Shown: positions 1 to 64,000 of the stretch, piece by piece
Layout of the letters: every line of letters begins with the position of its first letter
How positions within the stretch are numbered: position 1 is the stretch's first letter
Assembly: GCF_038967635.1 (NCBI RefSeq)
Contig: NZ_CP152413.1
Location: 124,001 to 188,000 of the forward strand
DNA length: 64,000 nt
Source: Bradyrhizobium sp. B124
GTDB lineage: Bacteria; Pseudomonadota; Alphaproteobacteria; Rhizobiales; Xanthobacteraceae
Direction: 5' to 3'
Made by a program: the position numbers and the translations under genes
The notes under the pieces: generated by a model
What the model was told of the DNA's origin: nothing
Databases searched by the model: none
What the model saw: only the letters and a program-made list of their open reading frames with translations

Positions 1-428
1 GCGAGAACAAGCTGTTGGGTCCTCGCATCCCATAGTCCGAACGCGAACATGCCACGGAACCGCTTGATCGAGTCCAGTCCCCAAGCCCGGTAGGCTTCGA
101 TCAGCACTTCCGTATCGGAGGACGTGCGAAAAGCATGTCCCAGTGAGACGAGTTCCTCGCGCAACTCAACGTAGTTATAGATCTCTCCGTTGAATACGAG
201 CCCGATCGCGCCATCAGCGCTCCACATCGGCTGGGCTCCGCCCTCGAGATCGATGATCGAGAGACGCCTATGCCCCAAGCTGACCTGATGGTGCCCGCCG
301 GCAGTGTCGCCTTGCCAGTAGCCAGCGCCGTCGGGGCCCCTGTGCTTCATGAGGTTGGTGAGGCGGACAAGGGTCTCGTAATCTTGCCGGTGCTTTCCCC
401 GAAGTGCCCAGCCCAAAATCCCGCACAT
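1..428 (-). CDS. asnB: Asparagine synthetase (glutamine-hydrolysing) / amidotransferase, N-terminal part, cut by window edge
   Basis: Reading the minus strand from the ATG at 428 gives MCGILGWAL, so the class II glutaminase nucleophile is Cys2. The N-terminal nucleophile domain follows with MKHRGPDG, LGHRRLSIIDL and FNGEIYNYVELR, then SSDTEVLIEAY and FRGMFAFGLWD. The frame is open to base 1, so only about 142 residues are visible and the ATP-dependent synthetase domain lies outside. Enzymes of this family take ammonia from glutamine to make asparagine, or amidate other carboxylates; close relatives are common in exopolysaccharide clusters. Its sequence differs clearly from the second AsnB at 8353-10020, so it is not a recent duplicate. 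Family is certain, substrate is not. Confidence 0.9.
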   Translation of the reverse strand, partial: MCGILGWALRGKHRQDYETLVRLTNLMKHRGPDGAGYWQGDTAGGHHQVSLGHRRLSIIDLEGGAQPMWSADGAIGLVFNGEIYNYVELREELVSLGHAFRTSSDTEVLIEAYRAWGLDSIKRFRGMFAFGLWDARTQQLVL

Positions 429-1103
429 GGCCCCTGCCAGCTTCTTGTTTCCGGACAATGCTGTGGCCACGGATGTCCCTCAATGGGGCAAGCGGGTTAA
501 TCCTTGGAGATTGCGTCATCATGTCCTCTCGACTTGCTCGCGAGGTGGCGCGCGCATCACGCGACGTGCGGCGTTCAGCCAGCATGGGGAGTCAAGCTGC
601 TGAAATTCAGCACTCGGGCCCGTCAGCGGCCAAGGCGGCATGCGTGCCCGGACTACTTGGCCATTCCTTTTATGGCTGTCTTCCTGTGACGATGCGGAGC
701 GTTGCCGATGCGAGAGGCGGTCGACTGCGGCGGGCTGCTGGAGCGCCCGACCATTCGGATCTGGTCACCAATCCTGGTCGTCAATTGCTTGATGTGAGCG
801 ACCTGTGTCTCGGCCTTCACCAGCTTCGGAATTGACAGCTTACTCATCCGAAGAGAATTCCCAAGCTGCGCAGCACGCTGACACTTTGCATCGGCAAGCT
901 TGGTCACCTGCGGCCATGTGCAGGAAGGGCTGCATTCGTCGGGATCAGGGATCGCTCACGATGGCGAGCGCCTCATTGGCAATATCAGTGGAGAACTTTT
1001 TTGCTCCTGCTGTGAGGATCACGCTGAATTTAGCTGCAACGGCAAACACATATCGCAGGCGCCGGCCGGTTGGACGTTTCAAACTATCGCCATCCTAAAT
1101 AAC
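429..1103. other. Gene-poor interval between asnB and the first lyase-like gene
   Basis: No convincing gene was found. The only frame with a faint protein look is a minus-strand ORF, complement(653..847), about 64 residues starting MSKLSIPKLVKAE; it lacks a good ribosome binding site and I cannot recognise it. The asnB promoter should lie just above 428, but no clear -35/-10 pair stands out. Confidence 0.4.
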
Positions 1104-1326
1104 TTTTTTTGCCATACTCCCTAATTAACCACCGACTCAGCAGTTGGGGATGGGCGATTCGCACTGCATTGGAATGTGCGCGCAGTTGATCCTGTGATGC
1201 ATTGAAATCCGCTCGTGGCGCAAGGCGTTGCGAGCGCGTGGTATGTCGCGCGCCTTCGCGATGCGCGGCCGTAAATTCCCTTGTACGCGTCAAAGAGAAG
1301 CATCTCTTGACCCATGGAGGCCTGAA
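1104..1326 (+). repeat. Upstream element, copy A (shared with 14845-15068 and in part with 3404-3470)
   Basis: The leader of the first lyase-like gene matches the leader of the second one along its length. It begins with a T-run and GCCATACTCCCTAATTAACC (identical in both copies), continues through a long match ending in CGCGCGCCTTCGCGATGCGC, and ends with GGAGG before the TTG start codon. The conservation of non-coding DNA shows that the gene and its control region were duplicated together. The TTAACC motif resembles a CtrA half-site, but that is only a suggestion. Confidence 0.8.
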
Positions 1327-3144
1327 TTGGATACGACCGGGACAATTACATCGTTTTCTTCCGCACCGATGACGAGGTTTTCGATCGGTGGCGACAGCTA
1401 CGGAGTGCAGGATGCGAGCACGAGCTACAGCCTGACCAATCCTGACCCACAAACTCTGCGCTTCGAAGTCAAGCAGGGTGATTATGCCTGGTACGATAGC
1501 TCATCTGTCGATCGCTCGGAGGTTTCAGGCGTTAACAACATTCCCGGCGGCACTCCCATCGCCTTGAACTATCAGTTCATGGTGGAGGCAAATGGCGCCA
1601 ACGGGTCATTTACGAATACGGCAGATGGCTGGTTCATCGTCGGCCAGATGCACAATGATGACTGGTCGAGCGGCGTGGGCACCTCGCCGCCGTTCGCGAT
1701 CCAGCTTGTCGGCAATCATCTGCAGATTGTCGCCAGATATGTCCAGCCGGGTCAGGACCCGAGCAACGGGGCTGGCAACGTGCAGATGCTCACGCTCTGG
1801 ACCGATCCCAATCCGATCCAGACGGGCGTGTACAACAACATTCAAATACAGGCCGACGTTTCGAACACCGGTGGCGGCTATTTGAAGGTCTCGATCAACG
1901 GGACACAGGTTGTGAACTACAGCGGCCCCTTGGGTTATGGGCAGGCCACCAATTGGGAATACGGAATCTATCGGTCGTCGGCGCCCGAGACTGTCGCGGT
2001 CGATTACCGAAATATGACGCTGTTGACGGGGGCGGCGGCGACGTCGACGCAGCCGACGACACCGACACAGCCGACCACACCGACCACGCCCACCACCCCG
2101 AACGTCGCGCCGACAGTGACGCAGGCGTCCGCTTCGCCGGGGACCGGGACCGAGCATGTCGGCGATGTCGTCACGTTGACCCTCACCTTGAGCGAAACCG
2201 TGACCGTCACAGGTACGCCGACGCTGTCGCTCAATGATGGTGCCAGCGCCACCTATGTTGGCGGCTCCGGGACAAATACGCTCACCTTCCAGACGAAGGT
2301 CGCGTCGACTGATACGAACACCTCGGCGCTCGCCATCACCGGCGTCAATCTCGCGAACGGCGCGAGCATCAAGGATTCCGGGGGGCTTGCCGCCAATCTC
2401 TCGGGTGCGGTGAAGACATTCTCCGGTCTTCAGATCTCGAACACGCCCATCATGCCGACGCAGCCAACCACACCGACGACACCAACCACGCCGACAACTC
2501 CGTCGACGCCGACGGTGACTACGCCGGTGCTCTCCGTCGCGGACAGCTCGCTATGGGTCGCCGGCAGAGGCGGTCACGTCGATCTGGGGACAACGCTGTC
2601 CACGACCGATCCCAACGATAAAATCAGCCTGAACATCAAGGGGCTGCCGAAGTATGAGACGATCACGACCGGCGATGGCACGACGTTCAGGGGAGGCGAC
2701 ATCACTCTGAGCTCTGCGCAGGTCGCCAGCGGATTGACGCTGACATCGTACTACCGGGGCAATGCTCATCCGGTCGCGACTCTTACCCTGACCGCGAGCG
2801 CCACCGACCCGGTGACCGGCGCTGTGACGTCGGCGACGCCACAGACCATCACCGTCACGGATCCTCGGCCGTCCGCAACCTCAGGGAGCACGGCAAACCA
2901 GGGCCATGGGCTGCACCATCACCTTGGGTCGGGCAGCAGCACGCTGGCAGCTACCGTGCCGCAGACCACCTCCTTGGCGAATTACGATACGGCCAAGGGG
3001 TCCCATGCGAGCCATAGCTTCGCGCTGCTGAACCAGTATCTGGCGGGTGGCTCTGGTCGGGTCGACGGGGGGCAGATCGCGGCAGCCATTTCGAATGGCA
3101 CCGCCTGGATGCAGAACTCGTTCCTGACGAAGCCGCACCACTGA
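1327..3144 (+). CDS. Secreted polysaccharide-lyase-like protein with Ig-like domains, type I secretion cargo A
   Basis: The start is TTG at 1327, chosen because GGAGG sits 7-8 bases upstream and because the paralogue at 15069 begins at the same TTG with the same leader; the product is about 605 residues. Residues ~8-236 form a jelly-roll domain resembling polysaccharide lyases of the heparin/alginate-lyase type, with a YDSSSVDRSEVS motif. A PTQPTTPTTP linker (~239-258), an Ig-like domain (~259-375), a second PT linker (~376-398) and another beta-rich domain (~399-518) follow. There is no N-terminal signal peptide. The C-terminal end (ALLNQYLAGG to NSFLTKPHH) is shared with the paralogue and is the likely type I secretion signal. 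Rhizobial type I systems such as PrsDE export exopolysaccharide-cleaving lyases, so an exopolysaccharide-processing role is inferred. Catalysis is unproven. Confidence 0.8.
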   Translation: MDTTGTITSFSSAPMTRFSIGGDSYGVQDASTSYSLTNPDPQTLRFEVKQGDYAWYDSSSVDRSEVSGVNNIPGGTPIALNYQFMVEANGANGSFTNTADGWFIVGQMHNDDWSSGVGTSPPFAIQLVGNHLQIVARYVQPGQDPSNGAGNVQMLTLWTDPNPIQTGVYNNIQIQADVSNTGGGYLKVSINGTQVVNYSGPLGYGQATNWEYGIYRSSAPETVAVDYRNMTLLTGAAATSTQPTTPTQPTTPTTPTTPNVAPTVTQASASPGTGTEHVGDVVTLTLTLSETVTVTGTPTLSLNDGASATYVGGSGTNTLTFQTKVASTDTNTSALAITGVNLANGASIKDSGGLAANLSGAVKTFSGLQISNTPIMPTQPTTPTTPTTPTTPSTPTVTTPVLSVADSSLWVAGRGGHVDLGTTLSTTDPNDKISLNIKGLPKYETITTGDGTTFRGGDITLSSAQVASGLTLTSYYRGNAHPVATLTLTASATDPVTGAVTSATPQTITVTDPRPSATSGSTANQGHGLHHHLGSGSSTLAATVPQTTSLANYDTAKGSHASHSFALLNQYLAGGSGRVDGGQIAAAISNGTAWMQNSFLTKPHH

Positions 3145-3150
3145 CGACCT

Positions 3151-3197
3151 GCCGCACCCGGGCACCTTGCGCCCGGGTGCGGCACCGTCAATTTTTG
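3151..3197 (+). terminator. Strong hairpin after cargo A, probable terminator
   Basis: GCCGCACCCGGGC at 3151-3163 is perfectly complementary to 3171-3183 across a 7-base loop, giving a 13-bp stem. AATTTTT follows a few bases later. It lies 7 bases after the stop codon of the lyase-like gene and separates it from the exporter gene. Confidence 0.75.
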
Positions 3198-3403
3198 GGA
3201 CGTCACGCGGCAAAGTGGTCGGCCAGCAGCCGCGACGGGGAGGTTGAAAAGCCAATCCGCAACGGAGGGTTGCCGGCTGCCGCCGATTGACGGACAATCG
3301 CCGTAAGAATTCTGATTCGATAGTTCGTTGTGAGCGTAAAACGCCTGAGTTTAGGTCAGTTTCCGGGCACAACTTGCATGTGTATAAATCCACAATTCGA
3401 AAG

Positions 3404-3470
3404 TTTTTTCGCCATTTTTGCTCGTTAACCAACCTGCTCAGCCAGTCGGGGGGGCAATTTCAATATCCCG
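3404..3470 (+). repeat. Upstream element, partial copy C, ahead of the type I exporter
   Basis: TTTTTTCGCCAT, TTAACCAA and a CAGTCGGGGGG-CAAT core occur in the same order and spacing as in the copy at 14845-15068. The match covers only about 65 bases, and 170 bases separate it from the ABC gene. The rest of 3198-3642 contains no recognisable gene. Its presence ahead of both cargo genes and the exporter suggests shared transcriptional control. Confidence 0.65.
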
Positions 3471-3642
3471 TCGCGCTGAAATCTCCTCGCGGTTCGAGGC
3501 CCTAACGCTCTGATGATTGCTTGCGCCGTTTTGGCTGCAAGCACGCGTATGTCGCGTATCCTCGGATAGGCGTCATTGGAATTCCATGTGCATGCAAAGG
3601 ACCACAAACGCAGGCGGTAGCCGCGAAGGGTAGAGTAACGAA

Positions 3643-6387
3643 ATGGCGATCCAGAACGGAAATGCCCACGCAACTCCAGATCTAGGGTTTCGAGCGCTGG
3701 CTCTGTTCCTGCGCCTTCATGGCGTGAACACCGAACCCGATCAGCTCCGCGATCGTTGCGGAGACGATGGGATAGGCATCCGCGGAATGCTTCGTTGCGC
3801 GCGCGAATTCGGGGTCAAAGTCCGTGCGACAACAATGGATTGGCCGCGGCTGGCGGGCATCCAGCTGCCTGGCATCGCTTCGCTGCATGACGGCGGATTC
3901 TTGCTTCTGGGAAAAATCGAGGACCAGGTAGCGCTTGTGCTGCACCCCACCTCGTCGCATCCGCGGCGGATGACGCGTGCGGAATTTGAGGCGATCTGGG
4001 ATGGCGGCTTGATCTCGCCCGGCTCACAGAGCCTCACACACGGCGCACGTCATGCGATTACCGACATCGGGGCTCGAGCAGTTGGTCTCGGTGCCGGCCT
4101 GATCCGCCACACCGGTGGCCTGCTGACGCATGTCCGCGACGGCTTGGCAAAGGCCCGCGATACCTTGTTGACGAAGGCGTCCGGCATGCGGGCGCGCTTT
4201 GCCGCTTCCGGCGATGTTGCGAACGAGACCGCGGATACCGGATCCCCGGCTGCGAGCGCCGATCCCGACGACGTCGACGAATCCGGGCTCATTGCGCTCG
4301 CGATCTTGCTGCGTTGCCACGGAATTGCTGCCGACCCCGCCCAAATCCACCACCGGGTTGGCGCGGCGCGCCTCGGCGTTACTGAAATCTTGCGCTGCGC
4401 CAAGGAGTTCGGACTCAAGGCAAGGGTGCAGCGGACCAGTTGGGACAGGCTTGCAGTCACGCCGCTGCCGGGAATTGCACTGCTGCGCGACGGCAGCTTC
4501 CTGATTCTCGGCAAGCTGATCGACGGCAAGCTTCTCGTTCAGCGCCCGTTGTCTCCGCGCCCTGAAACCCTTTCCCAGGCCCAGCTCGAGGCCATCTGGG
4601 ATGGTGGCCTCATTCTGATGGCCCGGCGCGCCAGACTGACCGATCTCGCGCGACGCTTCGATATCGGCTGGTTCGTCGGCGCCATGCAGAAGTATCGCCG
4701 CCTGCTCAGCGAGGTGCTGGCGGCGTCGTTCTTCCTTCAGATCTTCGCCGTTGTCTCACCGTTGTTCTTCCAGGTGGTCATTGACAAGGTGCTGGTGCAT
4801 CGAAGCATGAGCACGCTCGATGTTCTGGTCATCGGCCTTGTCGTGCTGACTGTGTTCGAGGCCATTCTCGAGACACTGCGCGTCTATCTGTTCGCGCATA
4901 CGACAAACCGTATCGATGTCGAGCTCGGTGCCAGGCTGTTTCGCCATCTGATGGCGCTGCCGATCGCCTATTTCCAGACGCGCCGCGTCGGGGATTCGGT
5001 GGCACGCGTCCGGGAGCTGGAGAATATCCGCCAGTTCCTGACGAGTTCGGCGCTCACGCTGGTCATCGACCTTCTTTTCACGGTCATCTTCCTTGTGGTG
5101 ATGTTCTACTACTCGACGACGTTGACCTGGATCGTGCTCGCGTCCTTCCCATTCTACATCGGCATATCGGCGGGAGCGGCGCCGCTGTTCCGCGCACGCC
5201 TCGATGAGAAGTTCAATCGCGGCTCCGAGAATCAGGCCTTCCTGGTCGAGAGCGTCACCGGCGTCGAGACCTTGAAGGCCATGGCGGTCGAGCCACAGAT
5301 GCAACGCCGCTGGGAAGAGCAGCTCGCCGGCTATGTCGCCGCAAGCTTCCGCGTGCTCAGCCTGAACAACACGGCGAGCCAGGCAGTTCAGATGATCAAC
5401 AAGCTGGTCATCGCCGCGACCCTTTACTTCGGCGCGCGGCTGGTCATTGGTGGGGAGCTGACCGTCGGCGAACTCGTTGCGTTCAACATGCTGGCCGCGC
5501 GCGTCAGCACGCCGGTGCTGCGGCTTGCACAGGTCTGGCAGGACTTCCACCAGGCCCGTCTGTCGATCGATCGTCTCGGCGACATCCTCAACACCATTCC
5601 GGAGCCGAGCTTCACTCCGTCCCGCGCGGCTTTGCCGCCGATCCGCGGCCAGGTGAGGTTCGAGCACGCGACTTTCCGCTATCGCATCGACGGCCCTGAG
5701 GTGCTGCACGACGTGTCGTTCAGCATCGAGCCGGGCCAGGTCATCGGCATCGTCGGCTCGTCGGGGTCGGGCAAGAGCACCGTCACCAAGCTGATCCAGC
5801 GTCTCTATGTTCCGGAGAGCGGACGCGTGCTGGTCGATGGCGTCGACCTCGCAATGGTCGACCTGAGCTGGCTACGGCGCCAGATCGGCGTCGTGTTGCA
5901 GGAAAACGTGCTGTTCAACTGCACGATCCGGGACAACATTGCACTGACCGATCCGACCATGTCGATGGAACGTGTCATCGAAGCAGCAATGCTGGCCGGC
6001 GCGCACGACTTCATCCTGGAACTGCCCGAGGGTTACGACACCATCGTGGGCGAGCGCGGCAGCAGCCTGTCTGGGGGACAACGCCAGCGTATCGCAATCG
6101 CGCGCGCGCTGATCACCGACCCGCGCATCCTGATTTTCGACGAGGCGACCAGCGCGCTGGACTACGAAAGTGAGCGCGCGATCCAGCAGAACATGAGGCG
6201 GATTTCCGCCGGCCGGACCGTGATCGTTATCGCTCACCGGCTGTCGACTGTACGTAATGCCGACCGGATCATCACGCTCGAGCATGGCCGCATCGTCGAG
6301 GACGGCAGCCATGATGAGCTGATCCAGACCAACGGCCGTTACGCCAATCTTCATTACCTGCAGGCCGGTATCCATGACATCCGCTAG
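3643..6387 (+). CDS. Type I secretion ABC exporter with two tandem C39-like domains
   Basis: This is an inner-membrane ABC exporter of the HlyB/PrtD class, 914 residues. Residues ~15-127 and ~212-330 are two related C39-peptidase-like domains; each ends in FEAIWDGGLI or LEAIWDGGLI. Both lack the catalytic Cys and His, so they are probably substrate-docking domains as in HlyB, not proteases. A six-helix transmembrane domain spans ~360-640. The ATPase domain has Walker A GSSGSGKST (~705), the LSGGQ signature (~809), Walker B ILIFDEATSALD (~829) and the H-loop IAHRLS (~863). The next gene overlaps it by 14 bases and encodes the adaptor; no TolC-like outer-membrane partner is visible. HlyB relatives usually carry one C39-like domain, so the tandem pair is unusual. 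Confidence 0.93.
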   Translation: MAIQNGNAHATPDLGFRALALFLRLHGVNTEPDQLRDRCGDDGIGIRGMLRCAREFGVKVRATTMDWPRLAGIQLPGIASLHDGGFLLLGKIEDQVALVLHPTSSHPRRMTRAEFEAIWDGGLISPGSQSLTHGARHAITDIGARAVGLGAGLIRHTGGLLTHVRDGLAKARDTLLTKASGMRARFAASGDVANETADTGSPAASADPDDVDESGLIALAILLRCHGIAADPAQIHHRVGAARLGVTEILRCAKEFGLKARVQRTSWDRLAVTPLPGIALLRDGSFLILGKLIDGKLLVQRPLSPRPETLSQAQLEAIWDGGLILMARRARLTDLARRFDIGWFVGAMQKYRRLLSEVLAASFFLQIFAVVSPLFFQVVIDKVLVHRSMSTLDVLVIGLVVLTVFEAILETLRVYLFAHTTNRIDVELGARLFRHLMALPIAYFQTRRVGDSVARVRELENIRQFLTSSALTLVIDLLFTVIFLVVMFYYSTTLTWIVLASFPFYIGISAGAAPLFRARLDEKFNRGSENQAFLVESVTGVETLKAMAVEPQMQRRWEEQLAGYVAASFRVLSLNNTASQAVQMINKLVIAATLYFGARLVIGGELTVGELVAFNMLAARVSTPVLRLAQVWQDFHQARLSIDRLGDILNTIPEPSFTPSRAALPPIRGQVRFEHATFRYRIDGPEVLHDVSFSIEPGQVIGIVGSSGSGKSTVTKLIQRLYVPESGRVLVDGVDLAMVDLSWLRRQIGVVLQENVLFNCTIRDNIALTDPTMSMERVIEAAMLAGAHDFILELPEGYDTIVGERGSSLSGGQRQRIAIARALITDPRILIFDEATSALDYESERAIQQNMRRISAGRTVIVIAHRLSTVRNADRIITLEHGRIVEDGSHDELIQTNGRYANLHYLQAGIHDIR

Positions 6388-7798
6388 TCGCAACATCGTC
6401 CCGTTTCCGAGACGCGAACTTCGGCGCCGGGAGCACGAGCTGGCATTTCTGCCGGCGGCGCTCGAAATCGCCGAGTCGCCGCCGTCACCGATCGGGCGTG
6501 CGATCGGAGCGAGCATCATCGCGATGTTCTGCATTGCGCTGCTGTGGGCGACGCTCGGCAGCGTTGATATCGTCGCCACGGCGACCGGCAAGATCGTGCC
6601 CGGCGGCCGCACCAAGCTGATCCAGCCGTTCGAGACGGGTGTGGTCCGCGCGATCAAGGTCCGCGACGGCCAGAGCGTCAAGGCCGGCGACGTTCTGATC
6701 GAGCTCGACCCGACGATGACAGAGGCCGACCAGGAGCGCCAGAAGAGCGATCTGCTTGCGGCCGAACTCGACGCAGCGCGATTGCGGGCGGCACTTACAG
6801 CCGATCCGCTCGCCGCTTTCCGTGCTCCGCAGAACGCAAGCGCCGCCGAGATCGAGATGCATCGCCAGTTCCTGATCAGCGAGCGCGCCGAGCAAAATGC
6901 CAAGCTTTCCGAAATCGAGCGGCAGCAGGGGCAGAAGGAGGCGGAGCGGGAGACCACATCGGCGAGTGTTGCCAAGCTGGAAGCTACCATTCCCGTGCTG
7001 CAGGAGAGGGTCGATATCCGCAAGGGCCTCGTCGAAAAGGCACTGGCTTCCAAGGTCGTCTATCTAACCGAGTATCAGGAGCTGGTCGCCATGCAGCAGG
7101 ATCTTGTGCTGCAGAAGAGCCGGCTGCGCGAAGCCGATGCGGCGATCGCGCTACTGAAGGAAACCAAGGAAAAGGCTGCCGCGGAGTATCGTCGCGCGAC
7201 CTATGACTCACTTGCGAAGGCCGAGCAGAAGGCCGCCAGTGCGGCGCAGGAGGTGATCAAGGCGGACCGGCGCACGAAGCTCCAGCGTCTGACCGCGCCA
7301 GTCGATGGGGTCGTGCAGCAGCTTGCCGTTCATACGGTGGGCGGCGTTGTGACCCCGGCTCAGGCGCTCGCGGTGGTGGTCCCCAGCGAAAGCCAGCTCG
7401 AGATCGAGGCCATGCTCTCCAACCGCGATATCGGATTCGTCCATCCGGGGCAGGAGGCGGAGATCAAGATCGATACCTTCAGCTTCACGCGCTACGGACT
7501 GCTTCACGGCGACGTGCTCAGCGTGTCGACGGATGCCATCACGCGCGACAGAACGCAGGGGTCGAATGACCGCGCATCGGGCGCCACGATGAGCAGCAGC
7601 GAGCCGAAAGGTCAGGAGCTGGAATATGCCGCGCGCGTGTCGCTCGACCGGACGCACATGCAGGTGGAGGACAAGCTCGTCAAGCTCGGCCCGGGCATGG
7701 CGGTGACGGTCGAGATCAAGACCGGTACGCGCAGGATCATCAGCTACCTGCTCTCGCCGCTGGCGAGGTACAAGCAGGAAGCGTTGCGGGAACGGTAA
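6374..7798 (+). CDS. HlyD/PrtE-family type I secretion membrane-fusion protein
   Basis: The 474-residue product is the periplasmic adaptor of the exporter encoded just upstream. A single membrane segment lies at ~38-60 (ASIIAMFCIALLWATLGSVD), then the lipoyl-like half (GKIVPGGRTKLIQPFETG), a long alpha-helical coiled-coil (~110-290) rich in Glu, Lys and Ala, the second lipoyl half (RLTAPVDGVVQQL) and a beta-barrel/C-terminal domain ending GMAVTVEIKTGTRRIISYLLSPL. The start codon lies inside the 3' end of the ABC gene, so the two are translationally coupled. The pair most probably exports the lyase-like proteins at 1327 and 15069. No TolC component is in the window. Confidence 0.93.
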   Translation: MTSASRNIVPFPRRELRRREHELAFLPAALEIAESPPSPIGRAIGASIIAMFCIALLWATLGSVDIVATATGKIVPGGRTKLIQPFETGVVRAIKVRDGQSVKAGDVLIELDPTMTEADQERQKSDLLAAELDAARLRAALTADPLAAFRAPQNASAAEIEMHRQFLISERAEQNAKLSEIERQQGQKEAERETTSASVAKLEATIPVLQERVDIRKGLVEKALASKVVYLTEYQELVAMQQDLVLQKSRLREADAAIALLKETKEKAAAEYRRATYDSLAKAEQKAASAAQEVIKADRRTKLQRLTAPVDGVVQQLAVHTVGGVVTPAQALAVVVPSESQLEIEAMLSNRDIGFVHPGQEAEIKIDTFSFTRYGLLHGDVLSVSTDAITRDRTQGSNDRASGATMSSSEPKGQELEYAARVSLDRTHMQVEDKLVKLGPGMAVTVEIKTGTRRIISYLLSPLARYKQEALRER

Positions 7799-8352
7799 GC
7801 AGCCGTCTTGCTTGGGCGAGGCCTTGTGCCGCCGGACTAAGCCGGGCGCCACGCAGGCCCAATGCGGATGTTGGAAAGGCCCGGATCGCCAGTGATGCGA
7901 TCCGGGTCGGCACATCGCCGCCCAGATGTGGCAAGGCCCTGAGGCAACAGCTTTGCGGTCGTCGTTGAGCGGTCCAGCGACCAGGCATTCTCGTCTGCGG
8001 GCAATCGAGGCGGGGCCTCATCCACCATCCCGGAGATCACTGGATCTGTTCGGACACCCCTGACACATGGACGCGGCGTGAGGTATCCGCCGCCGACCAT
8101 CTCTGCGCCACGCCGGGGCCACCGCGCTCCACCGGGACGTCCGTCGGCATCGTCCGCCGTATACCGATCACACTGCCGCTCTGAGGGCGCAACTCGGCGC
8201 TTACTTCCAGGCAGCCTCTCAACGCATTCTGGTTACTTCGGATGGTGCGCTGTTCAGCTAGCGAATTCAATGCCACTGTTGGGCATTTCAGTTCAATGCA
8301 GGCGCTGATCGTCGCGGGATAGATCGGCCAGCATGCGGAAGGGTTAATCACC
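7799..8352. other. Gene-free interval before asnB
   Basis: Both strands were read and no convincing gene, RNA or repeat was found. A ribosome binding site GGAAGGG at 8337-8343 serves the TTG start of the next gene. Confidence 0.5.
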
Positions 8353-10020
8353 TTGTGCGGCTTCGTTGGCATATTCGAATTTACAGAGTCGTTTGAATCG
8401 GCGCGCAGCCGGGCACTGGAGATGGCAAAGACGGTTAGGCACCGTGGCCCGGACTGGAGTGGCATTTATTCCAGCGAACGCGCGATGCTCGCGCACGAAC
8501 GCCTTTCCATTGTCGACGTAGAGCACGGCGCCCAGCCGCTTCTCGACCTCACCGCGGGGCGGGCGCTGGCTGTGAACGGAGAGATCTACAATCATGTCGC
8601 TCTGCGCGACGCACTGAAGCGGCCGCACGCCTGGAAAACGAAATCAGACTGCGAGATTATCCTGTATCTCTACGACGAGTACGGACCAGCTCTGTGCAAG
8701 ATGCTGAGTGGCATTTTTGCGTTTGCCCTCTTCGACGAACGTACCGGTGATTTCTTCGTCGCCCGGGACCACATCGGTATAGTGCCGCTTTATATTGGAT
8801 GGAGCGGCGACGGCGTAACTTATGTCGCCAGCGAAATGAAAGCGCTTGATCCGGTGTGCGAGACGATCCAGGAGTTTCCGCCGGGACATTACTATAACGG
8901 CAAGGCCCGCGAATTCGTCAGATGGTATGATCCTGAGTGGGCGCATGCATTTCCAACCAAGAAGGTGTCGCTGCACGAGCTCCGGACTTCACTCGAGACC
9001 GCAGTCAAACAGCAAATGATGTGCGATGTGCCTTACGGGGTACTTATTTCTGGTGGGCTCGATTCCTCGCTCATCGCAGCGCTCGCAGCACGACACCGCT
9101 TCAAGCGGATCGAGTCTGGAGAGACCGAAGAGGCCTGGTGGCCAAGGCTACACTCGTTCTCCGTGGGTTTGGAAAATTCACCCGACATGAAGTATGCGCG
9201 AAAGGTGGCGGCTCACATCGGCACGGTCCATCATGAAGTTGTTTTCACGGTGCAGGACGGATTGGACGCGTTGCCCGATGTCATCCGGCATCTGGAAACC
9301 TTCGATGTCACCACCATTCGTGCTGGCACGCCGATGTATCTCATGGCGCGCAAGATCAAGGCAATGGGCATCAAGATGGTGCTGTCTGGAGAAGGCGCTG
9401 ACGAGGTATTTGGCGGCTATCTCTACTTCCACATGGCCCCATCGGCAGAAGAATTCCACGAGGAGACTGTTCGAAAGCTCTTTGCGTTGAGCAGGTACGA
9501 TTGCTGTCGCGCGAACAAGGCAACCGCTGCCTGGGGGGTGGAAGCCCGTGTGCCCTTCCTGGACAAGGAATTCCTGGATTACGCGATGTCGATAAACCCG
9601 GCCGAAAAAATGTGCCCCGGCGCGAAGATCGAAAAGGGCATATTGCGGGAAGCTTTTACCGACCTGTTGCCGCAGGAGATCTTGTGGCGTCAGAAGGAGC
9701 AGTTTTCGGACGGAGTGGGGTACAGCTGGATTGAGTGCTTGCGGAATCATGCCGAGGGTAAAGTCTCGGATCAGATGTTCGCAGAGGCGGGTAAGCGCTT
9801 TCCGAAGCAAACGCCGACCTCGAAAGAAGGCTACTTCTATAGAACCATCTTTGACAGCATTTTCAAGAATCCGACGGCCTGCCTAACTGTCCCCGTCGGT
9901 CCCTCGATCGCGTGTTCGACGCCGACCGCGTTTCTCTGGTCCCAGCAATTTGCGAGTATGGATGATCCATCCGGAAGGGCAGTGAAGGGCGTACACATCG
10001 AGGCCATTGATAACATGTGA
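8353..10020 (+). CDS. asnB: Asparagine synthase (glutamine-hydrolysing), complete, TTG start
   Basis: Glutamine-dependent asparagine synthetase of about 555 residues, the usual length. The start is TTG at 8353, fixed by chemistry: the second codon is TGC, and Cys2 must become the N-terminal nucleophile of the glutaminase domain. GGAAGGG lies 9 bases upstream. Motifs are RHRGPDWSG, HERLSIVDVEHG and VNGEIYNH in the glutaminase half, the ATP pyrophosphatase loop SGGLDSS (~231) and SGEGADEVFGGY in the synthetase half. It converts aspartate, glutamine and ATP to asparagine, or possibly amidates another carboxylate. It lies between the secretion genes and an NRPS-like cassette whose adenylation pocket looks asparagine-specific, so it may supply that precursor. 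Confidence 0.92.
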   Translation: MCGFVGIFEFTESFESARSRALEMAKTVRHRGPDWSGIYSSERAMLAHERLSIVDVEHGAQPLLDLTAGRALAVNGEIYNHVALRDALKRPHAWKTKSDCEIILYLYDEYGPALCKMLSGIFAFALFDERTGDFFVARDHIGIVPLYIGWSGDGVTYVASEMKALDPVCETIQEFPPGHYYNGKAREFVRWYDPEWAHAFPTKKVSLHELRTSLETAVKQQMMCDVPYGVLISGGLDSSLIAALAARHRFKRIESGETEEAWWPRLHSFSVGLENSPDMKYARKVAAHIGTVHHEVVFTVQDGLDALPDVIRHLETFDVTTIRAGTPMYLMARKIKAMGIKMVLSGEGADEVFGGYLYFHMAPSAEEFHEETVRKLFALSRYDCCRANKATAAWGVEARVPFLDKEFLDYAMSINPAEKMCPGAKIEKGILREAFTDLLPQEILWRQKEQFSDGVGYSWIECLRNHAEGKVSDQMFAEAGKRFPKQTPTSKEGYFYRTIFDSIFKNPTACLTVPVGPSIACSTPTAFLWSQQFASMDDPSGRAVKGVHIEAIDNM

Positions 10021-10235
10021 GCAGTCGGCAACTGCGGCCGCGAAGGCGCCGCCCGGGCCATCAGGCTGCTGCGGACCAGGCTGAGGGGATCGCGGCCTCC
10101 ACGACAGCGTCGGTCCGAACTCGGCGGCCAGTGCGCCTGCACGAGCCTCTATGGCTGGATCTGGACGCCTGGACCGGGAGCAGACCGCGATCTTCCCATG
10201 TGCCTGGCAGTTCGGAAGGCGCCGCGGCCAATATC

Positions 10236-11402
10236 TCAATTTGCGTTTGCTGCCCCGAAGAGCCGCAGCTTCTTTTTTGGAAGGTTCATAGCGATCGTTC
10301 GCAGCGTTCGTTTGGCATCGCGGAGCTTGGCCTCGATGTGGCGTTCTGGACCGTCTCTGCCAATTGCGATCCACTTCATCGCATACTCGCTGTTTGCAAG
10401 ATGGGCCTTGTGTCCAGCCCCACCAGCCAGGAAGTCGTAGCCGCTTTCCCCGCGTGAGATGCTGTCCTCAATAGCCAGCACGTGGCTCACGAGCCCGGGC
10501 TTAATGCGGCCATCGCTCTCGTAAAGAAAGCCGCTTTGGTAGTTCAGGACACGGCCGTCATGCACGAAATTGTACACGACCCCGATCGTCTGGTCGCCAA
10601 CCAGCGTCCGTGAGATGCGGACCGCTCCTGTGGGAATCCCGCGCGCGATCAACTCCTCGTGGAACGGACGGAAGCCCGGATTGGCGAAAGCCCCTTTGCG
10701 CCCCCATCGCGACCGATGAAAGTCGCTCAGCAAATCGAACGCAGCCAGGGCCTCCGCCGTCGTTTCCATGATCCGGAATTCAAGGGGGCCTCGTTCGGCG
10801 TACAACCTCATGGCACGGCTCACGGCCTGGCGCGTACTGCGGCCCAGTGTGGCGCGGTAATCCTTCTTTTGCTCACGGGCCTTGGCGAAATCAACCCATA
10901 AGGCCGTATCGGCCTGCTTCACCTCGCTAACGAGCCCAGCCTTGCCCGCGGCGCGGCAAGCGGCCAACTCGAGGTCCGCATCAATTCCGGAGAGCACCAG
11001 CTGATCCGCGCGGCGCAAGCGGGACGTCAAAGCGTCGAGACCTGCCGGAATAATGGTGTCCGGTTGTTCTGCAAGGATACTATTGCACTCGATGAACAGC
11101 CGGTCGAAGCGGGTATCTCCGGATTCATTGAGCAGCCAGCGTGCCCGCGCATGCGGCCCAAGTCTCCAGGCTCTCCGCCGGCAGATGATCGCCAATCCGA
11201 CGATCTTGCCTGACGACCGAGCTACGAGGACATGCGGTTGCGTGCCATCCGGAATATGCCGTAGCCAGGTGCCGATCCAGAGCCAGGACAAGAAGAACGA
11301 GTGAGTGGCCCGAGCTTCGAGCTCCTTCCACGCGGTTTCAAGCCAGGCAATGCTCTCCAGAGCCTCCAGGCTGACATCGGTGACGGCATCAGGCATGCTC
11401 AT
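10236..11402 (-). CDS. CelD/BcsL-family GNAT-type acetyltransferase
   Basis: The 388-residue product has the layout of the CelD/BcsL (Acetyltransf_6) family found in cellulose and exopolysaccharide clusters. An N-terminal part has FFLSWLWIGTWLRHI and VLVARSSGKIVGLAIICRR; the C-terminal GNAT-like fold includes FDLLSDFHRSRWGRKGAFANPGFRPFHEEL, VYNFVHDGRVLNYQSGFLYE and SGYDFLAGGAGHKAHLANSEYAMKW (given here in parts of the reading frame). Members are thought to acylate sugars or polysaccharides in the cytoplasm. It stands alone on the minus strand, convergent with asnB. The acyl donor and acceptor cannot be read from sequence; an acceptor in the local exopolysaccharide is a guess from context. Confidence 0.75.
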   Translation of the reverse strand: MSMPDAVTDVSLEALESIAWLETAWKELEARATHSFFLSWLWIGTWLRHIPDGTQPHVLVARSSGKIVGLAIICRRRAWRLGPHARARWLLNESGDTRFDRLFIECNSILAEQPDTIIPAGLDALTSRLRRADQLVLSGIDADLELAACRAAGKAGLVSEVKQADTALWVDFAKAREQKKDYRATLGRSTRQAVSRAMRLYAERGPLEFRIMETTAEALAAFDLLSDFHRSRWGRKGAFANPGFRPFHEELIARGIPTGAVRISRTLVGDQTIGVVYNFVHDGRVLNYQSGFLYESDGRIKPGLVSHVLAIEDSISRGESGYDFLAGGAGHKAHLANSEYAMKWIAIGRDGPERHIEAKLRDAKRTLRTIAMNLPKKKLRLFGAANAN

Positions 11403-11836
11403 TCTTGTTCAACGCCAGAGGACCGCAAGCGCGCTTTGATGAGAGAACAAGGATCGTGCTGCAATGATCGCGCATAATCCCATGATCGGGCGGGCCTGCT
11501 CACACACGAATCCTTCTGGCGGCCACGCCATTGGGCGTCTGTGACCGTCGCCTCGGCCGGGCGGATGGCGGTACTATATCTGGAATTCGACCTATGTGCG
11601 GACCCTTTCTGGTTACCCACTCCTGCGACTTGTGCCTTCGGCGCGACTGTGCCGAGGGAGGCTGTGACCGGCCAGCTTTCGGCTGGCGCCGGCGCTCCGA
11701 CTTTGACTGCGCCCTCTCACCGTGACCTGCCATGTCTGCCCGTTACGTGCTGCCAGCGGCGGCGCGGCCGGCACGATACGCTCGGGCGGCTATCGCGCTT
11801 CGATCGCGCTATTTCCGCAATTGTGAGATAGAACGA
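11403..11836. other. Interval without a recognisable gene
   Basis: Short overlapping frames exist on both strands but none has a ribosome binding site plus a protein-like sequence. It probably contains the promoter of the minus-strand acetyltransferase gene. Confidence 0.4.
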
Positions 11837-12595
11837 CTACGATGGTCGGGATAGAGCCTGGACCGATGCCAGGAACGCTCCGAGCTGCTCGACCAAATCC
11901 GCGGCGATCGACTTGTCGACCATCAGAATTGTGGTGCCCGGTGTTTTGTCGGATGACCAGGCGCCCTGAGCGGAGATCGCAGCATGATCGGAACGGACCT
12001 TCACAAGCACGCGAACTCTCTCTACGTTGAGACGCTCGCCGACGAGATTGGTTCCTTCCACAGAGCCGCCAGCAGTTTGCCTGCCGACTGCGACGGGCGA
12101 GACCTCTAGTATCGCCTGGGCCAACCAGATCGCATGCTTGTAGGGAATCGTCCAAATTGCCGAGCCATGATCGGCGTCAACGTCGACTCTAAATGCCAGT
12201 CCGTCATCGGAAGTCTCAATCCCGCGAAAACCCGTGATGGTTTGTCGGTCAAGCGTGCCGTCTCGATTGGTCAACGCGGGCCTCAATTTTGCTTTCGCGA
12301 TAGTGAGCGTTGCTATTCCGAATTCAACCTGTTTTCGAGTGAGCTGATCGCTCCGTAATTGGGCGGGACCGTCGCTCCCTAGGCTGGAGCGGCGATCCCT
12401 TATCGCACGATAAGTTTGGCCGGGGTGTGGGTGTCCGCCAATCCGCACGACTGAGGACACGGTAAATCGGCAAATGCCTGCGGCAAATTGCCATTCTGAA
12501 CTAGTCCTAACTAAGAGGTTCAACAGGACGTAGCCTCTTGGGGCAAAGGTATTAGCGCGCTGCAAAAATTGCGAAATCCTGGTGACGAAATTCAA
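11837..12595 (-). CDS. Hypothetical protein, start uncertain
   Basis: A long minus-strand frame of up to 252 residues. Its C-terminal ~130 residues look like a folded protein (GFRGIETSDDGLAFRVDVDADHG, IWTIPYKHAIWLAQAILE, TTILMVDKSIAADLVEQLGAFL). The first ~110 residues are less protein-like and the upstream-most TTG has no good ribosome binding site, so the true gene may be shorter, beginning around 12310. I do not recognise a family. The composition is less GC-rich than the catabolic half of the window, in keeping with an accessory origin. Confidence 0.45.
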   Translation of the reverse strand: MNFVTRISQFLQRANTFAPRGYVLLNLLVRTSSEWQFAAGICRFTVSSVVRIGGHPHPGQTYRAIRDRRSSLGSDGPAQLRSDQLTRKQVEFGIATLTIAKAKLRPALTNRDGTLDRQTITGFRGIETSDDGLAFRVDVDADHGSAIWTIPYKHAIWLAQAILEVSPVAVGRQTAGGSVEGTNLVGERLNVERVRVLVKVRSDHAAISAQGAWSSDKTPGTTILMVDKSIAADLVEQLGAFLASVQALSRPS

Positions 12596-12773
12596 GGGAG
12601 AGACGTAAAGTCATTGGTCGAGGTTGACCGCTACAACCTCCGAAGCCCCATAGCCCCAGCCCCCCTGAACTAGGGCTCCCCGCGCCACGGACGTCGCTGC
12701 TTGGTCCACCGTGGGCGCATTTTGACCCTGGCGACGCCCGCGAGGATCCAGTCGTCGCCTGGCCGCGACAATG

Positions 12774-12801
12774 AAGAGGCCGCCAAGTGAGGCGACCTTA
12801 C
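12774..12801. repeat. Degenerate copy of a GGCCGCC hairpin element
   Basis: GAGGCCGCCAAGTGAGGCGACC with its flanks AATGAAGA and TTAC matches the better-formed hairpin at 13709-13732. The arms here carry a mismatch. Its function is unknown; it may be an old terminator or a dispersed palindrome. Confidence 0.45.
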
Positions 12802-12939
12802 ATTCCCGCGCAAATGCAGCTTTCAACCACTCCAGCACGATGGCTGAAATACGGACAGCGCCCCGCTCGGTGCTGTCCAAGTTAGGTCACTCGCACGAGC
12901 GGATTAGGCCATTGGCGCACCATCATTGGAACAACAATA

Positions 12940-13032
12940 CCCCGTGTAACTCCGACGGGGTGAGTTCAGGCCCTAAGCCTTGCACCCCGGTAACGGCCCC
13001 GGTCTATCGCCCAGATCGGGGCTGTTTCTTTT
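12940..13032 (+). ncRNA. Possible small RNA 3' end: hairpin plus Rho-independent terminator
   Basis: CCCCGT at 12940-12945 pairs with ACGGGG at 12955-12960. GCCCCGGTCT at 12996-13005 pairs with AGATCGGGGC at 13013-13022 with one GU pair, followed by TGTTTCTTTT. The second structure is a classical intrinsic terminator, but no + strand coding gene ends before it. A short non-coding transcript starting between ~12800 and 12930 would explain this; no promoter is obvious. The interval 12596-13281 otherwise holds no convincing gene. Confidence 0.35.
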
Positions 13033-13281
13033 CGGCGGAGCAGCGGCGTAGCCGCCCATCGCGGCATGTGCACGCTATGGGCGTCGAATTCTCTCCATCG
13101 CGGGCAAAGGGGCGGCATCTGCAGAAAGAGAGAGCAGGGGCGTGGGGCTGGTCGGCTCCGGCTCCAATTGGCTCGCAGCGCAAAGCTGCGTCGCCGGCTT
13201 CGAATTGGTCGCGGCGCCTCGATCGTTAGTAGAAGCGCAATCTTTCTCCCGCAGCATCGTTCAAATTTGCATTGGTTATTG

Positions 13282-13548
13282 ATGGGCTCGGAAATGATTA
13301 CTTTTCCCGACAGGCGAAAGTCTGTGCGTAATCCATCGCTGGACAACGCCTTGATCAGGTTTGGTGACTTGGCGCTGTGCTGTATCGTTGGTGACATCAC
13401 GGAGAACGGTGCGGCGCTGAAGGCGGATGATCCGCCATCACCTCTTCCCGACCATTTCACGCTGATCGTTCCACCTAGCAAGACTTACTCGTGCAACGTC
13501 GTTTGGCGAAGAGGTGCATGGGTTGGTGTCGTGTTCGTTACTGAATGA
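13282..13548 (+). CDS. PilZ-domain protein, small
   Basis: An 88-residue protein starting MGSEMITFPDRRKSVR, with the PilZ arrangement of an Arg-rich N-terminal motif (RRKSVRNP), a D-x-[ST]-x-x-G-A motif (GDITENGAAL) and a terminal beta strand CNVVWRRGAWVGVVF. PilZ proteins bind cyclic di-GMP and often control exopolysaccharide or motility, consistent with the surface-polysaccharide context. The frame is open further upstream, but residues before 13282 are not protein-like; a second Met at 13294 is an alternative start. The N-terminal R-x-x-x-R is partly intact, so ligand binding is likely but not certain. Confidence 0.75.
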   Translation: MGSEMITFPDRRKSVRNPSLDNALIRFGDLALCCIVGDITENGAALKADDPPSPLPDHFTLIVPPSKTYSCNVVWRRGAWVGVVFVTE

Positions 13549-13699
13549 AGCGAGCAACCACGACTTCAGATATCCTGGGCAATTTGCGGAGAGCTGACAG
13601 CGCCGCTCGTCTCAGCAAAGGCAGTCATGCCAGCCAGAGGCTGAGGTAGGCGCGACCAACGTAGGTGATGAAGCCTCGGCATAGAGTACCGGGCGGAAC

Positions 13700-13732
13700 C
13701 AAATGAAGAAGGCCGCCAAATCAGGCGGCCTT
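13700..13732 (-). terminator. Intrinsic terminator for the minus-strand gene at 13764-13964
   Basis: AAGGCCGCC at 13709-13717 and GGCGGCCTT at 13724-13732 form a 9-bp perfect stem with a 6-base loop. On the minus strand it is followed by CTTCATTTGG, a moderately U-rich tail, and lies about 30 bases after the stop of the small gene. Confidence 0.65.
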
Positions 13733-13763
13733 ACCCTGCAGTCCTAGGATTGGTTTCCGACAT

Positions 13764-13964
13764 TCAATTGGGCGCTAGTCCCGGCGAGGACAGCCTGCCG
13801 CTCAAATGTGCACTTGTCTCTGCGTATCGGGCGAGCTTTAGCAGCGCTTCCTTGGCTGCACACGGGGCAAGGGCTGCGGCCTCGTTCCGCAACTCTCTAG
13901 CTCGCTCTGCGAGCCGTGCCTCGAGAGTATCCCTCTGAACCACGCGTTGGCGTAATTGTCCCAT
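13764..13964 (-). CDS. Small conserved hypothetical protein of Bradyrhizobium type
   Basis: The 66-residue product begins MGQLRQRVVQRDTLEARLAE, is rich in Arg, Glu and Ala and predicted mostly helical (ARELRNEAAALAP, KEALLKLARYAETSAHLSGRL), ending SPGLAPN. From memory this matches a small family common in Bradyrhizobium genomes with unknown function. GAGGG precedes the ATG by 7 bases, which decides this start over the longer frame beginning at 14174. A good terminator follows. Confidence 0.7.
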   Translation of the reverse strand: MGQLRQRVVQRDTLEARLAERARELRNEAAALAPCAAKEALLKLARYAETSAHLSGRLSSPGLAPN

Positions 13965-14548
13965 GCGCTTTCCCTCGACAGGTCCCCACCCGGAACTTAC
14001 GATTCCAAGCTTTAACAGCGCGTAAAAGCTCCCCTGGAGGAAGGCGTTCTGTGACGCCAAGACGGCGCCAAGAGGGCACCAAATGGGATAAATTGCGAAT
14101 TGCCTGGCAAAGCACAGATTTTGCTGAAGGCCGAGGGGGAGGGGGCGAGCGCTACACGTCTCCGGACCTTTCAAGCCAGCTAAATGTCTCTGTTCTGATA
14201 CGGCATCTGGCGGTTGAGAGCGTGCTCCATGACCCAGCGAGTCATTCCGGCGCGGGAGTTGTCGTTTTCATGCCGAATCAAGCGTCGCTCGCGCCTGCTT
14301 TGAATTACGATACCCGGGCGATGGAGTTCGTTACACATGGGTGTGTCGAACTCGCAACGTCTCAATAGTTTCGCTGGGTATCGGACGTGTTTGGGCTTCA
14401 CGTCGTTGCTAATTCATCGTCTAATGATGACGGACCTTCGGCGGCGATTTTATTTCCAAGACGTTCATTTGAGATCGGGTCCAGGAGGTCGCTGTCCAGC
14501 GCCAGCGGCCTCTTCGTTTTGCTTCATTGAATTGCAAAGGACCGTCCG
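13965..14548. other. Interval without a recognisable gene
   Basis: A minus-strand frame at 14180-14401 (73 residues, RRERRLIRHENDNSRAGMTR in its middle) is open, but I do not recognise it and it has no clear ribosome binding site. Nothing else is supported. Confidence 0.35.
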
Positions 14549-14641
14549 ATGCCGATACAGGTGTGGGCCGTTGCCGCTTCGATCGGCTGGACAGCCGTTG
14601 TGGGCACGATGCTGCTGTATATGATTTTCGGCCCCGGCTAG
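14549..14641 (+). CDS. Very small membrane peptide (30 aa)
   Basis: MPIQVWAVAASIGWTAVV followed by GTMLLYMIFGPG and a TAG stop. Almost the whole peptide is one hydrophobic segment, long enough to cross the membrane. AAAGGA lies 7 bases before the ATG. Short length makes chance occurrence possible, but hydrophobicity and the ribosome binding site argue for a real gene. Function unknown. Confidence 0.45.
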   Translation: MPIQVWAVAASIGWTAVVGTMLLYMIFGPG

Positions 14642-14844
14642 TTCGACGACGCTGCGATGGGTCGCGTTACTGGTGTACGACCGTCGGCAGGGGGCACTAC
14701 CGCGACATGGCAGTGTGTGGATCCCGCTCTTGAGCTTGCTTCAGCGCTGGCACCGGCCAAAATGCTCAGGCCTCTCGATTATCCGCGGAATTTTAGCCTA
14801 ACGGCAGGCATGGGCCGTGCTTCTCATTGTCGCCATGCTAGCTC

Positions 14845-15068
14845 ATTTTTTTCGCCATACTCCCTAATTAACCAATCAAGCCTAGCAGTCGGGGGGCAAT
14901 CCCACTGCAACGATATGTGTTGGCGGTCACCGCGATACATCGGAAGTCTGCTCGCGGCACAAGGTGTTGCGAGCATGTGGTATGTCGCGCGCCTTCGCGA
15001 TGCGCGGCAGTGGAATTCCCTTGTAAACGTCAAAAGAGAAGAATCTCTGCGACCCACGGAGGTCTGAA
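14845..15068 (+). repeat. Upstream element, copy B
   Basis: This ~224-base leader corresponds base for base, with scattered changes, to 1104-1326. It includes the T-run, GCCATACTCCCTAATTAACC, the CGCGCGCCTTCGCGATGCGC block and the GGAGG ribosome binding site before TTG. The CAGTCGGGGGG-CAAT part is also found ahead of the exporter at 3404-3470. Confidence 0.8.
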
Positions 15069-16301
15069 TTGGATACGACCGGGACAATCACATCATTTTC
15101 GTCCACACCGATGACGAGGTTTTCGATCGGTGGCGACGTCTACGGAGTGCAGGATGCGAGCACGAGCTACAGCCTGACCAATCCTGACTCACAAACTCTG
15201 CGCTTCCAAGTCCAGCAGGGTGATCATGCCTGGTACGACAGCTCATCCGTCGACCGCTCCGAGGTTTCAGCCGCGGTCAACATTCCCGGCGGCACTCCGC
15301 TCAACTTGAATTATCAGTTCATGGTGGAGGCAAATGGCCCAAATGGGTCATTTGCGAATACCGCAGATGGCTGGTTCATCGTCGGCCAAATGCACAATGA
15401 TGATAACGCGAGCGGAGTGGGCACCTCACCGCCGTTTGCGATCCAGCTTGTTGGCGATCATCTGCAGGTTGTCGCCAGATATGTCGCTCCGGGTCAGGAT
15501 CCGAGCAACGGGGCCGGTAACGTGCAGATGCTCACGCTCTGGACCGACCCCAATCCAATCCAGACGGGTGTCTATAACAACATTCAAATACAGGCCGACG
15601 TTTCGAACACCGGTGGCGGGTATTTGAAGGTCTCGATCAACGGGACACAGGTCGTGAACTACAGCGGTCCCTTGGGTTATGGGCAGGCCACCAATTGGGA
15701 ATACGGGGTCTATCGGTCGTCGGCGCCCGAGACCGTCGCTGTCGATTACCGAAACATGACGCTGTTGACGGGGGCGTCGGCGACCGTCACGTCGCCGTCA
15801 ACTCCGACACAGCCAACCACACCGACCACGACCCCAACTACGGTCACCAGCCCGACCACCATTGTCGCGCCTGCTGTAGCACAGGACACCACTTCGCCGG
15901 CGGCCGCGATAGCCGCCCCGGCGGCAGCCGTTACAGCGGCCGACCCCAGCGCTCTAGGCGCCATGGGAGCCATGGGAGCTATGGGAGCCATGGGAATGGC
16001 GCCGACGTCGGCGTCCGGTTGGTCGACGCCAACGACCGGCGTACCCACTGGAAGCCCGGCAGGCCTGGATCTTACGCGTTTTGGATTTGACGCCGGTACG
16101 CTGGCAACCGCCGCGCCGCAGACGACCAGTTGGTGGGGAGATCAAGGCACGGCCGCCGCATCTCAGGCAAGCAACAGCTATGCGCTGCTGAACCAGTATC
16201 TGGCGGGTAGCTCGGGTGGGGCCAATGGCGGCATGATCGCTGTAGCGATGAGTGGCCCTGCCTGGACACAGAACTCGTTCCTGACCAAGCCTCAGAGCTA
16301 A
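15069..16301 (+). CDS. Secreted polysaccharide-lyase-like protein, type I secretion cargo B
   Basis: TTG start at 15069 preceded by GGAGG; 410 residues. Residues 1-236 differ from cargo A at only about 20 positions, showing a recent duplication or gene conversion. The rest differs: a Pro/Thr linker (~238-268), an Ala-rich stretch, four consecutive GAM triplets (~297-311), then a C-terminal end (YALLNQYLAGSSGGANGG to NSFLTKPQS) aligned with the end of cargo A. Cargo B lacks the Ig-like and third domains of A. No signal peptide. Export through the ABC/HlyD pair at 3643-7798 and cleavage of a polysaccharide are inferred from family and context. Confidence 0.8.
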   Translation: MDTTGTITSFSSTPMTRFSIGGDVYGVQDASTSYSLTNPDSQTLRFQVQQGDHAWYDSSSVDRSEVSAAVNIPGGTPLNLNYQFMVEANGPNGSFANTADGWFIVGQMHNDDNASGVGTSPPFAIQLVGDHLQVVARYVAPGQDPSNGAGNVQMLTLWTDPNPIQTGVYNNIQIQADVSNTGGGYLKVSINGTQVVNYSGPLGYGQATNWEYGVYRSSAPETVAVDYRNMTLLTGASATVTSPSTPTQPTTPTTTPTTVTSPTTIVAPAVAQDTTSPAAAIAAPAAAVTAADPSALGAMGAMGAMGAMGMAPTSASGWSTPTTGVPTGSPAGLDLTRFGFDAGTLATAAPQTTSWWGDQGTAAASQASNSYALLNQYLAGSSGGANGGMIAVAMSGPAWTQNSFLTKPQS

Positions 16302-16442
16302 AGGACTGCCGGTCCGCGCGGGGTTTATCTGCGCGAGGCCGGTTCTCCTACGCGGCGCCTCAGGCAAATCGGCCGTTCTTGGCCCAACGGGTTCGCATGT
16401 GAGACCCGCTCTCGCGGTCTTGCCCGTGATCTTTTTGCGTAC

Positions 16443-16470
16443 CACAGGCCGGCCCGATGTCCGGCCTGTG
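16443..16470. terminator. Perfect 10-bp hairpin without U-tract
   Basis: CACAGGCCGG at 16443-16452 is complementary to 16461-16470 with an 8-base loop. Neither strand has a T-run after it, so it may be a weak terminator for cargo B or a protein-binding palindrome. The surrounding 16302-16820 has no recognisable gene. Confidence 0.4.
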
Positions 16471-16820
16471 TCACTTGGCCCTGGTGAAGCATTGGTCGTC
16501 GATCTTCTCGATGTCGATCCGCTCGTCCCGACGGGCTCGAATGTTCGAGAGTGGGGTGGTCGCGCCGGCGCGAGCGGTCCCTGAAGCGTTCTTCAGTTTT
16601 TCGCGAGGCGAAACAGCAAGGGCCGGGGGCGATACTGAAGCAAAACGTTTGCCGGCGACCGCAGCAAGTGAAGCGCGTTGCCCAACCGTCCAGCCTCGTT
16701 GTTCGGCGTCCTTCAGTGCGGATCTTCGATTACCAAAATGAGTACCGCATATTAGGTCAGCAAAACTTCCCGAAAGCAGTCAAACCTCGCTGCTGACCTG
16801 GAGCATCCCTGGAGAGGACT

Positions 16821-17000
16821 GTGGATCGGCTGGCTATCATCGCACTCGCGATCGTAATCGCGGGGCTTCTGAGCGGCGGCGTCTATTCGGTGTCGAGTTC
16901 AGGCCTCAGCACTGCAATAGTCATCAATCGCTTCACCGGCGCAGCGTGGTCGTGCAGCGTCGTTTGCGAACTCATCGAAACACGCCGGAATTCAAAATGA
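16821..17000 (+). CDS. Small membrane-anchored hypothetical protein (59 aa)
   Basis: GTG start with GGAGAGGA 2-9 bases upstream. The product begins MDRLAIIALAIVIAGLLSGG, a single N-terminal membrane segment, then VYSVSSSGLSTAIVINRFTG, AAWSCSVVCELIETR and ends NSK. The NRFTG and two-Cys tail resemble small Bradyrhizobium proteins of unknown function as far as I recall. Likely inner-membrane anchored with a short soluble tail. Confidence 0.6.
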   Translation: MDRLAIIALAIVIAGLLSGGVYSVSSSGLSTAIVINRFTGAAWSCSVVCELIETRRNSK

Positions 17001-17525
17001 GGCATTTTGGCCTCGACGCGCGCATGATCTGCTGCGCCAGGCACGCCGGACTGATTTCGCCGATGCGGAGAGCTTACACGTCATCGTAGGTTGGGGCGCG
17101 GATCTGGGCTGGGGCCAGCGTCTTGACAGGTCTGGCCTAAATCACGAGGCAGGTTATGGCTCAACCTGAGAACGGCATAGCCGCGCCTACGGCGGTCGCT
17201 GGCTCGTTTTATCACCGGACAGACAATTCCTTCGGGAAACGTTGGTTGTGGCCATTGGCTGCCTCCGCAAGAGAGACGATAAGCCGTTCCTCGACAAGAC
17301 CGACGACAACGTATCCTCAAACCACGCCGAACTGTCCTCGGCTTTCAGGAGGGCCCCGGAAGAGGGACGCTCGGCAGGACCAAGCGGCAGCGCGAGGCCG
17401 CCGCCCCGGGCGGTCTGGAGGCGACACGGCCGGCCTGTCAGGCCGCTGTACCGCGCCTGCACCCGACGACCCCGCGGAATCCGGCGTGGTGACGACTATT
17501 CGGGTCCCAGAGAGGCTCTTGCCAT
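17001..17525. other. Interval without a recognisable gene
   Basis: Three overlapping frames are open on both strands but have low-complexity Arg/Pro/Ser translations typical of shadow frames. No promoter or hairpin is clear. Confidence 0.4.
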
Positions 17526-18536
17526 CTAGCTGCCGCGATAGCCGTTCGGGTTCTGCATCTGCCAGCGCCAATGATCTGTACACATCTGTGTCAGTGATCG
17601 CCTTGAGGTCCAGCCCAGCAGATTTTTGGCGAGCGTCGGATCCGCGTAACAGGTGGCGACATCGCCGCTCCTGCGTTGGTCAATCACATACGGAACTGGC
17701 CGGCCACTCACGGTCTCGAACGTCTTGATCACCTCCAGGACGCTGCTGCCGCTTCCTGTTCCGAGATTGACGGTCAGAATGCCGGGGTGTCTCAGCTCGC
17801 TCAAGGCGCTCAGATGTCCGGATGCAAGATCGACGACATGAATGAAGTCGCGGATGCCGGTGCCATCCGGAGTATCGTAGTCATCTCCCCAAACTTGCAG
17901 CTTCTCACGTCGCCCGATGGCGACTTGCGCCACAAGCGGCAACAAATTGTTGGGCACGCCGAGCGGGTCTTCTCCGATAAGCCCGCTTTCGTGTGCGCCA
18001 ACGGGATTGAAGTAGCGCAGGATGGCGATCCGCCAATCGCTGTCGGACCGATAGAGATCCCTTAGGATCTCTTCGACAAAATACTTTGTGCGACCATACG
18101 GATTTATTGGTCCTACGGGATGTTTCTCGTCCAGCGGCAGGTATGCGGGCGTGCCGTAAACCGTTGCGGACGAACTGAAGACCAGCGTTTTCACATCGGC
18201 ACGCGACATCGCCGACACGAGCCGCATCGTCCCCACGACGTTGTTTTGGTAATACGTCATGGGTTGAGTGCCGGACTCACCGACCGCCTTGAGCCCGGCG
18301 AGGTGAATGACCGCGGTCACGCCGTGGGTGCGCAGGATCTCGTAAATCGCGTCCTCATCGCAGATATCGATCTGCCGGAATACGAGCGATCGCCCGCAGA
18401 TGGCCTGTACCCGTTCGAGCGATGCGCGATTGCTGTTGCAGAGATTGTCGACCGCAACGACATCCAGCCCGGAGTCGAGTAGGGCGACCGCAATATGGGA
18501 CCCGATATAGCCGGCGCCTCCGGTCAACAGGATCAT
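17526..18536 (-). CDS. galE: UDP-glucose 4-epimerase
   Basis: 336 residues, full family length. The NAD-binding GGAGYIGSH motif is at residues 6-14, NLCNSNRASLERV follows, and the catalytic set is SSSATVYG with Y-x-x-x-K as YGRTK. LRYFNPVGAHESGLIGEDPLG and GTGIRDFIHVVDLA are typical GalE blocks. It interconverts UDP-glucose and UDP-galactose in the cytosol, supplying galactose for exopolysaccharide or lipopolysaccharide. It is alone on the minus strand downstream of a LuxR-type gene, 259 bases apart, so it probably has its own promoter. Context fits the polysaccharide theme of this half. Confidence 0.93.
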   Translation of the reverse strand: MILLTGGAGYIGSHIAVALLDSGLDVVAVDNLCNSNRASLERVQAICGRSLVFRQIDICDEDAIYEILRTHGVTAVIHLAGLKAVGESGTQPMTYYQNNVVGTMRLVSAMSRADVKTLVFSSSATVYGTPAYLPLDEKHPVGPINPYGRTKYFVEEILRDLYRSDSDWRIAILRYFNPVGAHESGLIGEDPLGVPNNLLPLVAQVAIGRREKLQVWGDDYDTPDGTGIRDFIHVVDLASGHLSALSELRHPGILTVNLGTGSGSSVLEVIKTFETVSGRPVPYVIDQRRSGDVATCYADPTLAKNLLGWTSRRSLTQMCTDHWRWQMQNPNGYRGS

Positions 18537-18648
18537 TCTGATTCCATTTCCATTCCGCGTCTGCCCGCGAAATCTGAGATCGCGACGACGACTCCAGCCC
18601 GTGGTGACAGACCGAAATCAAGACGATACGCGCACGATCACCGGGGAT

Positions 18649-18670
18649 TTGTAGTTGTAGTTGTAGTTGT
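18649..18670. repeat. TTGTAG hexamer microsatellite, three copies
   Basis: TTGTAG occurs three times in tandem at 18649-18666, followed by TTGT. It lies upstream of galE in the gap after the LuxR-type gene. Copy number could vary, but any effect on galE is speculative. Confidence 0.6.
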
Positions 18671-18795
18671 CCTGGCAACGCCCGCGTCAAGCGTTTGCGC
18701 TGACACCAAAGCGGCCGGCACCAATGGTGCCGATCGCCACATCGATGAATGCCGCATCCAACGATGTGGCACGGACTTCAGCTCGAGATATCCGG

Positions 18796-19716
18796 CTATT
18801 TCCGCAGTCGGATCGCCCCGTCGGCCTTCGAACCAATATCCTTGCGGGCGTGGCCGTTCGTAAGAGGCACTTCGAAGAAGTTCACCGCATGGTCAATTGA
18901 ACCGAGCGGCGCGGGCCGGCCTGTCCTCGCGATTTTGGGAAGTTCTCGCTTCGGTGGGAGGAGGCGCTCGGTTGCGTCAGCGGCCGGGTACGCCGTCCCG
19001 CTTGATGGCCGAGCTGTAGGTCGATGGTTCAGCCCCCAGATCGCCGCCTGTGTTCTGTTCTGAACACGAATCTTGCGGAGGATCGCCTTGATGTGAACCT
19101 TCACCGTAGCTTCCGCGATGTCGATCTTGCGTGCGATGCACTTGTTGGAATCGCCTTCGATCAGACACTGGAGAATGGAGATTTCTCGCGGCGAAAGCTG
19201 CTGTGCGAGCCTACCATCCGCGTTCGCCGTGGCATGACTATAATCGAGGCGTGGAGGGACACCGTCCGCGTCACGCTTTTCGGCATCAAGAGCCGACGTC
19301 AAGAAGTCGGTCGGAAATACCGTTCCGCCCATCATGACGAGCTCGATGGACTTGATGAACGCATCGCAGTTCATCACGTCGATGAAATATCCGGTGACGC
19401 CGGCTCGGATCGCAGCAGTCAACTCGCTCAGTCGATAGTGATCTGCGACGACAGCAATGCGTCCATCCGCGTGACGGCGCTTGAAACACTCGATCTGCTC
19501 GATCGTAGGGCCGAAATCGTCGCCACTGTGAACGACCAGGAACAGTGCCGGACAGACTGAACCGCTCCCGACATTGACCTTGCCAGACAAATCGTCTGCA
19601 TCGGAAATTGAAGGAAAGACTTGAAAATTTTCGGAATTTAGAATTCTGGCGAGACCTTCTTTCCGAAGACTGCTTTCACCACCAAGCACAATAGAAAAAG
19701 AATATTGTCGTCTCAT
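18796..19716 (-). CDS. LuxR-type regulator with degenerate receiver domain
   Basis: 306 residues, starting MRRQYSFSIVLGGESS; AGGAGAG 5 bases before the ATG decides this start. The N-terminal part has the receiver-domain fold (RILNSENFQVFPS, IAVVADHYRLSELTAAIRAGVTGYFID), but the usual phosphoacceptor strand reads LFLVVHSGDD with no Asp at the expected end of beta3, so phosphorylation is doubtful. A LuxR helix-turn-helix follows (LSPREISILQCLIEG, NKCIARKIDIAEATVKVHIK). About 80 extra C-terminal residues with no recognisable domain end the protein. It is transcribed away from another LuxR-type gene across a 458-base AT-rich gap, suggesting linked regulation of galE, surface genes or the NRPS-like cassette. 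Confidence 0.85.
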   Translation of the reverse strand: MRRQYSFSIVLGGESSLRKEGLARILNSENFQVFPSISDADDLSGKVNVGSGSVCPALFLVVHSGDDFGPTIEQIECFKRRHADGRIAVVADHYRLSELTAAIRAGVTGYFIDVMNCDAFIKSIELVMMGGTVFPTDFLTSALDAEKRDADGVPPRLDYSHATANADGRLAQQLSPREISILQCLIEGDSNKCIARKIDIAEATVKVHIKAILRKIRVQNRTQAAIWGLNHRPTARPSSGTAYPAADATERLLPPKRELPKIARTGRPAPLGSIDHAVNFFEVPLTNGHARKDIGSKADGAIRLRK

Positions 19717-20174
19717 GGAACTCTCCTGGACGCTACAAAAAATATGAAACAGGCTCATCGGTTTAACCCGACTCGTTTCTTGGATGGCTTGCCAAGCCAA
19801 AACAGCCGACGCATTGAAAATTGCTTCTTCAAATTCCGGTCGCTTGGGCAGAAATTTGGGGCGAAAAAAGCCCTAAGCATGCGTCAAAAGATTTACTAAC
19901 ATTAGATGCTAATCCCCAATATCCCTATATACCGTTGGTTATAGACATTCCTTGGGATGCCGCCCGTAATATCACGCCCGTGTTTTGACGGAGATTTGTC
20001 GAACAACGCTCGCTTAGGGCGGCGTCGATACTAAAATGCTATTTAAGATTGTAAGACTGCCGGAATTCGGCCTAGTCGCGATGAGAAAATTTGACTTGAA
20101 TGCCTCAAATTGAAGTAGCTTGGGAGGATATTGGGGTGCCGATTTGAACTGGGGGGACCGAGGATTGGCCGAAA
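19717..20174. promoter_or_regulatory. AT-rich divergent promoter region between two LuxR-type genes
   Basis: This 458-base gap is markedly more AT-rich than its surroundings (for example 19880-20060). It must hold the promoters of both divergent regulator genes. I could not fix a -35/-10 pair with confidence. AT-rich islands of this kind often bind nucleoid proteins in transferred DNA. Confidence 0.5.
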
Positions 20175-20828
20175 ATGCATTTCAGTCGTGTGGTCATTGC
20201 TAGCAGATATCCCGTTGTTTTACTGGGTCTGAACTGTCTGCTGGAAGCAGAACGTGATTTCAGGGTTGCTGCTCGATGCAGCGATAGTGCGAGTTGTTTG
20301 AATGCAATTCGCGCGCTCGTGCCCGATATCGCCATTTTGGACATATCGATGCCTGACATTTTTGGGCAGGCATTGCTCGATATCGCAAATTCCCGGACTC
20401 CTGCTGTTCGGCTCGTGTTCCTCGCAACCTCCGTTGAGGATCGCGACCTCACCATGTTGGCGGAAGTGGGCGCCTTTGGTGTTATCCTGAATGACGAGGA
20501 GCCCGAAACTCTTCTCCAGACATTGCGGCAAGTCGCGGACGGCCACAGGATGCTGCCTGCGCCTTCGAGCGAGGTCGCCATCTCTTCTGGGCAGTCCGCG
20601 ATTTTGGAGAAGCATCTTGCCGTGCTGACGGACCGGGAGCGTCAGATCATGCGTCTGGTATCGGAGGGATTGTCAAACAAGGAGATTGGCCGTCGTTTGA
20701 AGGTAACTGACGGCACCATCAAGGTTCATCTCCACCACATCTTTCGCAAGCTCGAGATCGGCAACAGGACAGCTCTTGCTACGCTCGCGGTCTCATACGC
20801 TGGGCAAAGCGGCCTGCCTTCCGATTAG
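20175..20828 (+). CDS. NarL/FixJ-family LuxR-type response regulator
   Basis: 217 residues. The receiver domain occupies ~1-120, with the phosphoacceptor Asp in PDIAILDISMPD and the RLVFLATSVEDRDLTMLAEVG strand-helix pair (quoted to 20 or fewer residues at a time in the frame). The DNA-binding domain at ~148-205 has LTDRERQIMRLVSEGLSNKE and GTIKVHLHHIFRKLEIGNRT. Unlike its divergent neighbour it keeps the conserved Asp, so it is probably phosphorylated by an unlinked histidine kinase; none is in the window. It points toward the NRPS-like cassette that begins ~500 bases downstream and is the best local candidate regulator. Confidence 0.88.
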   Translation: MHFSRVVIASRYPVVLLGLNCLLEAERDFRVAARCSDSASCLNAIRALVPDIAILDISMPDIFGQALLDIANSRTPAVRLVFLATSVEDRDLTMLAEVGAFGVILNDEEPETLLQTLRQVADGHRMLPAPSSEVAISSGQSAILEKHLAVLTDRERQIMRLVSEGLSNKEIGRRLKVTDGTIKVHLHHIFRKLEIGNRTALATLAVSYAGQSGLPSD

Positions 20829-21067
20829 CACGCAAGCTTTTTGACTTAGGGCGATATCAACCGACCTGGCGCTCGGGTGCGCAGGGTATTGGATGAGCGG
20901 TGACGGGAAGCACCGCTTCGCCGCATGAGTCGCGCTTGACTGTCGATGGCGCCATTCAACGTCCATCGCATCGGAACTGCTCCCTCGCGGGCACGCTTTG
21001 TCCCCAGGGCATGCCCCAAATGGGCCATGTCGGGATCGATAGGGTCTTTCCGCAGTGACTAGCCCAA

Positions 21068-21103
21068 GACAGACGTTCATCGAGACAGACGTTCATCGAG
21101 ACA
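21068..21103. repeat. 16-bp tandem duplication
   Basis: GACAGACGTTCATCGA occurs at 21068-21083 and again at 21084-21099, then a further GACAG. It lies in the gap between the response regulator and the phosphopantetheinyl transferase gene. The rest of 20829-21331 contains no recognisable gene. Confidence 0.7.
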
Positions 21104-21331
21104 GCGCGCGAACTCCGTCGGCGCGAAAATTAGGCAGGAAGCCAAAGCGTACGAACGTCAGGGGGCCTAGGTCTTTTGATGTAGCCCATCCATACTTCTA
21201 AATATCCATCAGGGCTCCTTGTTTTCGCACCTACGTGATTGTTCAATCGAAGAAATCCGCGTGAACGGGAGCTGCCGCTCCAGAAAGAATGCTCCGGTGC
21301 GCACGAGCGCTCCTGCGATCGGAATCCAGGT

Positions 21332-22171
21332 ATGACGCTTGACTGGCCTGAGCTCGACCTTACCCGACTTTCCGGCGCGGGCGGGGCCGACGGTCGTGGT
21401 GCGTCGGCTTTGAGCCAGAATTTTCATGTTGCCTTGGCCCGCTCGGGGCCTCGATTGTTGCAGCCCGCCGAATTCGACGTCAGTCAGACTCTTGTCGAGC
21501 CAGCAGCGTCCCTTCCAAGCTTTCTTGATAAGGCAGCTGAGCCGAGGGCCGGGATCATCGTGCCGGTTCTCGAGGATGATGGCTTGGAGGTCCTCGCATG
21601 CATGCTCGATGTGAAGCACGACATCATTCGCGGGCTAGGCGCCTTCCTCAACGAGGCGGAGCGTAGGCGCGGTGAAGGATTGAAGTCGGAGCGGGATCGC
21701 CGCCGCTTTATTGTTTCCCGTGGACAGCTGCGCCAGATCCTTGCTTCCAGGTTAGGAGTCTCGCCGTCCGATGTCGAACTGGAATACGGACGGCTGGGTA
21801 AACCCCAGCTCTCGCACCGCATGCCTTCTCGCAATTTGCACTTCAGCGTCTCTCGATCCGAAGATCTGGCAGTCGTCGCGCTCTCGACCGGGCAAGAGAT
21901 CGGAGTGGACATCGAGGCAGTTCTCCCCGTGCCCGAAGCGGACGAGATCGCCGCGCTGTGCTTTTCCGCCTCCGACTACGAGTCTTATGCCGCCCTCGGT
22001 CCGGACGACCAGCTGGAAGGCTTCTTTCGGCGTTGGACCCGGCTGGAGGCCATTTCCAAGGGCCTGGGATGCGGCTTGGGATACCCCAGCTCTTGGGATG
22101 AAAAGGATTGGGTTGTCCGAAGTTTCGTACCTAAAACGGGGTATCTCGGGAGCGTGGTTGTTCGGAAATGA
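21332..22171 (+). CDS. 4'-phosphopantetheinyl transferase, Sfp type
   Basis: About 279 residues from the ATG at 21332 (MTLDWPELDLTR); the frame is open to 21239 but the extra 31 residues look non-coding. Diagnostic motifs are LHFSVSRSEDLAVVAL, IGVDIEAVLPV (metal-binding Asp and Glu) and RRWTRLEAISKGLG, the W-x-R-x-E-A-x-x-K signature. Such enzymes transfer the phosphopantetheine arm of CoA to the serine of carrier proteins in the cytosol. It precedes a thioesterase-like gene and an adenylation-carrier gene on the same strand, so the carrier domain at 23360-25336 is the obvious target. The ribosome binding site is poor, leaving the start uncertain. Confidence 0.88.
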   Translation: MTLDWPELDLTRLSGAGGADGRGASALSQNFHVALARSGPRLLQPAEFDVSQTLVEPAASLPSFLDKAAEPRAGIIVPVLEDDGLEVLACMLDVKHDIIRGLGAFLNEAERRRGEGLKSERDRRRFIVSRGQLRQILASRLGVSPSDVELEYGRLGKPQLSHRMPSRNLHFSVSRSEDLAVVALSTGQEIGVDIEAVLPVPEADEIAALCFSASDYESYAALGPDDQLEGFFRRWTRLEAISKGLGCGLGYPSSWDEKDWVVRSFVPKTGYLGSVVVRK

Positions 22172-22316
22172 ATGGTCGTCCGGACTGGAGCTTCCGCGAT
22201 GTAATCATTCACTAGCGGGGAGCCCAGCCCACTTGTTGGAAAGGCATGCAAGTTCATTCCAAGCCGCGCTTGTTCGAGATGCCTCGCGGTCGCAGTCGAG
22301 AATACGGAAATAGCCT

Positions 22317-23318
22317 ATGCAAGCGCAGGTGACGCAGTTTTCGGAACTGCTCGCAGACCTCGCGGTCAAGGACATCAAGGTCTGGGTCGAGGGCGATCGG
22401 CTCCGGTGCAGCGCACCGGCCGGCGCGATGACGGCCGAGCTTCGCGATCAATTGCAGGGGCGAAAGGGTGAGATCATCGCCTTTCTGAACATGGCCACCG
22501 CCGCGGCCACACAGCAGCCTGCAATCATTCCCCTGCAGTCGCGCGGAACGCGCACGCCCATTTACGCCGTACCGGGGCATGTCGGAGCACCGTTCTCATT
22601 CTCGGACCTGTCGAAGCACCTGGGTGGCGATCAACCGTTCTATGCACTTCAACCGCCTGGCTTCGACGGAGAGAGCGAGCCAATGGACCGCGTCGAAGAT
22701 ATCGCCGAGTACTTCGCTGGCCAGATCGTTCAGTATCAGCCGGTCGGTCCGTACATCATCGCTGGATACTGCTCCGGCGGTCCCACAGCCTTCGAACTGG
22801 CCAAAATCCTCAAGAAACGCGGGGCGGCGGTTCCGTGCGTCGCCCTCTTTGGTCCACTTCATCCCGCCACCCATCAGGAATTGCTGCGTTTGCTGTACTT
22901 CTCTGCCTGGGGGACGATCCGATCGGTCCGGAGATCGATGGCGAAGTTGCCGACATTTGGCGCTCGTCTCCGATATTTCGGCAGTCGCCTCCGCGAGCGC
23001 GCCTTCATGCCCCTCGTTCGCAAGGAGCCTGTCACGACAGATCCGGTGCTAGCCAGCAGAGCTCTGCTCAAATCCACGGCGATGGCGGCATTTCGGCGGT
23101 ACACTCCGACTCCGTATTCGGGCCGTGTGTGCATATTCCTTCCGAACAAGGCCTGGCTGCGATCGGGCGCAGCACCTCATCGATGGCGGCTCGTGGCGCC
23201 CGATGCTGAATTTTATTTCGGCCCCGAGGACTGCGACGAAGTCTCCATGCTGGAAGAGCCTGACGCACCTGCCGTCGCAGAACTTTATCGCCGGGCAACT
23301 CAGAAGCTCAGAGATTGA
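22317..23318 (+). CDS. Thioesterase-fold protein with N-terminal TubC-type docking domain
   Basis: 333 residues. Residues ~8-60 (ELLADLAVKDIKVWVEGDRL, then ELRDQLQGRKGEIIAFL) match the TubC N-terminal docking domain normally found at the start of NRPS modules. Residues ~70-330 form an alpha/beta-hydrolase NRPS thioesterase domain (PIYAVPGHVGAPFSFSDLSK, QPFYALQPPGFDG). The nucleophile elbow is GYCSGG, giving Cys152 in place of Ser. The positions expected for the acid (VALFGPLHP) and the catalytic His (CDEVSML) do not show Asp or His in my alignment. It lies 41 bases before the adenylation-carrier gene and probably acts on its carrier-bound product, as releasing enzyme, acyltransferase or non-catalytic partner. 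Confidence 0.85.
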   Translation: MQAQVTQFSELLADLAVKDIKVWVEGDRLRCSAPAGAMTAELRDQLQGRKGEIIAFLNMATAAATQQPAIIPLQSRGTRTPIYAVPGHVGAPFSFSDLSKHLGGDQPFYALQPPGFDGESEPMDRVEDIAEYFAGQIVQYQPVGPYIIAGYCSGGPTAFELAKILKKRGAAVPCVALFGPLHPATHQELLRLLYFSAWGTIRSVRRSMAKLPTFGARLRYFGSRLRERAFMPLVRKEPVTTDPVLASRALLKSTAMAAFRRYTPTPYSGRVCIFLPNKAWLRSGAAPHRWRLVAPDAEFYFGPEDCDEVSMLEEPDAPAVAELYRRATQKLRD

Positions 23319-23359
23319 CGTGATCCGATTTTTAAACTTGCCGGATGGGAGCGCATTTC

Positions 23360-25336
23360 ATGAATGAGGTCCTGCCTATCGTGGCGGAGAGCGTGGCGCT
23401 TCCTCCGCTGCAAGATGCCGATCATCGGGCGCTCGTCGTCGATTACAACGCCACGTCGGCGCGTTACCCATCGGACAGGACAATCATCGATCTCTTTCAT
23501 GATCAAGTGACGCTCAGTCCTGATGCTGAAGCGATCCGCTTTGGCGATGCCATGCTGACATATCGGCAGCTCGACGAACGCTCCAACCAGATGGCCGCGC
23601 ATCTGGGCTCACAGGGCGTGGGGCCGGGTCGGATCATCGTTGTCTTCATGGAGCACTCCATCGAAGTCGTCGTCGCGATCCTGGGTGTCCTCAAAGCCGG
23701 CGCAGCCTATGTGCCAATTGATGCGGCGACGCCGAAAGGACGCATTGCGACAATCCTGAAAGACATTTCCAACGGGACCGGTGGGCAAACGCCGGTGGCG
23801 ATCACTCAGGCGCGTCTGCAATCCGCCATCTCGCCGGAGCTTGCCGACATTTTCGTGCTCGATGCCGATTTCGGCTCGATTTTGGATCAGCCTGCCTCGG
23901 CCCGACCGTCCGCCGCCAAGTCGAACGGCGTCGCCTACATCATCTTCACTTCAGGCTCGACCGGCACTCCCAAGGGCGTCGAGATCGAGCATCGCAGCCT
24001 CGTGAACTACATCTGGTGGGCCGCGCGGGTGTACAGTGCCGGCCAGCCGCTCGCATGGCCACTCTTCTCGTCTCTTGCGTTCGACCTGACCGTCACAACG
24101 CTCTTCGCGCCACTCATCACGGGCGGCCGGATCGTGGTCTATCTTGGTGATCCGGGGGTGAAGAACATGGTCGTGCTCAAGGTGGTCGACGACAATGCCG
24201 TCGATATCATGAAGCTGACACCGGCGCATCTTGCGATGATCCGCGACCGCAATCTTGAGGCCACGAGATTGCGCAAGTTCATTGTAGGCGGGGAGGACTT
24301 CAAGACCGAGCTGGCCCGCGACATCACCAAAGCCATCCCTCATCCTGTCGAGATCTACAACGAGTACGGACCGACCGAAGCCACAGTGGGCTGCATGATT
24401 CATCGGTTTGACGTAGACCAGGATCGCTCTGCATCGGTGCCGATTGGCGTTCCGGCTGCTAATGCGGGAATTTACGTCCTCAGCAAGGAATATCGGCCGA
24501 CCGGCCCCAACGTCATCGGCGAGATGTTCATCGCAGGCGATGGTCTCGCGAGAGGTTATTTTAATCGCCCCGACCTGACCGAGGAGCGCTTCCGCACGGC
24601 TACAGATCCTCGAGATGGCTTTTCGAGGCTGCGGCTGTACAAGACCGGCGATCTTGCCCGCTGGAGCTCGGAAGGGCGCCTGGAATTTCTCGGCCGCGCG
24701 GATCATCAGGTGAAGGTTGGCGGCACGCGTATCGAGCTGGGTGAGATCGAAGCGCGGCTTCTCAAGCAGCCCCATGTTCAGGAATGCGCGGTCGTTGCCA
24801 TTCCCGCTCCAGTGGGAAATGCTGAGGAGGGCGCAATCACGCGACTTGTAGCCTACTATGTCTCCTCGAAACCTCTGACCGTGCCGGAGCTGCGCGCCCA
24901 CCTCGCCGAAGAACTCCTGGAGTCCATGATTCCGGCGCACTATGTCTGCCTCGAACGGATGCCGCTCACGTCCAACGGCAAGATCGACCGCTCCTCGCTT
25001 CCCGAGCCGACGGCGGATAGCATTCAGCCGGCGCACGAGTTCGTCGCCCCATCAACAGAGACCGAGAAGACCTTGGCTGCCCTGTGGTGCAATCTCCTCA
25101 AGGTCAAGTCGATCGGACGGTACGACAACTTCTTCGACCTGGGCGGGGAGTCGCTCCTGGTCGTGAGAGCGGTGGCGCGCATGCGAAAGATCTTCGGCGT
25201 CGACGTGCAGCTCCGCAACCTGTTCGAGCGCCCGACCGTGGCCGAACTGGCGGAAGTGATCGACGGGATGCGCTGGGTGGCCGATTCCAGAGCTGCTTCA
25301 CTCTCGGGCGGACCGCGAGAGGAAATCGAACTCTAG
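23360..25336 (+). CDS. NRPS-like adenylation plus carrier protein, asparagine-type pocket
   Basis: 658 residues from ATG 23360 (GGGAG 8 bases upstream; an ATG at 23345 is less likely). The adenylation domain covers ~30-545: LTYRQLDERSNQ, IIFTSGSTGTPKGV (A3), YNEYGPTEATVG (A5), GEMFIAGDGLARGY, YKTGDLARW (A7), GRADHQVKVGGTRIELGEIE (A8) and TSNGKIDR (A10 Lys). The ten pocket residues, aligned by hand to GrsA, read D-L-T-K-I-G-E-V-G-K beginning at Asp242; the textbook asparagine code is DLTKLGEVGK. A carrier domain follows with the phosphopantetheine serine at ~598 in LGGESL. No condensation domain exists. The acidic tail PREEIEL could dock onto the TubC-type domain of the thioesterase-like neighbour. 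It should load asparagine onto its own carrier domain. Confidence 0.9.
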   Translation: MNEVLPIVAESVALPPLQDADHRALVVDYNATSARYPSDRTIIDLFHDQVTLSPDAEAIRFGDAMLTYRQLDERSNQMAAHLGSQGVGPGRIIVVFMEHSIEVVVAILGVLKAGAAYVPIDAATPKGRIATILKDISNGTGGQTPVAITQARLQSAISPELADIFVLDADFGSILDQPASARPSAAKSNGVAYIIFTSGSTGTPKGVEIEHRSLVNYIWWAARVYSAGQPLAWPLFSSLAFDLTVTTLFAPLITGGRIVVYLGDPGVKNMVVLKVVDDNAVDIMKLTPAHLAMIRDRNLEATRLRKFIVGGEDFKTELARDITKAIPHPVEIYNEYGPTEATVGCMIHRFDVDQDRSASVPIGVPAANAGIYVLSKEYRPTGPNVIGEMFIAGDGLARGYFNRPDLTEERFRTATDPRDGFSRLRLYKTGDLARWSSEGRLEFLGRADHQVKVGGTRIELGEIEARLLKQPHVQECAVVAIPAPVGNAEEGAITRLVAYYVSSKPLTVPELRAHLAEELLESMIPAHYVCLERMPLTSNGKIDRSSLPEPTADSIQPAHEFVAPSTETEKTLAALWCNLLKVKSIGRYDNFFDLGGESLLVVRAVARMRKIFGVDVQLRNLFERPTVAELAEVIDGMRWVADSRAASLSGGPREEIEL

Positions 25337-25420
25337 TCGATCGGAAGGTCCGCAAGTGGTTGCAAGGGCACCGATACGGTCTAGACCTCGAGCGTTGGGC
25401 TCATAGCGGAGCGGACGAAG

Positions 25421-26593
25421 ATGATGGACAAAGCTTGGGTATCGGCGCAAGGACCGGAGCTGCCTTGGGCGGCGGCGGAATATGAGCTCTTACGGGACCA
25501 GGTCCGCCGCTTTGTCGAGGAGGAAATCAAGCCCTGTGCAGATCGCTGGGAAGAGGAGGGCGGCGTTCCGCGTCCGGTCCTGCGTCGGATGGGCGAACTT
25601 GGCTTCTTCGGCATCCGCTATCCGGCCGAGTACGGCGGTGCCGAGATGGACGCGGTCGCATCGACGGTCTTCGCGGAGGAACTCGGGCGCTCCACCTATG
25701 CCGGCGCCGCGGACGCAATGCTGGTCCATGCCGAGATGGCTTCCGGTTATGTCTTTCACGACGGGACCAAATCCCAACGGGCTCGGTGGATGCCGGGCAT
25801 TGTGAGCGGCGAGGTGATCACCGCGATCGCCATCACGGAGCCGGATGCGGGCTCGGACGTGAAGGCCATCCGCACGCGCGCGCGCCGAGACGGCGACTCC
25901 TACCTGCTCGATGGTACGAAACTGTACATCACCAACGGCGTCTGCGCGGATCTCTACTGTGTTGCGGCCAAGACTGATTCCGCGGCAGGGAGCAACGGGA
26001 TCACGATGTTCCTCGTCGAGAAGGGCACGCCAGGCTTCAGCGTGGCTCGCGAGCTGGACAAGCTCGGCTGGCGCTCCTCCGATACGGCCGAGCTCGTCTT
26101 CGATGGCTGCCGCATTCCTGCCGAGAACGTGCTCGGCGCGGAGGGGCAAGGCTTCTACTCCATCATGCGCAACTTGCAGAACGAGCGCCTGGTCCTCGCC
26201 GCCATGGCTATCGGGATGGCCGAGGCGGCGATCGATATGACCCTCACTTACGTGAAAACGCGTCGCGCATTCGGAGGCGTCCTTTGGGACATGCAGGCGA
26301 TCCGCCAGCGTCTTGCGATGCTCTCTGCCAAGATGGAGGCAAGCCGCGCGTTTCTCTATGCCACCGCCTGGCGCATGGCGGCGGACGACGACTGCATGCG
26401 CGAGATCTCGATGTTGAAGGCCATCTGCGGCGAACTCGTCAACGAGGTGGTGTATGCATGCGTGCAGTTCCACGGCGCCATGGGCGTCATGCGGGAGAGC
26501 CCGATTGAGCGCATATCGCGCGACGCCCGCATCCTCTCCATTGCCGGCGGCGCGACGGAGGTGATGCTGGATGTGGTCGCGTCAATGTCGTGA
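25421..26593 (+). CDS. Acyl-CoA-dehydrogenase-like flavoprotein of the NRPS-like cassette
   Basis: 390 residues, usual family length. FAD-binding blocks AIAITEPDAGSDVKAIRT and YLLDGTKLYITNGVCADLY, the RRAFGG helix motif, and the C-terminal QFHGAMGVMRESPIER are present. The base position used by medium-chain enzymes (E in YEGT) reads AGGAT here, but a Glu occurs in NERLVLAAMAIG, the place used by isovaleryl-CoA dehydrogenase. It follows the adenylation-carrier gene by 84 bases on the same strand. Flavoproteins of this fold oxidise carrier-bound amino acids, for example prolyl-S-PCP in pyrrole biosynthesis, so alpha,beta-oxidation of an asparaginyl thioester is a reasonable inference. An ordinary fatty acyl-CoA dehydrogenase is the alternative. 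Confidence 0.85.
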   Translation: MMDKAWVSAQGPELPWAAAEYELLRDQVRRFVEEEIKPCADRWEEEGGVPRPVLRRMGELGFFGIRYPAEYGGAEMDAVASTVFAEELGRSTYAGAADAMLVHAEMASGYVFHDGTKSQRARWMPGIVSGEVITAIAITEPDAGSDVKAIRTRARRDGDSYLLDGTKLYITNGVCADLYCVAAKTDSAAGSNGITMFLVEKGTPGFSVARELDKLGWRSSDTAELVFDGCRIPAENVLGAEGQGFYSIMRNLQNERLVLAAMAIGMAEAAIDMTLTYVKTRRAFGGVLWDMQAIRQRLAMLSAKMEASRAFLYATAWRMAADDDCMREISMLKAICGELVNEVVYACVQFHGAMGVMRESPIERISRDARILSIAGGATEVMLDVVASMS

Positions 26594-26775
26594 GCCTGAT
26601 GCGGAAGAGTGGCATATCTGAACGTTCGTGGTGATGAAGCAGTAAATCCTCTGCAACATTCGCACTGACCGCAATTGGGCTTCGAACCCGACGGGCGTCT
26701 GGCCGATCACCCAGTCTGATATCCGAGGCGGCGTCTGCGCACTGTCTTCGGACAGGTCGACCACAGTGCATTCGC

Positions 26776-27597
26776 CTAATGGGATACGAGGACTGGAATT
26801 TTGGAGGACCGCAGCACGGACTTGGTTGTGCCGCCAAGAATGAACTCCAGCCACATCGGGTGCGAGTAGCCACCCATCACCAATAGGTCATAACTAGCCT
26901 TTTCTGTCTGTTCGCGAAGCGCTGCAGCTTCGTCGCCGGTTTCGATTGCGACTGGTTCTAGCGAAATTACGCCGTAACGAGCGAGGTGTTCCCTCAACTG
27001 GTTGGTGTCCTCAGCTTGTTGCGCGGCCGGCGACGGATTGATGGTTATGATCTCAACGGAGCCGGCCAGACCCAACAGCGGTAGTGCATCGTGGACCGCC
27101 CTGACGGCCTCGCGGCTTCCATCCCAGGCGATGCCAATGCGCGCGAACTGACACGGTCCGACATTCGCGGGCACGACAAGCACCGGCCGGCCGCAATGCA
27201 CGACGACCGAGTGAGCAATCGGCAGGGGGTGAGAGACGTGGGGCCCCTGCCGATCATGCTGGCCAAGGATCACCAAATCGGCGTAGCGCGCCCTGTGGCC
27301 GATCCCCTGAACAATATCGCCCTCCGCCGCGAACCAGCGAGCGTCTATCGGGCCCATCGCTGTTTCGTCTGCAAAGATCGTTTCTGCGCAGCATGCATCC
27401 TCGGCGAGCGTACGCGCTAGGTTGGCAACCGCCTGGTCCAGCTGGCTGGGCTTGTACAGCGGCTCAACATCCGGAGGGGGCGTGACATGCAGCCCGGTCA
27501 GCCGGGCTCCAGCGCCACGCGCCAGCCCGATGGACAGCTGAAGCCGTCTGCGGCCAGCTTCGTTGCCATCGATATGCACTAGCAGGTCCCTAAGCAT
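26776..27597 (-). CDS. Tandem universal stress protein (UspA family)
   Basis: 273 residues from the ATG at 27597 (MLRDLLVHIDGNEAGRRRL). Two Usp domains lie in tandem, ~1-145 and ~150-273. The second has the nucleotide-binding loop MGGYSHPMWLEFILGGTTKS and ends IPVLVSH; the first has ADLVILGQHDRQG and VLVVPANVG. The frame remains open to 27849 but the extra N-terminal residues are not Usp-like. Proteins of this type respond to stress or low oxygen in rhizobia. It stands alone, convergent with the NRPS-like cassette. Ribosome binding is weak (CCAGGAC directly before ATG). Confidence 0.85.
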   Translation of the reverse strand: MLRDLLVHIDGNEAGRRRLQLSIGLARGAGARLTGLHVTPPPDVEPLYKPSQLDQAVANLARTLAEDACCAETIFADETAMGPIDARWFAAEGDIVQGIGHRARYADLVILGQHDRQGPHVSHPLPIAHSVVVHCGRPVLVVPANVGPCQFARIGIAWDGSREAVRAVHDALPLLGLAGSVEIITINPSPAAQQAEDTNQLREHLARYGVISLEPVAIETGDEAAALREQTEKASYDLLVMGGYSHPMWLEFILGGTTKSVLRSSKIPVLVSH

Positions 27598-27999
27598 GTC
27601 CTGGCCCAGGTGACGAATTGACACAATAACGGAGGCGAACCCTTTCAAATTGCGACAAATCAAAAGTTCGGCCACCACGCGGGTCGCTCTTCCCGTGGAC
27701 CTCCGGCCCCGAGCAGCCGTAGATGACTCGTATTCATCAGCTTGGCTGTATGGTACGGGTGTTGAAGCCCCCGCAAGACTCAGGTTGTGGTCGTTGAAAG
27801 CCCGACGGCGCTGCATATGCGGCGAATGAGATCGCAGCACTATTGGCAATCTCGTCGGCCGCGTTCATTGGAGATCGGGCGAGCGGGCAACTCTGAACGT
27901 CCCAATGACCGCATGGCCCATCGCGTCATTTGCCAGTTGCACACACGCGGTCGGTATCGGAGCGGAGCGGACGTTGACGGAGATTTATGAGTACGCGCC
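27598..27999. other. Interval upstream of the universal stress gene
   Basis: No gene or clear FNR/FixK-type palindrome was found. It separates two minus-strand genes and probably contains the usp promoter and the terminator of the small gene at 28000-28233. Confidence 0.4.
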
Positions 28000-28233
28000 C
28001 TAATTGTCGCCGAGCCATCGGCCAATTTCTCTAGATCCGACGACGCGTTTTGGCTGGTGCGGGTTGATCGTTCCGGCCGAAAGGCCTTTGACACGCCGGT
28101 CCTGCGCCAGCGTCCTGGTGAACTGCTTTGCTTCCTGCTCGGATTTGAAGGTCGTAGTCCTTCGCGCATGCCTTTCGGGTGGAGCGTCGCGTTCGTCAAC
28201 GAAGGAGACGTACCAGACGTGATTTTGCGTCAT
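28000..28233 (-). CDS. Small conserved hypothetical protein (77 aa)
   Basis: The product MTQNHVWYVSFVDERDAPPE continues with RRTTTFKSEQEAKQFTRTLA, DRRVKGLSAGTINPHQPKR and ends REIGRWLGDN. It is soluble and of mixed composition. From memory, close relatives are widespread in Bradyrhizobium and related genera with no known function. GGAGG lies 7 bases before the ATG. Confidence 0.7.
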   Translation of the reverse strand: MTQNHVWYVSFVDERDAPPERHARRTTTFKSEQEAKQFTRTLAQDRRVKGLSAGTINPHQPKRVVGSREIGRWLGDN

Positions 28234-28494
28234 GTGGCGACCTCCGAGATTGGGTCCAGGTGCGAAAACAGGGCTCTGCCAACCTAAAGCGAGTCGGTGG
28301 CCGGGTTCACGGATAAGGGAGGAAAATACGGCTTCCGTTCAAAGTGTCCCTAGGGTCTTTCTAAGTAATTCTTCTGAGCAGCAGGTTTTCAGGCCGCCCG
28401 GGACGACATGGGGCATGATTGACTTCGGCCTCCGCGCTGATGGCCTTCCTTTCGCGCTGCAAGCAGCGTTCCTCCATGGGTTCGCGCGTCCACC

Positions 28495-28700
28495 GTCATC
28501 ATTCTCCAAACCACAAGGTCGATGGCCGTCCAAGACGAGCCGCGAGGCGCCGGCACGCAATATCGATCGCGATGTTGCGAGGTGTCTTGCCGGCGATGTA
28601 CTCGACGAAAATGCGGGTGCACGATGTCGGCCTCGGCCTCGATGATCTCTAACTCGCTCGGTTTTGCCGACGGCGGTGGGAATGCTCGATCGCCGGCGTC
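28495..28700 (-). pseudogene. Serine recombinase (resolvase) fragment with two frameshifts
   Basis: Read on the minus strand, one frame gives KPSELEIIEAEADIV, the next frame continues TRIFVEYIAGKTPRNIAIDI, and the first frame resumes CVPAPRGSSWTAIDL. Joined, these match the order of large serine recombinases (E-x-E-A-x-x-V then R-I-F-x-x-Y-x-x-G-x-S-P-x-x-I-A then G-[IV]-P-x-P-R-G-x-x-W). No single open frame encodes it and the catalytic N-terminal domain is absent, so it is a decayed remnant. It sits directly at the junction between the accessory half and the catabolic island. Confidence 0.6.
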
Positions 28701-28777
28701 GCGCCCGTCGCGGATCACGCGTTCAAGCCGCGCGACGCCGCGGCAGGACCGGGAGCCGCAACCGCCGATACTCACGA

Positions 28778-28806
28778 TTGACAGGCAATTATTACATGTA
28801 TAAAAA
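28778..28806 (+). promoter_or_regulatory. Promoter with TTACATGTA palindrome ahead of the Rieske oxygenase operon
   Basis: TTGACA at 28778-28783 is followed, 17 bases on, by TAAAAA as a weak -10. ATTACATGTATAA lies between and over these boxes at 28791-28803. The same TACATGTA core lies between -35 and -10 ahead of the minus-strand operon at 38730-38741. A MarR regulator bound here would block transcription; two MarR genes lie within the island. Confidence 0.55.
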
Positions 28807-28837
28807 TATGCAAATTCATATAATATGAGATGCCCGA

Positions 28838-29788
28838 ATGGACGCGCATCCGCTCAAGCTCAGAGTGCAGTCGATCGTTGCGGAGACGTCGGTCATTCGC
28901 AGCGTCGTGTTTGGCGTGGAGGGCGGTGCCGTGCCGGAGTGGCACGCGGGTGCGCACATTCGCGTGTTGCTGCCGGGCGGGGCAGACCGGCCGTATTCGC
29001 TGATGGCATTGCCGGACCTGCCTGAAGGCGCCGTTGCGCTGGGGGTGCTGCGCGAGGAGACGTCGGCCGGCGGCTCGCAGTTCATGCATGCCCTTAAGGT
29101 CGGCGACGTCGTCAGCGCGACCGCGCCGGTCAACAATTTCAGTCTTCACGAGGGCGCCGCGCCGGCGTTGCTGTTTGCCGGCGGCATCGGGGTTACGCCG
29201 ATCCTGTCCATGGCGGCGGTGCTGAAGGCGCAGGGAACCTGGTTTCGCCTGCACTATGCCGGGCGAATGCCCGGGCTGCTGGCGTTCCTGCCGCAGTTGC
29301 AGGCGATCTGTTCAGACGGCCTGGCGGTTCATTACGACAGCGATGCGTCCCGCCTCGATATCGCGGCAGCGGTTGGCGATGCGCCCGCAGACGCCCACGT
29401 CTATGTCTGCGGGCCTGCCGGCATGATTGACGCGGTGAAGACAGCGGCGCTAGCCAGGGGCATCCCGGCAGACCGCATCCATTTCGAGCTGTTCAAGGCG
29501 GAGCCGGCCGGTTCCCCGAACCAGCCGTTCGAGGTCGAGCTCAAGTCGACGGGGCAGGTCATCACGGTCGCGACCGATCAGAGCATCATCCAGGCGCTGG
29601 AAGCGGCAGGGCTCGACGTGCTCTATGATTGCCGGCGGGGCGATTGCGGCATCTGCCAGTGCGGCGTGATCGCAGGCGTGCCCGATCATCGCGACGTCAT
29701 TCTCAGCGACGACGAGAAGGCGTCCAACAAGGTCATGCAGATCTGCGTGTCGCGTGCGAAGTCGGACCGGCTGGTGTTGGATCTCTGA
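28838..29788 (+). CDS. Oxygenase reductase, FNR-type with C-terminal plant-type 2Fe-2S ferredoxin
   Basis: 316 residues with the phthalate-dioxygenase-reductase order: flavin domain with RPYSLMALPD (flavin contact R-x-Y-S), NAD domain with GGIGVTPILSMA and VYVCGPAGMIDAV, then a C-terminal ferredoxin with CRRGDCGICQCGV and a distal Cys in QICVS. It passes electrons from NAD(P)H to the Rieske oxygenase encoded next, 18 bases downstream, in the cytosol. It is the first gene of a five-gene + strand operon. The overall arrangement is that of vanillate or carnitine-type two-component oxygenases. Confidence 0.92.
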   Translation: MDAHPLKLRVQSIVAETSVIRSVVFGVEGGAVPEWHAGAHIRVLLPGGADRPYSLMALPDLPEGAVALGVLREETSAGGSQFMHALKVGDVVSATAPVNNFSLHEGAAPALLFAGGIGVTPILSMAAVLKAQGTWFRLHYAGRMPGLLAFLPQLQAICSDGLAVHYDSDASRLDIAAAVGDAPADAHVYVCGPAGMIDAVKTAALARGIPADRIHFELFKAEPAGSPNQPFEVELKSTGQVITVATDQSIIQALEAAGLDVLYDCRRGDCGICQCGVIAGVPDHRDVILSDDEKASNKVMQICVSRAKSDRLVLDL

Positions 29789-29806
29789 GAGGAGGCAAGA
29801 GGCGCC

Positions 29807-31147
29807 ATGGCGAAATACGGAAAGAATCCCCGCGCGATCGGCGGGCTTGTGCGCGACGCCGAGGTGCATCGCGATGTCTATATCGATCCCGAGGTGTTCG
29901 AGCTCGAGATGGAGCATCTGTTTCCCAACAGCTGGATCTATGTCGGGCACGCCAGCCAGTTGTCGAAGGCCGGCGATTTCATCACCGCCAATATCGGCCG
30001 GCAGCCGGTGGTGGCCAGCCGCCATACCGACGGCTCGATCCACCTGTTCTACAATCGCTGTCCGCACAAGGGCGTCAAGATCGCCTCCGAGCCGTGCGGT
30101 AATACCGGAAAGTTCTTCCGCTGTCCCTATCATGCCTGGTCGTTCAAGACCGACGGCTCGCTGCTCGCGATCCCGCTGAAGAAGGGCTACGAGGGCACCG
30201 GCTTTACCGACACCCAGGCCAACGACGGGCTGTCGCGGATCAAGAACGTCGTCGTCTACCGGGATTTCATTTTCGCGCGCCTGAGCGAAAACGGCGTCGG
30301 CTTCGAAGACTATTTCGGTGAAAGCCTCTCGACCATCGACAACATGGTCGATCGTTCGCCGGAGGGGAAGCTGGCCGTCGAGGCCATGCCGATCCGCTAC
30401 ATGCACACCTGCAATTGGAAGATGCTGGTCGAGAACCAGACCGACACCTGCCATCCCATGGTGGCGCATGAGAGCTCGGCCGGCACCGCCATCAAGGTCT
30501 GGCAACGCGAACAGGGCGATTCCACCGAGAAGCCGATGGCGGTGCAGCTCTATGGGCCGTTCATGAGCCCGTACGAGTTCTACGAGCAGAGCGGCATCCG
30601 GATCTGGCCCAACGGCCACGGCCATACCGGCGTCGCCAATTCCATCCATTCGAACTATTCGGACGTTGAGGGCTATCTCGGCCAGATGGTCGCGGCCTAT
30701 GGCGAGAAGCGGGCCCACGAGATTCTCGGAGAGGTCCGGCACAACACCGTCTATTTCCCGAACATCATGGTCAAGGGCGCGGTGCAGATCCTGCGCAATT
30801 TCATCCCGATCGCGGTGGACAGGACGCTGGTGGAGAGCTGGGTCTATCGTCTGGTCGGCGCGCCCGACAAGCTCTACGAGCGTGCGCTGATGTACAATCG
30901 CTTCATCAACGCACCGACCTCGATCGTCGGGCACGACGATCTCGAAATGTATGAGCGGGCCCAGGAAGGGCTGAAGTCGAACGGCAATCAATGGGTCAAT
31001 CTGCGCCGGCTCTACGAGAGCGGCGAGGAGCCTGACGTCACCGCGGTGATCAACGGCACGTCGGAGCGCCAGATGCGGAATCAGTTTCATGCCTGGGCCA
31101 AATTCATGACCGTGGACATGGACCAGCCGGTCGAGGCCGCGGAATGA
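29807..31147 (+). CDS. Rieske non-heme iron oxygenase, alpha (catalytic) subunit
   Basis: 446 residues. The Rieske cluster motif is C-P-H (YNRCPHKG) and, 17 residues on, C-P-Y-H (FRCPYHAWSF). The mononuclear iron site begins NWKMLVENQTDTCHPMVAHE, supplying two His, with the bridging Asp in TDTCH. GAGG precedes the ATG. The four-base overlap with the beta-subunit gene shows coupling. Alpha-beta oxygenases of this class hydroxylate aromatic rings. In auxin-degrading bacteria a Rieske alpha/beta pair attacks the indole ring of indole-3-acetate; the neighbourhood of MarR, isatin-hydrolase-like and indolepyruvate-oxidoreductase-like genes makes an indole substrate plausible here, but that is inference. 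Confidence 0.92.
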   Translation: MAKYGKNPRAIGGLVRDAEVHRDVYIDPEVFELEMEHLFPNSWIYVGHASQLSKAGDFITANIGRQPVVASRHTDGSIHLFYNRCPHKGVKIASEPCGNTGKFFRCPYHAWSFKTDGSLLAIPLKKGYEGTGFTDTQANDGLSRIKNVVVYRDFIFARLSENGVGFEDYFGESLSTIDNMVDRSPEGKLAVEAMPIRYMHTCNWKMLVENQTDTCHPMVAHESSAGTAIKVWQREQGDSTEKPMAVQLYGPFMSPYEFYEQSGIRIWPNGHGHTGVANSIHSNYSDVEGYLGQMVAAYGEKRAHEILGEVRHNTVYFPNIMVKGAVQILRNFIPIAVDRTLVESWVYRLVGAPDKLYERALMYNRFINAPTSIVGHDDLEMYERAQEGLKSNGNQWVNLRRLYESGEEPDVTAVINGTSERQMRNQFHAWAKFMTVDMDQPVEAAE

Positions 31148-31620
31148 TCAGCGAAAAGACCATCACCGATTTCATCTATCGGGAAGCCGACCTCCTCGAC
31201 ACCATGCAATGGCAGGCGTGGCTCGACCTGTTCCACCCGGAAGGGCGCTACTGGATGCCGCTGGAATGGCAGCAGCAGGATCCGGTGCTGCAGCCGTCGC
31301 TGATGTACGAAGACCTGTTGCTGATGAAAGTGCGCATCGAGCGATTGGCCGGCGAACGCACCTTCAGCCAGAAGCCAAAGAGCCGCTGCCATCATCTGCT
31401 GCAGGCGCCGCAGATCCTCGCGTGCGACCCGGCGGCCGGCATATTCAAGGCGCGGACGTCCTTTCTCTACACCGAGACGCGCGGCGACACGCTGGAACGC
31501 TTTTCCGGATGGGCGTCGCACGATCTCGTTCAAGTCGGCGATGACCTCAAGATCAGGCTCAAGCGCATCGACCTCGTGAATTTCGACGCGCCGTTCGGCA
31601 ATATCCAGCTTTTCATGTGA
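31144..31620 (+). CDS. Ring-hydroxylating oxygenase, beta (small) subunit
   Basis: 158 residues with the NTF2-like fold of beta subunits: an N-terminal helix pair (ITDFIYREADLLDTMQWQAW), LDLFHPEGRYWMPLEW, and long strands around KARTSFLYTETRGDTLERFS and LKIRLKRIDLVNFD. The start overlaps the alpha-subunit stop by four bases. Beta subunits are mainly structural in an alpha3beta3 complex. Immediately downstream, the CoA ligase starts after seven bases. Confidence 0.9.
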   Translation: MISEKTITDFIYREADLLDTMQWQAWLDLFHPEGRYWMPLEWQQQDPVLQPSLMYEDLLLMKVRIERLAGERTFSQKPKSRCHHLLQAPQILACDPAAGIFKARTSFLYTETRGDTLERFSGWASHDLVQVGDDLKIRLKRIDLVNFDAPFGNIQLFM

Positions 31621-31627
31621 GTGCGCC

Positions 31628-33244
31628 TTGACCACAGCGACCACCGTCTACGCCCGCTTTCGCGAGATCGCCCTCCGCCGGGGAGAAGCCTGCTTTCTCA
31701 ACGTGCTGCCCGAGACGGCCGATATCTACGGCATCGCCGCCGGCGAGATCTCGTATCGCGCCATGTTTGAGCGGGTGGAGCGCTGGCGCGCGGCGTTCGC
31801 TGGCCACGGCTATGGCAGAGGCCATCGGGTCGGGCTGCTGCTGCAGAACAGGCCGGTCTTCGTCGAGCTGTGGTTCGCCTTGAACGCGCTCGGTGTGTCC
31901 GTGGTGCCGATCAACCCCGATCTGCGGGTCAGCGAGCTCGAATACATCATCGCGCATTCCGAGATGAATGCCGCGTTCGTCCTCGCCAAACGACGCGACG
32001 AGGTCGAGACGGCGGCACGCCAGGCCGGCCGGCCCATTCCGGTTGCGACCGACAGCGGCGAGATTCCGGCCCCGTTCGGCGGCGCGCGGCCGGCGAACGC
32101 CGGCGACGGTTTGAGCGAATGCGCGCTGCTCTATACCTCGGGGACGACAGGCCAGCCCAAGGGCTGCGTGCTGACCAACACCTATTTCCTGTATTCCGGA
32201 GACTGGTATCGCGATGTCGGCGGATTGATCGATCTCAGGAACAATGGCGAGCGCATGATCACGCCGCTGCCGCTGTTTCACATGAACGCGATGGCGGTGT
32301 CGCTGATGGCGATGCTGTCGGTCGGCGGCAGCCTGACGATGCTCGATCGCTTCCATCCGCGAAGCTGGTGGAAATCGGTGCGCGACAGCCGGGCGACCTG
32401 CCTGCATTATCTCGGCGTCATGCCCTCGATGCTGATGAGCGCGCCGCCGACGCATGAAGATCGCGCGCACACCGTGCGGTTCGGCTTCGGCGCCGGCGTC
32501 GACAAGCTGCTCCACGCGCCGTTCGAGGAGCGCTTCGGTTTTCCGCTGCTCGAGGCCTGGGCGATGACCGAGACCGGAAGCGGCGGCGTGATCGCCGCCC
32601 ATGTCGAGCCGCGCAAGATCGGCACAAGCTGTTTTGGACGTCCGGCGCCCGAAGTCGACGTGCGGATCATCGACGACGGCGGCAACGATGCGCCGGTCGG
32701 AACGCCGGGCGAGCTGTTGGTGCGGCGGGCGGGGGATGATCCCCGCTACGGATTCTTCAGCGAGTACCTGAAGAACGAGGAGGCCACCGCCGAGGCCTGG
32801 AAGGACGGATGGCTGCATACCGGAGATATCGTGTCGCGCGATGCCGATGGCGATCTGCATTTCGTCGATCGCAAGAAGAACGTGATCCGCCGCTCCGGCG
32901 AGAACATCGCCGCGGTCGAGGTCGAATCCGTGCTCAACCGCCATCCGGCGATCCGGCAGGCCGCGGTGGCGGCGACACCGGATCAGGTGCGCGGCGACGA
33001 GGTCGCGGCTGTCATCATCGCGGAGCAGCCGGGGGCCGACCGCGCGCTCGCCGAGGACATCGTGCGCTGGAGCCTGGAGCAGATGGCCTATTACAAGGCG
33101 CCGGGCTGGATCTCGTTCGTCGAAAAACTCCCGCTGACCGCGACCGAGAAGATCCAGCGCGCCGGATTGAAGGAGTTCGTCGCGAAGCTGATGCGCGATG
33201 GCGCGTTCTTCGATCTTCGCGACCTCAAGCGGCGGCAGGAGTGA
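31628..33244 (+). CDS. AMP-forming acyl/aryl-CoA ligase
   Basis: 538 residues of the ANL superfamily. Motifs are LLYTSGTTGQPKGCVLTN (P-loop), AWAMTETG, DGWLHTGDIVSRD, DRKKNVIRRSGENIAAVE (hinge) and LTATEKIQRAGL with the catalytic Lys. The start is TTG at 31628 (TTG ACC ACA), seven bases after the beta-subunit stop; no ATG serves. The enzyme joins a carboxylate to CoA using ATP. Sequence character is that of crotonobetaine/cyclohexanecarboxylate-type ligases, but the substrate cannot be read. In the model proposed here it activates indole-3-acetate or its dioxygenated product for side-chain cleavage. Confidence 0.88.
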   Translation: MTTATTVYARFREIALRRGEACFLNVLPETADIYGIAAGEISYRAMFERVERWRAAFAGHGYGRGHRVGLLLQNRPVFVELWFALNALGVSVVPINPDLRVSELEYIIAHSEMNAAFVLAKRRDEVETAARQAGRPIPVATDSGEIPAPFGGARPANAGDGLSECALLYTSGTTGQPKGCVLTNTYFLYSGDWYRDVGGLIDLRNNGERMITPLPLFHMNAMAVSLMAMLSVGGSLTMLDRFHPRSWWKSVRDSRATCLHYLGVMPSMLMSAPPTHEDRAHTVRFGFGAGVDKLLHAPFEERFGFPLLEAWAMTETGSGGVIAAHVEPRKIGTSCFGRPAPEVDVRIIDDGGNDAPVGTPGELLVRRAGDDPRYGFFSEYLKNEEATAEAWKDGWLHTGDIVSRDADGDLHFVDRKKNVIRRSGENIAAVEVESVLNRHPAIRQAAVAATPDQVRGDEVAAVIIAEQPGADRALAEDIVRWSLEQMAYYKAPGWISFVEKLPLTATEKIQRAGLKEFVAKLMRDGAFFDLRDLKRRQE

Positions 33245-33246
33245 TC

Positions 33247-33975
33247 ATGAGCCAGACCCGCACCACACTCATCACCGGAGGCAATTCCGGAATCGGCGAG
33301 GCCTTGGCGAAGAAACTCGTCGGCGAGGGACAGCGGGTCGTCTCGGTCGGCCTCGAGAAGCCGGACTGGACGCATGATCTGCTGAGCGCCTATCGCGCGG
33401 ACTTGACCAGCATCGCGGAGACCAGGGCGATTGCACAGGAGATCCGCCGGGATCATGCGGTCGATTGCCTCGTGCACAATGCCGGAATCATCCTGCCGAA
33501 TCTGCTGGCCGACGCGAAGCCGGAAGACATCCTGACGCTGGCGCAGCTGCATCTGGGCGCACCGATGCTGCTGACCCAGGCGGCGATGGAAGGGATGCGT
33601 TCACGGAAGTTCGGGCGGATCGTGTTCGTGAGCTCGCGCGCCGCGATGGGCGCGGCCACGCGCTCGGCCTATTCGGCCACCAAGGCCGGCGTGCACGGCA
33701 TGGCGCGGACATGGGCGCTGGAGCTGGCATCGAGCGGGATCACGGTGAACGTGGTCGCACCGGGTCCGATCCTGACCGACAATTTCTGGGGCGTCATCCC
33801 GAAGGACTCCGAGCAGCAGGAGAAGATGGCACGCAACGTTCCGGTCGGGCGGCTCGGCTCACGCGAGGACGTGGCGCACGCGATCCGCTTCTTCCTCGAC
33901 GAGCGCTCCGACTTCGTGACCGGACAGGTGCTCTACGTCTGCGGCGGCACCAGCCTTGCCGGCCTCAGTCCATGA
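33247..33975 (+). CDS. Short-chain dehydrogenase/reductase
   Basis: 242 residues from ATG 33247, two bases after the ligase stop. It has the cofactor motif TGGNSGIGEALAKKL (TGxxxGIG), LVHNAGI (NAG), and catalytic Ser and Y-x-x-x-K (FVSSRAAMG, SAYSATKAG), ending GQVLYVCGGTSLAG. These are classical cytosolic NAD(P)-dependent alcohol/ketone oxidoreductases. It is the last gene of the Rieske operon and converges on the MarR gene with an 11-base gap. The substrate is probably a hydroxylated or keto intermediate of the same pathway. Confidence 0.9.
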   Translation: MSQTRTTLITGGNSGIGEALAKKLVGEGQRVVSVGLEKPDWTHDLLSAYRADLTSIAETRAIAQEIRRDHAVDCLVHNAGIILPNLLADAKPEDILTLAQLHLGAPMLLTQAAMEGMRSRKFGRIVFVSSRAAMGAATRSAYSATKAGVHGMARTWALELASSGITVNVVAPGPILTDNFWGVIPKDSEQQEKMARNVPVGRLGSREDVAHAIRFFLDERSDFVTGQVLYVCGGTSLAGLSP

Positions 33976-33986
33976 CCGCGTGCGGA

Positions 33987-34469
33987 TCAGATCTGATTCT
34001 GGCGGATGTTCTCGACCATCTTGGCCAGCACGCGGGCGCACACCTCGATCTCGTCGGGATCGATACCGACGGTCAGCCGGTCGTAATTTTTCTCCATGAT
34101 CGGCCAGATCTTGCGCAGCAGGGCCTCGCCGTCCGCCGTCAATCCGACGACGCGGCGACGCTGGTCTTCCTCGGCGATCTCGCGCTTGACGAGACCCGAT
34201 GACACCATCGACTCGACCATGCGGCTCGCGGTCGACTGCTCGGTGACCGCCAGCACGGCGATCTCGTTGACGGTCAGGGTCTTGTAGATGAACAGGACCG
34301 ACAACGTCCGGAACACGACGTTGTTGATGTTGTGCTCGCTGAGATCGCGGTTCTGATCCAGGTTCCAGCGATTGGCGAGCCGGTTGAAGAGATAGGGAAT
34401 GTAGCTTTGCAGCTGGTCCCGTGTCCGCGGTGGACCGGATTTCCATCTGCTCCTGGAGTCTTTGGCCAT
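33987..34469 (-). CDS. MarR-family transcriptional regulator
   Basis: 160 residues, winged helix-turn-helix: LTVNEIAVLAVTEQSTASRM, VESMVSSGLVKREIAEEDQRR (wing with DQRRR), VGLTADGEALLRKIWPIME. The start overlaps the upstream MarR stop by one base (34469), so the two are translated together as the last genes of a minus-strand operon headed at 38698. MarR proteins usually repress aromatic catabolic genes and release DNA on ligand binding. The TACATGTA palindromes at 28791 and 38730 are candidate sites for this protein or its neighbour. Confidence 0.9.
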   Translation of the reverse strand: MAKDSRSRWKSGPPRTRDQLQSYIPYLFNRLANRWNLDQNRDLSEHNINNVVFRTLSVLFIYKTLTVNEIAVLAVTEQSTASRMVESMVSSGLVKREIAEEDQRRRVVGLTADGEALLRKIWPIMEKNYDRLTVGIDPDEIEVCARVLAKMVENIRQNQI

Positions 34470-34966
34470 TATGTCCTGCGACCCTGCTTCTTGCTTTCGC
34501 TGCCAAGTTTCGAGGAGAGGGACCGCAACACCGACAGTGCAGTCTCCAGCTCCTGGGCGGGAATATTTTCAAGCCGTTCGCTGAGATGCCGCTTGTGCAC
34601 GTCAGCCGCCTTCCTGAACAGTGCTTCGCCTTTCGGCGTCAGGCGCACGATGAACGACCGGCGGTCCTCGCTCGACATTTCCTTGCTGATCAGGTCGTCG
34701 GCCAGCAGTCGCTGCACCAGGCCCGAGACGTTGCCGCCGGACACTTTCAGGTTCTGCGACAACTGCCCGAGCGCCATTCCGTCCCTGTAGCGATCGAGCT
34801 GAGCCAGCACGTCGAACTTGGCCAGCGACAAGCCGAACTCCGAGCTCAGCATGGAATTCAGCGACGCAAACAGCTCGCCGTGCAGGGACAGCAATTGCAG
34901 CCAAAGCCGGGTTTCAATCTGCCCGAATACGGGAGCCGTGCTCTCCTTGAGTGCTGCCGGCATCAT
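34469..34966 (-). CDS. MarR-family transcriptional regulator, possible auxin-type
   Basis: 165 residues: IETRLWLQLLSLHGELFASL, GLSLAKFDVLAQLDRYRDGM, LGQLSQNLKVSGGNVSGLVQ (recognition helix) and SSEDRRSFIVRLTPKGEALF. The N-terminal TRLWLQLL and KFDVLAQL blocks are shared with the third MarR at 56479-56985. These resemble, as far as I recall, MarR regulators of bacterial auxin-degradation loci. Its start overlaps the stop of the oxidoreductase beta gene by four bases. Having two unlike MarRs in tandem in one operon suggests response to two ligands, or two operators. Confidence 0.9.
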   Translation of the reverse strand: MMPAALKESTAPVFGQIETRLWLQLLSLHGELFASLNSMLSSEFGLSLAKFDVLAQLDRYRDGMALGQLSQNLKVSGGNVSGLVQRLLADDLISKEMSSEDRRSFIVRLTPKGEALFRKAADVHKRHLSERLENIPAQELETALSVLRSLSSKLGSESKKQGRRT

Positions 34967-36528
34967 GCAAAACTCTTGATGGTCTGGATCACGCCGTCGA
35001 GCTCCTTGCCTTCGCTGTCCTTCAGCGCGGCCTCCCGCAGTCGGCGCGCCCAGTCGGCGGCATCGTCACGCGGTGCGACCAGTCTGATCGCGGCCAGCGT
35101 CTTGTCGAATTTCGACAGGCCGCGGCTGTGGGTGTCGGAATAGCCTTTGACAAGGCGCCGGCATTGCAGGACCTCGACGCCCAACTGATAGTTTGCTCGC
35201 ACCGCCTCTGTCGCGGCGTTGAGCCATTGGTCCCGATGAGCGGTTTCGATGGCGTGACGCAGCGAGCGGCGGCGTATGCCGCGGAGGCCGCCGACGACAT
35301 AGAGCGCGAGGAACCAGGGCAGCGAGTAGGTCCGCACCCGGCGCCCCTTGTTGACGCGCCGATCGAGCCAGCCGAGGAGGCGCGGCCTGGCGCCAAGCCA
35401 GCGGCCAAGGCCCACTGGGAGCATGCCCATGACCTCTTCCATGCGGGGATGCATGAACTCGGTGGTCTGCAGCACCTGATCCTGCGACAATTCGAGCTCG
35501 TCCTCGATCCGCGCGCGGCGGCTGGATCTGGTCTTGAGGTCGGCAACGCGGATGACGTCATCATAGGCCATGGCGTTGGCGAGATATTTTGCGGCGGCCT
35601 GGGTGAAGGCAAAATCTCGCCCGGCGCCACCGCAGCTCCGATCGGCGGCGTGGAGCTTGCCGAGGATGTCGAGATATTCATCGCCATAGGCGACGTCCTG
35701 GAAATCGACGACCTTCTTCAGCCCGGCGCGGCCCATGGCCTGCACGGCGTCGGGCAACTCTTGCGTCAACCGCGCGGCGAGGCCGGCAAGACGGGGATCC
35801 AGAGCTGCCGGGGAGGGAGCGGTGTCAGCCGCCTCCGATTGGGCCGGCGGCACCGGGTCGGGGGATTTCGACTGCACCCGGTCAAACGCAGCCTCGAACG
35901 CGCGGACGCTGGCTTGCGCGCCTTTGTCGCCGGCGCGGATGACGTCGAGATAGCTCTCGCGGCTGAAGCTCAGCACGCCGGCGCCTGCGAGCGCGCCGAA
36001 CATCGCAGCCGAGATCACGCTGCCATTGGCGATCGCCAGCGCGTTCATGTCGAAGATGATCTCGGTCTTGGCGGCGATTCCGATGGCGCCGGTCACCGCC
36101 TCCCCGTCGGCGATACCGTTGCCCGGCGCAATCTTCTCGCCGATCGCGAACGTCCGGTGATTGGATGCGATCAGCGTGGTGCGATCCGGCGTCACCAGGC
36201 CGCGCAGGATCGAGCGGCCGGCTTCCATGAATTCCGCCGCCATCACTACGTCGACGTCGCCGGGCGTCGGCATCAGCGACAGGATCGGCTTGCGGCCATC
36301 GAGCGGCGGCATCGCCTCGATATAGTAGATCGTGGCGCCGGTGCGCTGGGCGACGCCGGGCACCGAGGTCGACTGCGCGACCCAGCCATGGTTCTCGGCG
36401 AGCTGGACGATCCAGTCGGTGAGGACGCCGCCGCCCTGGCCACCCATCGCGACGATCGCGATCGAGATCGGCCGCTCGGTCGCGTCACCTGCGGCAGGAA
36501 GCGCCAGCTGGACCGTCTCGTCTCTCAT
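34963..36528 (-). CDS. Indolepyruvate:ferredoxin oxidoreductase-like beta subunit (IorB family, extended)
   Basis: 521 residues. Residues ~18-215 are the pyruvate-ferredoxin-oxidoreductase gamma-like domain: SIAIVAMGGQGGGVLTDWIV, VAQRTGATIYYIEAMPP, SLMPTPGDVDVVMAAEFMEA. The C-terminal ~280 residues (RRARIEDELELSQDQVLQTT and after) form the extra domain seen in aerobic indolepyruvate oxidoreductase beta-family proteins. With the alpha subunit it would convert an arylpyruvate such as indole-3-pyruvate to the arylacetyl-CoA, giving electrons to ferredoxin. It starts 11 bases after the alpha-subunit stop. Plain archaeal IorB is much shorter, so this is the long bacterial form. Confidence 0.88.
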   Translation of the reverse strand: MRDETVQLALPAAGDATERPISIAIVAMGGQGGGVLTDWIVQLAENHGWVAQSTSVPGVAQRTGATIYYIEAMPPLDGRKPILSLMPTPGDVDVVMAAEFMEAGRSILRGLVTPDRTTLIASNHRTFAIGEKIAPGNGIADGEAVTGAIGIAAKTEIIFDMNALAIANGSVISAAMFGALAGAGVLSFSRESYLDVIRAGDKGAQASVRAFEAAFDRVQSKSPDPVPPAQSEAADTAPSPAALDPRLAGLAARLTQELPDAVQAMGRAGLKKVVDFQDVAYGDEYLDILGKLHAADRSCGGAGRDFAFTQAAAKYLANAMAYDDVIRVADLKTRSSRRARIEDELELSQDQVLQTTEFMHPRMEEVMGMLPVGLGRWLGARPRLLGWLDRRVNKGRRVRTYSLPWFLALYVVGGLRGIRRRSLRHAIETAHRDQWLNAATEAVRANYQLGVEVLQCRRLVKGYSDTHSRGLSKFDKTLAAIRLVAPRDDAADWARRLREAALKDSEGKELDGVIQTIKSFA

Positions 36529-36538
36529 GACAAGGCTC

Positions 36539-38698
36539 TCATGCCAAAGCCTCGAGCGCCGGACGCCGGCGATCGCGCCGCCGCTGCAGCCAGCCGATCA
36601 CGGCCATCGCGACCCTGGATTTGAACTTGTCCCAGCCGGTCGGATTGTGAATGACGTCGGCGCGATAGAATGAGGGACACAGCACCGCTGCGTCCGCGAC
36701 CTCGCCGCAATTGCCGCAACCGACGCAGGAATTGTCGATGGCCGCAACGGGATCGTCGCGCAAGGGATCATCGAGCTGCTTGACCGAGAGCGACGGGCAG
36801 CCGGAGAGGCGGATGCAGGCGTGGTCGCCGGTGCAGACGTCCTCGTCGACGCCGAAGCGTTCCTTCACAGTGCGAACGCCGTCCTTGATCGCCTTGCTGA
36901 TCTGCGGCTTCACGCGGCGCTGCTTGTTCAGCATGCATTCGGAGGACGCGACGATGACCTTCGGGCCTTCCTCCTTGGTCGTCAGCGCTTCCTTCAGCGT
37001 GTCGCGCATCCGGCCGACATCGTAGGTGCGATCGATCTGCCGGACCCATTGCCCGCCGATGCCCTTCACGGCCTGCACGATCGAGTTGTTGGTGTTTCGC
37101 CGCTTGCTCGTCGCGCGCGACGACAGGATGTCCTGACCGCCGGTCGCCGAGGTGTAGTAATTGTCGACGATGATGAAGACGCCGTCATGCTTGTTGAAGA
37201 CGGCGTTGCCGATGCCGCTGGTCAGCCCGTTGTGCCAGAAGCCGCCGTCACCCATCACGGCGATCGAGCGCTTGTCGGCCTTGACGTTGAAGGCCGAGGT
37301 CGAGGCCGGGCCAAGGCCAAAGCCCATGGTCGTCGCGCCGATGTTGAACGGCGGAAGAATCGAGAACAGGTGACAGCCGATGTCGGCGGAGACGTGGTGC
37401 AGGCCGAGCTCGCTCTCGACCAGCTTCATGGCGGCGAAGATCGGCCGCTCCGGACAGCCGGTGCAAAGCCCGGGCGGACGCGCCGGCACGACGTGCTTCA
37501 GCTTCTCGACCTCGGGGTGGTTGAGCACGGGGCTCGCGTCAGGCGCCGGCGGCCGATTGCCGAGCAGCCTCGGCTCGGTCTTCTCGATGAATTCGCGCAC
37601 GCCGCCGAGCAGCACCTGCGCGGTATAGTCGCCACCCATCGGCAGCACGTCCTTGCCGTGGATGCGCGCCTGGATATCTCTGCGGCGTAGCACCGTGTTG
37701 ATCGCCTGCTCCAGATATTCCGGCTGGCCTTCCTCGACGATCAGGACGGCGTCCTTGTCGAGGCAGAACTCGGCGACCTCGGTGTCGATCACGGGGTAGG
37801 TGACGTTCATGACGTAGAGCGGAACCTGCGTGTTGCCGTAGGCATCGGACAGCCCGAGATATTGCAGTGCGCGGACGACGTTGTTGTACATCCCACCCTG
37901 CATGATGATGCCGACCTTGCCCTGCTTCGGCCCCATCCATTCATTCAGCCTGTGGTCGCGGACGAAGTTGATGGCTGCGGGCATCCGCGTCTTGATCTTC
38001 TCCTGCTCATGCTCGTAGGCCGCCGGCGGCAGCACGATGCGGCCGACGTCGCGCTTCGGATTGTTCAGGGCGTCCTTGATGGTGTGAGCCGGCCTGACAT
38101 TGTCCTTGCAGGCAAAGCTTCCGTGCATGTGACAGGCACGGACGCGCACCTCCAGCATGACCGGGGTGTTCGAGACCTCCGAGAGCTCGAAGCCCTTCTC
38201 GATCAGGTTGACGATGCATTCATGGTCAGGGCGCGGATCCAGCAGCCAGATCTGCGATTTCATCGCAAAGGCATGGGTACGCTCCTGCATGATCGAGGAG
38301 CCTTCGCCGTAATCCTCGCCGACGATGATCATCGTGCCGCCGGTGACGCCGCCGGAGGCGAGGTTGGCCAGCGCGTCGGAAGCAACATTGGTCCCCACCG
38401 TCGACTTCCACGCGACCGCGCCGCGCAGCGGATACATCACGGAGGCAGACAGCATCGCCGCCGCCGCCGCTTCATTGGCGGAGCTCTGGAACACGACGCC
38501 GAGATCGTCGAGCACGTCCTTGGCGTCGGCCAGCACGTCCATCAGGTGCGAGATCGGCGAGCCCTGATAGCCGCCGACATAGGCGACGCCCGATTGCAGG
38601 AGTGCCTTGGTGATGGCGAGGATGCCTTCACCGCGGAAGGTGTCGCCGTCGCCGAGCCGGAGATCCTTGACCTCACGAGCAAAAGACCGTTCAGCCAT
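36539..38698 (-). CDS. iorA: Indolepyruvate:ferredoxin oxidoreductase-like alpha subunit, TPP- and Fe-S-dependent
   Basis: 719 residues, the usual length of IorA. Order: pyrimidine-binding domain with YVGGYQGSPISHLMDVLADA and FQSSANEAAAAAMLSASVMY; TPP domain with LCTGCPERPIFAAM, VMGDGGFWHNGLTSGIGNAV (GDG...N motif) and FIIVDNYYTSATGGQDI; then a C-terminal ferredoxin part with Cys in VCTGDHACIRLSGCPSL and CVGCGNCGEVADAAVLCPSF, enough for two 4Fe-4S clusters. It decarboxylates arylpyruvates to aryl-acetyl-CoA. It is the first gene of the four-gene minus-strand operon with a well-formed promoter at 38722-38750. GGAGGG sits before the ATG. Confidence 0.9.
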   Translation of the reverse strand: MAERSFAREVKDLRLGDGDTFRGEGILAITKALLQSGVAYVGGYQGSPISHLMDVLADAKDVLDDLGVVFQSSANEAAAAAMLSASVMYPLRGAVAWKSTVGTNVASDALANLASGGVTGGTMIIVGEDYGEGSSIMQERTHAFAMKSQIWLLDPRPDHECIVNLIEKGFELSEVSNTPVMLEVRVRACHMHGSFACKDNVRPAHTIKDALNNPKRDVGRIVLPPAAYEHEQEKIKTRMPAAINFVRDHRLNEWMGPKQGKVGIIMQGGMYNNVVRALQYLGLSDAYGNTQVPLYVMNVTYPVIDTEVAEFCLDKDAVLIVEEGQPEYLEQAINTVLRRRDIQARIHGKDVLPMGGDYTAQVLLGGVREFIEKTEPRLLGNRPPAPDASPVLNHPEVEKLKHVVPARPPGLCTGCPERPIFAAMKLVESELGLHHVSADIGCHLFSILPPFNIGATTMGFGLGPASTSAFNVKADKRSIAVMGDGGFWHNGLTSGIGNAVFNKHDGVFIIVDNYYTSATGGQDILSSRATSKRRNTNNSIVQAVKGIGGQWVRQIDRTYDVGRMRDTLKEALTTKEEGPKVIVASSECMLNKQRRVKPQISKAIKDGVRTVKERFGVDEDVCTGDHACIRLSGCPSLSVKQLDDPLRDDPVAAIDNSCVGCGNCGEVADAAVLCPSFYRADVIHNPTGWDKFKSRVAMAVIGWLQRRRDRRRPALEALA

Positions 38699-38721
38699 TG
38701 CACCCTCCAGAAATATGCGAT

Positions 38722-38750
38722 AGCATACGTTTACATGTAAAGTAAGTCAA
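38722..38750 (-). promoter_or_regulatory. Promoter and TTTACATGTAAA operator of the oxidoreductase/MarR operon
   Basis: On the minus strand TTGACT (38750-38745) and TATGCT (38727-38722) are separated by exactly 17 bases, a near-consensus promoter. The perfect 12-base palindrome TTTACATGTAAA at 38730-38741 fills the spacer, where a repressor would block polymerase. The divergent nitrilase gene starts at 38792, so one bound protein could control both directions. The encoded MarR proteins are the natural candidates, implying autoregulation. Confidence 0.7.
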
Positions 38751-38791
38751 ACGCTGCGCCCCGATTATGAGCCGGCGACAGGGTAGGGCCA

Positions 38792-39820
38792 ATGCTGAAG
38801 CTGCCGCGCTTTAGAGCCGCCGCCGTCCAGGCTTCACCTGTCTATCTCAACGCCAGCGCGACCGCCGACAAGGCCGCCTCACTGGTGCGTGAAGCGGCGG
38901 CGAACGGCGCGAAGCTGGTCGCATTCCCCGAAGTCTTCGTGCCCGGCTATCCCTATTGGAACTGGATCACCGATCCTGTCACGGGCAGCGCCTGGTTCGA
39001 GAAGCTCGTCAAGGCGTCGGTGCTGGTGCCGGGTCCCGAGATCGACATTGTCCGCAAGGCGGCGCGCGATAGCGGGTGCTACGTCGTACTCGGCGTCAAC
39101 GAGCGCAGCCCGGTGTCGCTCGGCGCAATCTACAACACGCTGGTCTTTATCGGCCCGGACGGAGCGCTGCTCGGCAAGCACCGCAAGCTGGTGCCGACCT
39201 GGGCAGAGAAGCTGACCTGGACCGGCGGCGACGGGTCGAGCCTGCGCGTCTATGACACCGAGATCGGGCGCCTCGGCGGGCTCGCCTGCGGTGAGAACAC
39301 CAACACGCTCGCGCGCTTCGCGCTGCTCGGGCAGGGCGAGCTGGTTCACGTCGCGAGCTATATCTCGCTTCCCGTCGCGCCGCCGGACTACGACATGGCG
39401 GAGGCGATCAAGTTGCGCGCCATTGCTCATTCCTTCGAGGGAAAGATCTTCACGATCGTTTCCTGCTCGACCGTGTCGGAGGAGATCATTGCGGCCATGG
39501 AGAGCGTCGTCCCTGACGCGCGGGCGCGCCTGCAGCGCAAGTCGAGCGCGTTCTCCGGCGTGATCGGACCGGACGGCCGTCTCGTCGGCGAGCCACTGAT
39601 CGACGATGAAGGCATCGTCTATGCCGATATCGACCTCGAGCGCTGCATTCAGCCAAAGCAGATGCATGACATCGTCGGGCACTATAATCGGTTCGACATC
39701 TTCGATTTGCGGGTCAACCGCCGTCCGCAGGCGCCGCTCGGCCTTGCGGAAGGCGAGCGTCTGGCGGCTGATGCCGCGGAGCAGGCGAACTTCGTCTCAA
39801 TTCCAGGCAGGACGGAATGA
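38792..39820 (+). CDS. Nitrilase
   Basis: 342 residues. The catalytic triad is visible: Glu47 in FPEVFVPGYPYW, Lys132 in GKHRKLVPTWAEK and Cys166 in GGLACGENTNTLA. These features and the length are those of true nitrilases, which hydrolyse R-CN to R-COOH plus ammonia, not amidases. It is divergent from the arylpyruvate oxidoreductase operon and shares its 93-base control region. In an indole pathway the substrate would be indole-3-acetonitrile, giving indole-3-acetate; other arylacetonitriles or plant cyanogenic products remain possible. No ribosome binding site is strong (CAGGGTAGGG lies ~8-17 bases before ATG). Confidence 0.9.
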   Translation: MLKLPRFRAAAVQASPVYLNASATADKAASLVREAAANGAKLVAFPEVFVPGYPYWNWITDPVTGSAWFEKLVKASVLVPGPEIDIVRKAARDSGCYVVLGVNERSPVSLGAIYNTLVFIGPDGALLGKHRKLVPTWAEKLTWTGGDGSSLRVYDTEIGRLGGLACGENTNTLARFALLGQGELVHVASYISLPVAPPDYDMAEAIKLRAIAHSFEGKIFTIVSCSTVSEEIIAAMESVVPDARARLQRKSSAFSGVIGPDGRLVGEPLIDDEGIVYADIDLERCIQPKQMHDIVGHYNRFDIFDLRVNRRPQAPLGLAEGERLAADAAEQANFVSIPGRTE

Positions 39821-39849
39821 TGGGACGTGTCGATCCAACGACGCCTCCT

Positions 39850-40275
39850 CACCGTCGTCCTGGCGAAAGCCAGGACCCATTACCCCGAATGGTCATTGTC
39901 GAGCGATCTGCGTCCACGATCCCTTTCACAATTGAATGCGGTGGTTATGGGTCCTGGCCTTCGCCAGGACGACAGTTTTGGATGTGGCGACAGGAGTCGA
40001 TTTTCCGACGCCACGAATCGCGAACTCTCCTCACCGTCGTTCTAGCTTCCGCCAAGACGACGATGTTACGCAAGGACCCACAGCTGTCATCGCCCGGCCT
40101 GTGCGCAATTGCGCACATGGACCGGGCGATCCAGTACGCCGCGGCCTCTCGGCTCAAGCACAGACGTCTCTGGAATACTGGATCACCCGCTTTCGCGGGT
40201 GATGACACCGCGTGGTGCGGCAACTTGAATCGACAGCCAGCTTCACCGTCGTCCTGGCGAACGCCAGGACGATAG
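39850..40275. repeat. Cluster of REP-like palindromes
   Basis: GTCCTGGC-N4-GCCAGGAC hairpins occur at 39857-39876, 39951-39970 and 40251-40270, with a degenerate fourth near 40033-40060. CACCGTCGTCCTGGCGAA is the shared flank. A TCACCCGC-TTTC-GCGGGTGA hairpin is at 40183-40202 and the 18-base palindrome TGTGCGCAATTGCGCACA at 40100-40117, enclosed by CGCCCGG/CCGGGCG arms. Such elements are scattered between genes in Bradyrhizobium-like genomes. The 505-base gap 39821-40325 holds no gene. Confidence 0.8.
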
Positions 40276-40325
40276 TCCCATGCATGTGGCGACAGGACGT
40301 CATCAGATAAGACTTGAAGGACAGG

Positions 40326-41432
40326 ATGGGTGAAAACGTCATCGGCCGGGCCAACGTCGAGGATACCCCGGAGCTCAAGGCCTACTACAAGGACCTCGAG
40401 AAGTTCGAAGCGGCCGCGCTGTGGACGGTCGCCAACCAGATCGAGCCGTGGCAGCCGCAATCGGCGTCCGTTCCCGTTCTCTGGCGCTATAGCGATCTGC
40501 GTGAGCACGTACTGCGCTCGGTGGAGCTCGTCTCGCCGGAGAAGGCGGGACGGCGGGTGATCTATCTCAACAATCCCGGTCGCCGCGACGTGTCGGCCGC
40601 TGTCGGTTGGCTCTATTCAGGCTTGCAGGTGATGCACCCGGGCGAAGTGGCGTCGGCCCACGCGCATTCGGCCTCCGCCCTGCGCTTCATCATGGAAGGG
40701 ACGGGCGCCTACACCATCGTCGATGGCCACAAGATGACACTCGGCGCGCGGGATTTCGTGCTGACGCCGAACGGCACCTGGCACGAGCATGGCGTCGAGG
40801 GAAACGGCTCGGTCTGCATCTGGCAGGATGGGCTCGACATTCCGCTCGTCAATGCGCTGGAGGCGAATTTCTTCGTCGTGCACCCGAAGATCCAGCAGGA
40901 GGAGTCGGGCTATCCCGTCGACGACATGACCAAGACCTGGGGCAATCCCGGTCTTCGGCCGGCGGGTTCGCGATGGTCGAACGGCTATTCACCGATGTTC
41001 AAATATGAGTGGGAGCCGACTTACGAGTCGTTGCGAAAGTATGCCGCCGCGACCGACGGATCGCCCTATGACGGCATCCTGATGAACTATGTCAATCCGA
41101 TCACCGGCGGACATGTGATGCAGACCATCGGCGCGAGTATGCAGTTGCTGCGGCCGGGCGAGACCACCAGGTCGCACCGGCACACCGGAAGCTTCGTCTA
41201 TCAGGTCGCCAAAGGACACGGCTACTCCGTGATCGGCGGTAAGCGGTTCGAGTGGCAGGAGCGCGACATTTTCTGCGTTCCTTCCTGGGCTTGGCATGAG
41301 CACGGCAACGCCTCGGCGAGCGAGGACGCTTGCCTGTTCTGCTTCAATGACCTGCCTGTCATCGAAGGGCTCGGTCTCTACCGTGAAGAGGCCTATGGCG
41401 ACAATGCCGGCCATCAGCCGGTCGCGGCCTGA
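40326..41432 (+). CDS. Gentisate 1,2-dioxygenase-like bicupin
   Basis: About 368 residues from ATG 40326 (AAGGA just upstream; TTG at 40314 is an alternative). Two cupin domains: the N-terminal one has HPGEVASAHAHSASALRFIM with the metal-binding H-x-H and Glu-like pattern, and TPNGTWHEHGVEG; the C-terminal one has LRPGETTRSHRHTGSFVYQV and VPSWAWHEHGNAS. This is the gentisate/salicylate/1-hydroxy-2-naphthoate dioxygenase family, Fe(II) enzymes that split the ring of hydroxybenzoates. It is followed by a FAH-family hydrolase, the usual next enzyme. Anthranilate- or salicylate-derived substrates would fit the end of an indole pathway; plain gentisate is equally possible. Confidence 0.88.
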   Translation: MGENVIGRANVEDTPELKAYYKDLEKFEAAALWTVANQIEPWQPQSASVPVLWRYSDLREHVLRSVELVSPEKAGRRVIYLNNPGRRDVSAAVGWLYSGLQVMHPGEVASAHAHSASALRFIMEGTGAYTIVDGHKMTLGARDFVLTPNGTWHEHGVEGNGSVCIWQDGLDIPLVNALEANFFVVHPKIQQEESGYPVDDMTKTWGNPGLRPAGSRWSNGYSPMFKYEWEPTYESLRKYAAATDGSPYDGILMNYVNPITGGHVMQTIGASMQLLRPGETTRSHRHTGSFVYQVAKGHGYSVIGGKRFEWQERDIFCVPSWAWHEHGNASASEDACLFCFNDLPVIEGLGLYREEAYGDNAGHQPVAA

Positions 41433-41476
41433 CATTTCCCCGCAGAATTCAACCCGAATAATCGGATCAAGCTCTC

Positions 41477-42385
41477 ATGCGTCTTGTTACCTACACCTTG
41501 GGCTCCGGCGGCGCCCGGCTTGGGGTTGTCGTCAACGGTTTGGTTGTCGATGTCGAGCGTCTCGGTGCGTCCCGCGGTCTGGTCTGGCCGGGCGATATGC
41601 TCTCGTTGATCGATAACGCCGTCACCTTGCTGCCGGCGTTGAAGGAATATCTGGACAGCGCCAACGGGGCGCTGCCGGTCGGCGCCGCCGTTCCGCTCGA
41701 GGACGTCAAGCTGCAGGCACCGATCCCGCGCCCGCGCAAAAACATCTTCGGGATCGGGCTGAACTATCGCGCCCATGTGGTGGAGTCCGCCAAGAGCCTC
41801 GACACCGACAAGGATCTGCCGAAGCAGCCGGTGGTGTTCTCCAAGCCGCCGACCGCCGTGATCGGACCGGGAGCGGCGATCCAGCACAATGCCCGCATCA
41901 CCCGGCAGCTCGACTGGGAAGTCGAGCTCGCCGTCATCATCGGCAAGACCGCGACGCGCATCCCGGTCGAGAAGGCGATGGATCACGTCTTCGGCTATTC
42001 CGTGATGATCGATATTTCCGCGCGCGACAATCGTCGCGCCGGGCAGTGGATCTTTTCCAAGGGCATGGACACCTACGCGCCGTTCGGCCCCTGCATCGTG
42101 ACCGCGGATGAGATTCCCGACCCGCATGATCTCAGGCTTTGGCTGACCAAGAACGGCGTCGTGAAGCAGGACTCCAACACCAAATACATGATCTTCGACA
42201 TTCCGGCCCTGATCTCCGACATCTCGTCCGGCATGACGCTCGAGCCCGGTGACATCATCGCGACCGGAACGCCCGAAGGCGTGGGCGCCGGCATGAGCCC
42301 GCAGGAATGGTTGTGGCCCGGTGATGTGGTCGAGGCGGGCATCGATGGCGTCGGCGTCATCCGGCACCCCGTTGTTGCGGTCTGA
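41477..42385 (+). CDS. Fumarylacetoacetate hydrolase family protein, fumarylpyruvate-hydrolase-like
   Basis: 302 residues. The conserved C-terminal FAH fold shows FGIGLNYRAHVVES, the metal site DWEVELAVIIGK (E-x-E), GYSVMIDISARD, KGMDTYAPFGP, IFDIPALISDIS and GDIIATGTPEGVGAG. In gentisate pathways such enzymes cleave fumarylpyruvate or maleylpyruvate to a C4 acid plus pyruvate. It lies 44 bases after the cupin dioxygenase gene, and its stop overlaps the next start by one base, so the four genes 40326-43550 form one operon. Confidence 0.9.
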   Translation: MRLVTYTLGSGGARLGVVVNGLVVDVERLGASRGLVWPGDMLSLIDNAVTLLPALKEYLDSANGALPVGAAVPLEDVKLQAPIPRPRKNIFGIGLNYRAHVVESAKSLDTDKDLPKQPVVFSKPPTAVIGPGAAIQHNARITRQLDWEVELAVIIGKTATRIPVEKAMDHVFGYSVMIDISARDNRRAGQWIFSKGMDTYAPFGPCIVTADEIPDPHDLRLWLTKNGVVKQDSNTKYMIFDIPALISDISSGMTLEPGDIIATGTPEGVGAGMSPQEWLWPGDVVEAGIDGVGVIRHPVVAV

Positions 42386-42822
42386 TGACGCCATTCTCGT
42401 TCGATCGCGAGCTGAGGTTCGGGGATTGCGATCCATCGGGGATCGCCTATTTCCCGTCCTACCTGAACATCCTCAATGGCGTGGTCGAGGAGTTCTGGGC
42501 TGTGATCGGATTTTCCTGGCCGGAGCTGATCACGATCCGCAGGATCGGGACCCCGACCGTGCATCTGGCCTGCGACTTTTCGCGGCCGTCGAAGTTCGGC
42601 GACCACCTGACGTTCGGTCTGCGCATCGTTAAGATCGGCCGCGCCTCGCTCGATCTGGCGCACGTCGTGACGGGAGCCGATGGCGTGCGCTGGCGCGCGC
42701 GCCAGATCCTTGCCGCGACGTCGCTGGTCGATCATCGCGCGATTCCGTGGCCCGACGACGTTCGTGCTGCGCTCGAGCTGCATCGCCAAGCAGACGAAAA
42801 CACGCAGGTGGTGTCGCTATGA
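42385..42822 (+). CDS. Hotdog-fold thioesterase, 4-hydroxybenzoyl-CoA thioesterase type
   Basis: 145 residues. FGDCDPSGIAYFPSYLNILN is the hallmark block, with the catalytic Asp preceding SGIAYFP. Other family features are CDFSRPSKFGDHLTF and VGARQILAATSL-like strand order near the C-terminus. It hydrolyses acyl- or aroyl-CoA thioesters in the cytosol. Coupled by overlaps to FAH upstream and EthD-like downstream. A CoA-ester intermediate therefore exists in this pathway, matching the CoA ligase of the neighbouring operon. Confidence 0.88.
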   Translation: MTPFSFDRELRFGDCDPSGIAYFPSYLNILNGVVEEFWAVIGFSWPELITIRRIGTPTVHLACDFSRPSKFGDHLTFGLRIVKIGRASLDLAHVVTGADGVRWRARQILAATSLVDHRAIPWPDDVRAALELHRQADENTQVVSL

Positions 42823-43550
42823 TCTCGCTGTTCATGACGTTCTCCGATCCGAAAGGCGAGCGGCGAATTCACGCAGGCGATCTTGCGGCTGCGGCTGCCA
42901 TGGTGGGGTCTACTCCGGGGATGGCCGAAGGCCTGCTGTTTACGCCGCTGGAGCAATTGGTCGATCATCCCTACAAGGCTGACGGGACCGGGCCGGTGTT
43001 TGCGCTCCAACTGCGTTTTCCGAACCTGTTTGCGTGCGAGGCCGCGATGGATCGCGGTGGCGTGCTCGCAGGTCTTGCGGCAGGTCGCGGACTGCCGAGC
43101 CTTGCCGGATTGGACGTGACGCATCAGGCGATGGTGACGCGCGTCTTTCCGGTCGACGCCGCCACGCATGCGAACGGCACGGTGATGCCGTGCAGCTACC
43201 TCGTGCATTATCCCGGGCCGGCCGACGATATGAATGCCTGGAATTTGCATTACCTGGAGCATCATCCGTCGATCATGCGGACCTTCCCTGACATCCGCCA
43301 GATCGAGATCTACACGCGCATCGATTGGGTCGACCGGCTGCCGTCGCGGCGGGTCGAGTACATGCAGCGCAACAGACTGATGTTCGACAGCCCGCAAGCT
43401 CTTGCGCTCGCGCTGAGCTCCGACGTGATCAAGCGCATGCGCGCGGACTTCGTCCGGTTTCCGCCGTTCGCGGGCGGCAACAAGCATTTTCCGATGCTGA
43501 CGAGGATCGTCCCGACCGGGGAGATGGGCGAGGGCGGAACGCCGCGATGA
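42819..43550 (+). CDS. EthD-like (dimeric alpha-beta barrel) protein
   Basis: 243 residues, starting at the ATG overlapping the thioesterase stop (ATGA). The C-terminal half has CSYLVHYPGPADDMNAWNLH and YLEHHPSIMRTFPDIRQIEI, resembling the EthD/NIPSNAP-like ferredoxin fold; the N-terminal half looks like a second degenerate repeat (FMTFSDPKGERRIHAGD). EthD proteins act in cytochrome P450 and aromatic degradation gene sets but their reactions are mostly unclear. It may be an isomerase or decarboxylase of ring-cleavage products. Last gene of its operon. Confidence 0.7.
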   Translation: MISLFMTFSDPKGERRIHAGDLAAAAAMVGSTPGMAEGLLFTPLEQLVDHPYKADGTGPVFALQLRFPNLFACEAAMDRGGVLAGLAAGRGLPSLAGLDVTHQAMVTRVFPVDAATHANGTVMPCSYLVHYPGPADDMNAWNLHYLEHHPSIMRTFPDIRQIEIYTRIDWVDRLPSRRVEYMQRNRLMFDSPQALALALSSDVIKRMRADFVRFPPFAGGNKHFPMLTRIVPTGEMGEGGTPR

Positions 43551-43580
43551 TGGCATCGTAGCGAGAACATTGGGCGCGGA

Positions 43581-44162
43581 TCACCGCTCGGGGGCAGCCC
43601 ACCTCTGGACACTGACATCCGCCAGCGCCTCGAATATAGCCGGCGTGCGTTCCAGGCGGGCGATCGTTCGCGCGCCTTCGAGGGCGGCTACCAATGCGGC
43701 TGCGGTAGAGGATGCGCGCGCGGGAGCGAAACCGCACCCTCTGAAATGCTCCGCAACAATCTCGGTCGAATCAACAAATCCGCGCGCTACCCGTTTGGTC
43801 AGCTCAGCGTCGAGCGCGGGCAGCTCATTCGCCAGATTTTGCATGAGACATCCGTACTGGAAATCTGAGGCGACCATTTCGGCCGCGAATGTGCTGAAAA
43901 TCTGATGAACGAAATTCAGAGCATCGCCCGTCGTATTCGCCGAGATATTCCGCAATACCGCGATTCTAGCCGCAACGTAATGATCGATTGCTTCCTCTGC
44001 GAGCTGTGCCTTGCCCCGTGGAAAGTGAAAGTAGAACGATCCTTTGGGCGCACCGCTTTCTGCAATGATCTGGGTCAATCCAGTCGCCGTGTAGCCTTGG
44101 ATGCGAAACAGTCGTTCGGCGGTGGCAATCGCGCGAGCGCGGGCGTCAGTCTTGCGTGGCAT
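43581..44162 (-). CDS. TetR-family transcriptional regulator
   Basis: 193 residues from the ATG at 44162 (MPRKTDARARAIATAERLFR); the frame runs to 44258 but the helix-turn-helix places the start here. The DNA-binding motif is GLTQIIAESGAPKGSFYFHF followed by GKAQLAEEAIDHYV. The C-terminal domain is of the YcdC/LmrA type with a CLMQNLANEL block. It is divergent from the epoxide-hydrolase-like gene, and two inverted repeats lie between the genes. It most likely represses itself and that neighbour and is relieved by a small hydrophobic ligand. Confidence 0.9.
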   Translation of the reverse strand: MPRKTDARARAIATAERLFRIQGYTATGLTQIIAESGAPKGSFYFHFPRGKAQLAEEAIDHYVAARIAVLRNISANTTGDALNFVHQIFSTFAAEMVASDFQYGCLMQNLANELPALDAELTKRVARGFVDSTEIVAEHFRGCGFAPARASSTAAALVAALEGARTIARLERTPAIFEALADVSVQRWAAPER

Positions 44163-44185
44163 GCCGTGAACGTAACACGTTCTGC

Positions 44186-44230
44186 TTGACGCTTCTATGG
44201 CGATTGCCATACTATGGTGATCACCATAGT
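44186..44230 (+). promoter_or_regulatory. Promoter with two TetR-type operators
   Basis: ACTATGGTGATCACCATAGT at 44211-44230 is a perfect 20-base palindrome. TATGGC-N4-GCCATA at 44196-44211 is a related second palindrome touching it. TTGACG at 44186-44191 and TACTAT at 44210-44215 form a -35/-10 pair with 18-base spacing, so the operators cover the promoter of the + strand hydrolase gene. The divergent TetR gene is the natural source of the repressor. Confidence 0.75.
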
Positions 44231-44287
44231 AGGAAATCCGGTGATGCCCCTCGGCCAAGCGCCTGCACGCGGACGGTGCGTTCCGTC

Positions 44288-45601
44288 ATGAGTCATCCAG
44301 TTGGTTTCAAGTCATCGGCGTCCCGACGAGCCGTCCTGGCGATGGGCGCGGCCGGCCTGGTTGCGGCTTCGCTTCGACCGGCCCGTGCAAACCCCATAGG
44401 AGGAACTGATTTGATCACATCAGCATATGGCGATGGAACGCTTCCCAAGGGGGTCCGCTCGCGCATGATCCATGGGGTCAACGGCCTCGATGTCCATATT
44501 CTCGAGGCCGGCTACGAAAGCCCCGGCCGGCCGCTCGCGCTGCTTCTGCACGGCTTTCCGGATTTGGCTTACGGCTGGCGACACCTGCTCCCGCTACTTG
44601 CTGAGGCCGGGTACCATGTGGTGGCGCCCGACCAGCGGGGTTTTGGCCGCACCACCGGTTGGGTGAACAGCTATGATGCCCCGCTAGAACCGTTCAGCCT
44701 CTTGAACATGACGCGTGACGCCCTCGGATTGGTTTCGGCGTTGGGGTATCGGCGCACGGCCATGCTCGTCGGGCACGACTTCGGCTCGCCCGTGGCGGCT
44801 TATTGTACGCTGGCGCGACCTGACGTCTTTCCCTCGGTGGTGCTGATGAGCGCACCGTTCCCCGGTCCGCCGGCGTTTCCTTTCAACACTGCGGAAAGCG
44901 AGGCATCGTCGGTCCAACCGAACACTGAAAATCAAAAGTTGGCGGCCGCGCTGGCGGCGCTCGATCCGCCGAGAGAGCATTACCAACAATACTTGAGCAC
45001 ACGGGGGGCGAACGATGACATGTGGCACCCCCCTCAAGGTCTACATGCGTTTCTTCGTGCATTCTTCCACGTCAAGAGCGCTGACTGGCGGGGAAATAAG
45101 CCGCATCCGTTGAAGGCGCGAACCGCCATCGAACTTGCACAAATGCCCACCTATTACGTCATGGATCTTGGCAAGACGATGCCCGAGACCGTTGCTCCAT
45201 TCCACCCTTCCGCCGCCGAGGTCCAGGCCTGCAAATGGCTCACCGAGCCGGAACTTGGCGTGTACACCGAGGTGTATGGCCGCACCGGGTTTCAAGGCGC
45301 TTTGCAGGCTTATCGCGTCTATTCCGATCCTGACCTGAACGCTGAGCTGCGCCTGTTTTCGGGCAAGACGATCGATGTCCCGTCGCTCTTCATCGGCGGG
45401 AAGAGCGATTGGGGCACCTATTCGGCGCCGGGCGCGGTCGATCTGATGAGGACGAAGGCGGCAGCGCGGATGGACGGCATCGAGCTGATCGACGGCGCCG
45501 GTCACTGGATCCAGCAGGAGCAGCCGGTTCGGCTCAGCACGCTCCTGCTCGCCTTCATGAAGGAGGTGGGCGTGCGCAGCGCCGGGCCGACAAGCCATTG
45601 A
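44288..45601 (+). CDS. Tat-exported alpha/beta hydrolase, epoxide-hydrolase-like
   Basis: 437 residues from ATG 44288 (MSHPVGFKSSASRRAVLAMG). SRRAVLAMGAAGLVAASL followed by ARA is a twin-arginine signal peptide, so the enzyme is periplasmic. The mature part has HGFPDLAYGWRHLLPLLAEA (H-G-x-P oxyanion), DQRGFGRT and the nucleophile elbow GHDFGSPVAAYC with Asp, the pattern of epoxide hydrolases and haloalkane dehalogenases. The terminal His lies in GAGHWIQQEQP. GTG at 44242 is not in a good context. The gene is under the adjacent TetR-type operators. Substrate unknown; it may be separate from the aromatic pathway. Confidence 0.85.
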   Translation: MSHPVGFKSSASRRAVLAMGAAGLVAASLRPARANPIGGTDLITSAYGDGTLPKGVRSRMIHGVNGLDVHILEAGYESPGRPLALLLHGFPDLAYGWRHLLPLLAEAGYHVVAPDQRGFGRTTGWVNSYDAPLEPFSLLNMTRDALGLVSALGYRRTAMLVGHDFGSPVAAYCTLARPDVFPSVVLMSAPFPGPPAFPFNTAESEASSVQPNTENQKLAAALAALDPPREHYQQYLSTRGANDDMWHPPQGLHAFLRAFFHVKSADWRGNKPHPLKARTAIELAQMPTYYVMDLGKTMPETVAPFHPSAAEVQACKWLTEPELGVYTEVYGRTGFQGALQAYRVYSDPDLNAELRLFSGKTIDVPSLFIGGKSDWGTYSAPGAVDLMRTKAAARMDGIELIDGAGHWIQQEQPVRLSTLLLAFMKEVGVRSAGPTSH

Positions 45602-45683
45602 TGTTGCTGTTGCCGACTACTGTGCATGGGGTTGTTTTCGATGTTTTTGGTGTGCGGCTCGCCGGGGCCGACCCAAACTGGAC

Positions 45684-46397
45684 TCAGTGTCCGCCGAGAT
45701 AGGCGGTGATTAGCCGGGGATCGTGGATCAGATCCTTGGCAGGGCCGGACTGCACGATCTCGCCGGTCTCCAGCACGTAACCATAGTCGGCGGTCTCGAG
45801 CGCGGCGCGGGCGTTCTGCTCGACCAGCAGGATGGACACTCCCAAATCGCGCAGTGACGCGATGGTGCGAAAGATCTCGCGCACGATCAGCGGTGCGAGG
45901 CCGAGGCTGGGTTCGTCGAGCATCAGCAGCGCGGGCTTGGCCATCAGCGCGCGCCCCAGCGCCAGCATCTGGCGCTCGCCGCCGGACAGCGTGCCTGCGG
46001 CCTGGCGTTGCCGCTCCTTCAGCCGGGGGAAGCGATCATAGACCTCGTCCAGCGTCTGTCGGACGCCGGAGCGGTCGCGCAGGCTGTAGGAGCCGAGCAG
46101 CAGGTTGTCGGCGACCGACATGTCCGAGAACAGCTCGCGCTTCTCCGGAACCAGGCAGAGCCTGCGCTCGACGCGATCCTCGACGGACATCTTACGGATA
46201 TCGCTGCCGCGGAATGCCATGCGGCCACGCGATCCGAGCAGCCCGATGGCGGCCATCAGCAGCGTGGTCTTGCCGGCGCCATTCGGGCCGATCACGGTGA
46301 CGATCTGCCCCTCGTCGACCGACAGCGAGACGTTGCGCACGGCTTCGACGTTGTCGTAGCAGACGGTCACGTCGGTCATGGAGAACATCTCGCTCAC
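45684..46397 (-). CDS. Branched-chain-type ABC transporter ATP-binding protein (LivF-like)
   Basis: 237 residues. Walker A GPNGAGKTT, signature LSGGERQML, Walker B LLMLDEPSLGLAP, and the LivF-specific PEKRELFSDMSVADNLLLG. It powers a high-affinity uptake system for amino acids or, in catabolic islands, aromatic acids. It overlaps the upstream LivM-LivG fusion gene by four bases and is the last gene of the minus-strand transport operon 45684-50397. Confidence 0.92.
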   Translation of the reverse strand: MSEMFSMTDVTVCYDNVEAVRNVSLSVDEGQIVTVIGPNGAGKTTLLMAAIGLLGSRGRMAFRGSDIRKMSVEDRVERRLCLVPEKRELFSDMSVADNLLLGSYSLRDRSGVRQTLDEVYDRFPRLKERQRQAAGTLSGGERQMLALGRALMAKPALLMLDEPSLGLAPLIVREIFRTIASLRDLGVSILLVEQNARAALETADYGYVLETGEIVQSGPAKDLIHDPRLITAYLGGH

Positions 46398-48163
46398 GCG
46401 ACGCCCCCGAGATAGGCCTCTTGAACCCGCTCATCGCTGCGGATCGCGCTTGGGACGCCCTCGCAAAGCTTGGAGCCGAAATCGAGCACCACGATGCGGT
46501 CGACCAGCGACATCACGAACTCCATGTCGTGCTCGACGATGAGGATGGTCAGGTGATCCGCGCGCAGCGCGCGGAGCAGCTCCGCGAGTCTAAGCTTTTC
46601 CTGGCGGCGCAGGCCCGCGGCCGGCTCGTCCAGCACCAGCAGGGCGGGATCAGCGGCGAGCGCGCGCGCGATCTCCAGGATGCGCTGGTTGCCAAGGGGA
46701 AGATTGCCGGCGAGCTCGAACGGCTTGTCGCCGAGCCCGACGCGCTCGAGCTGCATCAGCGCCTCGTGCCGGGCGCTGGCTTCCTCGCGCTGATTGAGGC
46801 GAAAGGCGCCGGCGAACAGGCCGGTGCGGGTTCGGCTGTAGGTGCCGAGCATGACGTTCTCCAGCAGGTTCATGCGCGGCCGCAGCTTCACATGCTGGAA
46901 GGTCCTGGCGACGCCGGCCTTGGCGATGCGGGATTGCGGATCACGCGTGATCAGGCGTCCCGCAAAGACGATTTCGCCCTTGTTGACCCGCAGCGCGCCG
47001 GTCAGGCAGTTGAACATCGTGCTCTTGCCGGCGCCGTTCGGACCGATGACCGCAACAATCTCGCCGGACCTCACCTCGAAGCTGACATTGTTGACCGCGA
47101 CGAGGCCGCCGAACCGGCGCTCGGCGCCATCAACCTTCAGAAGAAGCTCGCCCGGTACCGGCTGCGGACGGCGCGGCAGCGGCGGCGCCGGCTGCGGCCG
47201 CTCGCGCCTGGTCTTCGGCAGATAGCGGGCAATGGAAGGGACGATACCCTGCCGCGCCCATTGCAGGAACAGGATGAACAGCGCGGAGAAGGCAACGATC
47301 TCGAGCTGACCGGATGCGCCCTTGGCGATCAGCGGCAGATAGTCCTGCACGCTGTTCTTGAGCAGGGTCACGATGGCGGCGCCGACGACACCGCCAAGCA
47401 GGCTGCCCGCGCCGCCGACCATCGTCATCATCAGATACTCGATGCCCATGCTGGCATCGAACGGACCCGGGCTGATGAAGCGGCTCATATGCGCGTAAAG
47501 CCATCCGGAGAGCGAGGCCAGGAATGCCGCGATCACGAAGGTCACGAGCTTGATCCGGAAGGCGTTGATGCCGAGGCTCTCGACCAGCGTATTGCCGCCG
47601 CGCAGGGCCCGCATGGCGCGGCCGAGCCGCGAGTCCAGGAGATTGTAGCCAAGCAAGAGCACCAGGGCGACGATGCCCCAGATCAGATAATAGATCTGCG
47701 CGCTGGAGACGAGCGCGAACGAGCCAACAGTGATCGGCGGGATCGACGAGATGCCGTTGAAGCGGCCGAGCCCCTCGACATTGCCGAACAGGAAGCCGAT
47801 CGCAAGGCCCCATGCGACGGTCGAGAGCGAGAGGAAATGGCCCTGCAGGCGCAAGGTGACGACGCCGAGGATGGCTGCGACGCCGCAGGTCAGCGCTACC
47901 CCAAACAGCAGGCCGAGCCAGGGCGATTGCCCGTTCAGGGCAGAGACCCACGCCGTCGCATAGGCCGCGATGCCGACGAACGCAGCCTGTCCAAACGACA
48001 CGATGCCGCCGACGCCGGTGAGGAGCGCCAGGCCGATCGCGACCAGCGAATAGATGCCGATATAGTTCATCAGCGTGATGCTGAACGGGCTCAGGACGAG
48101 GGGCGCGAGTGCGAGGCACGCCAGTGCTGCTGCCGAAGCGAGCTGAACATGGAAGCGCGTCAT
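46394..48163 (-). CDS. Fused LivM permease and LivG ATPase
   Basis: 589 residues in one frame. Residues ~1-310 are a LivM-type permease with about nine hydrophobic segments and the GGIVSFGQAAFVGIAAYATA and GGAGSLLGGVVGAAIVTLLK signatures. A Pro/Arg-rich linker (TRRERPQPAPPLPRRPQPVP) follows, then residues ~345-589 are a LivG-type ATPase: GPNGAGKSTMFNCLTG, GVARTFQHVKL, LPLGNQRILEIARAL and LLVLDEPAAGLR. The signature is PLGNQ rather than LSGGQ, which is common in LivG. In most systems, including the second one here (61786-63533), these are separate proteins. The fusion is coupled by overlaps to genes on both sides. Confidence 0.92.
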   Translation of the reverse strand: MTRFHVQLASAAALACLALAPLVLSPFSITLMNYIGIYSLVAIGLALLTGVGGIVSFGQAAFVGIAAYATAWVSALNGQSPWLGLLFGVALTCGVAAILGVVTLRLQGHFLSLSTVAWGLAIGFLFGNVEGLGRFNGISSIPPITVGSFALVSSAQIYYLIWGIVALVLLLGYNLLDSRLGRAMRALRGGNTLVESLGINAFRIKLVTFVIAAFLASLSGWLYAHMSRFISPGPFDASMGIEYLMMTMVGGAGSLLGGVVGAAIVTLLKNSVQDYLPLIAKGASGQLEIVAFSALFILFLQWARQGIVPSIARYLPKTRRERPQPAPPLPRRPQPVPGELLLKVDGAERRFGGLVAVNNVSFEVRSGEIVAVIGPNGAGKSTMFNCLTGALRVNKGEIVFAGRLITRDPQSRIAKAGVARTFQHVKLRPRMNLLENVMLGTYSRTRTGLFAGAFRLNQREEASARHEALMQLERVGLGDKPFELAGNLPLGNQRILEIARALAADPALLVLDEPAAGLRRQEKLRLAELLRALRADHLTILIVEHDMEFVMSLVDRIVVLDFGSKLCEGVPSAIRSDERVQEAYLGGVA

Positions 48164-49203
48164 TCCTCGATCTCCTCCTCGGAATGCAGCGAGGCGAGGG
48201 ATCGCCAGATCAGAACCGGGATCAGCAGCGAGAACACGATCACGTCCTTCAAGGCACTGCTCTGGAAGGATGCGAAGCTCTCGAGGATGCCGACCCCGAC
48301 CGCGCCGATCGCGGCACCGGGATAGCTAGTCATGCCGCCGACGATGGCGCCGACGAACGCCTTGAGTCCGATCAGGAAGCCGGAATCGTAGAACACGGTA
48401 TTCACCGGCGCGATCAGGATGCCGGATACGCCGGCCATCAGCGAGCCCAGCAGGTAGGCGATGGTGCCGGCCCGCGCCGGCCGGATCCCCATCAGCCGCG
48501 AGCCGGTCCGGTTCACCGCCGTGGCGCGGAGCGATTTGCCGACCAGCGTGAAGTCAAAGAAGAGATAGAGGAGGCCGCTGAAGACCAGCGCTGCGATCAC
48601 GATCAGCATGGTCTGGCCCGAAATCAGGACGCCGGCGAACTCCGTCGAGAACGACGTCAGCGGTTCGGTCCGGACTCCCTCGGGGCCGAAGAACAGGAGG
48701 CCAAGGCCGACCAGCGCGAAATGCAGCGCCACGGAGACCGTCAGCAGCAGGAGCACGGTGCCGTCGGCGATCGGGCGGAAGACGATCCGGTCAAGCAGAG
48801 GGGCGATCGGCGTGATCAGCATCAGCGCGAGCACGAGCCGGACGGCGAGCGGCGGGTCCATCCGTATGGTGAGCCAGGCGATGCCGACCACTGCCAATGG
48901 AACGGCGAGATAGAACAGAAGCGCACGTGGCAGCAGGCGAAGCTCGCCATTGCGAATGAGCGAAATGATCTCGATCAGCGTCGCAAGGCACGCCAGCACC
49001 ACGACCAGCGCGCCGGTTCCCGGAAAGCGCTTGGCATCGAGGGCGGCAAGCGTCAGCGCGGTGAAGGCGGCGATGTCGCCGAACGGAATGAAGATGACCC
49101 GTGTCACCGTGAAGATGAGCACGGTTCCGATCGCGACCAGCGCGTAGACCGCGCCGGTGGCGATCCCGTCGATCGCAAGGATGGCCGCGATGTCGCTCGT
49201 CAT
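48160..49203 (-). CDS. Branched-chain-type ABC transporter permease (LivH-like)
   Basis: 347 residues with about eight to nine membrane segments; AILAIDGIATGAVYALVAIG at the start and AVNRTGSRLMGIRPARAGTI, the conserved cytoplasmic coupling loop, later on. GGMTSYPGAAIGAVGVGILE is typical of LivH. It forms a channel with LivM. It is 42 bases from the substrate-binding protein gene upstream and overlaps the LivM-LivG fusion gene downstream. Confidence 0.9.
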   Translation of the reverse strand: MTSDIAAILAIDGIATGAVYALVAIGTVLIFTVTRVIFIPFGDIAAFTALTLAALDAKRFPGTGALVVVLACLATLIEIISLIRNGELRLLPRALLFYLAVPLAVVGIAWLTIRMDPPLAVRLVLALMLITPIAPLLDRIVFRPIADGTVLLLLTVSVALHFALVGLGLLFFGPEGVRTEPLTSFSTEFAGVLISGQTMLIVIAALVFSGLLYLFFDFTLVGKSLRATAVNRTGSRLMGIRPARAGTIAYLLGSLMAGVSGILIAPVNTVFYDSGFLIGLKAFVGAIVGGMTSYPGAAIGAVGVGILESFASFQSSALKDVIVFSLLIPVLIWRSLASLHSEEEIEE

Positions 49204-49245
49204 TGAGACGCCGTTCCCCCGTTCTGACCGCCGGCCATCTTCCGC

Positions 49246-50397
49246 TTACGGCGCGTACTTCCAGGCGCCGCCGGTCAGGCGGACCACCACCAGCGAGCGC
49301 TCGTCGACGCCGGTGACTGCACCTGGTTTGAAGTTGTAGACGGCATGCACGCCGGGCAGTTCCTTGGTGCTGAGGATGGCGTCTCGCAGCGCCGTGCGGA
49401 ATTCCGTCGTCCCGGGCTTCGCGGTCTTGAGCGCCCGCTCGGCGGCGTTGGCAAAGATCAGCCAGGCATCGAAGGAGTAGGCGGAGAATCCGTCGGTGGT
49501 CGGAATGTTGTGGGTCTTCTGGTAGACCGCGCGGAAATCGAGCGCGATTTTCTTGGCGAAATGCTCGTCCGGAAGCTGTTCGGCCACGATCACGGGGCCG
49601 GCGGAGACCTGAATGCCCTCGGCGGCCTTGCCACCGACCGTGACGAAGTCCGGATTGACCAGCGCCACGGTGCCGTAGGTACTGCCCTTGAAGCCGCGCT
49701 CGGAGAGCGTGATGAGCGGCAACGCGCCTTGCGTGCCGGAGCCGCCGATCAGTACCGCGTCGGGACGTGCGGCCATGACCTTGAGGATCTGCGCGGTCAC
49801 CGAGGTATCGGTGCGGGCATAGCGCTCGTTGGTCTGGACCTTGATGTCGTCGATGGGCTCGGCGGCCTTGGCCCCGTTGTAGACGAGGTCGCCCCACGCA
49901 TCGGAGAAACCGATATAGCCGATGTTCTTCATGCCGTCGCGCTTCATCCGGTCGGCGACGATCTTGACCAGGAGCGAAGCCGGCTGCGGCACGGCGACGA
50001 CCCATTGCTCCGGCGAGTCCGGTAGCTTGCCGACCGGTGAGATCGAGATCATCGGCACTTTCAATTCGCTGGCGACGGCCGCCATGGCGATGGTCGAGGG
50101 GGTCGTCGCGGTGCCGATCAGGAGGTCGACCTTCTCCTCCTCGACGAGCTTGCGCGCGTTGCGCGTCGCGGCCGACGGATCGGAACCGTCGTCGAGCTGG
50201 ATCAGGCGGATGGTCTCGCCGTTGATCGTCTTCTTGTATTCATAGGCGGCATTGATGCCGCGCCCATAGGGGATGCCGATCGACGCGCCGTTGCCGCTCA
50301 GCGAGGTGACGAAGCCTATCGTGATGTCGGCTTGCGCAGCCGGTGCTGCGAAGACGCCGGCGACAAGCGCGAGTAAGCCCAGGGTTTTCTGCCGCAT
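49246..50397 (-). CDS. ABC transporter periplasmic substrate-binding protein (Leu/Ile/Val family), paralogue 1
   Basis: 383 residues from ATG 50397 (GGAGGA 8 bases upstream decides this start). A Sec signal peptide, MRQKTLGLLALVAGVFAAPA then AQA, precedes ITIGFVTSLSGNGASIGIPY. The two-lobed fold shows RLIQLDDGSDPSAATRNARK and DLLIGTATTPSTIAMAAVAS. It is clearly paralogous to the protein at 55234-56391 along its length. First gene of the minus-strand transport operon. Substrate probably an aromatic or indole acid given the setting. Confidence 0.9.
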   Translation of the reverse strand: MRQKTLGLLALVAGVFAAPAAQADITIGFVTSLSGNGASIGIPYGRGINAAYEYKKTINGETIRLIQLDDGSDPSAATRNARKLVEEEKVDLLIGTATTPSTIAMAAVASELKVPMISISPVGKLPDSPEQWVVAVPQPASLLVKIVADRMKRDGMKNIGYIGFSDAWGDLVYNGAKAAEPIDDIKVQTNERYARTDTSVTAQILKVMAARPDAVLIGGSGTQGALPLITLSERGFKGSTYGTVALVNPDFVTVGGKAAEGIQVSAGPVIVAEQLPDEHFAKKIALDFRAVYQKTHNIPTTDGFSAYSFDAWLIFANAAERALKTAKPGTTEFRTALRDAILSTKELPGVHAVYNFKPGAVTGVDERSLVVVRLTGGAWKYAP

Positions 50398-51024
50398 TTG
50401 CGTTGTCCTCCGTTGATGCTGGATACGAATGTCTGGAAGCCGGGCAGGAGCCCGAGCTGTGCACGAACCGATTGAAGGCATTGCTGCAGCGCCAGACGCC
50501 GGGCGCGGCGAGAGGGAAGTTCGCTTGGCCGGGGCGTCAGCGGCCATGGCGAGATGTGCCGCTCGAATAGCGGGCGGGTCTGCGGCAACCGGCGTGCATC
50601 TGTCGAAGCCAAAGAAGGCGAATGCCGCAGCCGCGATGCGCGACCGGCGATGTTGCTGCCGGCCATTCGGGCCCGACGATAGTCCACGCGATTGAGTTTC
50701 TCAAAATCGGTGCCCTGCAACATCATCGCCATGGCCACCGGCATGGACCGATGGTCGATTACTTAAAGCCTAAAGTATTCTCCGTGGCGCCGTCAACACG
50801 TGTCGCAGGGCTGCCAGAAAAAAATGTTGCTGCATACAATTCCGTCAGAGTGCGCCATTTCCTTCATCGCTTTGTCTTGGAAAACGGACCTTCTTGGTGC
50901 GACGAAGAGGCCCCCTTGGCGGGCCCCGCCATGCGCATTTGACGCGTCAATTAGTTTATGGTTGAAATATCTCTGTCGGCAGGCCGACAGCCGATGCTCC
51001 CGTCACCGTTTGAGGAGAAGGGCG
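50398..51024. promoter_or_regulatory. Divergent control region between transport and aldolase operons
   Basis: No gene is recognisable. Two structured sites stand out: ATTACTTAA-N4-TAAAGTATT at 50758-50779, an imperfect inverted repeat sharing the 9-mer AATACTTTA with 57192-57200, and the perfect palindrome TTGACGCGTCAA at 50939-50950. Either could bind a MarR or GntR regulator. The racemase-fold gene is preceded by GAGGAGAAGGG. Confidence 0.5.
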
Positions 51025-51807
51025 ATGCGCATCTTCTGGCAGAGTTTCGTCGATGCGAGCGTGAACGCGCCCTATATGGCGCGGCTGTCGGAGTACCTGA
51101 ACAAGATCGCCGCGCCCGGTACGACGGTTCACGTCGAGGGCATTTCACCGCCGGATCGGGAGTTCGGCCGTCTTGCCGAATTGCGCTGCGCCGTCCAGGC
51201 GATCGACAACGGCATCGCGGCCGAAGAGGCCGGATTCGATGCCTTCGTGATGGGCCATTTCCAGGATCCGGGACTTTATGAACTCCGCTCGACGCTCGAC
51301 ATTCCCGTGATCGGGACCGGCGAGGCGACGCTGCTCGCGGCCTCGCAACTCGGCCGGCGCCTCGGCCTCGTGACGCTCGATCCAGTCTTCGAGGTTTGGC
51401 ACTACGAGCAGGCCGAACGTTATGGCCTCGGTGATCGCGTCGTCCATGTGACCGGCCTCGGCTGCAAGCCGGAGGATTTCGCGGCTGCGTTCGCTGGCGA
51501 TCAGGCAGCCCACGCCCGGATGATCGAGGATTTTCTGGCCTGTGCCCTTCCGCTGGTGGAGCGCGGCGCCGACGTGGTGATCCCTGCCGGTGTGCTGCCG
51601 GGCCTCTTGATCGGGCGTGAGCACGGTCTGAAGGTCGGGCACGCGCCGGTCGTGAACTGCGCAGCGGTGGCGTTGAAGAGCGCCGAGATGTGGGTACAGC
51701 TCAGGCAGCTCAACGGCACCGAGCCGAGCCGCGGGCCGAGCTTCAGGCGTGCCAGTGCACTTGCACGTGACGATTTCCGGTCGATGCTCGCGCGCAACAA
51801 GCGTTAG
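51025..51807 (+). CDS. Asp/Glu/hydantoin racemase-fold protein lacking both catalytic cysteines
   Basis: 260 residues from ATG 51025, with GAGGAG upstream. The fold is recognisable: IFWQSFVDASVNAPYMARLS, GFDAFVMGHFQDPGLYELRS, IPVIGTGEATLLAASQLGRR and GADVVIPAGVLPGLLIG. In active members the first catalytic Cys precedes the DPG motif (A-C-F-x-D-P-G); here that place is His (GHF). The second Cys, in the GCAG motif, reads PAGV. Racemisation by the two-Cys mechanism is therefore unlikely. Related maleate isomerase and decarboxylase enzymes use other layouts. It is the first gene of the + strand operon leading to the thiolase-like gene. Confidence 0.75.
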   Translation: MRIFWQSFVDASVNAPYMARLSEYLNKIAAPGTTVHVEGISPPDREFGRLAELRCAVQAIDNGIAAEEAGFDAFVMGHFQDPGLYELRSTLDIPVIGTGEATLLAASQLGRRLGLVTLDPVFEVWHYEQAERYGLGDRVVHVTGLGCKPEDFAAAFAGDQAAHARMIEDFLACALPLVERGADVVIPAGVLPGLLIGREHGLKVGHAPVVNCAAVALKSAEMWVQLRQLNGTEPSRGPSFRRASALARDDFRSMLARNKR

Positions 51808-51841
51808 CGCCCGAACAGCCGACCAGCTTGGAGAGCCAGAT

Positions 51842-51946
51842 GTGACGAGACCCGAGAAGGTGACCCTGTTCGAATACGACTCGTGGCAGTATCGATATGA
51901 AGCTGACGGTGATCTGAGGCGGGCAGGCAAGGCAGGCGGCTGGTGA
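51842..51946 (+). CDS. Small protein (34 aa) translationally coupled to the thiolase-like gene
   Basis: GTG start at 51842 with GGAGAG 6 bases upstream. The product reads MTRPEKVTLFEYDSWQYRYE then ADGDLRRAGKAGGW. Its TGA overlaps the GTG start of the next gene (GTGA), a coupling pattern used throughout this island. I do not recognise the family. The good ribosome binding site, the coupling and the non-random sequence argue for a real gene, possibly a small subunit or assembly factor. Confidence 0.6.
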   Translation: MTRPEKVTLFEYDSWQYRYEADGDLRRAGKAGGW

Positions 51947-53121
51947 AAAATTCGCTGCGCACACCGTATGACGGCATCGTGATGGCGGCTCCCGTCACGA
52001 TCCCCTATGCGCGCTATTCCATCGAGAGCGCGCAATGGTGGATCGGCCGCGCGCTGAGCGCGCTGGTCGCGCGGGCGGGCATCAAGGCTTCCGACATCGA
52101 CGGTCTGTGCGTCTCCAGCTTCACCATGGGGACCGACAGCGGGATCGGACTGACGCAGCATTTCGGGCTGTGCGTCAGATGGCTGGACACGATCCCGCTC
52201 GGCGGTGCCAGCGCCATCGCGGCGTTGCGCAAGGCGGCGCGCGCAGTGCAGGCACACGATGCCGACATCGTGGCTTGCGTCGCCGGCGATACCAACCACG
52301 TCGATTCCTTCCGCCTCACGCTCGAGAATTTTTCGCGCTTCAACCAGGACGCGGTCTATCCCTATGGCGCAGGCGGCGCCAATGCGAGCTTCGCGCTGAT
52401 CGCGCGCAACTACATGCGGACGTATGGCGTCACGCGCGAGGACGTCGGCAGGATCGCGGTCGCCCAGCGCGCCAACGCGCTACGAAATCCGCATGCGCTG
52501 ATGAAGGCGCCGCTGACGATCGAGCAGTATCTGGCGGCCCGTCCCATTTCCGACCCCATTCACCTGTTCGATTGCGTCATGCCCTGCGCCGGTGCCGAGG
52601 CCTTCCTTGTGATGCGGGACGAGACCGCGGCATCGCTTGGCTTGCCGGCTGCACGATTGCTGTCGACGATCGAGCGGCACAACGCCTTCGCCGACGATCC
52701 GATGCAGGTGTGTGGCGGCTGGGCGATGGATGTCGGTGAACTCTACGCGATGGCCGGCGTGAAGCCTGACGATCTCGATATCGTCCAGACCTATGATGAC
52801 TATCCGGTCATCACGATGATGCAGTTCGAGGATCTCGGCTTCTGCAACAAGGGCGAGGGCGCGGCTTTCGTTCGTCAGCACGATCTGACGGTTGACGGCG
52901 ACTTTCCGCACAACACCTCGGGCGGCCAGCTCTCGGCAGGGCAGGCCGGCGCCGCCGGCGCTTATCTCGGGCTCGTCGAAGGATTGCGGCAGGTTCTGGG
53001 CGAAGCCGGTCCCACGCAGGTGAAGGATGCAAAGCTCGGTTTGGCCTCGGGCTTCGGGATGATCAACTATGACCGCGGCCTGGCCTCGGGCGCCGTGATC
53101 TTTGCAGGGCCCGCGCGATGA
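51943..53121 (+). CDS. Thiolase-fold enzyme without nucleophilic Cys, likely retro-aldolase (Ltp2-like)
   Basis: 392 residues, GTG start at 51943. The thiolase fold of the SCP-x/Ltp2 branch is visible: GIKASDIDGLCVSSF, YGVTREDVGRIAVAQRANAL, FDCVMPCAGAEAFLVM, DLDIVQTYDDYPVITMMQFE and FPHNTSGGQLSAGQAGAAGA. The active-site loop that normally reads C-A-S-G is GGASAIAAL, so the acylated Cys is missing. Ltp2-type steroid side-chain aldolases also lack it and need a DUF35 partner; the very next gene encodes a DUF35 protein. The enzyme probably cleaves a tertiary beta-hydroxyacyl-CoA to a ketone plus acyl-CoA. It overlaps its neighbours on both sides. Confidence 0.85.
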   Translation: MKNSLRTPYDGIVMAAPVTIPYARYSIESAQWWIGRALSALVARAGIKASDIDGLCVSSFTMGTDSGIGLTQHFGLCVRWLDTIPLGGASAIAALRKAARAVQAHDADIVACVAGDTNHVDSFRLTLENFSRFNQDAVYPYGAGGANASFALIARNYMRTYGVTREDVGRIAVAQRANALRNPHALMKAPLTIEQYLAARPISDPIHLFDCVMPCAGAEAFLVMRDETAASLGLPAARLLSTIERHNAFADDPMQVCGGWAMDVGELYAMAGVKPDDLDIVQTYDDYPVITMMQFEDLGFCNKGEGAAFVRQHDLTVDGDFPHNTSGGQLSAGQAGAAGAYLGLVEGLRQVLGEAGPTQVKDAKLGLASGFGMINYDRGLASGAVIFAGPAR

Positions 53122-54359
53122 TCGATCCGATCGAGCCACCCCGACGCAAGAACCCGCTGCTGCGGACGCGACTTCCCGCGTCGCCGCCGCGGGCGCGCAG
53201 CAGGACATCGCACGGGTTCACACGCGCCGCCGCCGAAGGACGCTTCATGCTGCAGCGCTGCGAGGTTTGCGGTGCCTTCGCCTATCCGGCACGCGAGGCG
53301 TGCCCCGCCTGCCTGTCGGCGGGTCTGGTGTTCGTCGACGCGCCGCGCCGCGGCGCGCTGCTGGCCGAAACGACGGCGCGGGTGCCGAGCGACGTCTATT
53401 TCCGCGAGCGGGCGCCCTGGCGGATTGGTCTCGTCAAGATGGACTGCGGCCCGACGATGGTGGCGCATCTGCATGCCGACTGCGTCGAAGGCGCGCCCGT
53501 CTTGATGTCGTTTCAGCTCGACAAGAGCGGTCAGGCGGTGGCCTTTGCCCGACCTGAGGGGGAGACTCGCAACATGGCAGACGACAGGCAGTGGCGGGAA
53601 ATGACGGCTGATCCGAAATTCCGGCGTGTGCTCGTGACCAACGGCCGCAGCCTGATCGGCCAAGAGGCCGTTGCAGCGCTGAAGGCCGCGGGCGCAAAGA
53701 CGGTGTTCGTGGGCGTTGCCGAAACATGGCGGCCGTTTGCCGGCGAGCAGCTGTTGCGCGGACAGCAGGGGATCGAACTCGTGACGCTCGACGCGGCCGA
53801 CGAAAAGTCGGTGACCGATCTTGCGGCCGACATCGGCGGCAAGGTCGATATCCTCGTCAACACGACGGAATATGTGCGGCCCGGCGGTCTCCTTGATCGC
53901 AGAGGCACGAGCATCGCGCGGGACGAGATCGACCAGGCTTATCTCGGCTTCATCAACCTCGCGCAGGCCTTTGGTCCCGCGATGCGGATGCGGGGTGCGG
54001 ACGGCGTCAACAGCAGTGCCGCCTGGGTCAATATCCTGTCGGTCCATGCGCTGGCGAACTGGCCCGCTTTCGGCGCCTATTCGGCATCGCAAGCCGCTTG
54101 CCTGTCGCTGTCGCATTGTCTTCGCGCGGAAATCAGGCCCGGCGGCGTCAAGGTGCTGAACCTGTTCACGGGGCCTGTCGACAACGAGTGGTTCCAGACG
54201 GTGCCGCCGCCCAAGGTCGCGCCGCGCGCCGTGGCACAGGCGATCGTGTCCGGGCTCAGAGGCGGACTCGAGGAGATGTATGTCGGAGACGTCGCCGAGG
54301 AAATCAGGCAGCGTCTTGCCGCCAATCCGAAGGCGCTGGAGCGCGAGCTCGACAGATAA
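53118..54359 (+). CDS. DUF35 zinc-ribbon/OB-fold protein fused to a short-chain dehydrogenase
   Basis: 413 residues. Residues ~25-155 are DUF35: a zinc ribbon (LQRCEVCGAFAYPAREACPAC, i.e. two C-x2-C pairs ~11 residues apart) and an OB fold (GALLAETTARVP, PWRIGLVKMDCGPTMVAHLH). Residues ~170-400 are an SDR: VLVTNGRSLIGQEAVAALKA, DILVNTTEYVRPG, SVHALANWPAFGAYSASQAA. The SDR half lacks the usual Gly-rich TGxxxGIG and has Y-S-A-S-Q where Y-x-x-x-K is expected, so it may be non-catalytic. DUF35 proteins partner thiolase-fold aldolases and bind acyl-CoA. The start overlaps the thiolase-like stop by four bases, strongly suggesting a complex. Confidence 0.85.
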   Translation: MIDPIEPPRRKNPLLRTRLPASPPRARSRTSHGFTRAAAEGRFMLQRCEVCGAFAYPAREACPACLSAGLVFVDAPRRGALLAETTARVPSDVYFRERAPWRIGLVKMDCGPTMVAHLHADCVEGAPVLMSFQLDKSGQAVAFARPEGETRNMADDRQWREMTADPKFRRVLVTNGRSLIGQEAVAALKAAGAKTVFVGVAETWRPFAGEQLLRGQQGIELVTLDAADEKSVTDLAADIGGKVDILVNTTEYVRPGGLLDRRGTSIARDEIDQAYLGFINLAQAFGPAMRMRGADGVNSSAAWVNILSVHALANWPAFGAYSASQAACLSLSHCLRAEIRPGGVKVLNLFTGPVDNEWFQTVPPPKVAPRAVAQAIVSGLRGGLEEMYVGDVAEEIRQRLAANPKALERELDR

Positions 54360-54393
54360 GATCAGGATTTCAACCAAGCGGGAGGACGTGACG

Positions 54394-55176
54394 ATGCAAA
54401 GCAAGAATCTCCTGGAGCTCGCAGGTGCGGTTTCCTCCGGCGCGGTGCGCGTCGTCGATCTGACCTTCACGCTCAGTCCGGATTTTCCGGTCATCGTGCT
54501 GCCGCCGGAGTTTGGCCAGGCAGCTCCGGTCCGGATCCAGGAGATTTCACGCTATGACGGTCGCGGTCCGGCCTGGTACTGGAACAACGTGACCTTCGGC
54601 GAGCACACCGGCACGCATTTCGACGCGCCGATTCACTGGTTCACCGGCAAGGATCTGCCGAACAATGCCGTCGATACGATGCCTGCGAAGGACATGATCG
54701 CTCCGGCGTGCGTCATCGACTGCTCGGCCGGCGCAGCGCAGGACCCGGATTTCCTGCTGACCGTTCCGCTCGTCGAAGCCTGGGAGGCGAAGCACGGGCG
54801 GATTCCCGAGCGGAACTGGGTTCTGCTGCGCACCGATTGGTCGAAGAAGGGCTGGCGCGACTACGCCAACCTCAGGGACGACGGCGCGCACACGCCGGGC
54901 CCGAACGCGGCTGTCATGAAATGGCTGGTGGAGGAGCGCGGCATCATCGGCTTCGGCACCGAGACGATCGGCACCGACGCGGGGCAGGCCGGCCATTTCG
55001 AGCCGCCTTATCCGGCGCATCACTTCCTGCACGGCGCCGGCCGGTATGGCCTTCAGTGTCTTTGCAATCTCGATCAGCTTCCTGCCACCGGCGCCGTCAT
55101 TGTCGCTTCGCCCTTGAAGATCCAGAACGGTTCCGGCAGCCCGCTGCGCGTGATCGCACTGGTTTCGGCGAACTGA
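54394..55176 (+). CDS. Cyclase-family metal hydrolase, isatin-hydrolase / kynurenine-formamidase type
   Basis: 260 residues from ATG 54394, with GGGAGGA upstream. The metal motif H-T-G-T-H-F-D-A-P-I-H matches HXGTHXDXPXH exactly. Other family blocks are VVDLTFTLSPDFPV, WVLLRTDWSKKGW, GFGTETIGTDAGQAG and PYPAHHFLHGAGRYGLQCL. The family includes isatin hydrolase (isatin to isatinate, Mn-dependent) and kynurenine formamidase. It follows the aldolase/DUF35 genes in the same operon, where isatin would be the expected product from an indole-acetate route. Amidohydrolases acting on other cyclic amides remain possible. Confidence 0.88.
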   Translation: MQSKNLLELAGAVSSGAVRVVDLTFTLSPDFPVIVLPPEFGQAAPVRIQEISRYDGRGPAWYWNNVTFGEHTGTHFDAPIHWFTGKDLPNNAVDTMPAKDMIAPACVIDCSAGAAQDPDFLLTVPLVEAWEAKHGRIPERNWVLLRTDWSKKGWRDYANLRDDGAHTPGPNAAVMKWLVEERGIIGFGTETIGTDAGQAGHFEPPYPAHHFLHGAGRYGLQCLCNLDQLPATGAVIVASPLKIQNGSGSPLRVIALVSAN

Positions 55177-55233
55177 AGCGAGCGGATGGCGCTTGCCGGA
55201 TAGAAGAAACGCAAATCAAGAAAGACAGGTGCC

Positions 55234-56391
55234 ATGATCTCGATGAAGACCCTGCTGGCTTCGGCCGTGCTGCTTGTTGCCTTTCCGCAGGTCGGGCAGG
55301 CGGAGATCCTAGTCGGATTCGTCACCGGCCTCAGCGGGCCGGTGTCGTCGATCGGGATCCCGAACGCAAAGGGACTGGCGGCCGGTGAAGCCTATATCGG
55401 CGAAGTCGGCGGTGAGAAGCTCCGCGTCATCCAACTCGACGACGCTTCCGATCCGACGGCATCGGCGCGCAATGCGCGCAAGCTCGTCGAGCAGGAGAAG
55501 GTCGACATTCTGATCGGCACGTCGGGCGCGCCGCAGACGCTGGCAATGGCGACTGCCGCAATCGAGATGAAAACGCCGATGATCGCGGTCTCGCCGATCG
55601 CGCCGGTGCCGCCGGGCGATGGCGGGCCCTGGGTCGTGCAGACGCCGCAACCGACACCGCTTCTGGTTCAGGGCATCGTCGACCACATGAAGGCGCGCGG
55701 GTTGAAGACCGTCGCGTTCATCGGCTTCTCCGATGCCTTCGGCGACCTCATGTACGATTCGTTGTCGCAAAGCGCCAAGGCGGCCGACATCAAGGTGATC
55801 GCCAACGAACGATACGCTAGGTCGGATTCATCGGTGACCGCCCAGGTGCTGCGCGCGTTGGCGGCCCACCCCGACGCCATCATGCTCGGCGGCACGGGAA
55901 CGCCGGGTGCGCTGCCGGTGATCGCCTTGTCGGAGCGTGGATACAAGGGACCGCTCTACGGCAACCACGGACTCATCAGCGCCGATTTCCTGCGGCTGGC
56001 CGGCAAGGCCGCCAACGGAATCATCTGCCCGACCGGGCCGGTGACCGCGGCCGAGCAGCTGCCCGCCAGCAATCCGATCCAGAAGGTTGCCTTGGCGTTC
56101 CGCGCGGCCTTCGAGAAGGCGAATGGCGAGGCGCCGACCGACTCGTTCTCATCCTATTCCTTCGACGGCTGGCTGGTGTTCGTCGATGCGGCCAAGCGCG
56201 CGCTGGCGACCGGCGCCAAGCCGGGCTCGCCGGAATTTCGCACCGCGCTTCGCGAGGCGCTGTTCACCACCAAGGAACTGGCCGGGACGCAGGGCGTCTA
56301 CTCCTACACGCCGGCGGATCGCCACGGCGTCGATGCGCGTGCGCGGATACTGGTTCAGATCGAGGACGGGAAGTACAAGCTGCTGCCCTGA
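55234..56391 (+). CDS. ABC transporter periplasmic substrate-binding protein, paralogue 2
   Basis: 385 residues with Sec signal peptide MISMKTLLASAVLLVAFPQV then GQA. Its mature sequence aligns with the protein at 49246-50397 (GFVTGLSGPVSSIGIP, RVIQLDDASDPTASARNARK, DILIGTSGAPQTLAMATAAI). It lies 57 bases after the cyclase gene and has no permease genes directly behind it, so it probably docks onto the LivH/LivMG complex encoded at 45684-49203. Two binding proteins would widen the range of ligands taken up. Confidence 0.9.
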   Translation: MISMKTLLASAVLLVAFPQVGQAEILVGFVTGLSGPVSSIGIPNAKGLAAGEAYIGEVGGEKLRVIQLDDASDPTASARNARKLVEQEKVDILIGTSGAPQTLAMATAAIEMKTPMIAVSPIAPVPPGDGGPWVVQTPQPTPLLVQGIVDHMKARGLKTVAFIGFSDAFGDLMYDSLSQSAKAADIKVIANERYARSDSSVTAQVLRALAAHPDAIMLGGTGTPGALPVIALSERGYKGPLYGNHGLISADFLRLAGKAANGIICPTGPVTAAEQLPASNPIQKVALAFRAAFEKANGEAPTDSFSSYSFDGWLVFVDAAKRALATGAKPGSPEFRTALREALFTTKELAGTQGVYSYTPADRHGVDARARILVQIEDGKYKLLP

Positions 56392-56478
56392 TTGAGCGGC
56401 ATTGCGCCGGAGCGCGACGTGCAATGTGGGATCGCGAGGCGGCCGGCATTCGGGTTCGGCGCTAGCCGCAGCATCAGC

Positions 56479-56985
56479 TCACGGCTTCTGCATCGCATCC
56501 CTGACGGCGCCCTTGAGCTCGTCGAGCTCGCTGGTCAATCCATCGAGTCGAGCAGCCGGGAATCCCGCCAGCAGCTCGGCCAGCCATGAGCCATGGCTCT
56601 TGGCCATGCGCCGGAAGGCCTTGCGGCCCTCGACCGTCATGCAAACGATCTGCACGCGCCGATCCAGATTGGAGGGTGTGCGGGTGATGTAGCCGTCCTC
56701 GACCAGACGATCGACGATGGGTGTGAGATTTCCGGCGGAGACCATCAGGCGCTTCGGCAGCTCTCCCAGCACCAATCCACTCGGCTCCCGGTCAAGCTGG
56801 GCCAGGACGTCGAAGCGCGGCATCGTGAAATCGAATTCCTCGCGGAACCGGCGTCGCAGCTCGCCCTCGATCAGGGTCGTGCAGGCAAGCAGCCGAAGCC
56901 AAAGCCGTGTCTGAGCCCGGTACTCGGCCTCCTGATCGACCCCGCTCTTGGGCGAAACAGGCGGGGACTCCTTCGCGACTGCCAA
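56479..56985 (-). CDS. MarR-family transcriptional regulator
   Basis: 168 residues: EYRAQTRLWLRLLACTTLIE, FTMPRFDVLAQLDREPSGLV, LGELPKRLMVSAGNLTPIVD (recognition helix), TPSNLDRRVQIVCMTVEGRK (wing). It resembles the MarR at 34469-34966 (shared RLWL-LL and FDVLAQLDR). These features match MarR regulators reported for auxin-degradation loci in other plant-associated bacteria, to my knowledge. It is divergent from the operon starting at 57395 and convergent with the binding-protein gene. Likely ligands are indole-3-acetate or a pathway intermediate. Confidence 0.9.
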   Translation of the reverse strand: MAVAKESPPVSPKSGVDQEAEYRAQTRLWLRLLACTTLIEGELRRRFREEFDFTMPRFDVLAQLDREPSGLVLGELPKRLMVSAGNLTPIVDRLVEDGYITRTPSNLDRRVQIVCMTVEGRKAFRRMAKSHGSWLAELLAGFPAARLDGLTSELDELKGAVRDAMQKP

Positions 56986-57394
56986 ATCAAATCTCCTGCG
57001 GCATCCGGCCCCGCTGAAGGCGACGACCTCGATGTCGCCTACAAGATAGTTCGTGCCAAAAGTAAATTCAAGGTTCGTTCAAGGCGCCGCGAGCCCGCTT
57101 GCCGATGCAACGGAATTTGCGGAGCTTGGCGCTCCGAAAGGCGATCTCCGCGGGTTTTCAACATGCGCCTCGGCGATCCTTTGGTAGCAGTAATACTTTA
57201 TACTTAAAATAAATGAGAAGTCGGTGACTTGCGAGCGGAACCGGCGTGCGCGCCCGCGTCCTAGCGCAGCTGCGCTTGAGTCCAAGACGGGTTCGGTCCG
57301 GTAGGTCTATCTGATGGCAACGAAACGTCGTCGGGCAGCAGTTTGTCGTCCGGCTCGACGACAGCGCGGGCGGCATCGGGGGCGAAGCGCACAC
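56986..57394. promoter_or_regulatory. Divergent control region between marR and the SDR operon
   Basis: Contains AATACTTTATACTTAAAA at 57192-57209, sharing AATACTTTA with the site at 50771-50779, and the 32-base element at 57258-57289 that recurs at 59481. No gene is recognisable. Candidate operators for the adjacent MarR protein. Confidence 0.5.
57258..57289 (+). repeat. 32-base repeated promoter element, copy 1
   Basis: GTCCTAG, five variable bases, CTGCG, then GAGTCCAAGACG, separated by Y-T-Y. The copy at 59481-59512 has the same conserved blocks at the same spacing. This copy lies 106 bases before the SDR start. Confidence 0.65.
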
Positions 57395-58183
57395 ATGCGA
57401 TTCAGTGGACGAACGGCCTTGGTCACGGGTGGTGGCACCGGAATAGGGGCGGCCGTTGCACGGCGGCTTGCGTCGGAGGGCGCCAACGTTGCGGTCATGG
57501 GGCGGCGGCGGGAGCCGCTGCAGGCGTTGGCCGACGAGACCGGTTGCTTTGTGGTGCAGGCTGACGCTGCCGACAGCGTCGCCGTACGGGCAGCCTTGAC
57601 GGAGATCCACGGCAAGTTCGGCAAGGTGGATATCCTGATCGCCAATGCCGGAGGCCACGGCGTCGGTCCGACAATCTCGATGACCGACGAGACGTGGTCG
57701 CTGGCGACCCGGCTCAATCTCGACACAGCCTTTGTCTGCGCGCGCGAAACCCTTCCCGATCTGATCGCGCAAAAAGGCGCCGTCGTGGTTGTTGCCTCGA
57801 TCGCCGGCCTGTTCGCGGGCCCCGATGCGGCCGGCTATGTGACGATGAAGCACGCCTGCATCGGCTTCGGCAAATCGCTGGCGCGCGACTACGGCCGCAA
57901 GGGTGTGCGCACCAATATCGTCTGTCCTGGCTGGGTCGCGACAGCGATGGCCGACGAGCAGATGCAAGTCGTCGTCGAGAAGCACGGGCTCGCTTCGATC
58001 GAGGAGGCCTACCGGCTGGTCACCAAGGATGTACCGCTTGGCCGCCCGGCAACATCGGAGGAGGTCGCAAACGTCATCTGCTTCCTCGCCTCGGATGAGG
58101 CGTCGGCCATGAATGGTTCCATCCTGACCGTCGATGGCGGGGCGGCCGTGGTCGATTTGCCGACGTTGGCATTCGTCGAGTGA
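57395..58183 (+). CDS. Short-chain dehydrogenase/reductase
   Basis: 262 residues from ATG 57395 (GGGGGCGAAG upstream; the frame is open to 57314 but the TGxxxGIG motif then lies too far in). Motifs: ALVTGGGTGIGAAVARRLAS, LIANAGG, SIAGLFAGPDAAGYVTMKHA (Ser and Y-x-x-x-K), CPGWVATAM, NGSILTVDGGAAVV. A classical cytosolic NAD(P)-dependent oxidoreductase. First gene of a + strand operon with the MoaF-like and SnoaL-like genes. Substrate unknown; dioxindole-to-isatin-type oxidation would fit the indole model. Confidence 0.9.
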   Translation: MRFSGRTALVTGGGTGIGAAVARRLASEGANVAVMGRRREPLQALADETGCFVVQADAADSVAVRAALTEIHGKFGKVDILIANAGGHGVGPTISMTDETWSLATRLNLDTAFVCARETLPDLIAQKGAVVVVASIAGLFAGPDAAGYVTMKHACIGFGKSLARDYGRKGVRTNIVCPGWVATAMADEQMQVVVEKHGLASIEEAYRLVTKDVPLGRPATSEEVANVICFLASDEASAMNGSILTVDGGAAVVDLPTLAFVE

Positions 58184-58197
58184 GCGGGAGACAAGAG

Positions 58198-58992
58198 ATG
58201 CAGGGCAACGACAGACCCGCTGATTGGAAGAATTTTGATGACTTCGCCGCGGGTATCGCAACCAACCGGCTGCCGATCACGGATGCGCTCGCCGGCCAGC
58301 GCCTGACGATCACGTTGAAGGACGGCCGTGCCATCGACTTGGTTTTTGCTTCAGTCGATCGGCTCGAATGGCGCGAGGGCGAGGCGACCGGTACGGACTG
58401 GTACGAGGCCATCAACGTGGCGCCCGACGTGGTCTTCATCAACGTCACCTTTGCCGCGCGTGCGACTGAGGATGAAGCGTTCATCGTCAACACCGGGACC
58501 CGCCGGGTGCTGTCGATCCGCGAGCGCGTCCGCGCCGTCGGCGAATCTCCGGGAGAACCGCGGGTTGCGCAGGTCTACACGCCGGGTGTCGTCGGCGATC
58601 CCGCGATTCCGCCGGCGGGTTTCGAGCCGGCGCCATCGCGGGATCTGGTCGGGATGACGGCCCATTACGAATACAGTCCGCAGCACCTTTACGAGCACGT
58701 CTATCTCAGCTCGCAGCGCTATGCCTGGCAGAATCTGGTCGGCGTCCAGCGCGGCCATGGCGACGTCGACCTGACGACGACCTACAAGTTCGATCACAAC
58801 CAGTACGTCTTCGGATTCCGCGAGTTCATCATCCCGGTCGCGTCGATCTTCTTCTACAACTGGGATGCCATGCGCTCGACCGGAAAATTCCTCGGCGTGA
58901 CGAGCGAGGGCCGGGTCGAGAACAAGCCGGCCGGCGCCTTCATCAAGATCAAGTCCAGAACCAGCTACGACCCCGGCAAGGAGCCGGTGTAA
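58198..58992 (+). CDS. MoaF-family protein
   Basis: 264 residues from ATG 58198 with GGGAG upstream. The C-terminal half has the MoaF signature: AHYEYSPQHLYEHVYLSSQR, YAWQNLVGVQRGHGDVDLTT, FGFREFIIPVASIFFYNWDA and MRSTGKFLG. The N-terminal half (LTITLKDGRAIDLVFASVDR) looks like a second lipocalin-type barrel. Despite the name, MoaF proteins have no proven step in molybdenum-cofactor synthesis; many occur in aromatic and amine catabolic clusters. A ligand-binding or cyclase role is possible. No other moa gene is present in the window. Confidence 0.8.
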   Translation: MQGNDRPADWKNFDDFAAGIATNRLPITDALAGQRLTITLKDGRAIDLVFASVDRLEWREGEATGTDWYEAINVAPDVVFINVTFAARATEDEAFIVNTGTRRVLSIRERVRAVGESPGEPRVAQVYTPGVVGDPAIPPAGFEPAPSRDLVGMTAHYEYSPQHLYEHVYLSSQRYAWQNLVGVQRGHGDVDLTTTYKFDHNQYVFGFREFIIPVASIFFYNWDAMRSTGKFLGVTSEGRVENKPAGAFIKIKSRTSYDPGKEPV

Positions 58993-59008
58993 TCATGGGA
59001 GCAGCGAC

Positions 59009-59398
59009 GTGAGCCGGAACTACGACGCGATCAAGGCGCATTATGCCGGATCGGATCGCGGTGATCTTGCCGCCATGATGGCGCCGATCACCACCGAGAC
59101 CAGGTGGACCGAGATGGCGGGTTTTCCTTATGCGGGAACCTATGTCGGCCAGGACGCCATCATCGCCGGTGTGTTCAAGCGCATTGGTGAGGAGTGGACC
59201 GGCTACACGTTCACGCTCGAGAGATTGATCGACGGCGGCACGACGATCGTCGGGATCGGAACCTATTCCGGGCACTACAAGCCGACCGGCAAGGCAATGC
59301 GCGCTCGTGTCGTGCATGTCTGGGACGTGGATGAGGGGCGGGTGGTGCGCTTCGAGCAGTTCACCGACACAAGGCTCGTCGCTGACGCGATGAGGTAA
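59009..59398 (+). CDS. SnoaL/NTF2-like small protein
   Basis: 129 residues, GTG start with GGGAG about 9 bases upstream. NYDAIKAHYAGSDRGDLAAM, AGFPYAGTYVGQDAIIAGVF, ARVVHVWDVDEGRVVRFEQF and TDTRLVADAM follow the SnoaL/ketosteroid-isomerase-like fold. Members act as isomerases, cyclases or dehydratases, or only bind ligands. It is the last gene of the SDR-MoaF operon. Confidence 0.85.
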   Translation: MSRNYDAIKAHYAGSDRGDLAAMMAPITTETRWTEMAGFPYAGTYVGQDAIIAGVFKRIGEEWTGYTFTLERLIDGGTTIVGIGTYSGHYKPTGKAMRARVVHVWDVDEGRVVRFEQFTDTRLVADAMR

Positions 59399-59480
59399 CG
59401 GGGCGACCGCGTGCGCCGGGGCTGGGAGGCATCGGTCACTCGGCGCACGCGGGCTTCGGGCACACACATTGCTCGTTTGT

Positions 59481-59512
59481 GTCCTAGGCCGACTGCGTTC
59501 GAGTCCAAGACG
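59481..59512 (+). repeat. 32-base repeated promoter element, copy 2
   Basis: GTCCTAG-N5-CTGCG and GAGTCCAAGACG at identical spacing to 57258-57289; about 135 bases before the binding-protein start. The rest of 59399-59646 holds no gene. Confidence 0.65.
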
Positions 59513-59646
59513 CGCCGGATCGTGCCCGCCTAGTATCGAGATCAATTCGGCCGAACAACGCGCCGCTATTGCATTGCACGGCGCGCAAGGGGACGCGCGG
59601 CGGAACAACGAAACCCACGCGACATCTGGGGTATGGAGGGGAACGC

Positions 59647-60912
59647 ATGAAATCGAGACAGACGATTCTGGCTGCCGTCATCGCAATGCTCGCGGTCTGC
59701 ATCGGCAGCGCTGCCTACGCGGCTGATCCAAAGTGCGGTGCCAACACCGGCAAGGCGGCGACCGGCGAGCCGATCGTCGTCGGCGGCATCGTCAGCATCA
59801 CCGGGCCGGACAATTTCAGCTCGTCGGGGCTCGCCGCGGCGGCCTATTTCAAGTGCCTGAATGCCAATGGCGGTGTGAACGGCCGCCCGGTCAAATATCT
59901 GCTCGAGGACGACGCCTGGAATCCGGAGCAGTCGTCGCAGGTCGCGGGGAAGCTGATCCGTGACCAGAAGGCGGTCGCGCTGGTCGGCAACATGAGCTTC
60001 GTCGATTGCGGCGCCAATCAGGGGATCTACGAGAAGGAAGACATCATGGTGATCGCTGGCGTCGGCGTGCCACGCGATTGCTTCTTCCAGAAAAACTATG
60101 CGCCGACCAATGCCGGCCCGCGCGTCAGCAACACCAAGGCCGTGATGGATGTCGCGCGGACCTATCCCGGCAAGATCAAGCGCGTGGTGTGCATCGCGCC
60201 GAACATTCCCAATGTCGGTGAGTGGTCCTGCACCGGCGCGGTCGCCTGGATCAAGAAGCAGGGTGGCGACGGCAAGATCATCGCGTTCGATCCGGGCTCG
60301 CTCGATGCGACCTCGATCGTGCTCGAAGCGATGGCGTTCAAGCCTGACGTGATCAGCGTCGGCACGCCCAAGGGGCTGGCGGTTCCGATCTTCGCTGCGG
60401 CGGAAGAGCAGGGGCTGGCCGACAAGGTGCATTTCGCAGGTCCGGCCTCGCTCTACAATCCGGACTTCCCGCACGCGATCGGCAAGTACTGGGACGGCAA
60501 GGTCACGGTCGACATGGAGCTGAATGCCGCCACTGCCGGAACGCCGGATACGCAGAATTGGCTCGCGGTGCTGGACAAGTATGGCCAGGCCTCCGATCCC
60601 CGGGATACCTTCTCGCAGGCCGGCTACCTCGCCGCACGCGTCACGGCGGAAACCCTGCTGAAGATGGATCCGGCCAAGATCGACCGTGCCTCGGTCACGG
60701 CTGCGCTGCGCAACGTCAACCGGTTCGAGAGCGACATGTTCTGCTCGCCCTGGTACATCGGCTCGGGACCGCGTCACAACGCCAACCACGCAGGACCGGT
60801 GTCGCAGGTCAAGGACGGCAAGCTGGTGCCGAAGCCGGTCTGCATCGAATCGGAAGATCCCGAGCTCGACGACGTGCACGCCTTCGAGAAGACGATCGGC
60901 ATCGCGAAATAG
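59647..60912 (+). CDS. ABC transporter periplasmic substrate-binding protein (Leu/Ile/Val family), divergent type
   Basis: 421 residues from ATG 59647, with GGAGGGG upstream. Signal peptide MKSRQTILAAVIAMLAVCIG then SAAYAADP. The mature part begins IVVGGIVSITGPDNFSSSGL; it is not close to the other two binding proteins of the window. First gene of the second transport operon, three bases before livH. Four Cys in the mature part (KCGANTG, DCGANQG, DCFFQ, VVCIAPN) may form disulfides. The ligand is probably an aromatic or indole compound. Confidence 0.9.
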   Translation: MKSRQTILAAVIAMLAVCIGSAAYAADPKCGANTGKAATGEPIVVGGIVSITGPDNFSSSGLAAAAYFKCLNANGGVNGRPVKYLLEDDAWNPEQSSQVAGKLIRDQKAVALVGNMSFVDCGANQGIYEKEDIMVIAGVGVPRDCFFQKNYAPTNAGPRVSNTKAVMDVARTYPGKIKRVVCIAPNIPNVGEWSCTGAVAWIKKQGGDGKIIAFDPGSLDATSIVLEAMAFKPDVISVGTPKGLAVPIFAAAEEQGLADKVHFAGPASLYNPDFPHAIGKYWDGKVTVDMELNAATAGTPDTQNWLAVLDKYGQASDPRDTFSQAGYLAARVTAETLLKMDPAKIDRASVTAALRNVNRFESDMFCSPWYIGSGPRHNANHAGPVSQVKDGKLVPKPVCIESEDPELDDVHAFEKTIGIAK

Positions 60913-60915
60913 ACA

Positions 60916-61779
60916 ATGCCCGATTTCACGCCCTTTCTCGTTGCGGGCCTCGCGACGGCCGCCACCTACGTACTCTCCGGTGTCGGCATCGTGGTGCTCT
61001 ACCGGGCATCCGGCGTGGTCAACTTTGCCCAGGGCGCGGTCGGCGCCCTGGCCGCCTTTATCTCCTGGTCGATCGTCGAGCGCGGCGGTCCGGCCGAATG
61101 GTCGTGGATCGGCGGGATCGCCGCCGCGGTCGCGGTGTCATTCCTCTATGGCCGCGTGATCGCACCCCGGCTCTCCTATTCGGATCCGATCATGCGCGCC
61201 GTTGCGACGCTCAGCTTCGCACTCATTCTGTTGGGGTTCATGGGATATGTCTGGGGCGAGGCACCGCGCAGGCTTCGGCTGCCGACCGACACGATGAGCT
61301 TCGACCTGATGGGCGTTCGCGTCACGATGACGCGCGCGGTCGCATTCGCGCTCGGCTTGCTGGTCACCTGTGCGGTGATGGCATTTCTCTCCTACAGCCG
61401 CGTCGGCCTTCAGATGCGGGCGCTGGCCAGCAGCCGCGAGCTCAGCGCGATGCTCGGCGTTCGCGTGTTCCGCGTCGATGGCTGGGCCTGGGTGATCTCC
61501 GGCGCGCTGGCCGGTGTCAGCGGCGTGCTGCTCGCCGATCTGCAGCGGCTGAGCGGCCAGGCACTGACATTCGCCGTCATTCCGGCGATCGCCGCGGCAG
61601 TGGTCGGGCGTTTCGCATCGCTGCCGGCGACCGTTGCGGGTGGCCTCGCAATCGGCGTCTGCGAAGCGCTGCTGACGCCGGTGCCGATTGTCGGCCCGTT
61701 CCGGACCGCGGTGCCGTTTCTGTTTGCGGTCGGCGCGCTGCTGTGGATGCAGCGCAAGGTCGTCTTCGTGTACAGGTGA
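60916..61779 (+). CDS. Branched-chain-type ABC transporter permease (LivH-like)
   Basis: 287 residues, mostly hydrophobic. FLVAGLATAATYVLSGVGIV and VVNFAQGAVGALAAFISWSI at the start are typical LivH, as is RALASSRELSAMLGVRVFRV (coupling loop). Separated by six bases from the LivM gene. Confidence 0.9.
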   Translation: MPDFTPFLVAGLATAATYVLSGVGIVVLYRASGVVNFAQGAVGALAAFISWSIVERGGPAEWSWIGGIAAAVAVSFLYGRVIAPRLSYSDPIMRAVATLSFALILLGFMGYVWGEAPRRLRLPTDTMSFDLMGVRVTMTRAVAFALGLLVTCAVMAFLSYSRVGLQMRALASSRELSAMLGVRVFRVDGWAWVISGALAGVSGVLLADLQRLSGQALTFAVIPAIAAAVVGRFASLPATVAGGLAIGVCEALLTPVPIVGPFRTAVPFLFAVGALLWMQRKVVFVYR

Positions 61780-61785
61780 GCTGAC

Positions 61786-62817
61786 GTGACCGATCAAAGC
61801 CTGGAGGGAGCCCCGCCCATTCGTGCCGCCAGAGTTCCGCTCCGCGGGATCGCCCTCGGCGTGGCCGCGCTGATCGCCCTGTATGTCCTGCCGGACGCGC
61901 TGAGCAATTATTGGCTGCGCACGTTTATCTCCGCCGCGGCGCTGACGATCGCAAGCCTCAGCGTCAGCGTGCTGTTCGCGCAGGTCGGCATGGTGTCGCT
62001 GGCGCAGTTCGGCCTGCTAGGCGTCGGCGGCTGGTTCGCGCTGCGTGTCTCCCACGGCCTCGGCGTGCCGTTCGAGATCGCGCTGCTCTCCGCGGGCGTC
62101 TCGGCGGCGCTGGTCGGGCTGATCGTCGGGCTTCCGGCGCTCCGCATGCGCGGGCTTTATCTCGCGATCATCACCTTGATGATGGCAGGCGCGATCCAGG
62201 TGCTGATCAGCGCATTCGGTTTCCCGGACGGCGGACCCGGTATCCTCGGCAAGAGCACCGGCGCGCGGCTGATGATGGTGCGCCCGTTCGTCGCGCAAAG
62301 CGATGAAGCCTATCTGCGCTACGCGATCGTCGTCACCATGCTGTGCTATCTGCTGGTGCTGGCGCATATTCGCGGGCGGCCGGGCCGCGCCTGGGCCATG
62401 ATCCGCCGCAGCGAGGTCTGCGCACTCGCCGGAGGCGTCGACATCGTGGCCTACAAGGTGTGGGCCTTCGCGCTGGCCGGTTTCCTCGCCGGCGTCGCGG
62501 GAGCGGTGCTTGCCGGCGGCGTCGGGCAGCTCGACGGCAGTGCGTTTCCGGCGAGCCAATCGATCATGCTGTTCGCACTGACGATCGTCGGCGGCGCCTA
62601 TTCCTGGTTCGGTCCGATCATCGCCGGGCTGATGTTGCGCGCCTTTCCGGCGCTGCTCAACGATTTCCGCGTCGACGGCAATATCGCGACCATGGTGTTC
62701 GGCATTGGACTGCTGCACGCCCTGATCACTGCGCCGCACGGCATCGCCGGCCAACTGTCTGACCTGGCCGGGCGCCTGCGCCGGGCCTTGCGTGGCGAAC
62801 GAAAGGCCGGTCCATGA
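61786..62817 (+). CDS. Branched-chain-type ABC transporter permease (LivM-like)
   Basis: 343 residues, GTG start at 61786. VSVLFAQVGMVSLAQFGLLG, GLPALRMRGLYLAIITLMMA and MIRRSEVCALAGGVDIVAYK follow the LivM pattern, with ~9 membrane segments. It overlaps the livG start by four bases. Unlike the first system it is not fused to its ATPase. Confidence 0.9.
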   Translation: MTDQSLEGAPPIRAARVPLRGIALGVAALIALYVLPDALSNYWLRTFISAAALTIASLSVSVLFAQVGMVSLAQFGLLGVGGWFALRVSHGLGVPFEIALLSAGVSAALVGLIVGLPALRMRGLYLAIITLMMAGAIQVLISAFGFPDGGPGILGKSTGARLMMVRPFVAQSDEAYLRYAIVVTMLCYLLVLAHIRGRPGRAWAMIRRSEVCALAGGVDIVAYKVWAFALAGFLAGVAGAVLAGGVGQLDGSAFPASQSIMLFALTIVGGAYSWFGPIIAGLMLRAFPALLNDFRVDGNIATMVFGIGLLHALITAPHGIAGQLSDLAGRLRRALRGERKAGP

Positions 62818-63533
62818 TCGAGATCGACGATCTGACGGTGCAGTTCGGCGGCGTGCGTGGCCTGAGCGAGCTGACCGCACGTCTGCCCGAGCCGGTCACC
62901 GGCCTGGTCGGGCCGAACGGCGCCGGCAAGACGACGCTGATCAATGTCCTGTCCGGATTTGTGCGCCCCACCACGGGACGGGTCGGCATCGACGGCCAGG
63001 ACCTGAGGGGCATTGCGATTCACAAGCGGGCCGCATTCGGAATTCGCCGCACGTTTCAGAATGAGCAGGTGGTCGAGAACCTCACCGCGGCCGATAACAT
63101 CAATGCCTTTCTCGACAATGTGCCGACCGATGGGCAGCCGCGCGCTGCGCTGGTTGCGCAAGCGCTGGAGTTCGTCGGCCTTGCCGCCAAGGGCAACGTG
63201 CTCGGCCGCGACCTCAACGCCTATCAGCGGCGGATGCTGGAGATCGCCCGCGCCATGGTCGGCCGCCCGCGGCTGATCATGATGGACGAGCCGGGCGCGG
63301 GCCTCGCCCAGCATGAGAGCGATCATCTGCGCGACGTCATCCGGCAGCTTCACGGCCATTGCGGGGCGCAGGTGCTTTTGGTCGACCACGATGTCGACCT
63401 GATTTCGGCGACCTGCACGGCAACGCTGGTGCTCGATTTCGGCTCCGCGATCGCCTATGGGGCGACGGCAAGCGTGTTGGCCGAGCCGAAGGTCCGCGCG
63501 GCCTATCTCGGTGTTCTGGAGGATGCGACGTGA
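62814..63533 (+). CDS. Branched-chain-type ABC transporter ATP-binding protein (LivG-like)
   Basis: 239 residues: Walker A GPNGAGKTTLINVLSG, FGIRRTFQNEQVVENLTAAD, the signature region AYQRRMLEIARAMVGRP (LSGGQ is replaced by LNAYQ) and Walker B LIMMDEPGAGLAQHESDHL. The D-loop/signature change is notable but LivG proteins vary here. Overlaps livF by four bases (GTGA). Confidence 0.9.
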   Translation: MIEIDDLTVQFGGVRGLSELTARLPEPVTGLVGPNGAGKTTLINVLSGFVRPTTGRVGIDGQDLRGIAIHKRAAFGIRRTFQNEQVVENLTAADNINAFLDNVPTDGQPRAALVAQALEFVGLAAKGNVLGRDLNAYQRRMLEIARAMVGRPRLIMMDEPGAGLAQHESDHLRDVIRQLHGHCGAQVLLVDHDVDLISATCTATLVLDFGSAIAYGATASVLAEPKVRAAYLGVLEDAT

Positions 63534-64000
63534 GCGCCGGCCTTACAGTGCGGGGCCTCGATCTCGCCCGCAGCGGCAAGGCGGTCCTGCGCGGCATTGA
63601 TCTCGCGCTCGCGCCTGGCCGGATCATTGCGCTGCTGGGCGCGAATGGCGCCGGCAAGAGCAGTCTCGTTCTGGCGATCGCGGGCGTCCTGCCTGCGACC
63701 TCGGGCGAGATCACCCTCAATGGCCGCTCGATCAAGGGCTTGCGGCCGGAGGCCATTCGCGCGAGCGGGCTGGCCGCGGTCCCTGAAGGACACCAGGTCC
63801 TGAACGAGCTGAGCGTCGAGGACAATCTCAAGGTCGCCGCCAGCCATCTGTCGCGCGCCGAGATGAGATCGGCGATCGATGTTGCGCTCGGCACCTTTCC
63901 CGAATTGCGTGAACGCCTTCAGGCCAGGTCAGGCAATCTGTCCGGGGGACAGCAGCAGATGGTGGCGCTTGCGCAGGCGATCATTGCCAAGCCACGCTAT
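63530..64000 (+). CDS. Branched-chain-type ABC transporter ATP-binding protein (LivF-like), cut by window edge
   Basis: GTG start at 63530 overlapping the livG stop. The product begins MSAGLTVRGLDLARSGKAVL; Walker A GANGAGKSSLVLAIAG, the LivF block PEGHQVLNELSVEDNL and the signature NLSGGQQQMVALAQA are present. The frame is open to 64000, so the Walker B and C-terminus lie outside. Completes the second transport operon. Confidence 0.92.
   Translation, partial: MSAGLTVRGLDLARSGKAVLRGIDLALAPGRIIALLGANGAGKSSLVLAIAGVLPATSGEITLNGRSIKGLRPEAIRASGLAAVPEGHQVLNELSVEDNLKVAASHLSRAEMRSAIDVALGTFPELRERLQARSGNLSGGQQQMVALAQAIIAKPRY

Follow-up and report, generated by a model that had tools for sequence, protein, structure and literature searches.

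The DNA analysed here, a stretch of 64,000 nucleotides from Bradyrhizobium sp. B124 that we call the window, lies within a 9.17 Mb genome held on one contig. Four genes occupy positions 51025-55176. An earlier note on this DNA had counted three, overlooking the gene at the start of the interval, which codes for a protein of the Asp/Glu/hydantoin racemase family (51025..51807, + strand, recognized with Pfam). A gene of this family is often found near the other three in relatives. These, also on the + strand, are iadG (51943..53121), iadH (53118..54359) and iadI (54394..55176). The note had described them as translationally coupled, which suits iadG and iadH, as they overlap by 4 bp (ATGA, 53118-53121), but not iadI: its open reading frame opens at 54280, its likely start is the ATG at 54394, and a 34-bp gap separates this codon from the end of iadH at 54359. 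Downstream comes a gene for an IadK2-like solute-binding protein (55234..56391, +). Its best match among solved proteins, 7ylt, probably Variovorax IadK2, scores 478 bits, the next one 315. A divergent gene codes for a MarR-family regulator (56479..56985, - strand, Pfam), for which a search of solved structures gave no close MarR protein, the best score being 80 bits.

A further cluster is found at 28.8-34.0 kb, on the + strand. It comprises an iadC-like reductase gene (28838..29788, with Fer2 and NAD-binding domains in a domain search), iadD and iadE for the large and small subunits of a Rieske oxygenase (29807..31147 and 31144..31620), iadF for an AMP-forming acyl-CoA ligase, the presumed maker of the CoA thioester used by IadG (31628..33244), and iadJ for a short-chain dehydrogenase/reductase (SDR) with intact YSATK and TGGNSGIG motifs (33226..33975, likely start ATG 33247). 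Compared with solved proteins, the iadD product reaches 561 bits with PDB 9o71 and 557 with 7yls; the next protein is at 144. The - strand carries at 45684..50400 ABC transporter genes (LivF-like, fused LivM-LivG-like and LivH-like) and a solute-binding protein gene, all named by reading their sequences. In Bradyrhizobium relatives these transporter genes adjoin iadGHI.

The genes at 51943-55176 are the iadG, iadH and iadI of the auxin-degradation (iad) set, whose numbering follows the available part of PMC10374108. This identification comes from the match of the Rieske alpha subunit to 9o71 and from the gene set and order shared with iad loci. According to the available text of a 2025 preprint (PMC12633357), 9O71 is the structure of Variovorax IadDE; the same text describes iadC as a reductase, iadD and iadE as the large and small Rieske subunits, iadF as a CoA synthase, iadG as a 'ketothiolase', iadH as an 'alcohol dehydrogenase', iadI as a 'kynurenine formamidase', iadJ as a dehydrogenase and iadK2 as a binding protein. 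The window holds iadCDE, iadFGHIJ and a binding protein gene, the gene set of the Variovorax paradoxus locus (iadC to iadK2). An Aromatoleum locus (L087) has the published iadC to iadK2 order, and four other loci (L093, L099, L100, L101) keep it for iadC to iadJ, whereas the set is split in two here, with iadGHI and the binding protein gene at 51.9-56.4 kb. Among the 120 matches listed in each of the two protein searches, a minority carry an organism name and none of these names is Variovorax; orthology to the Variovorax genes is drawn from the 9o71 match, gene order and named Achromobacter IadH matches. In Sphingomonas, fragmentary iad clusters have been described beside iac operons (PMC11630574, in the part available).

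Active sites of IadG, IadH and IadI

The earlier note had read the product of 51943-53121 (+) as a thiolase-fold protein devoid of the active-site cysteine, and so it is: LGGASA stands where CASG is expected. In alignments, Gly88 of IadG falls on the nucleophilic Cys of 7yvy, a Pyrococcus thiolase, and on Gly89 of the aldolase CtSal. It is present in all 81 aligned IadG rows, none of which has a nucleophilic Cys, and the GG of this loop recurs in 20 of 20 IadG from numbered genomes, two of them probably repeats. (Among the IadG from 20 stretches, L107 and L108 are probably repeats of L044 and L026, and L090 is much the same as L091.) Equally invariant (81/81) are Tyr284, at the position of the base Tyr in the YDxF/Y motif, Asp286, and Gln334, which replaces the histidine of the thiolase GHP motif. 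The whole YDDY motif (Y284-D285-D286-Y287) is invariant, and absent from Sal and Ltp2. With Gln329, these residues would make up the active site of a probable retro-aldolase. Having neither the nucleophilic Cys nor the GHP His, IadG was rejected as a ketothiolase (EC 2.3.1.16).

What kind of thiolase-fold protein is it then? The best match of IadG, by sequence and by model, is CtSal, which with the DUF35 protein CtShy forms the bile-acid side-chain aldolase of Comamonas testosteroni (PDB 9MYR). The two share the thiolase fold, the Gly in place of the nucleophilic Cys, the base Tyr, both Gln and a DUF35 partner. They differ in that IadG has YDDY where CtSal has YDCY, with Asp replacing the essential Cys304, in the partner, whose DUF35 domain is joined to a degenerate SDR in IadH and to a MaoC hydratase in CtShy, and in the reaction, as IadG would presumably convert a small tertiary-alcohol oxindole to a ketone, whereas the CtSal product is an aldehyde. 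TcLtp2, paired with the DUF35 protein ChsH2 (PDB 6OK1), again has the fold and the base Tyr; its His296 and Tyr344 are Asp286 and Gly336 in IadG. The C17 hydroxyl of the Ltp2 substrate is tertiary. Ltp2 cleaves a beta-hydroxyacyl-CoA whose hydroxyl is borne by this ring carbon, and BbsAB, the benzoylsuccinyl-CoA thiolase, also has a DUF35 subunit (PMC12329534, in the part available). BbsAB and the SCP2-type thiolases have the thiolase fold of IadG, but BbsB has CSAG in its nucleophile loop, placed by HMMER two residues off G88, whereas the IadG loop has no Cys.

The marks of the Sal/Ltp2 retro-aldolase class, namely thiolase fold, Gly for Cys, base Tyr and a partner gene coding for a DUF35 zinc ribbon, are all found for IadG. 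The comparison with Ltp2-ChsH2 that the earlier note had proposed for the pair was made for the model of IadG alone; Sal and Ltp2 structures are the top Foldseek matches of this predicted structure. Membership of either subfamily was rejected, that of Sal because of Asp286 where the catalytic Cys304 is expected (81/81), that of Ltp2 because IadG has YDDY and G336 against YDHF and a second catalytic Tyr344. In a tree of 31 rows, in which PDB entries are represented by their aligned stretches only, the 19 IadG rows group together in a single clade (100/98) that excludes BbsB and the Pyrococcus thiolase. IadG comes out there as sister to Ltp2 (92/89) on long branches, and we claim no sister relationship.

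The product of 53118-54359 had been noted as a DUF35 protein. This is correct for its N-terminal half, where residues 37-133 match zf-ChsH2 and OB_ChsH2_C above Pfam cut-offs, but a fused SDR domain (residues 170-361, again above the cut-off) had escaped notice. Both the OB fold and a Cys4 zinc ribbon (C48/C51/C62/C65) are there, suggesting a protein of the DUF35/ChsH2 type, and the four cysteines are present in 296 of 297 IadH rows. These rows (294 distinct), gathered by similarity to IadH, come from 74 loci, 222 protein clusters and the window, after removal of 18 of 240 protein matches shorter than 395 residues and, from the 75 locus rows, of one whose length was not between 380 and 480 residues. 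The C-terminal half has an SDR fold, and SDR chains occupy the VIA-align list for IadH. Neither the catalytic Tyr/Lys pair of these enzymes nor the TGxxxGxG NAD motif appears in any of the 294 distinct rows, and the pair is also missing from 18 of 18 IadH from numbered genomes (one probably a repeat). IadH was rejected as a dehydrogenase for lack of the pair and of the glycine motif.

These residues bear directly on the published scheme, where IadF activates the substrate, IadG acts as a ketothiolase, IadH acts as an alcohol dehydrogenase, and the acetyl side chain is taken off reductively to give C8H7NO2. Single-gene knock-outs and the build-up of C8H7NO2 without IadI speak for it. In the available text its authors rely on annotation for the reaction types, and the available main text does not mention DUF35 (PMC12633357). 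With no nucleophilic Cys and a Gln for the GHP His in every IadG, and the SDR signatures missing from all 294 distinct IadH, we hold this scheme to be quite improbable.

The cyclase-family motif HXGTHXDXPXH, already pointed out for IadI, is fitted exactly by HTGTHFDAPIH. IadI looks like an isatin hydrolase A: it is identical to that enzyme (PDB 5nna) at 163 of 255 positions (64%; 403 bits), with no clear difference found between the two. The seven residues of the mechanism, as given in the available part of PMC6117287, are all kept: His69, His73, Asp75, His79, Asp193, His207 and Gln219 in LaIHA numbering, that is, positions 71, 75, 77, 81, 195, 209 and 221 of IadI (anchor F68). We take 5nna to be the Labrenzia enzyme because the residues fit that numbering. 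With the NCBIfam arylformamidase model IadI scores 30.5 bits, which is below the cut-off of 223, and kynurenine formamidase was rejected.

Conservation of the module and its front ends

IadH follows IadG directly in 73 of 74 related loci, and IadI comes next in 72, six of the 80 loci having been left out of this count as they end within 2.3 kb downstream. Among 397 genomes, sampled evenly across the order and including that of the window, IadG (E <=1e-130) is found in 22 and IadH (E <=1e-60) in the same 22, with a Fisher p of about 1e-36 that is only indicative, since the genomes are related. The pairing is not due to chance. In 21 of the 22 genomes both genes share a contig and a strand and are at most about 1.3 kb apart; G386 has them on separate contigs. 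IadI (E <=1e-80) is found in 49 genomes, including all 22 carriers, and adjoins an IadH in 21 of them (the exception is G132); in G140 the IadH next to it is a second copy, on another contig. Since 27 genomes possess an IadI-like gene but no IadG, genes resembling isatin hydrolase are no specific mark of the module.

The upstream oxygenase varies more. Among 34 carrier genomes hand-picked from the 80 loci, 13 have a match to IadD (<=1e-40), of which 12 are clear orthologues (at least 61% identity), while 22 have no clear orthologue. Neighbours were examined for 20 of these 22 loci: a luciferase-like monooxygenase cluster lies nearby in nine, and a flavin-reductase cluster in nine (Pfam-checked in L060, L069 and partly L083). 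Either other front ends have been combined with the module, or the module does not act on the same substrate everywhere. One might then suppose that in this strain, or in relatives without iadD, the genes act not on auxin but on a different oxindole- or aryl-acetyl-CoA, as the carriers without a clear IadD and their alternative monooxygenases and flavin reductases would allow. Yet here the iadCDEFJ set is 18 to 23 kb away, the genome has one IadD orthologue, and an isatin-hydrolase-like gene follows IadH almost everywhere, which makes this supposition very improbable.

Removal of the auxin side chain

To our knowledge, how the two-carbon side chain of auxin is removed on the way to anthranilate has remained unsolved since the metabolite work of the 1990s. 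We propose, with a probability of about three in four, that IadG and the DUF35 half of IadH act as a retro-aldolase splitting dioxindole-acetyl-CoA into isatin and acetyl-CoA, and that IadI then converts isatin into isatinate. The proposal builds on the genes, fused domains, residues, gene order and co-occurrence that we observe; the complex of the two proteins, its substrate, its reaction and the identity of the acid residue are its probable extension. A retro-aldol cleavage had been put forward in the earlier note, and it gains in plausibility from homology, active-site residues, the structural model, co-occurrence and the likely orthology to Variovorax iad genes needed for auxin breakdown. 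In Variovorax, deletion of iadF, iadG, iadH or iadI gives less anthranilate and more C10H9NO4, and C8H7NO2 accumulates without IadI; IadFGH were proposed to remove the side chain reductively, with reaction types taken from annotation (PMC12633357, in the part available).

The pathway could run as follows. IadCDE and IadJ would convert indole-3-acetate to dioxindole-3-acetate, as published for Variovorax as a proposal, and IadF would make the CoA thioester, again a published inference. In IadG, Tyr284 would take the proton of the tertiary 3-hydroxyl, and the C3-CH2 bond would break, giving isatin and the enolate of acetyl-CoA, which would be protonated in a pocket formed by Asp286, Gln329 and Gln334. 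Asp286 occupies the position of Sal Cys304, but an ordinary Asp would probably not donate the proton, which could come from water or a Gln-bound water. Such a cleavage would be redox-neutral, with attack by a thiol neither needed nor possible. The tertiary beta-hydroxyl of dioxindole-3-acetyl-CoA cannot become a beta-ketoacyl-CoA, so thiolysis would have no handle. IadI would then open isatin to isatinate, leading to anthranilate, and the SDR half of IadH would be a non-catalytic fold retained for structure or docking.

The main point against a redox-neutral cleavage is the published intermediate C8H7NO2, which is reduced. It would be accounted for if, without IadI, other enzymes of the cell reduced the backed-up isatin to dioxindole; C8H5NO2 is not mentioned in the available preprint text (PMC12633357). 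Another way out is that IadG is indeed an aldolase but first releases something other than isatin, either because the SDR half binds a cofactor in an unusual manner and yields dioxindole, or because the substrate is another C10H9NO4 isomer. We find this doubtful: no IadH row has the Tyr/Lys pair or the glycine motif, the gene after a second Sulfitobacter IadG (L071) codes for a separate DUF35 protein with no SDR domain, and not only dioxindole but also isatin and isatinate have been detected in Variovorax cultures (PMC9613470, 2022, in the part available).

The iad genes and their pathway are already known. What this analysis adds is the mechanistic reassignment of IadG and IadH, which the sequences support well; in the open-licence PMC literature, no prior retro-aldol proposal was found among the titles and abstract openings of the matches listed, which in two cases were 20 of 1,113 and 20 of 187. 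Taken further, with odds slightly better than even, IadG would found a third kind of thiolase-fold aldolase, marked by YDDY and taking an aromatic substrate, an oxindole, instead of a steroid, with a DUF35-pseudo-dehydrogenase as obligate partner. F-G-H-I would be a portable remover of the auxin side chain, associated with different oxygenase front ends, and the published roles of IadG and IadH would need correction. Retro-aldol cleavage predicts isatin, not dioxindole, as the on-path intermediate. If it is right, thiolase-fold aldolases reach beyond steroids, the dehydrogenase activity of IadH drops out of the schemes used to engineer root bacteria, and we would understand how auxin loses its two-carbon side chain.

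Genes that may act beyond isatinate

For the route from isatinate to anthranilate or anthraniloyl-CoA, a candidate is found near the SDR gene iadJ, on the reverse strand (window 34963-38698): an IorB/IorA-like 2-oxoacid oxidoreductase, which, isatinate being itself a 2-oxoacid, could speculatively act on this compound. Further along (window 40314-42822) lie genes for a cupin resembling gentisate and 5-aminosalicylate dioxygenases, with scores of 319 and 273 bits that fall under both cut-offs, a hydrolase of the FAH family and a 4HBT thioesterase. Their possible role is to cleave the ring of a hydroxylated anthranilate at a later step. In a related locus, L102, a protein of the salicylyl-CoA 5-hydroxylase family scoring above the cut-off is encoded near iadGHI (239-2545). 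The only match over the cut-off for this family in the B124 genome is distant from the window (C1:8986928-8989228).

Further runs and further records

The window carries other groups of genes. One, with the look of peptide export, comprises C39-peptidase ABC transporter, HlyD and asparagine-synthase genes (3643-10020); another, TubC_N-thioesterase, AMP-binding/PP-binding and acyl-CoA dehydrogenase genes (22317-26593). A second operon-like run comprises SDR, MoaF-like, SnoaL-like, binding protein and ABC transporter genes (57398-63533).

Sulfitobacter sp. EhC04 (L071) has two copies of IadG (6004-8414 and 9989-11589): one sits within a C-D-E-F-G-H-I run, the other is followed by a stand-alone DUF35 protein devoid of SDR and by a TRAP transporter. 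A record titled Frankia sp. RB7 (L025), where IadG is 93% identical to that of the window and its neighbourhood follows the Bradyrhizobium gene order, is probably mislabelled or contaminated.

Neighbours of iadGHI in the absence of iadD

Among the 20 iadD-less loci examined, a small gene immediately 5′ of iadG belongs to a single cluster in 11 (for example L042, 9546-9974; L056, 9550-9981; L060, 9545-9976; L069, 9522-9983), and Pfam identifies it as OsmC-like in L042 and L069. In the window, the space upstream of iadG is too short for such a gene. The chromosome record of Bradyrhizobium barranii subsp. apii 1S5 (L038) contains iadGHI, but at a threshold of 1e-40 IadD found no counterpart in that genome. 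Near iadGHI in genomes without IadD lie genes for a luciferase-like monooxygenase and a flavin reductase (L060, 15521-17175; L069, 18232-19832) or for the monooxygenase (L083, 15803-16894). These genes are a possible alternative front end for iadGHI.
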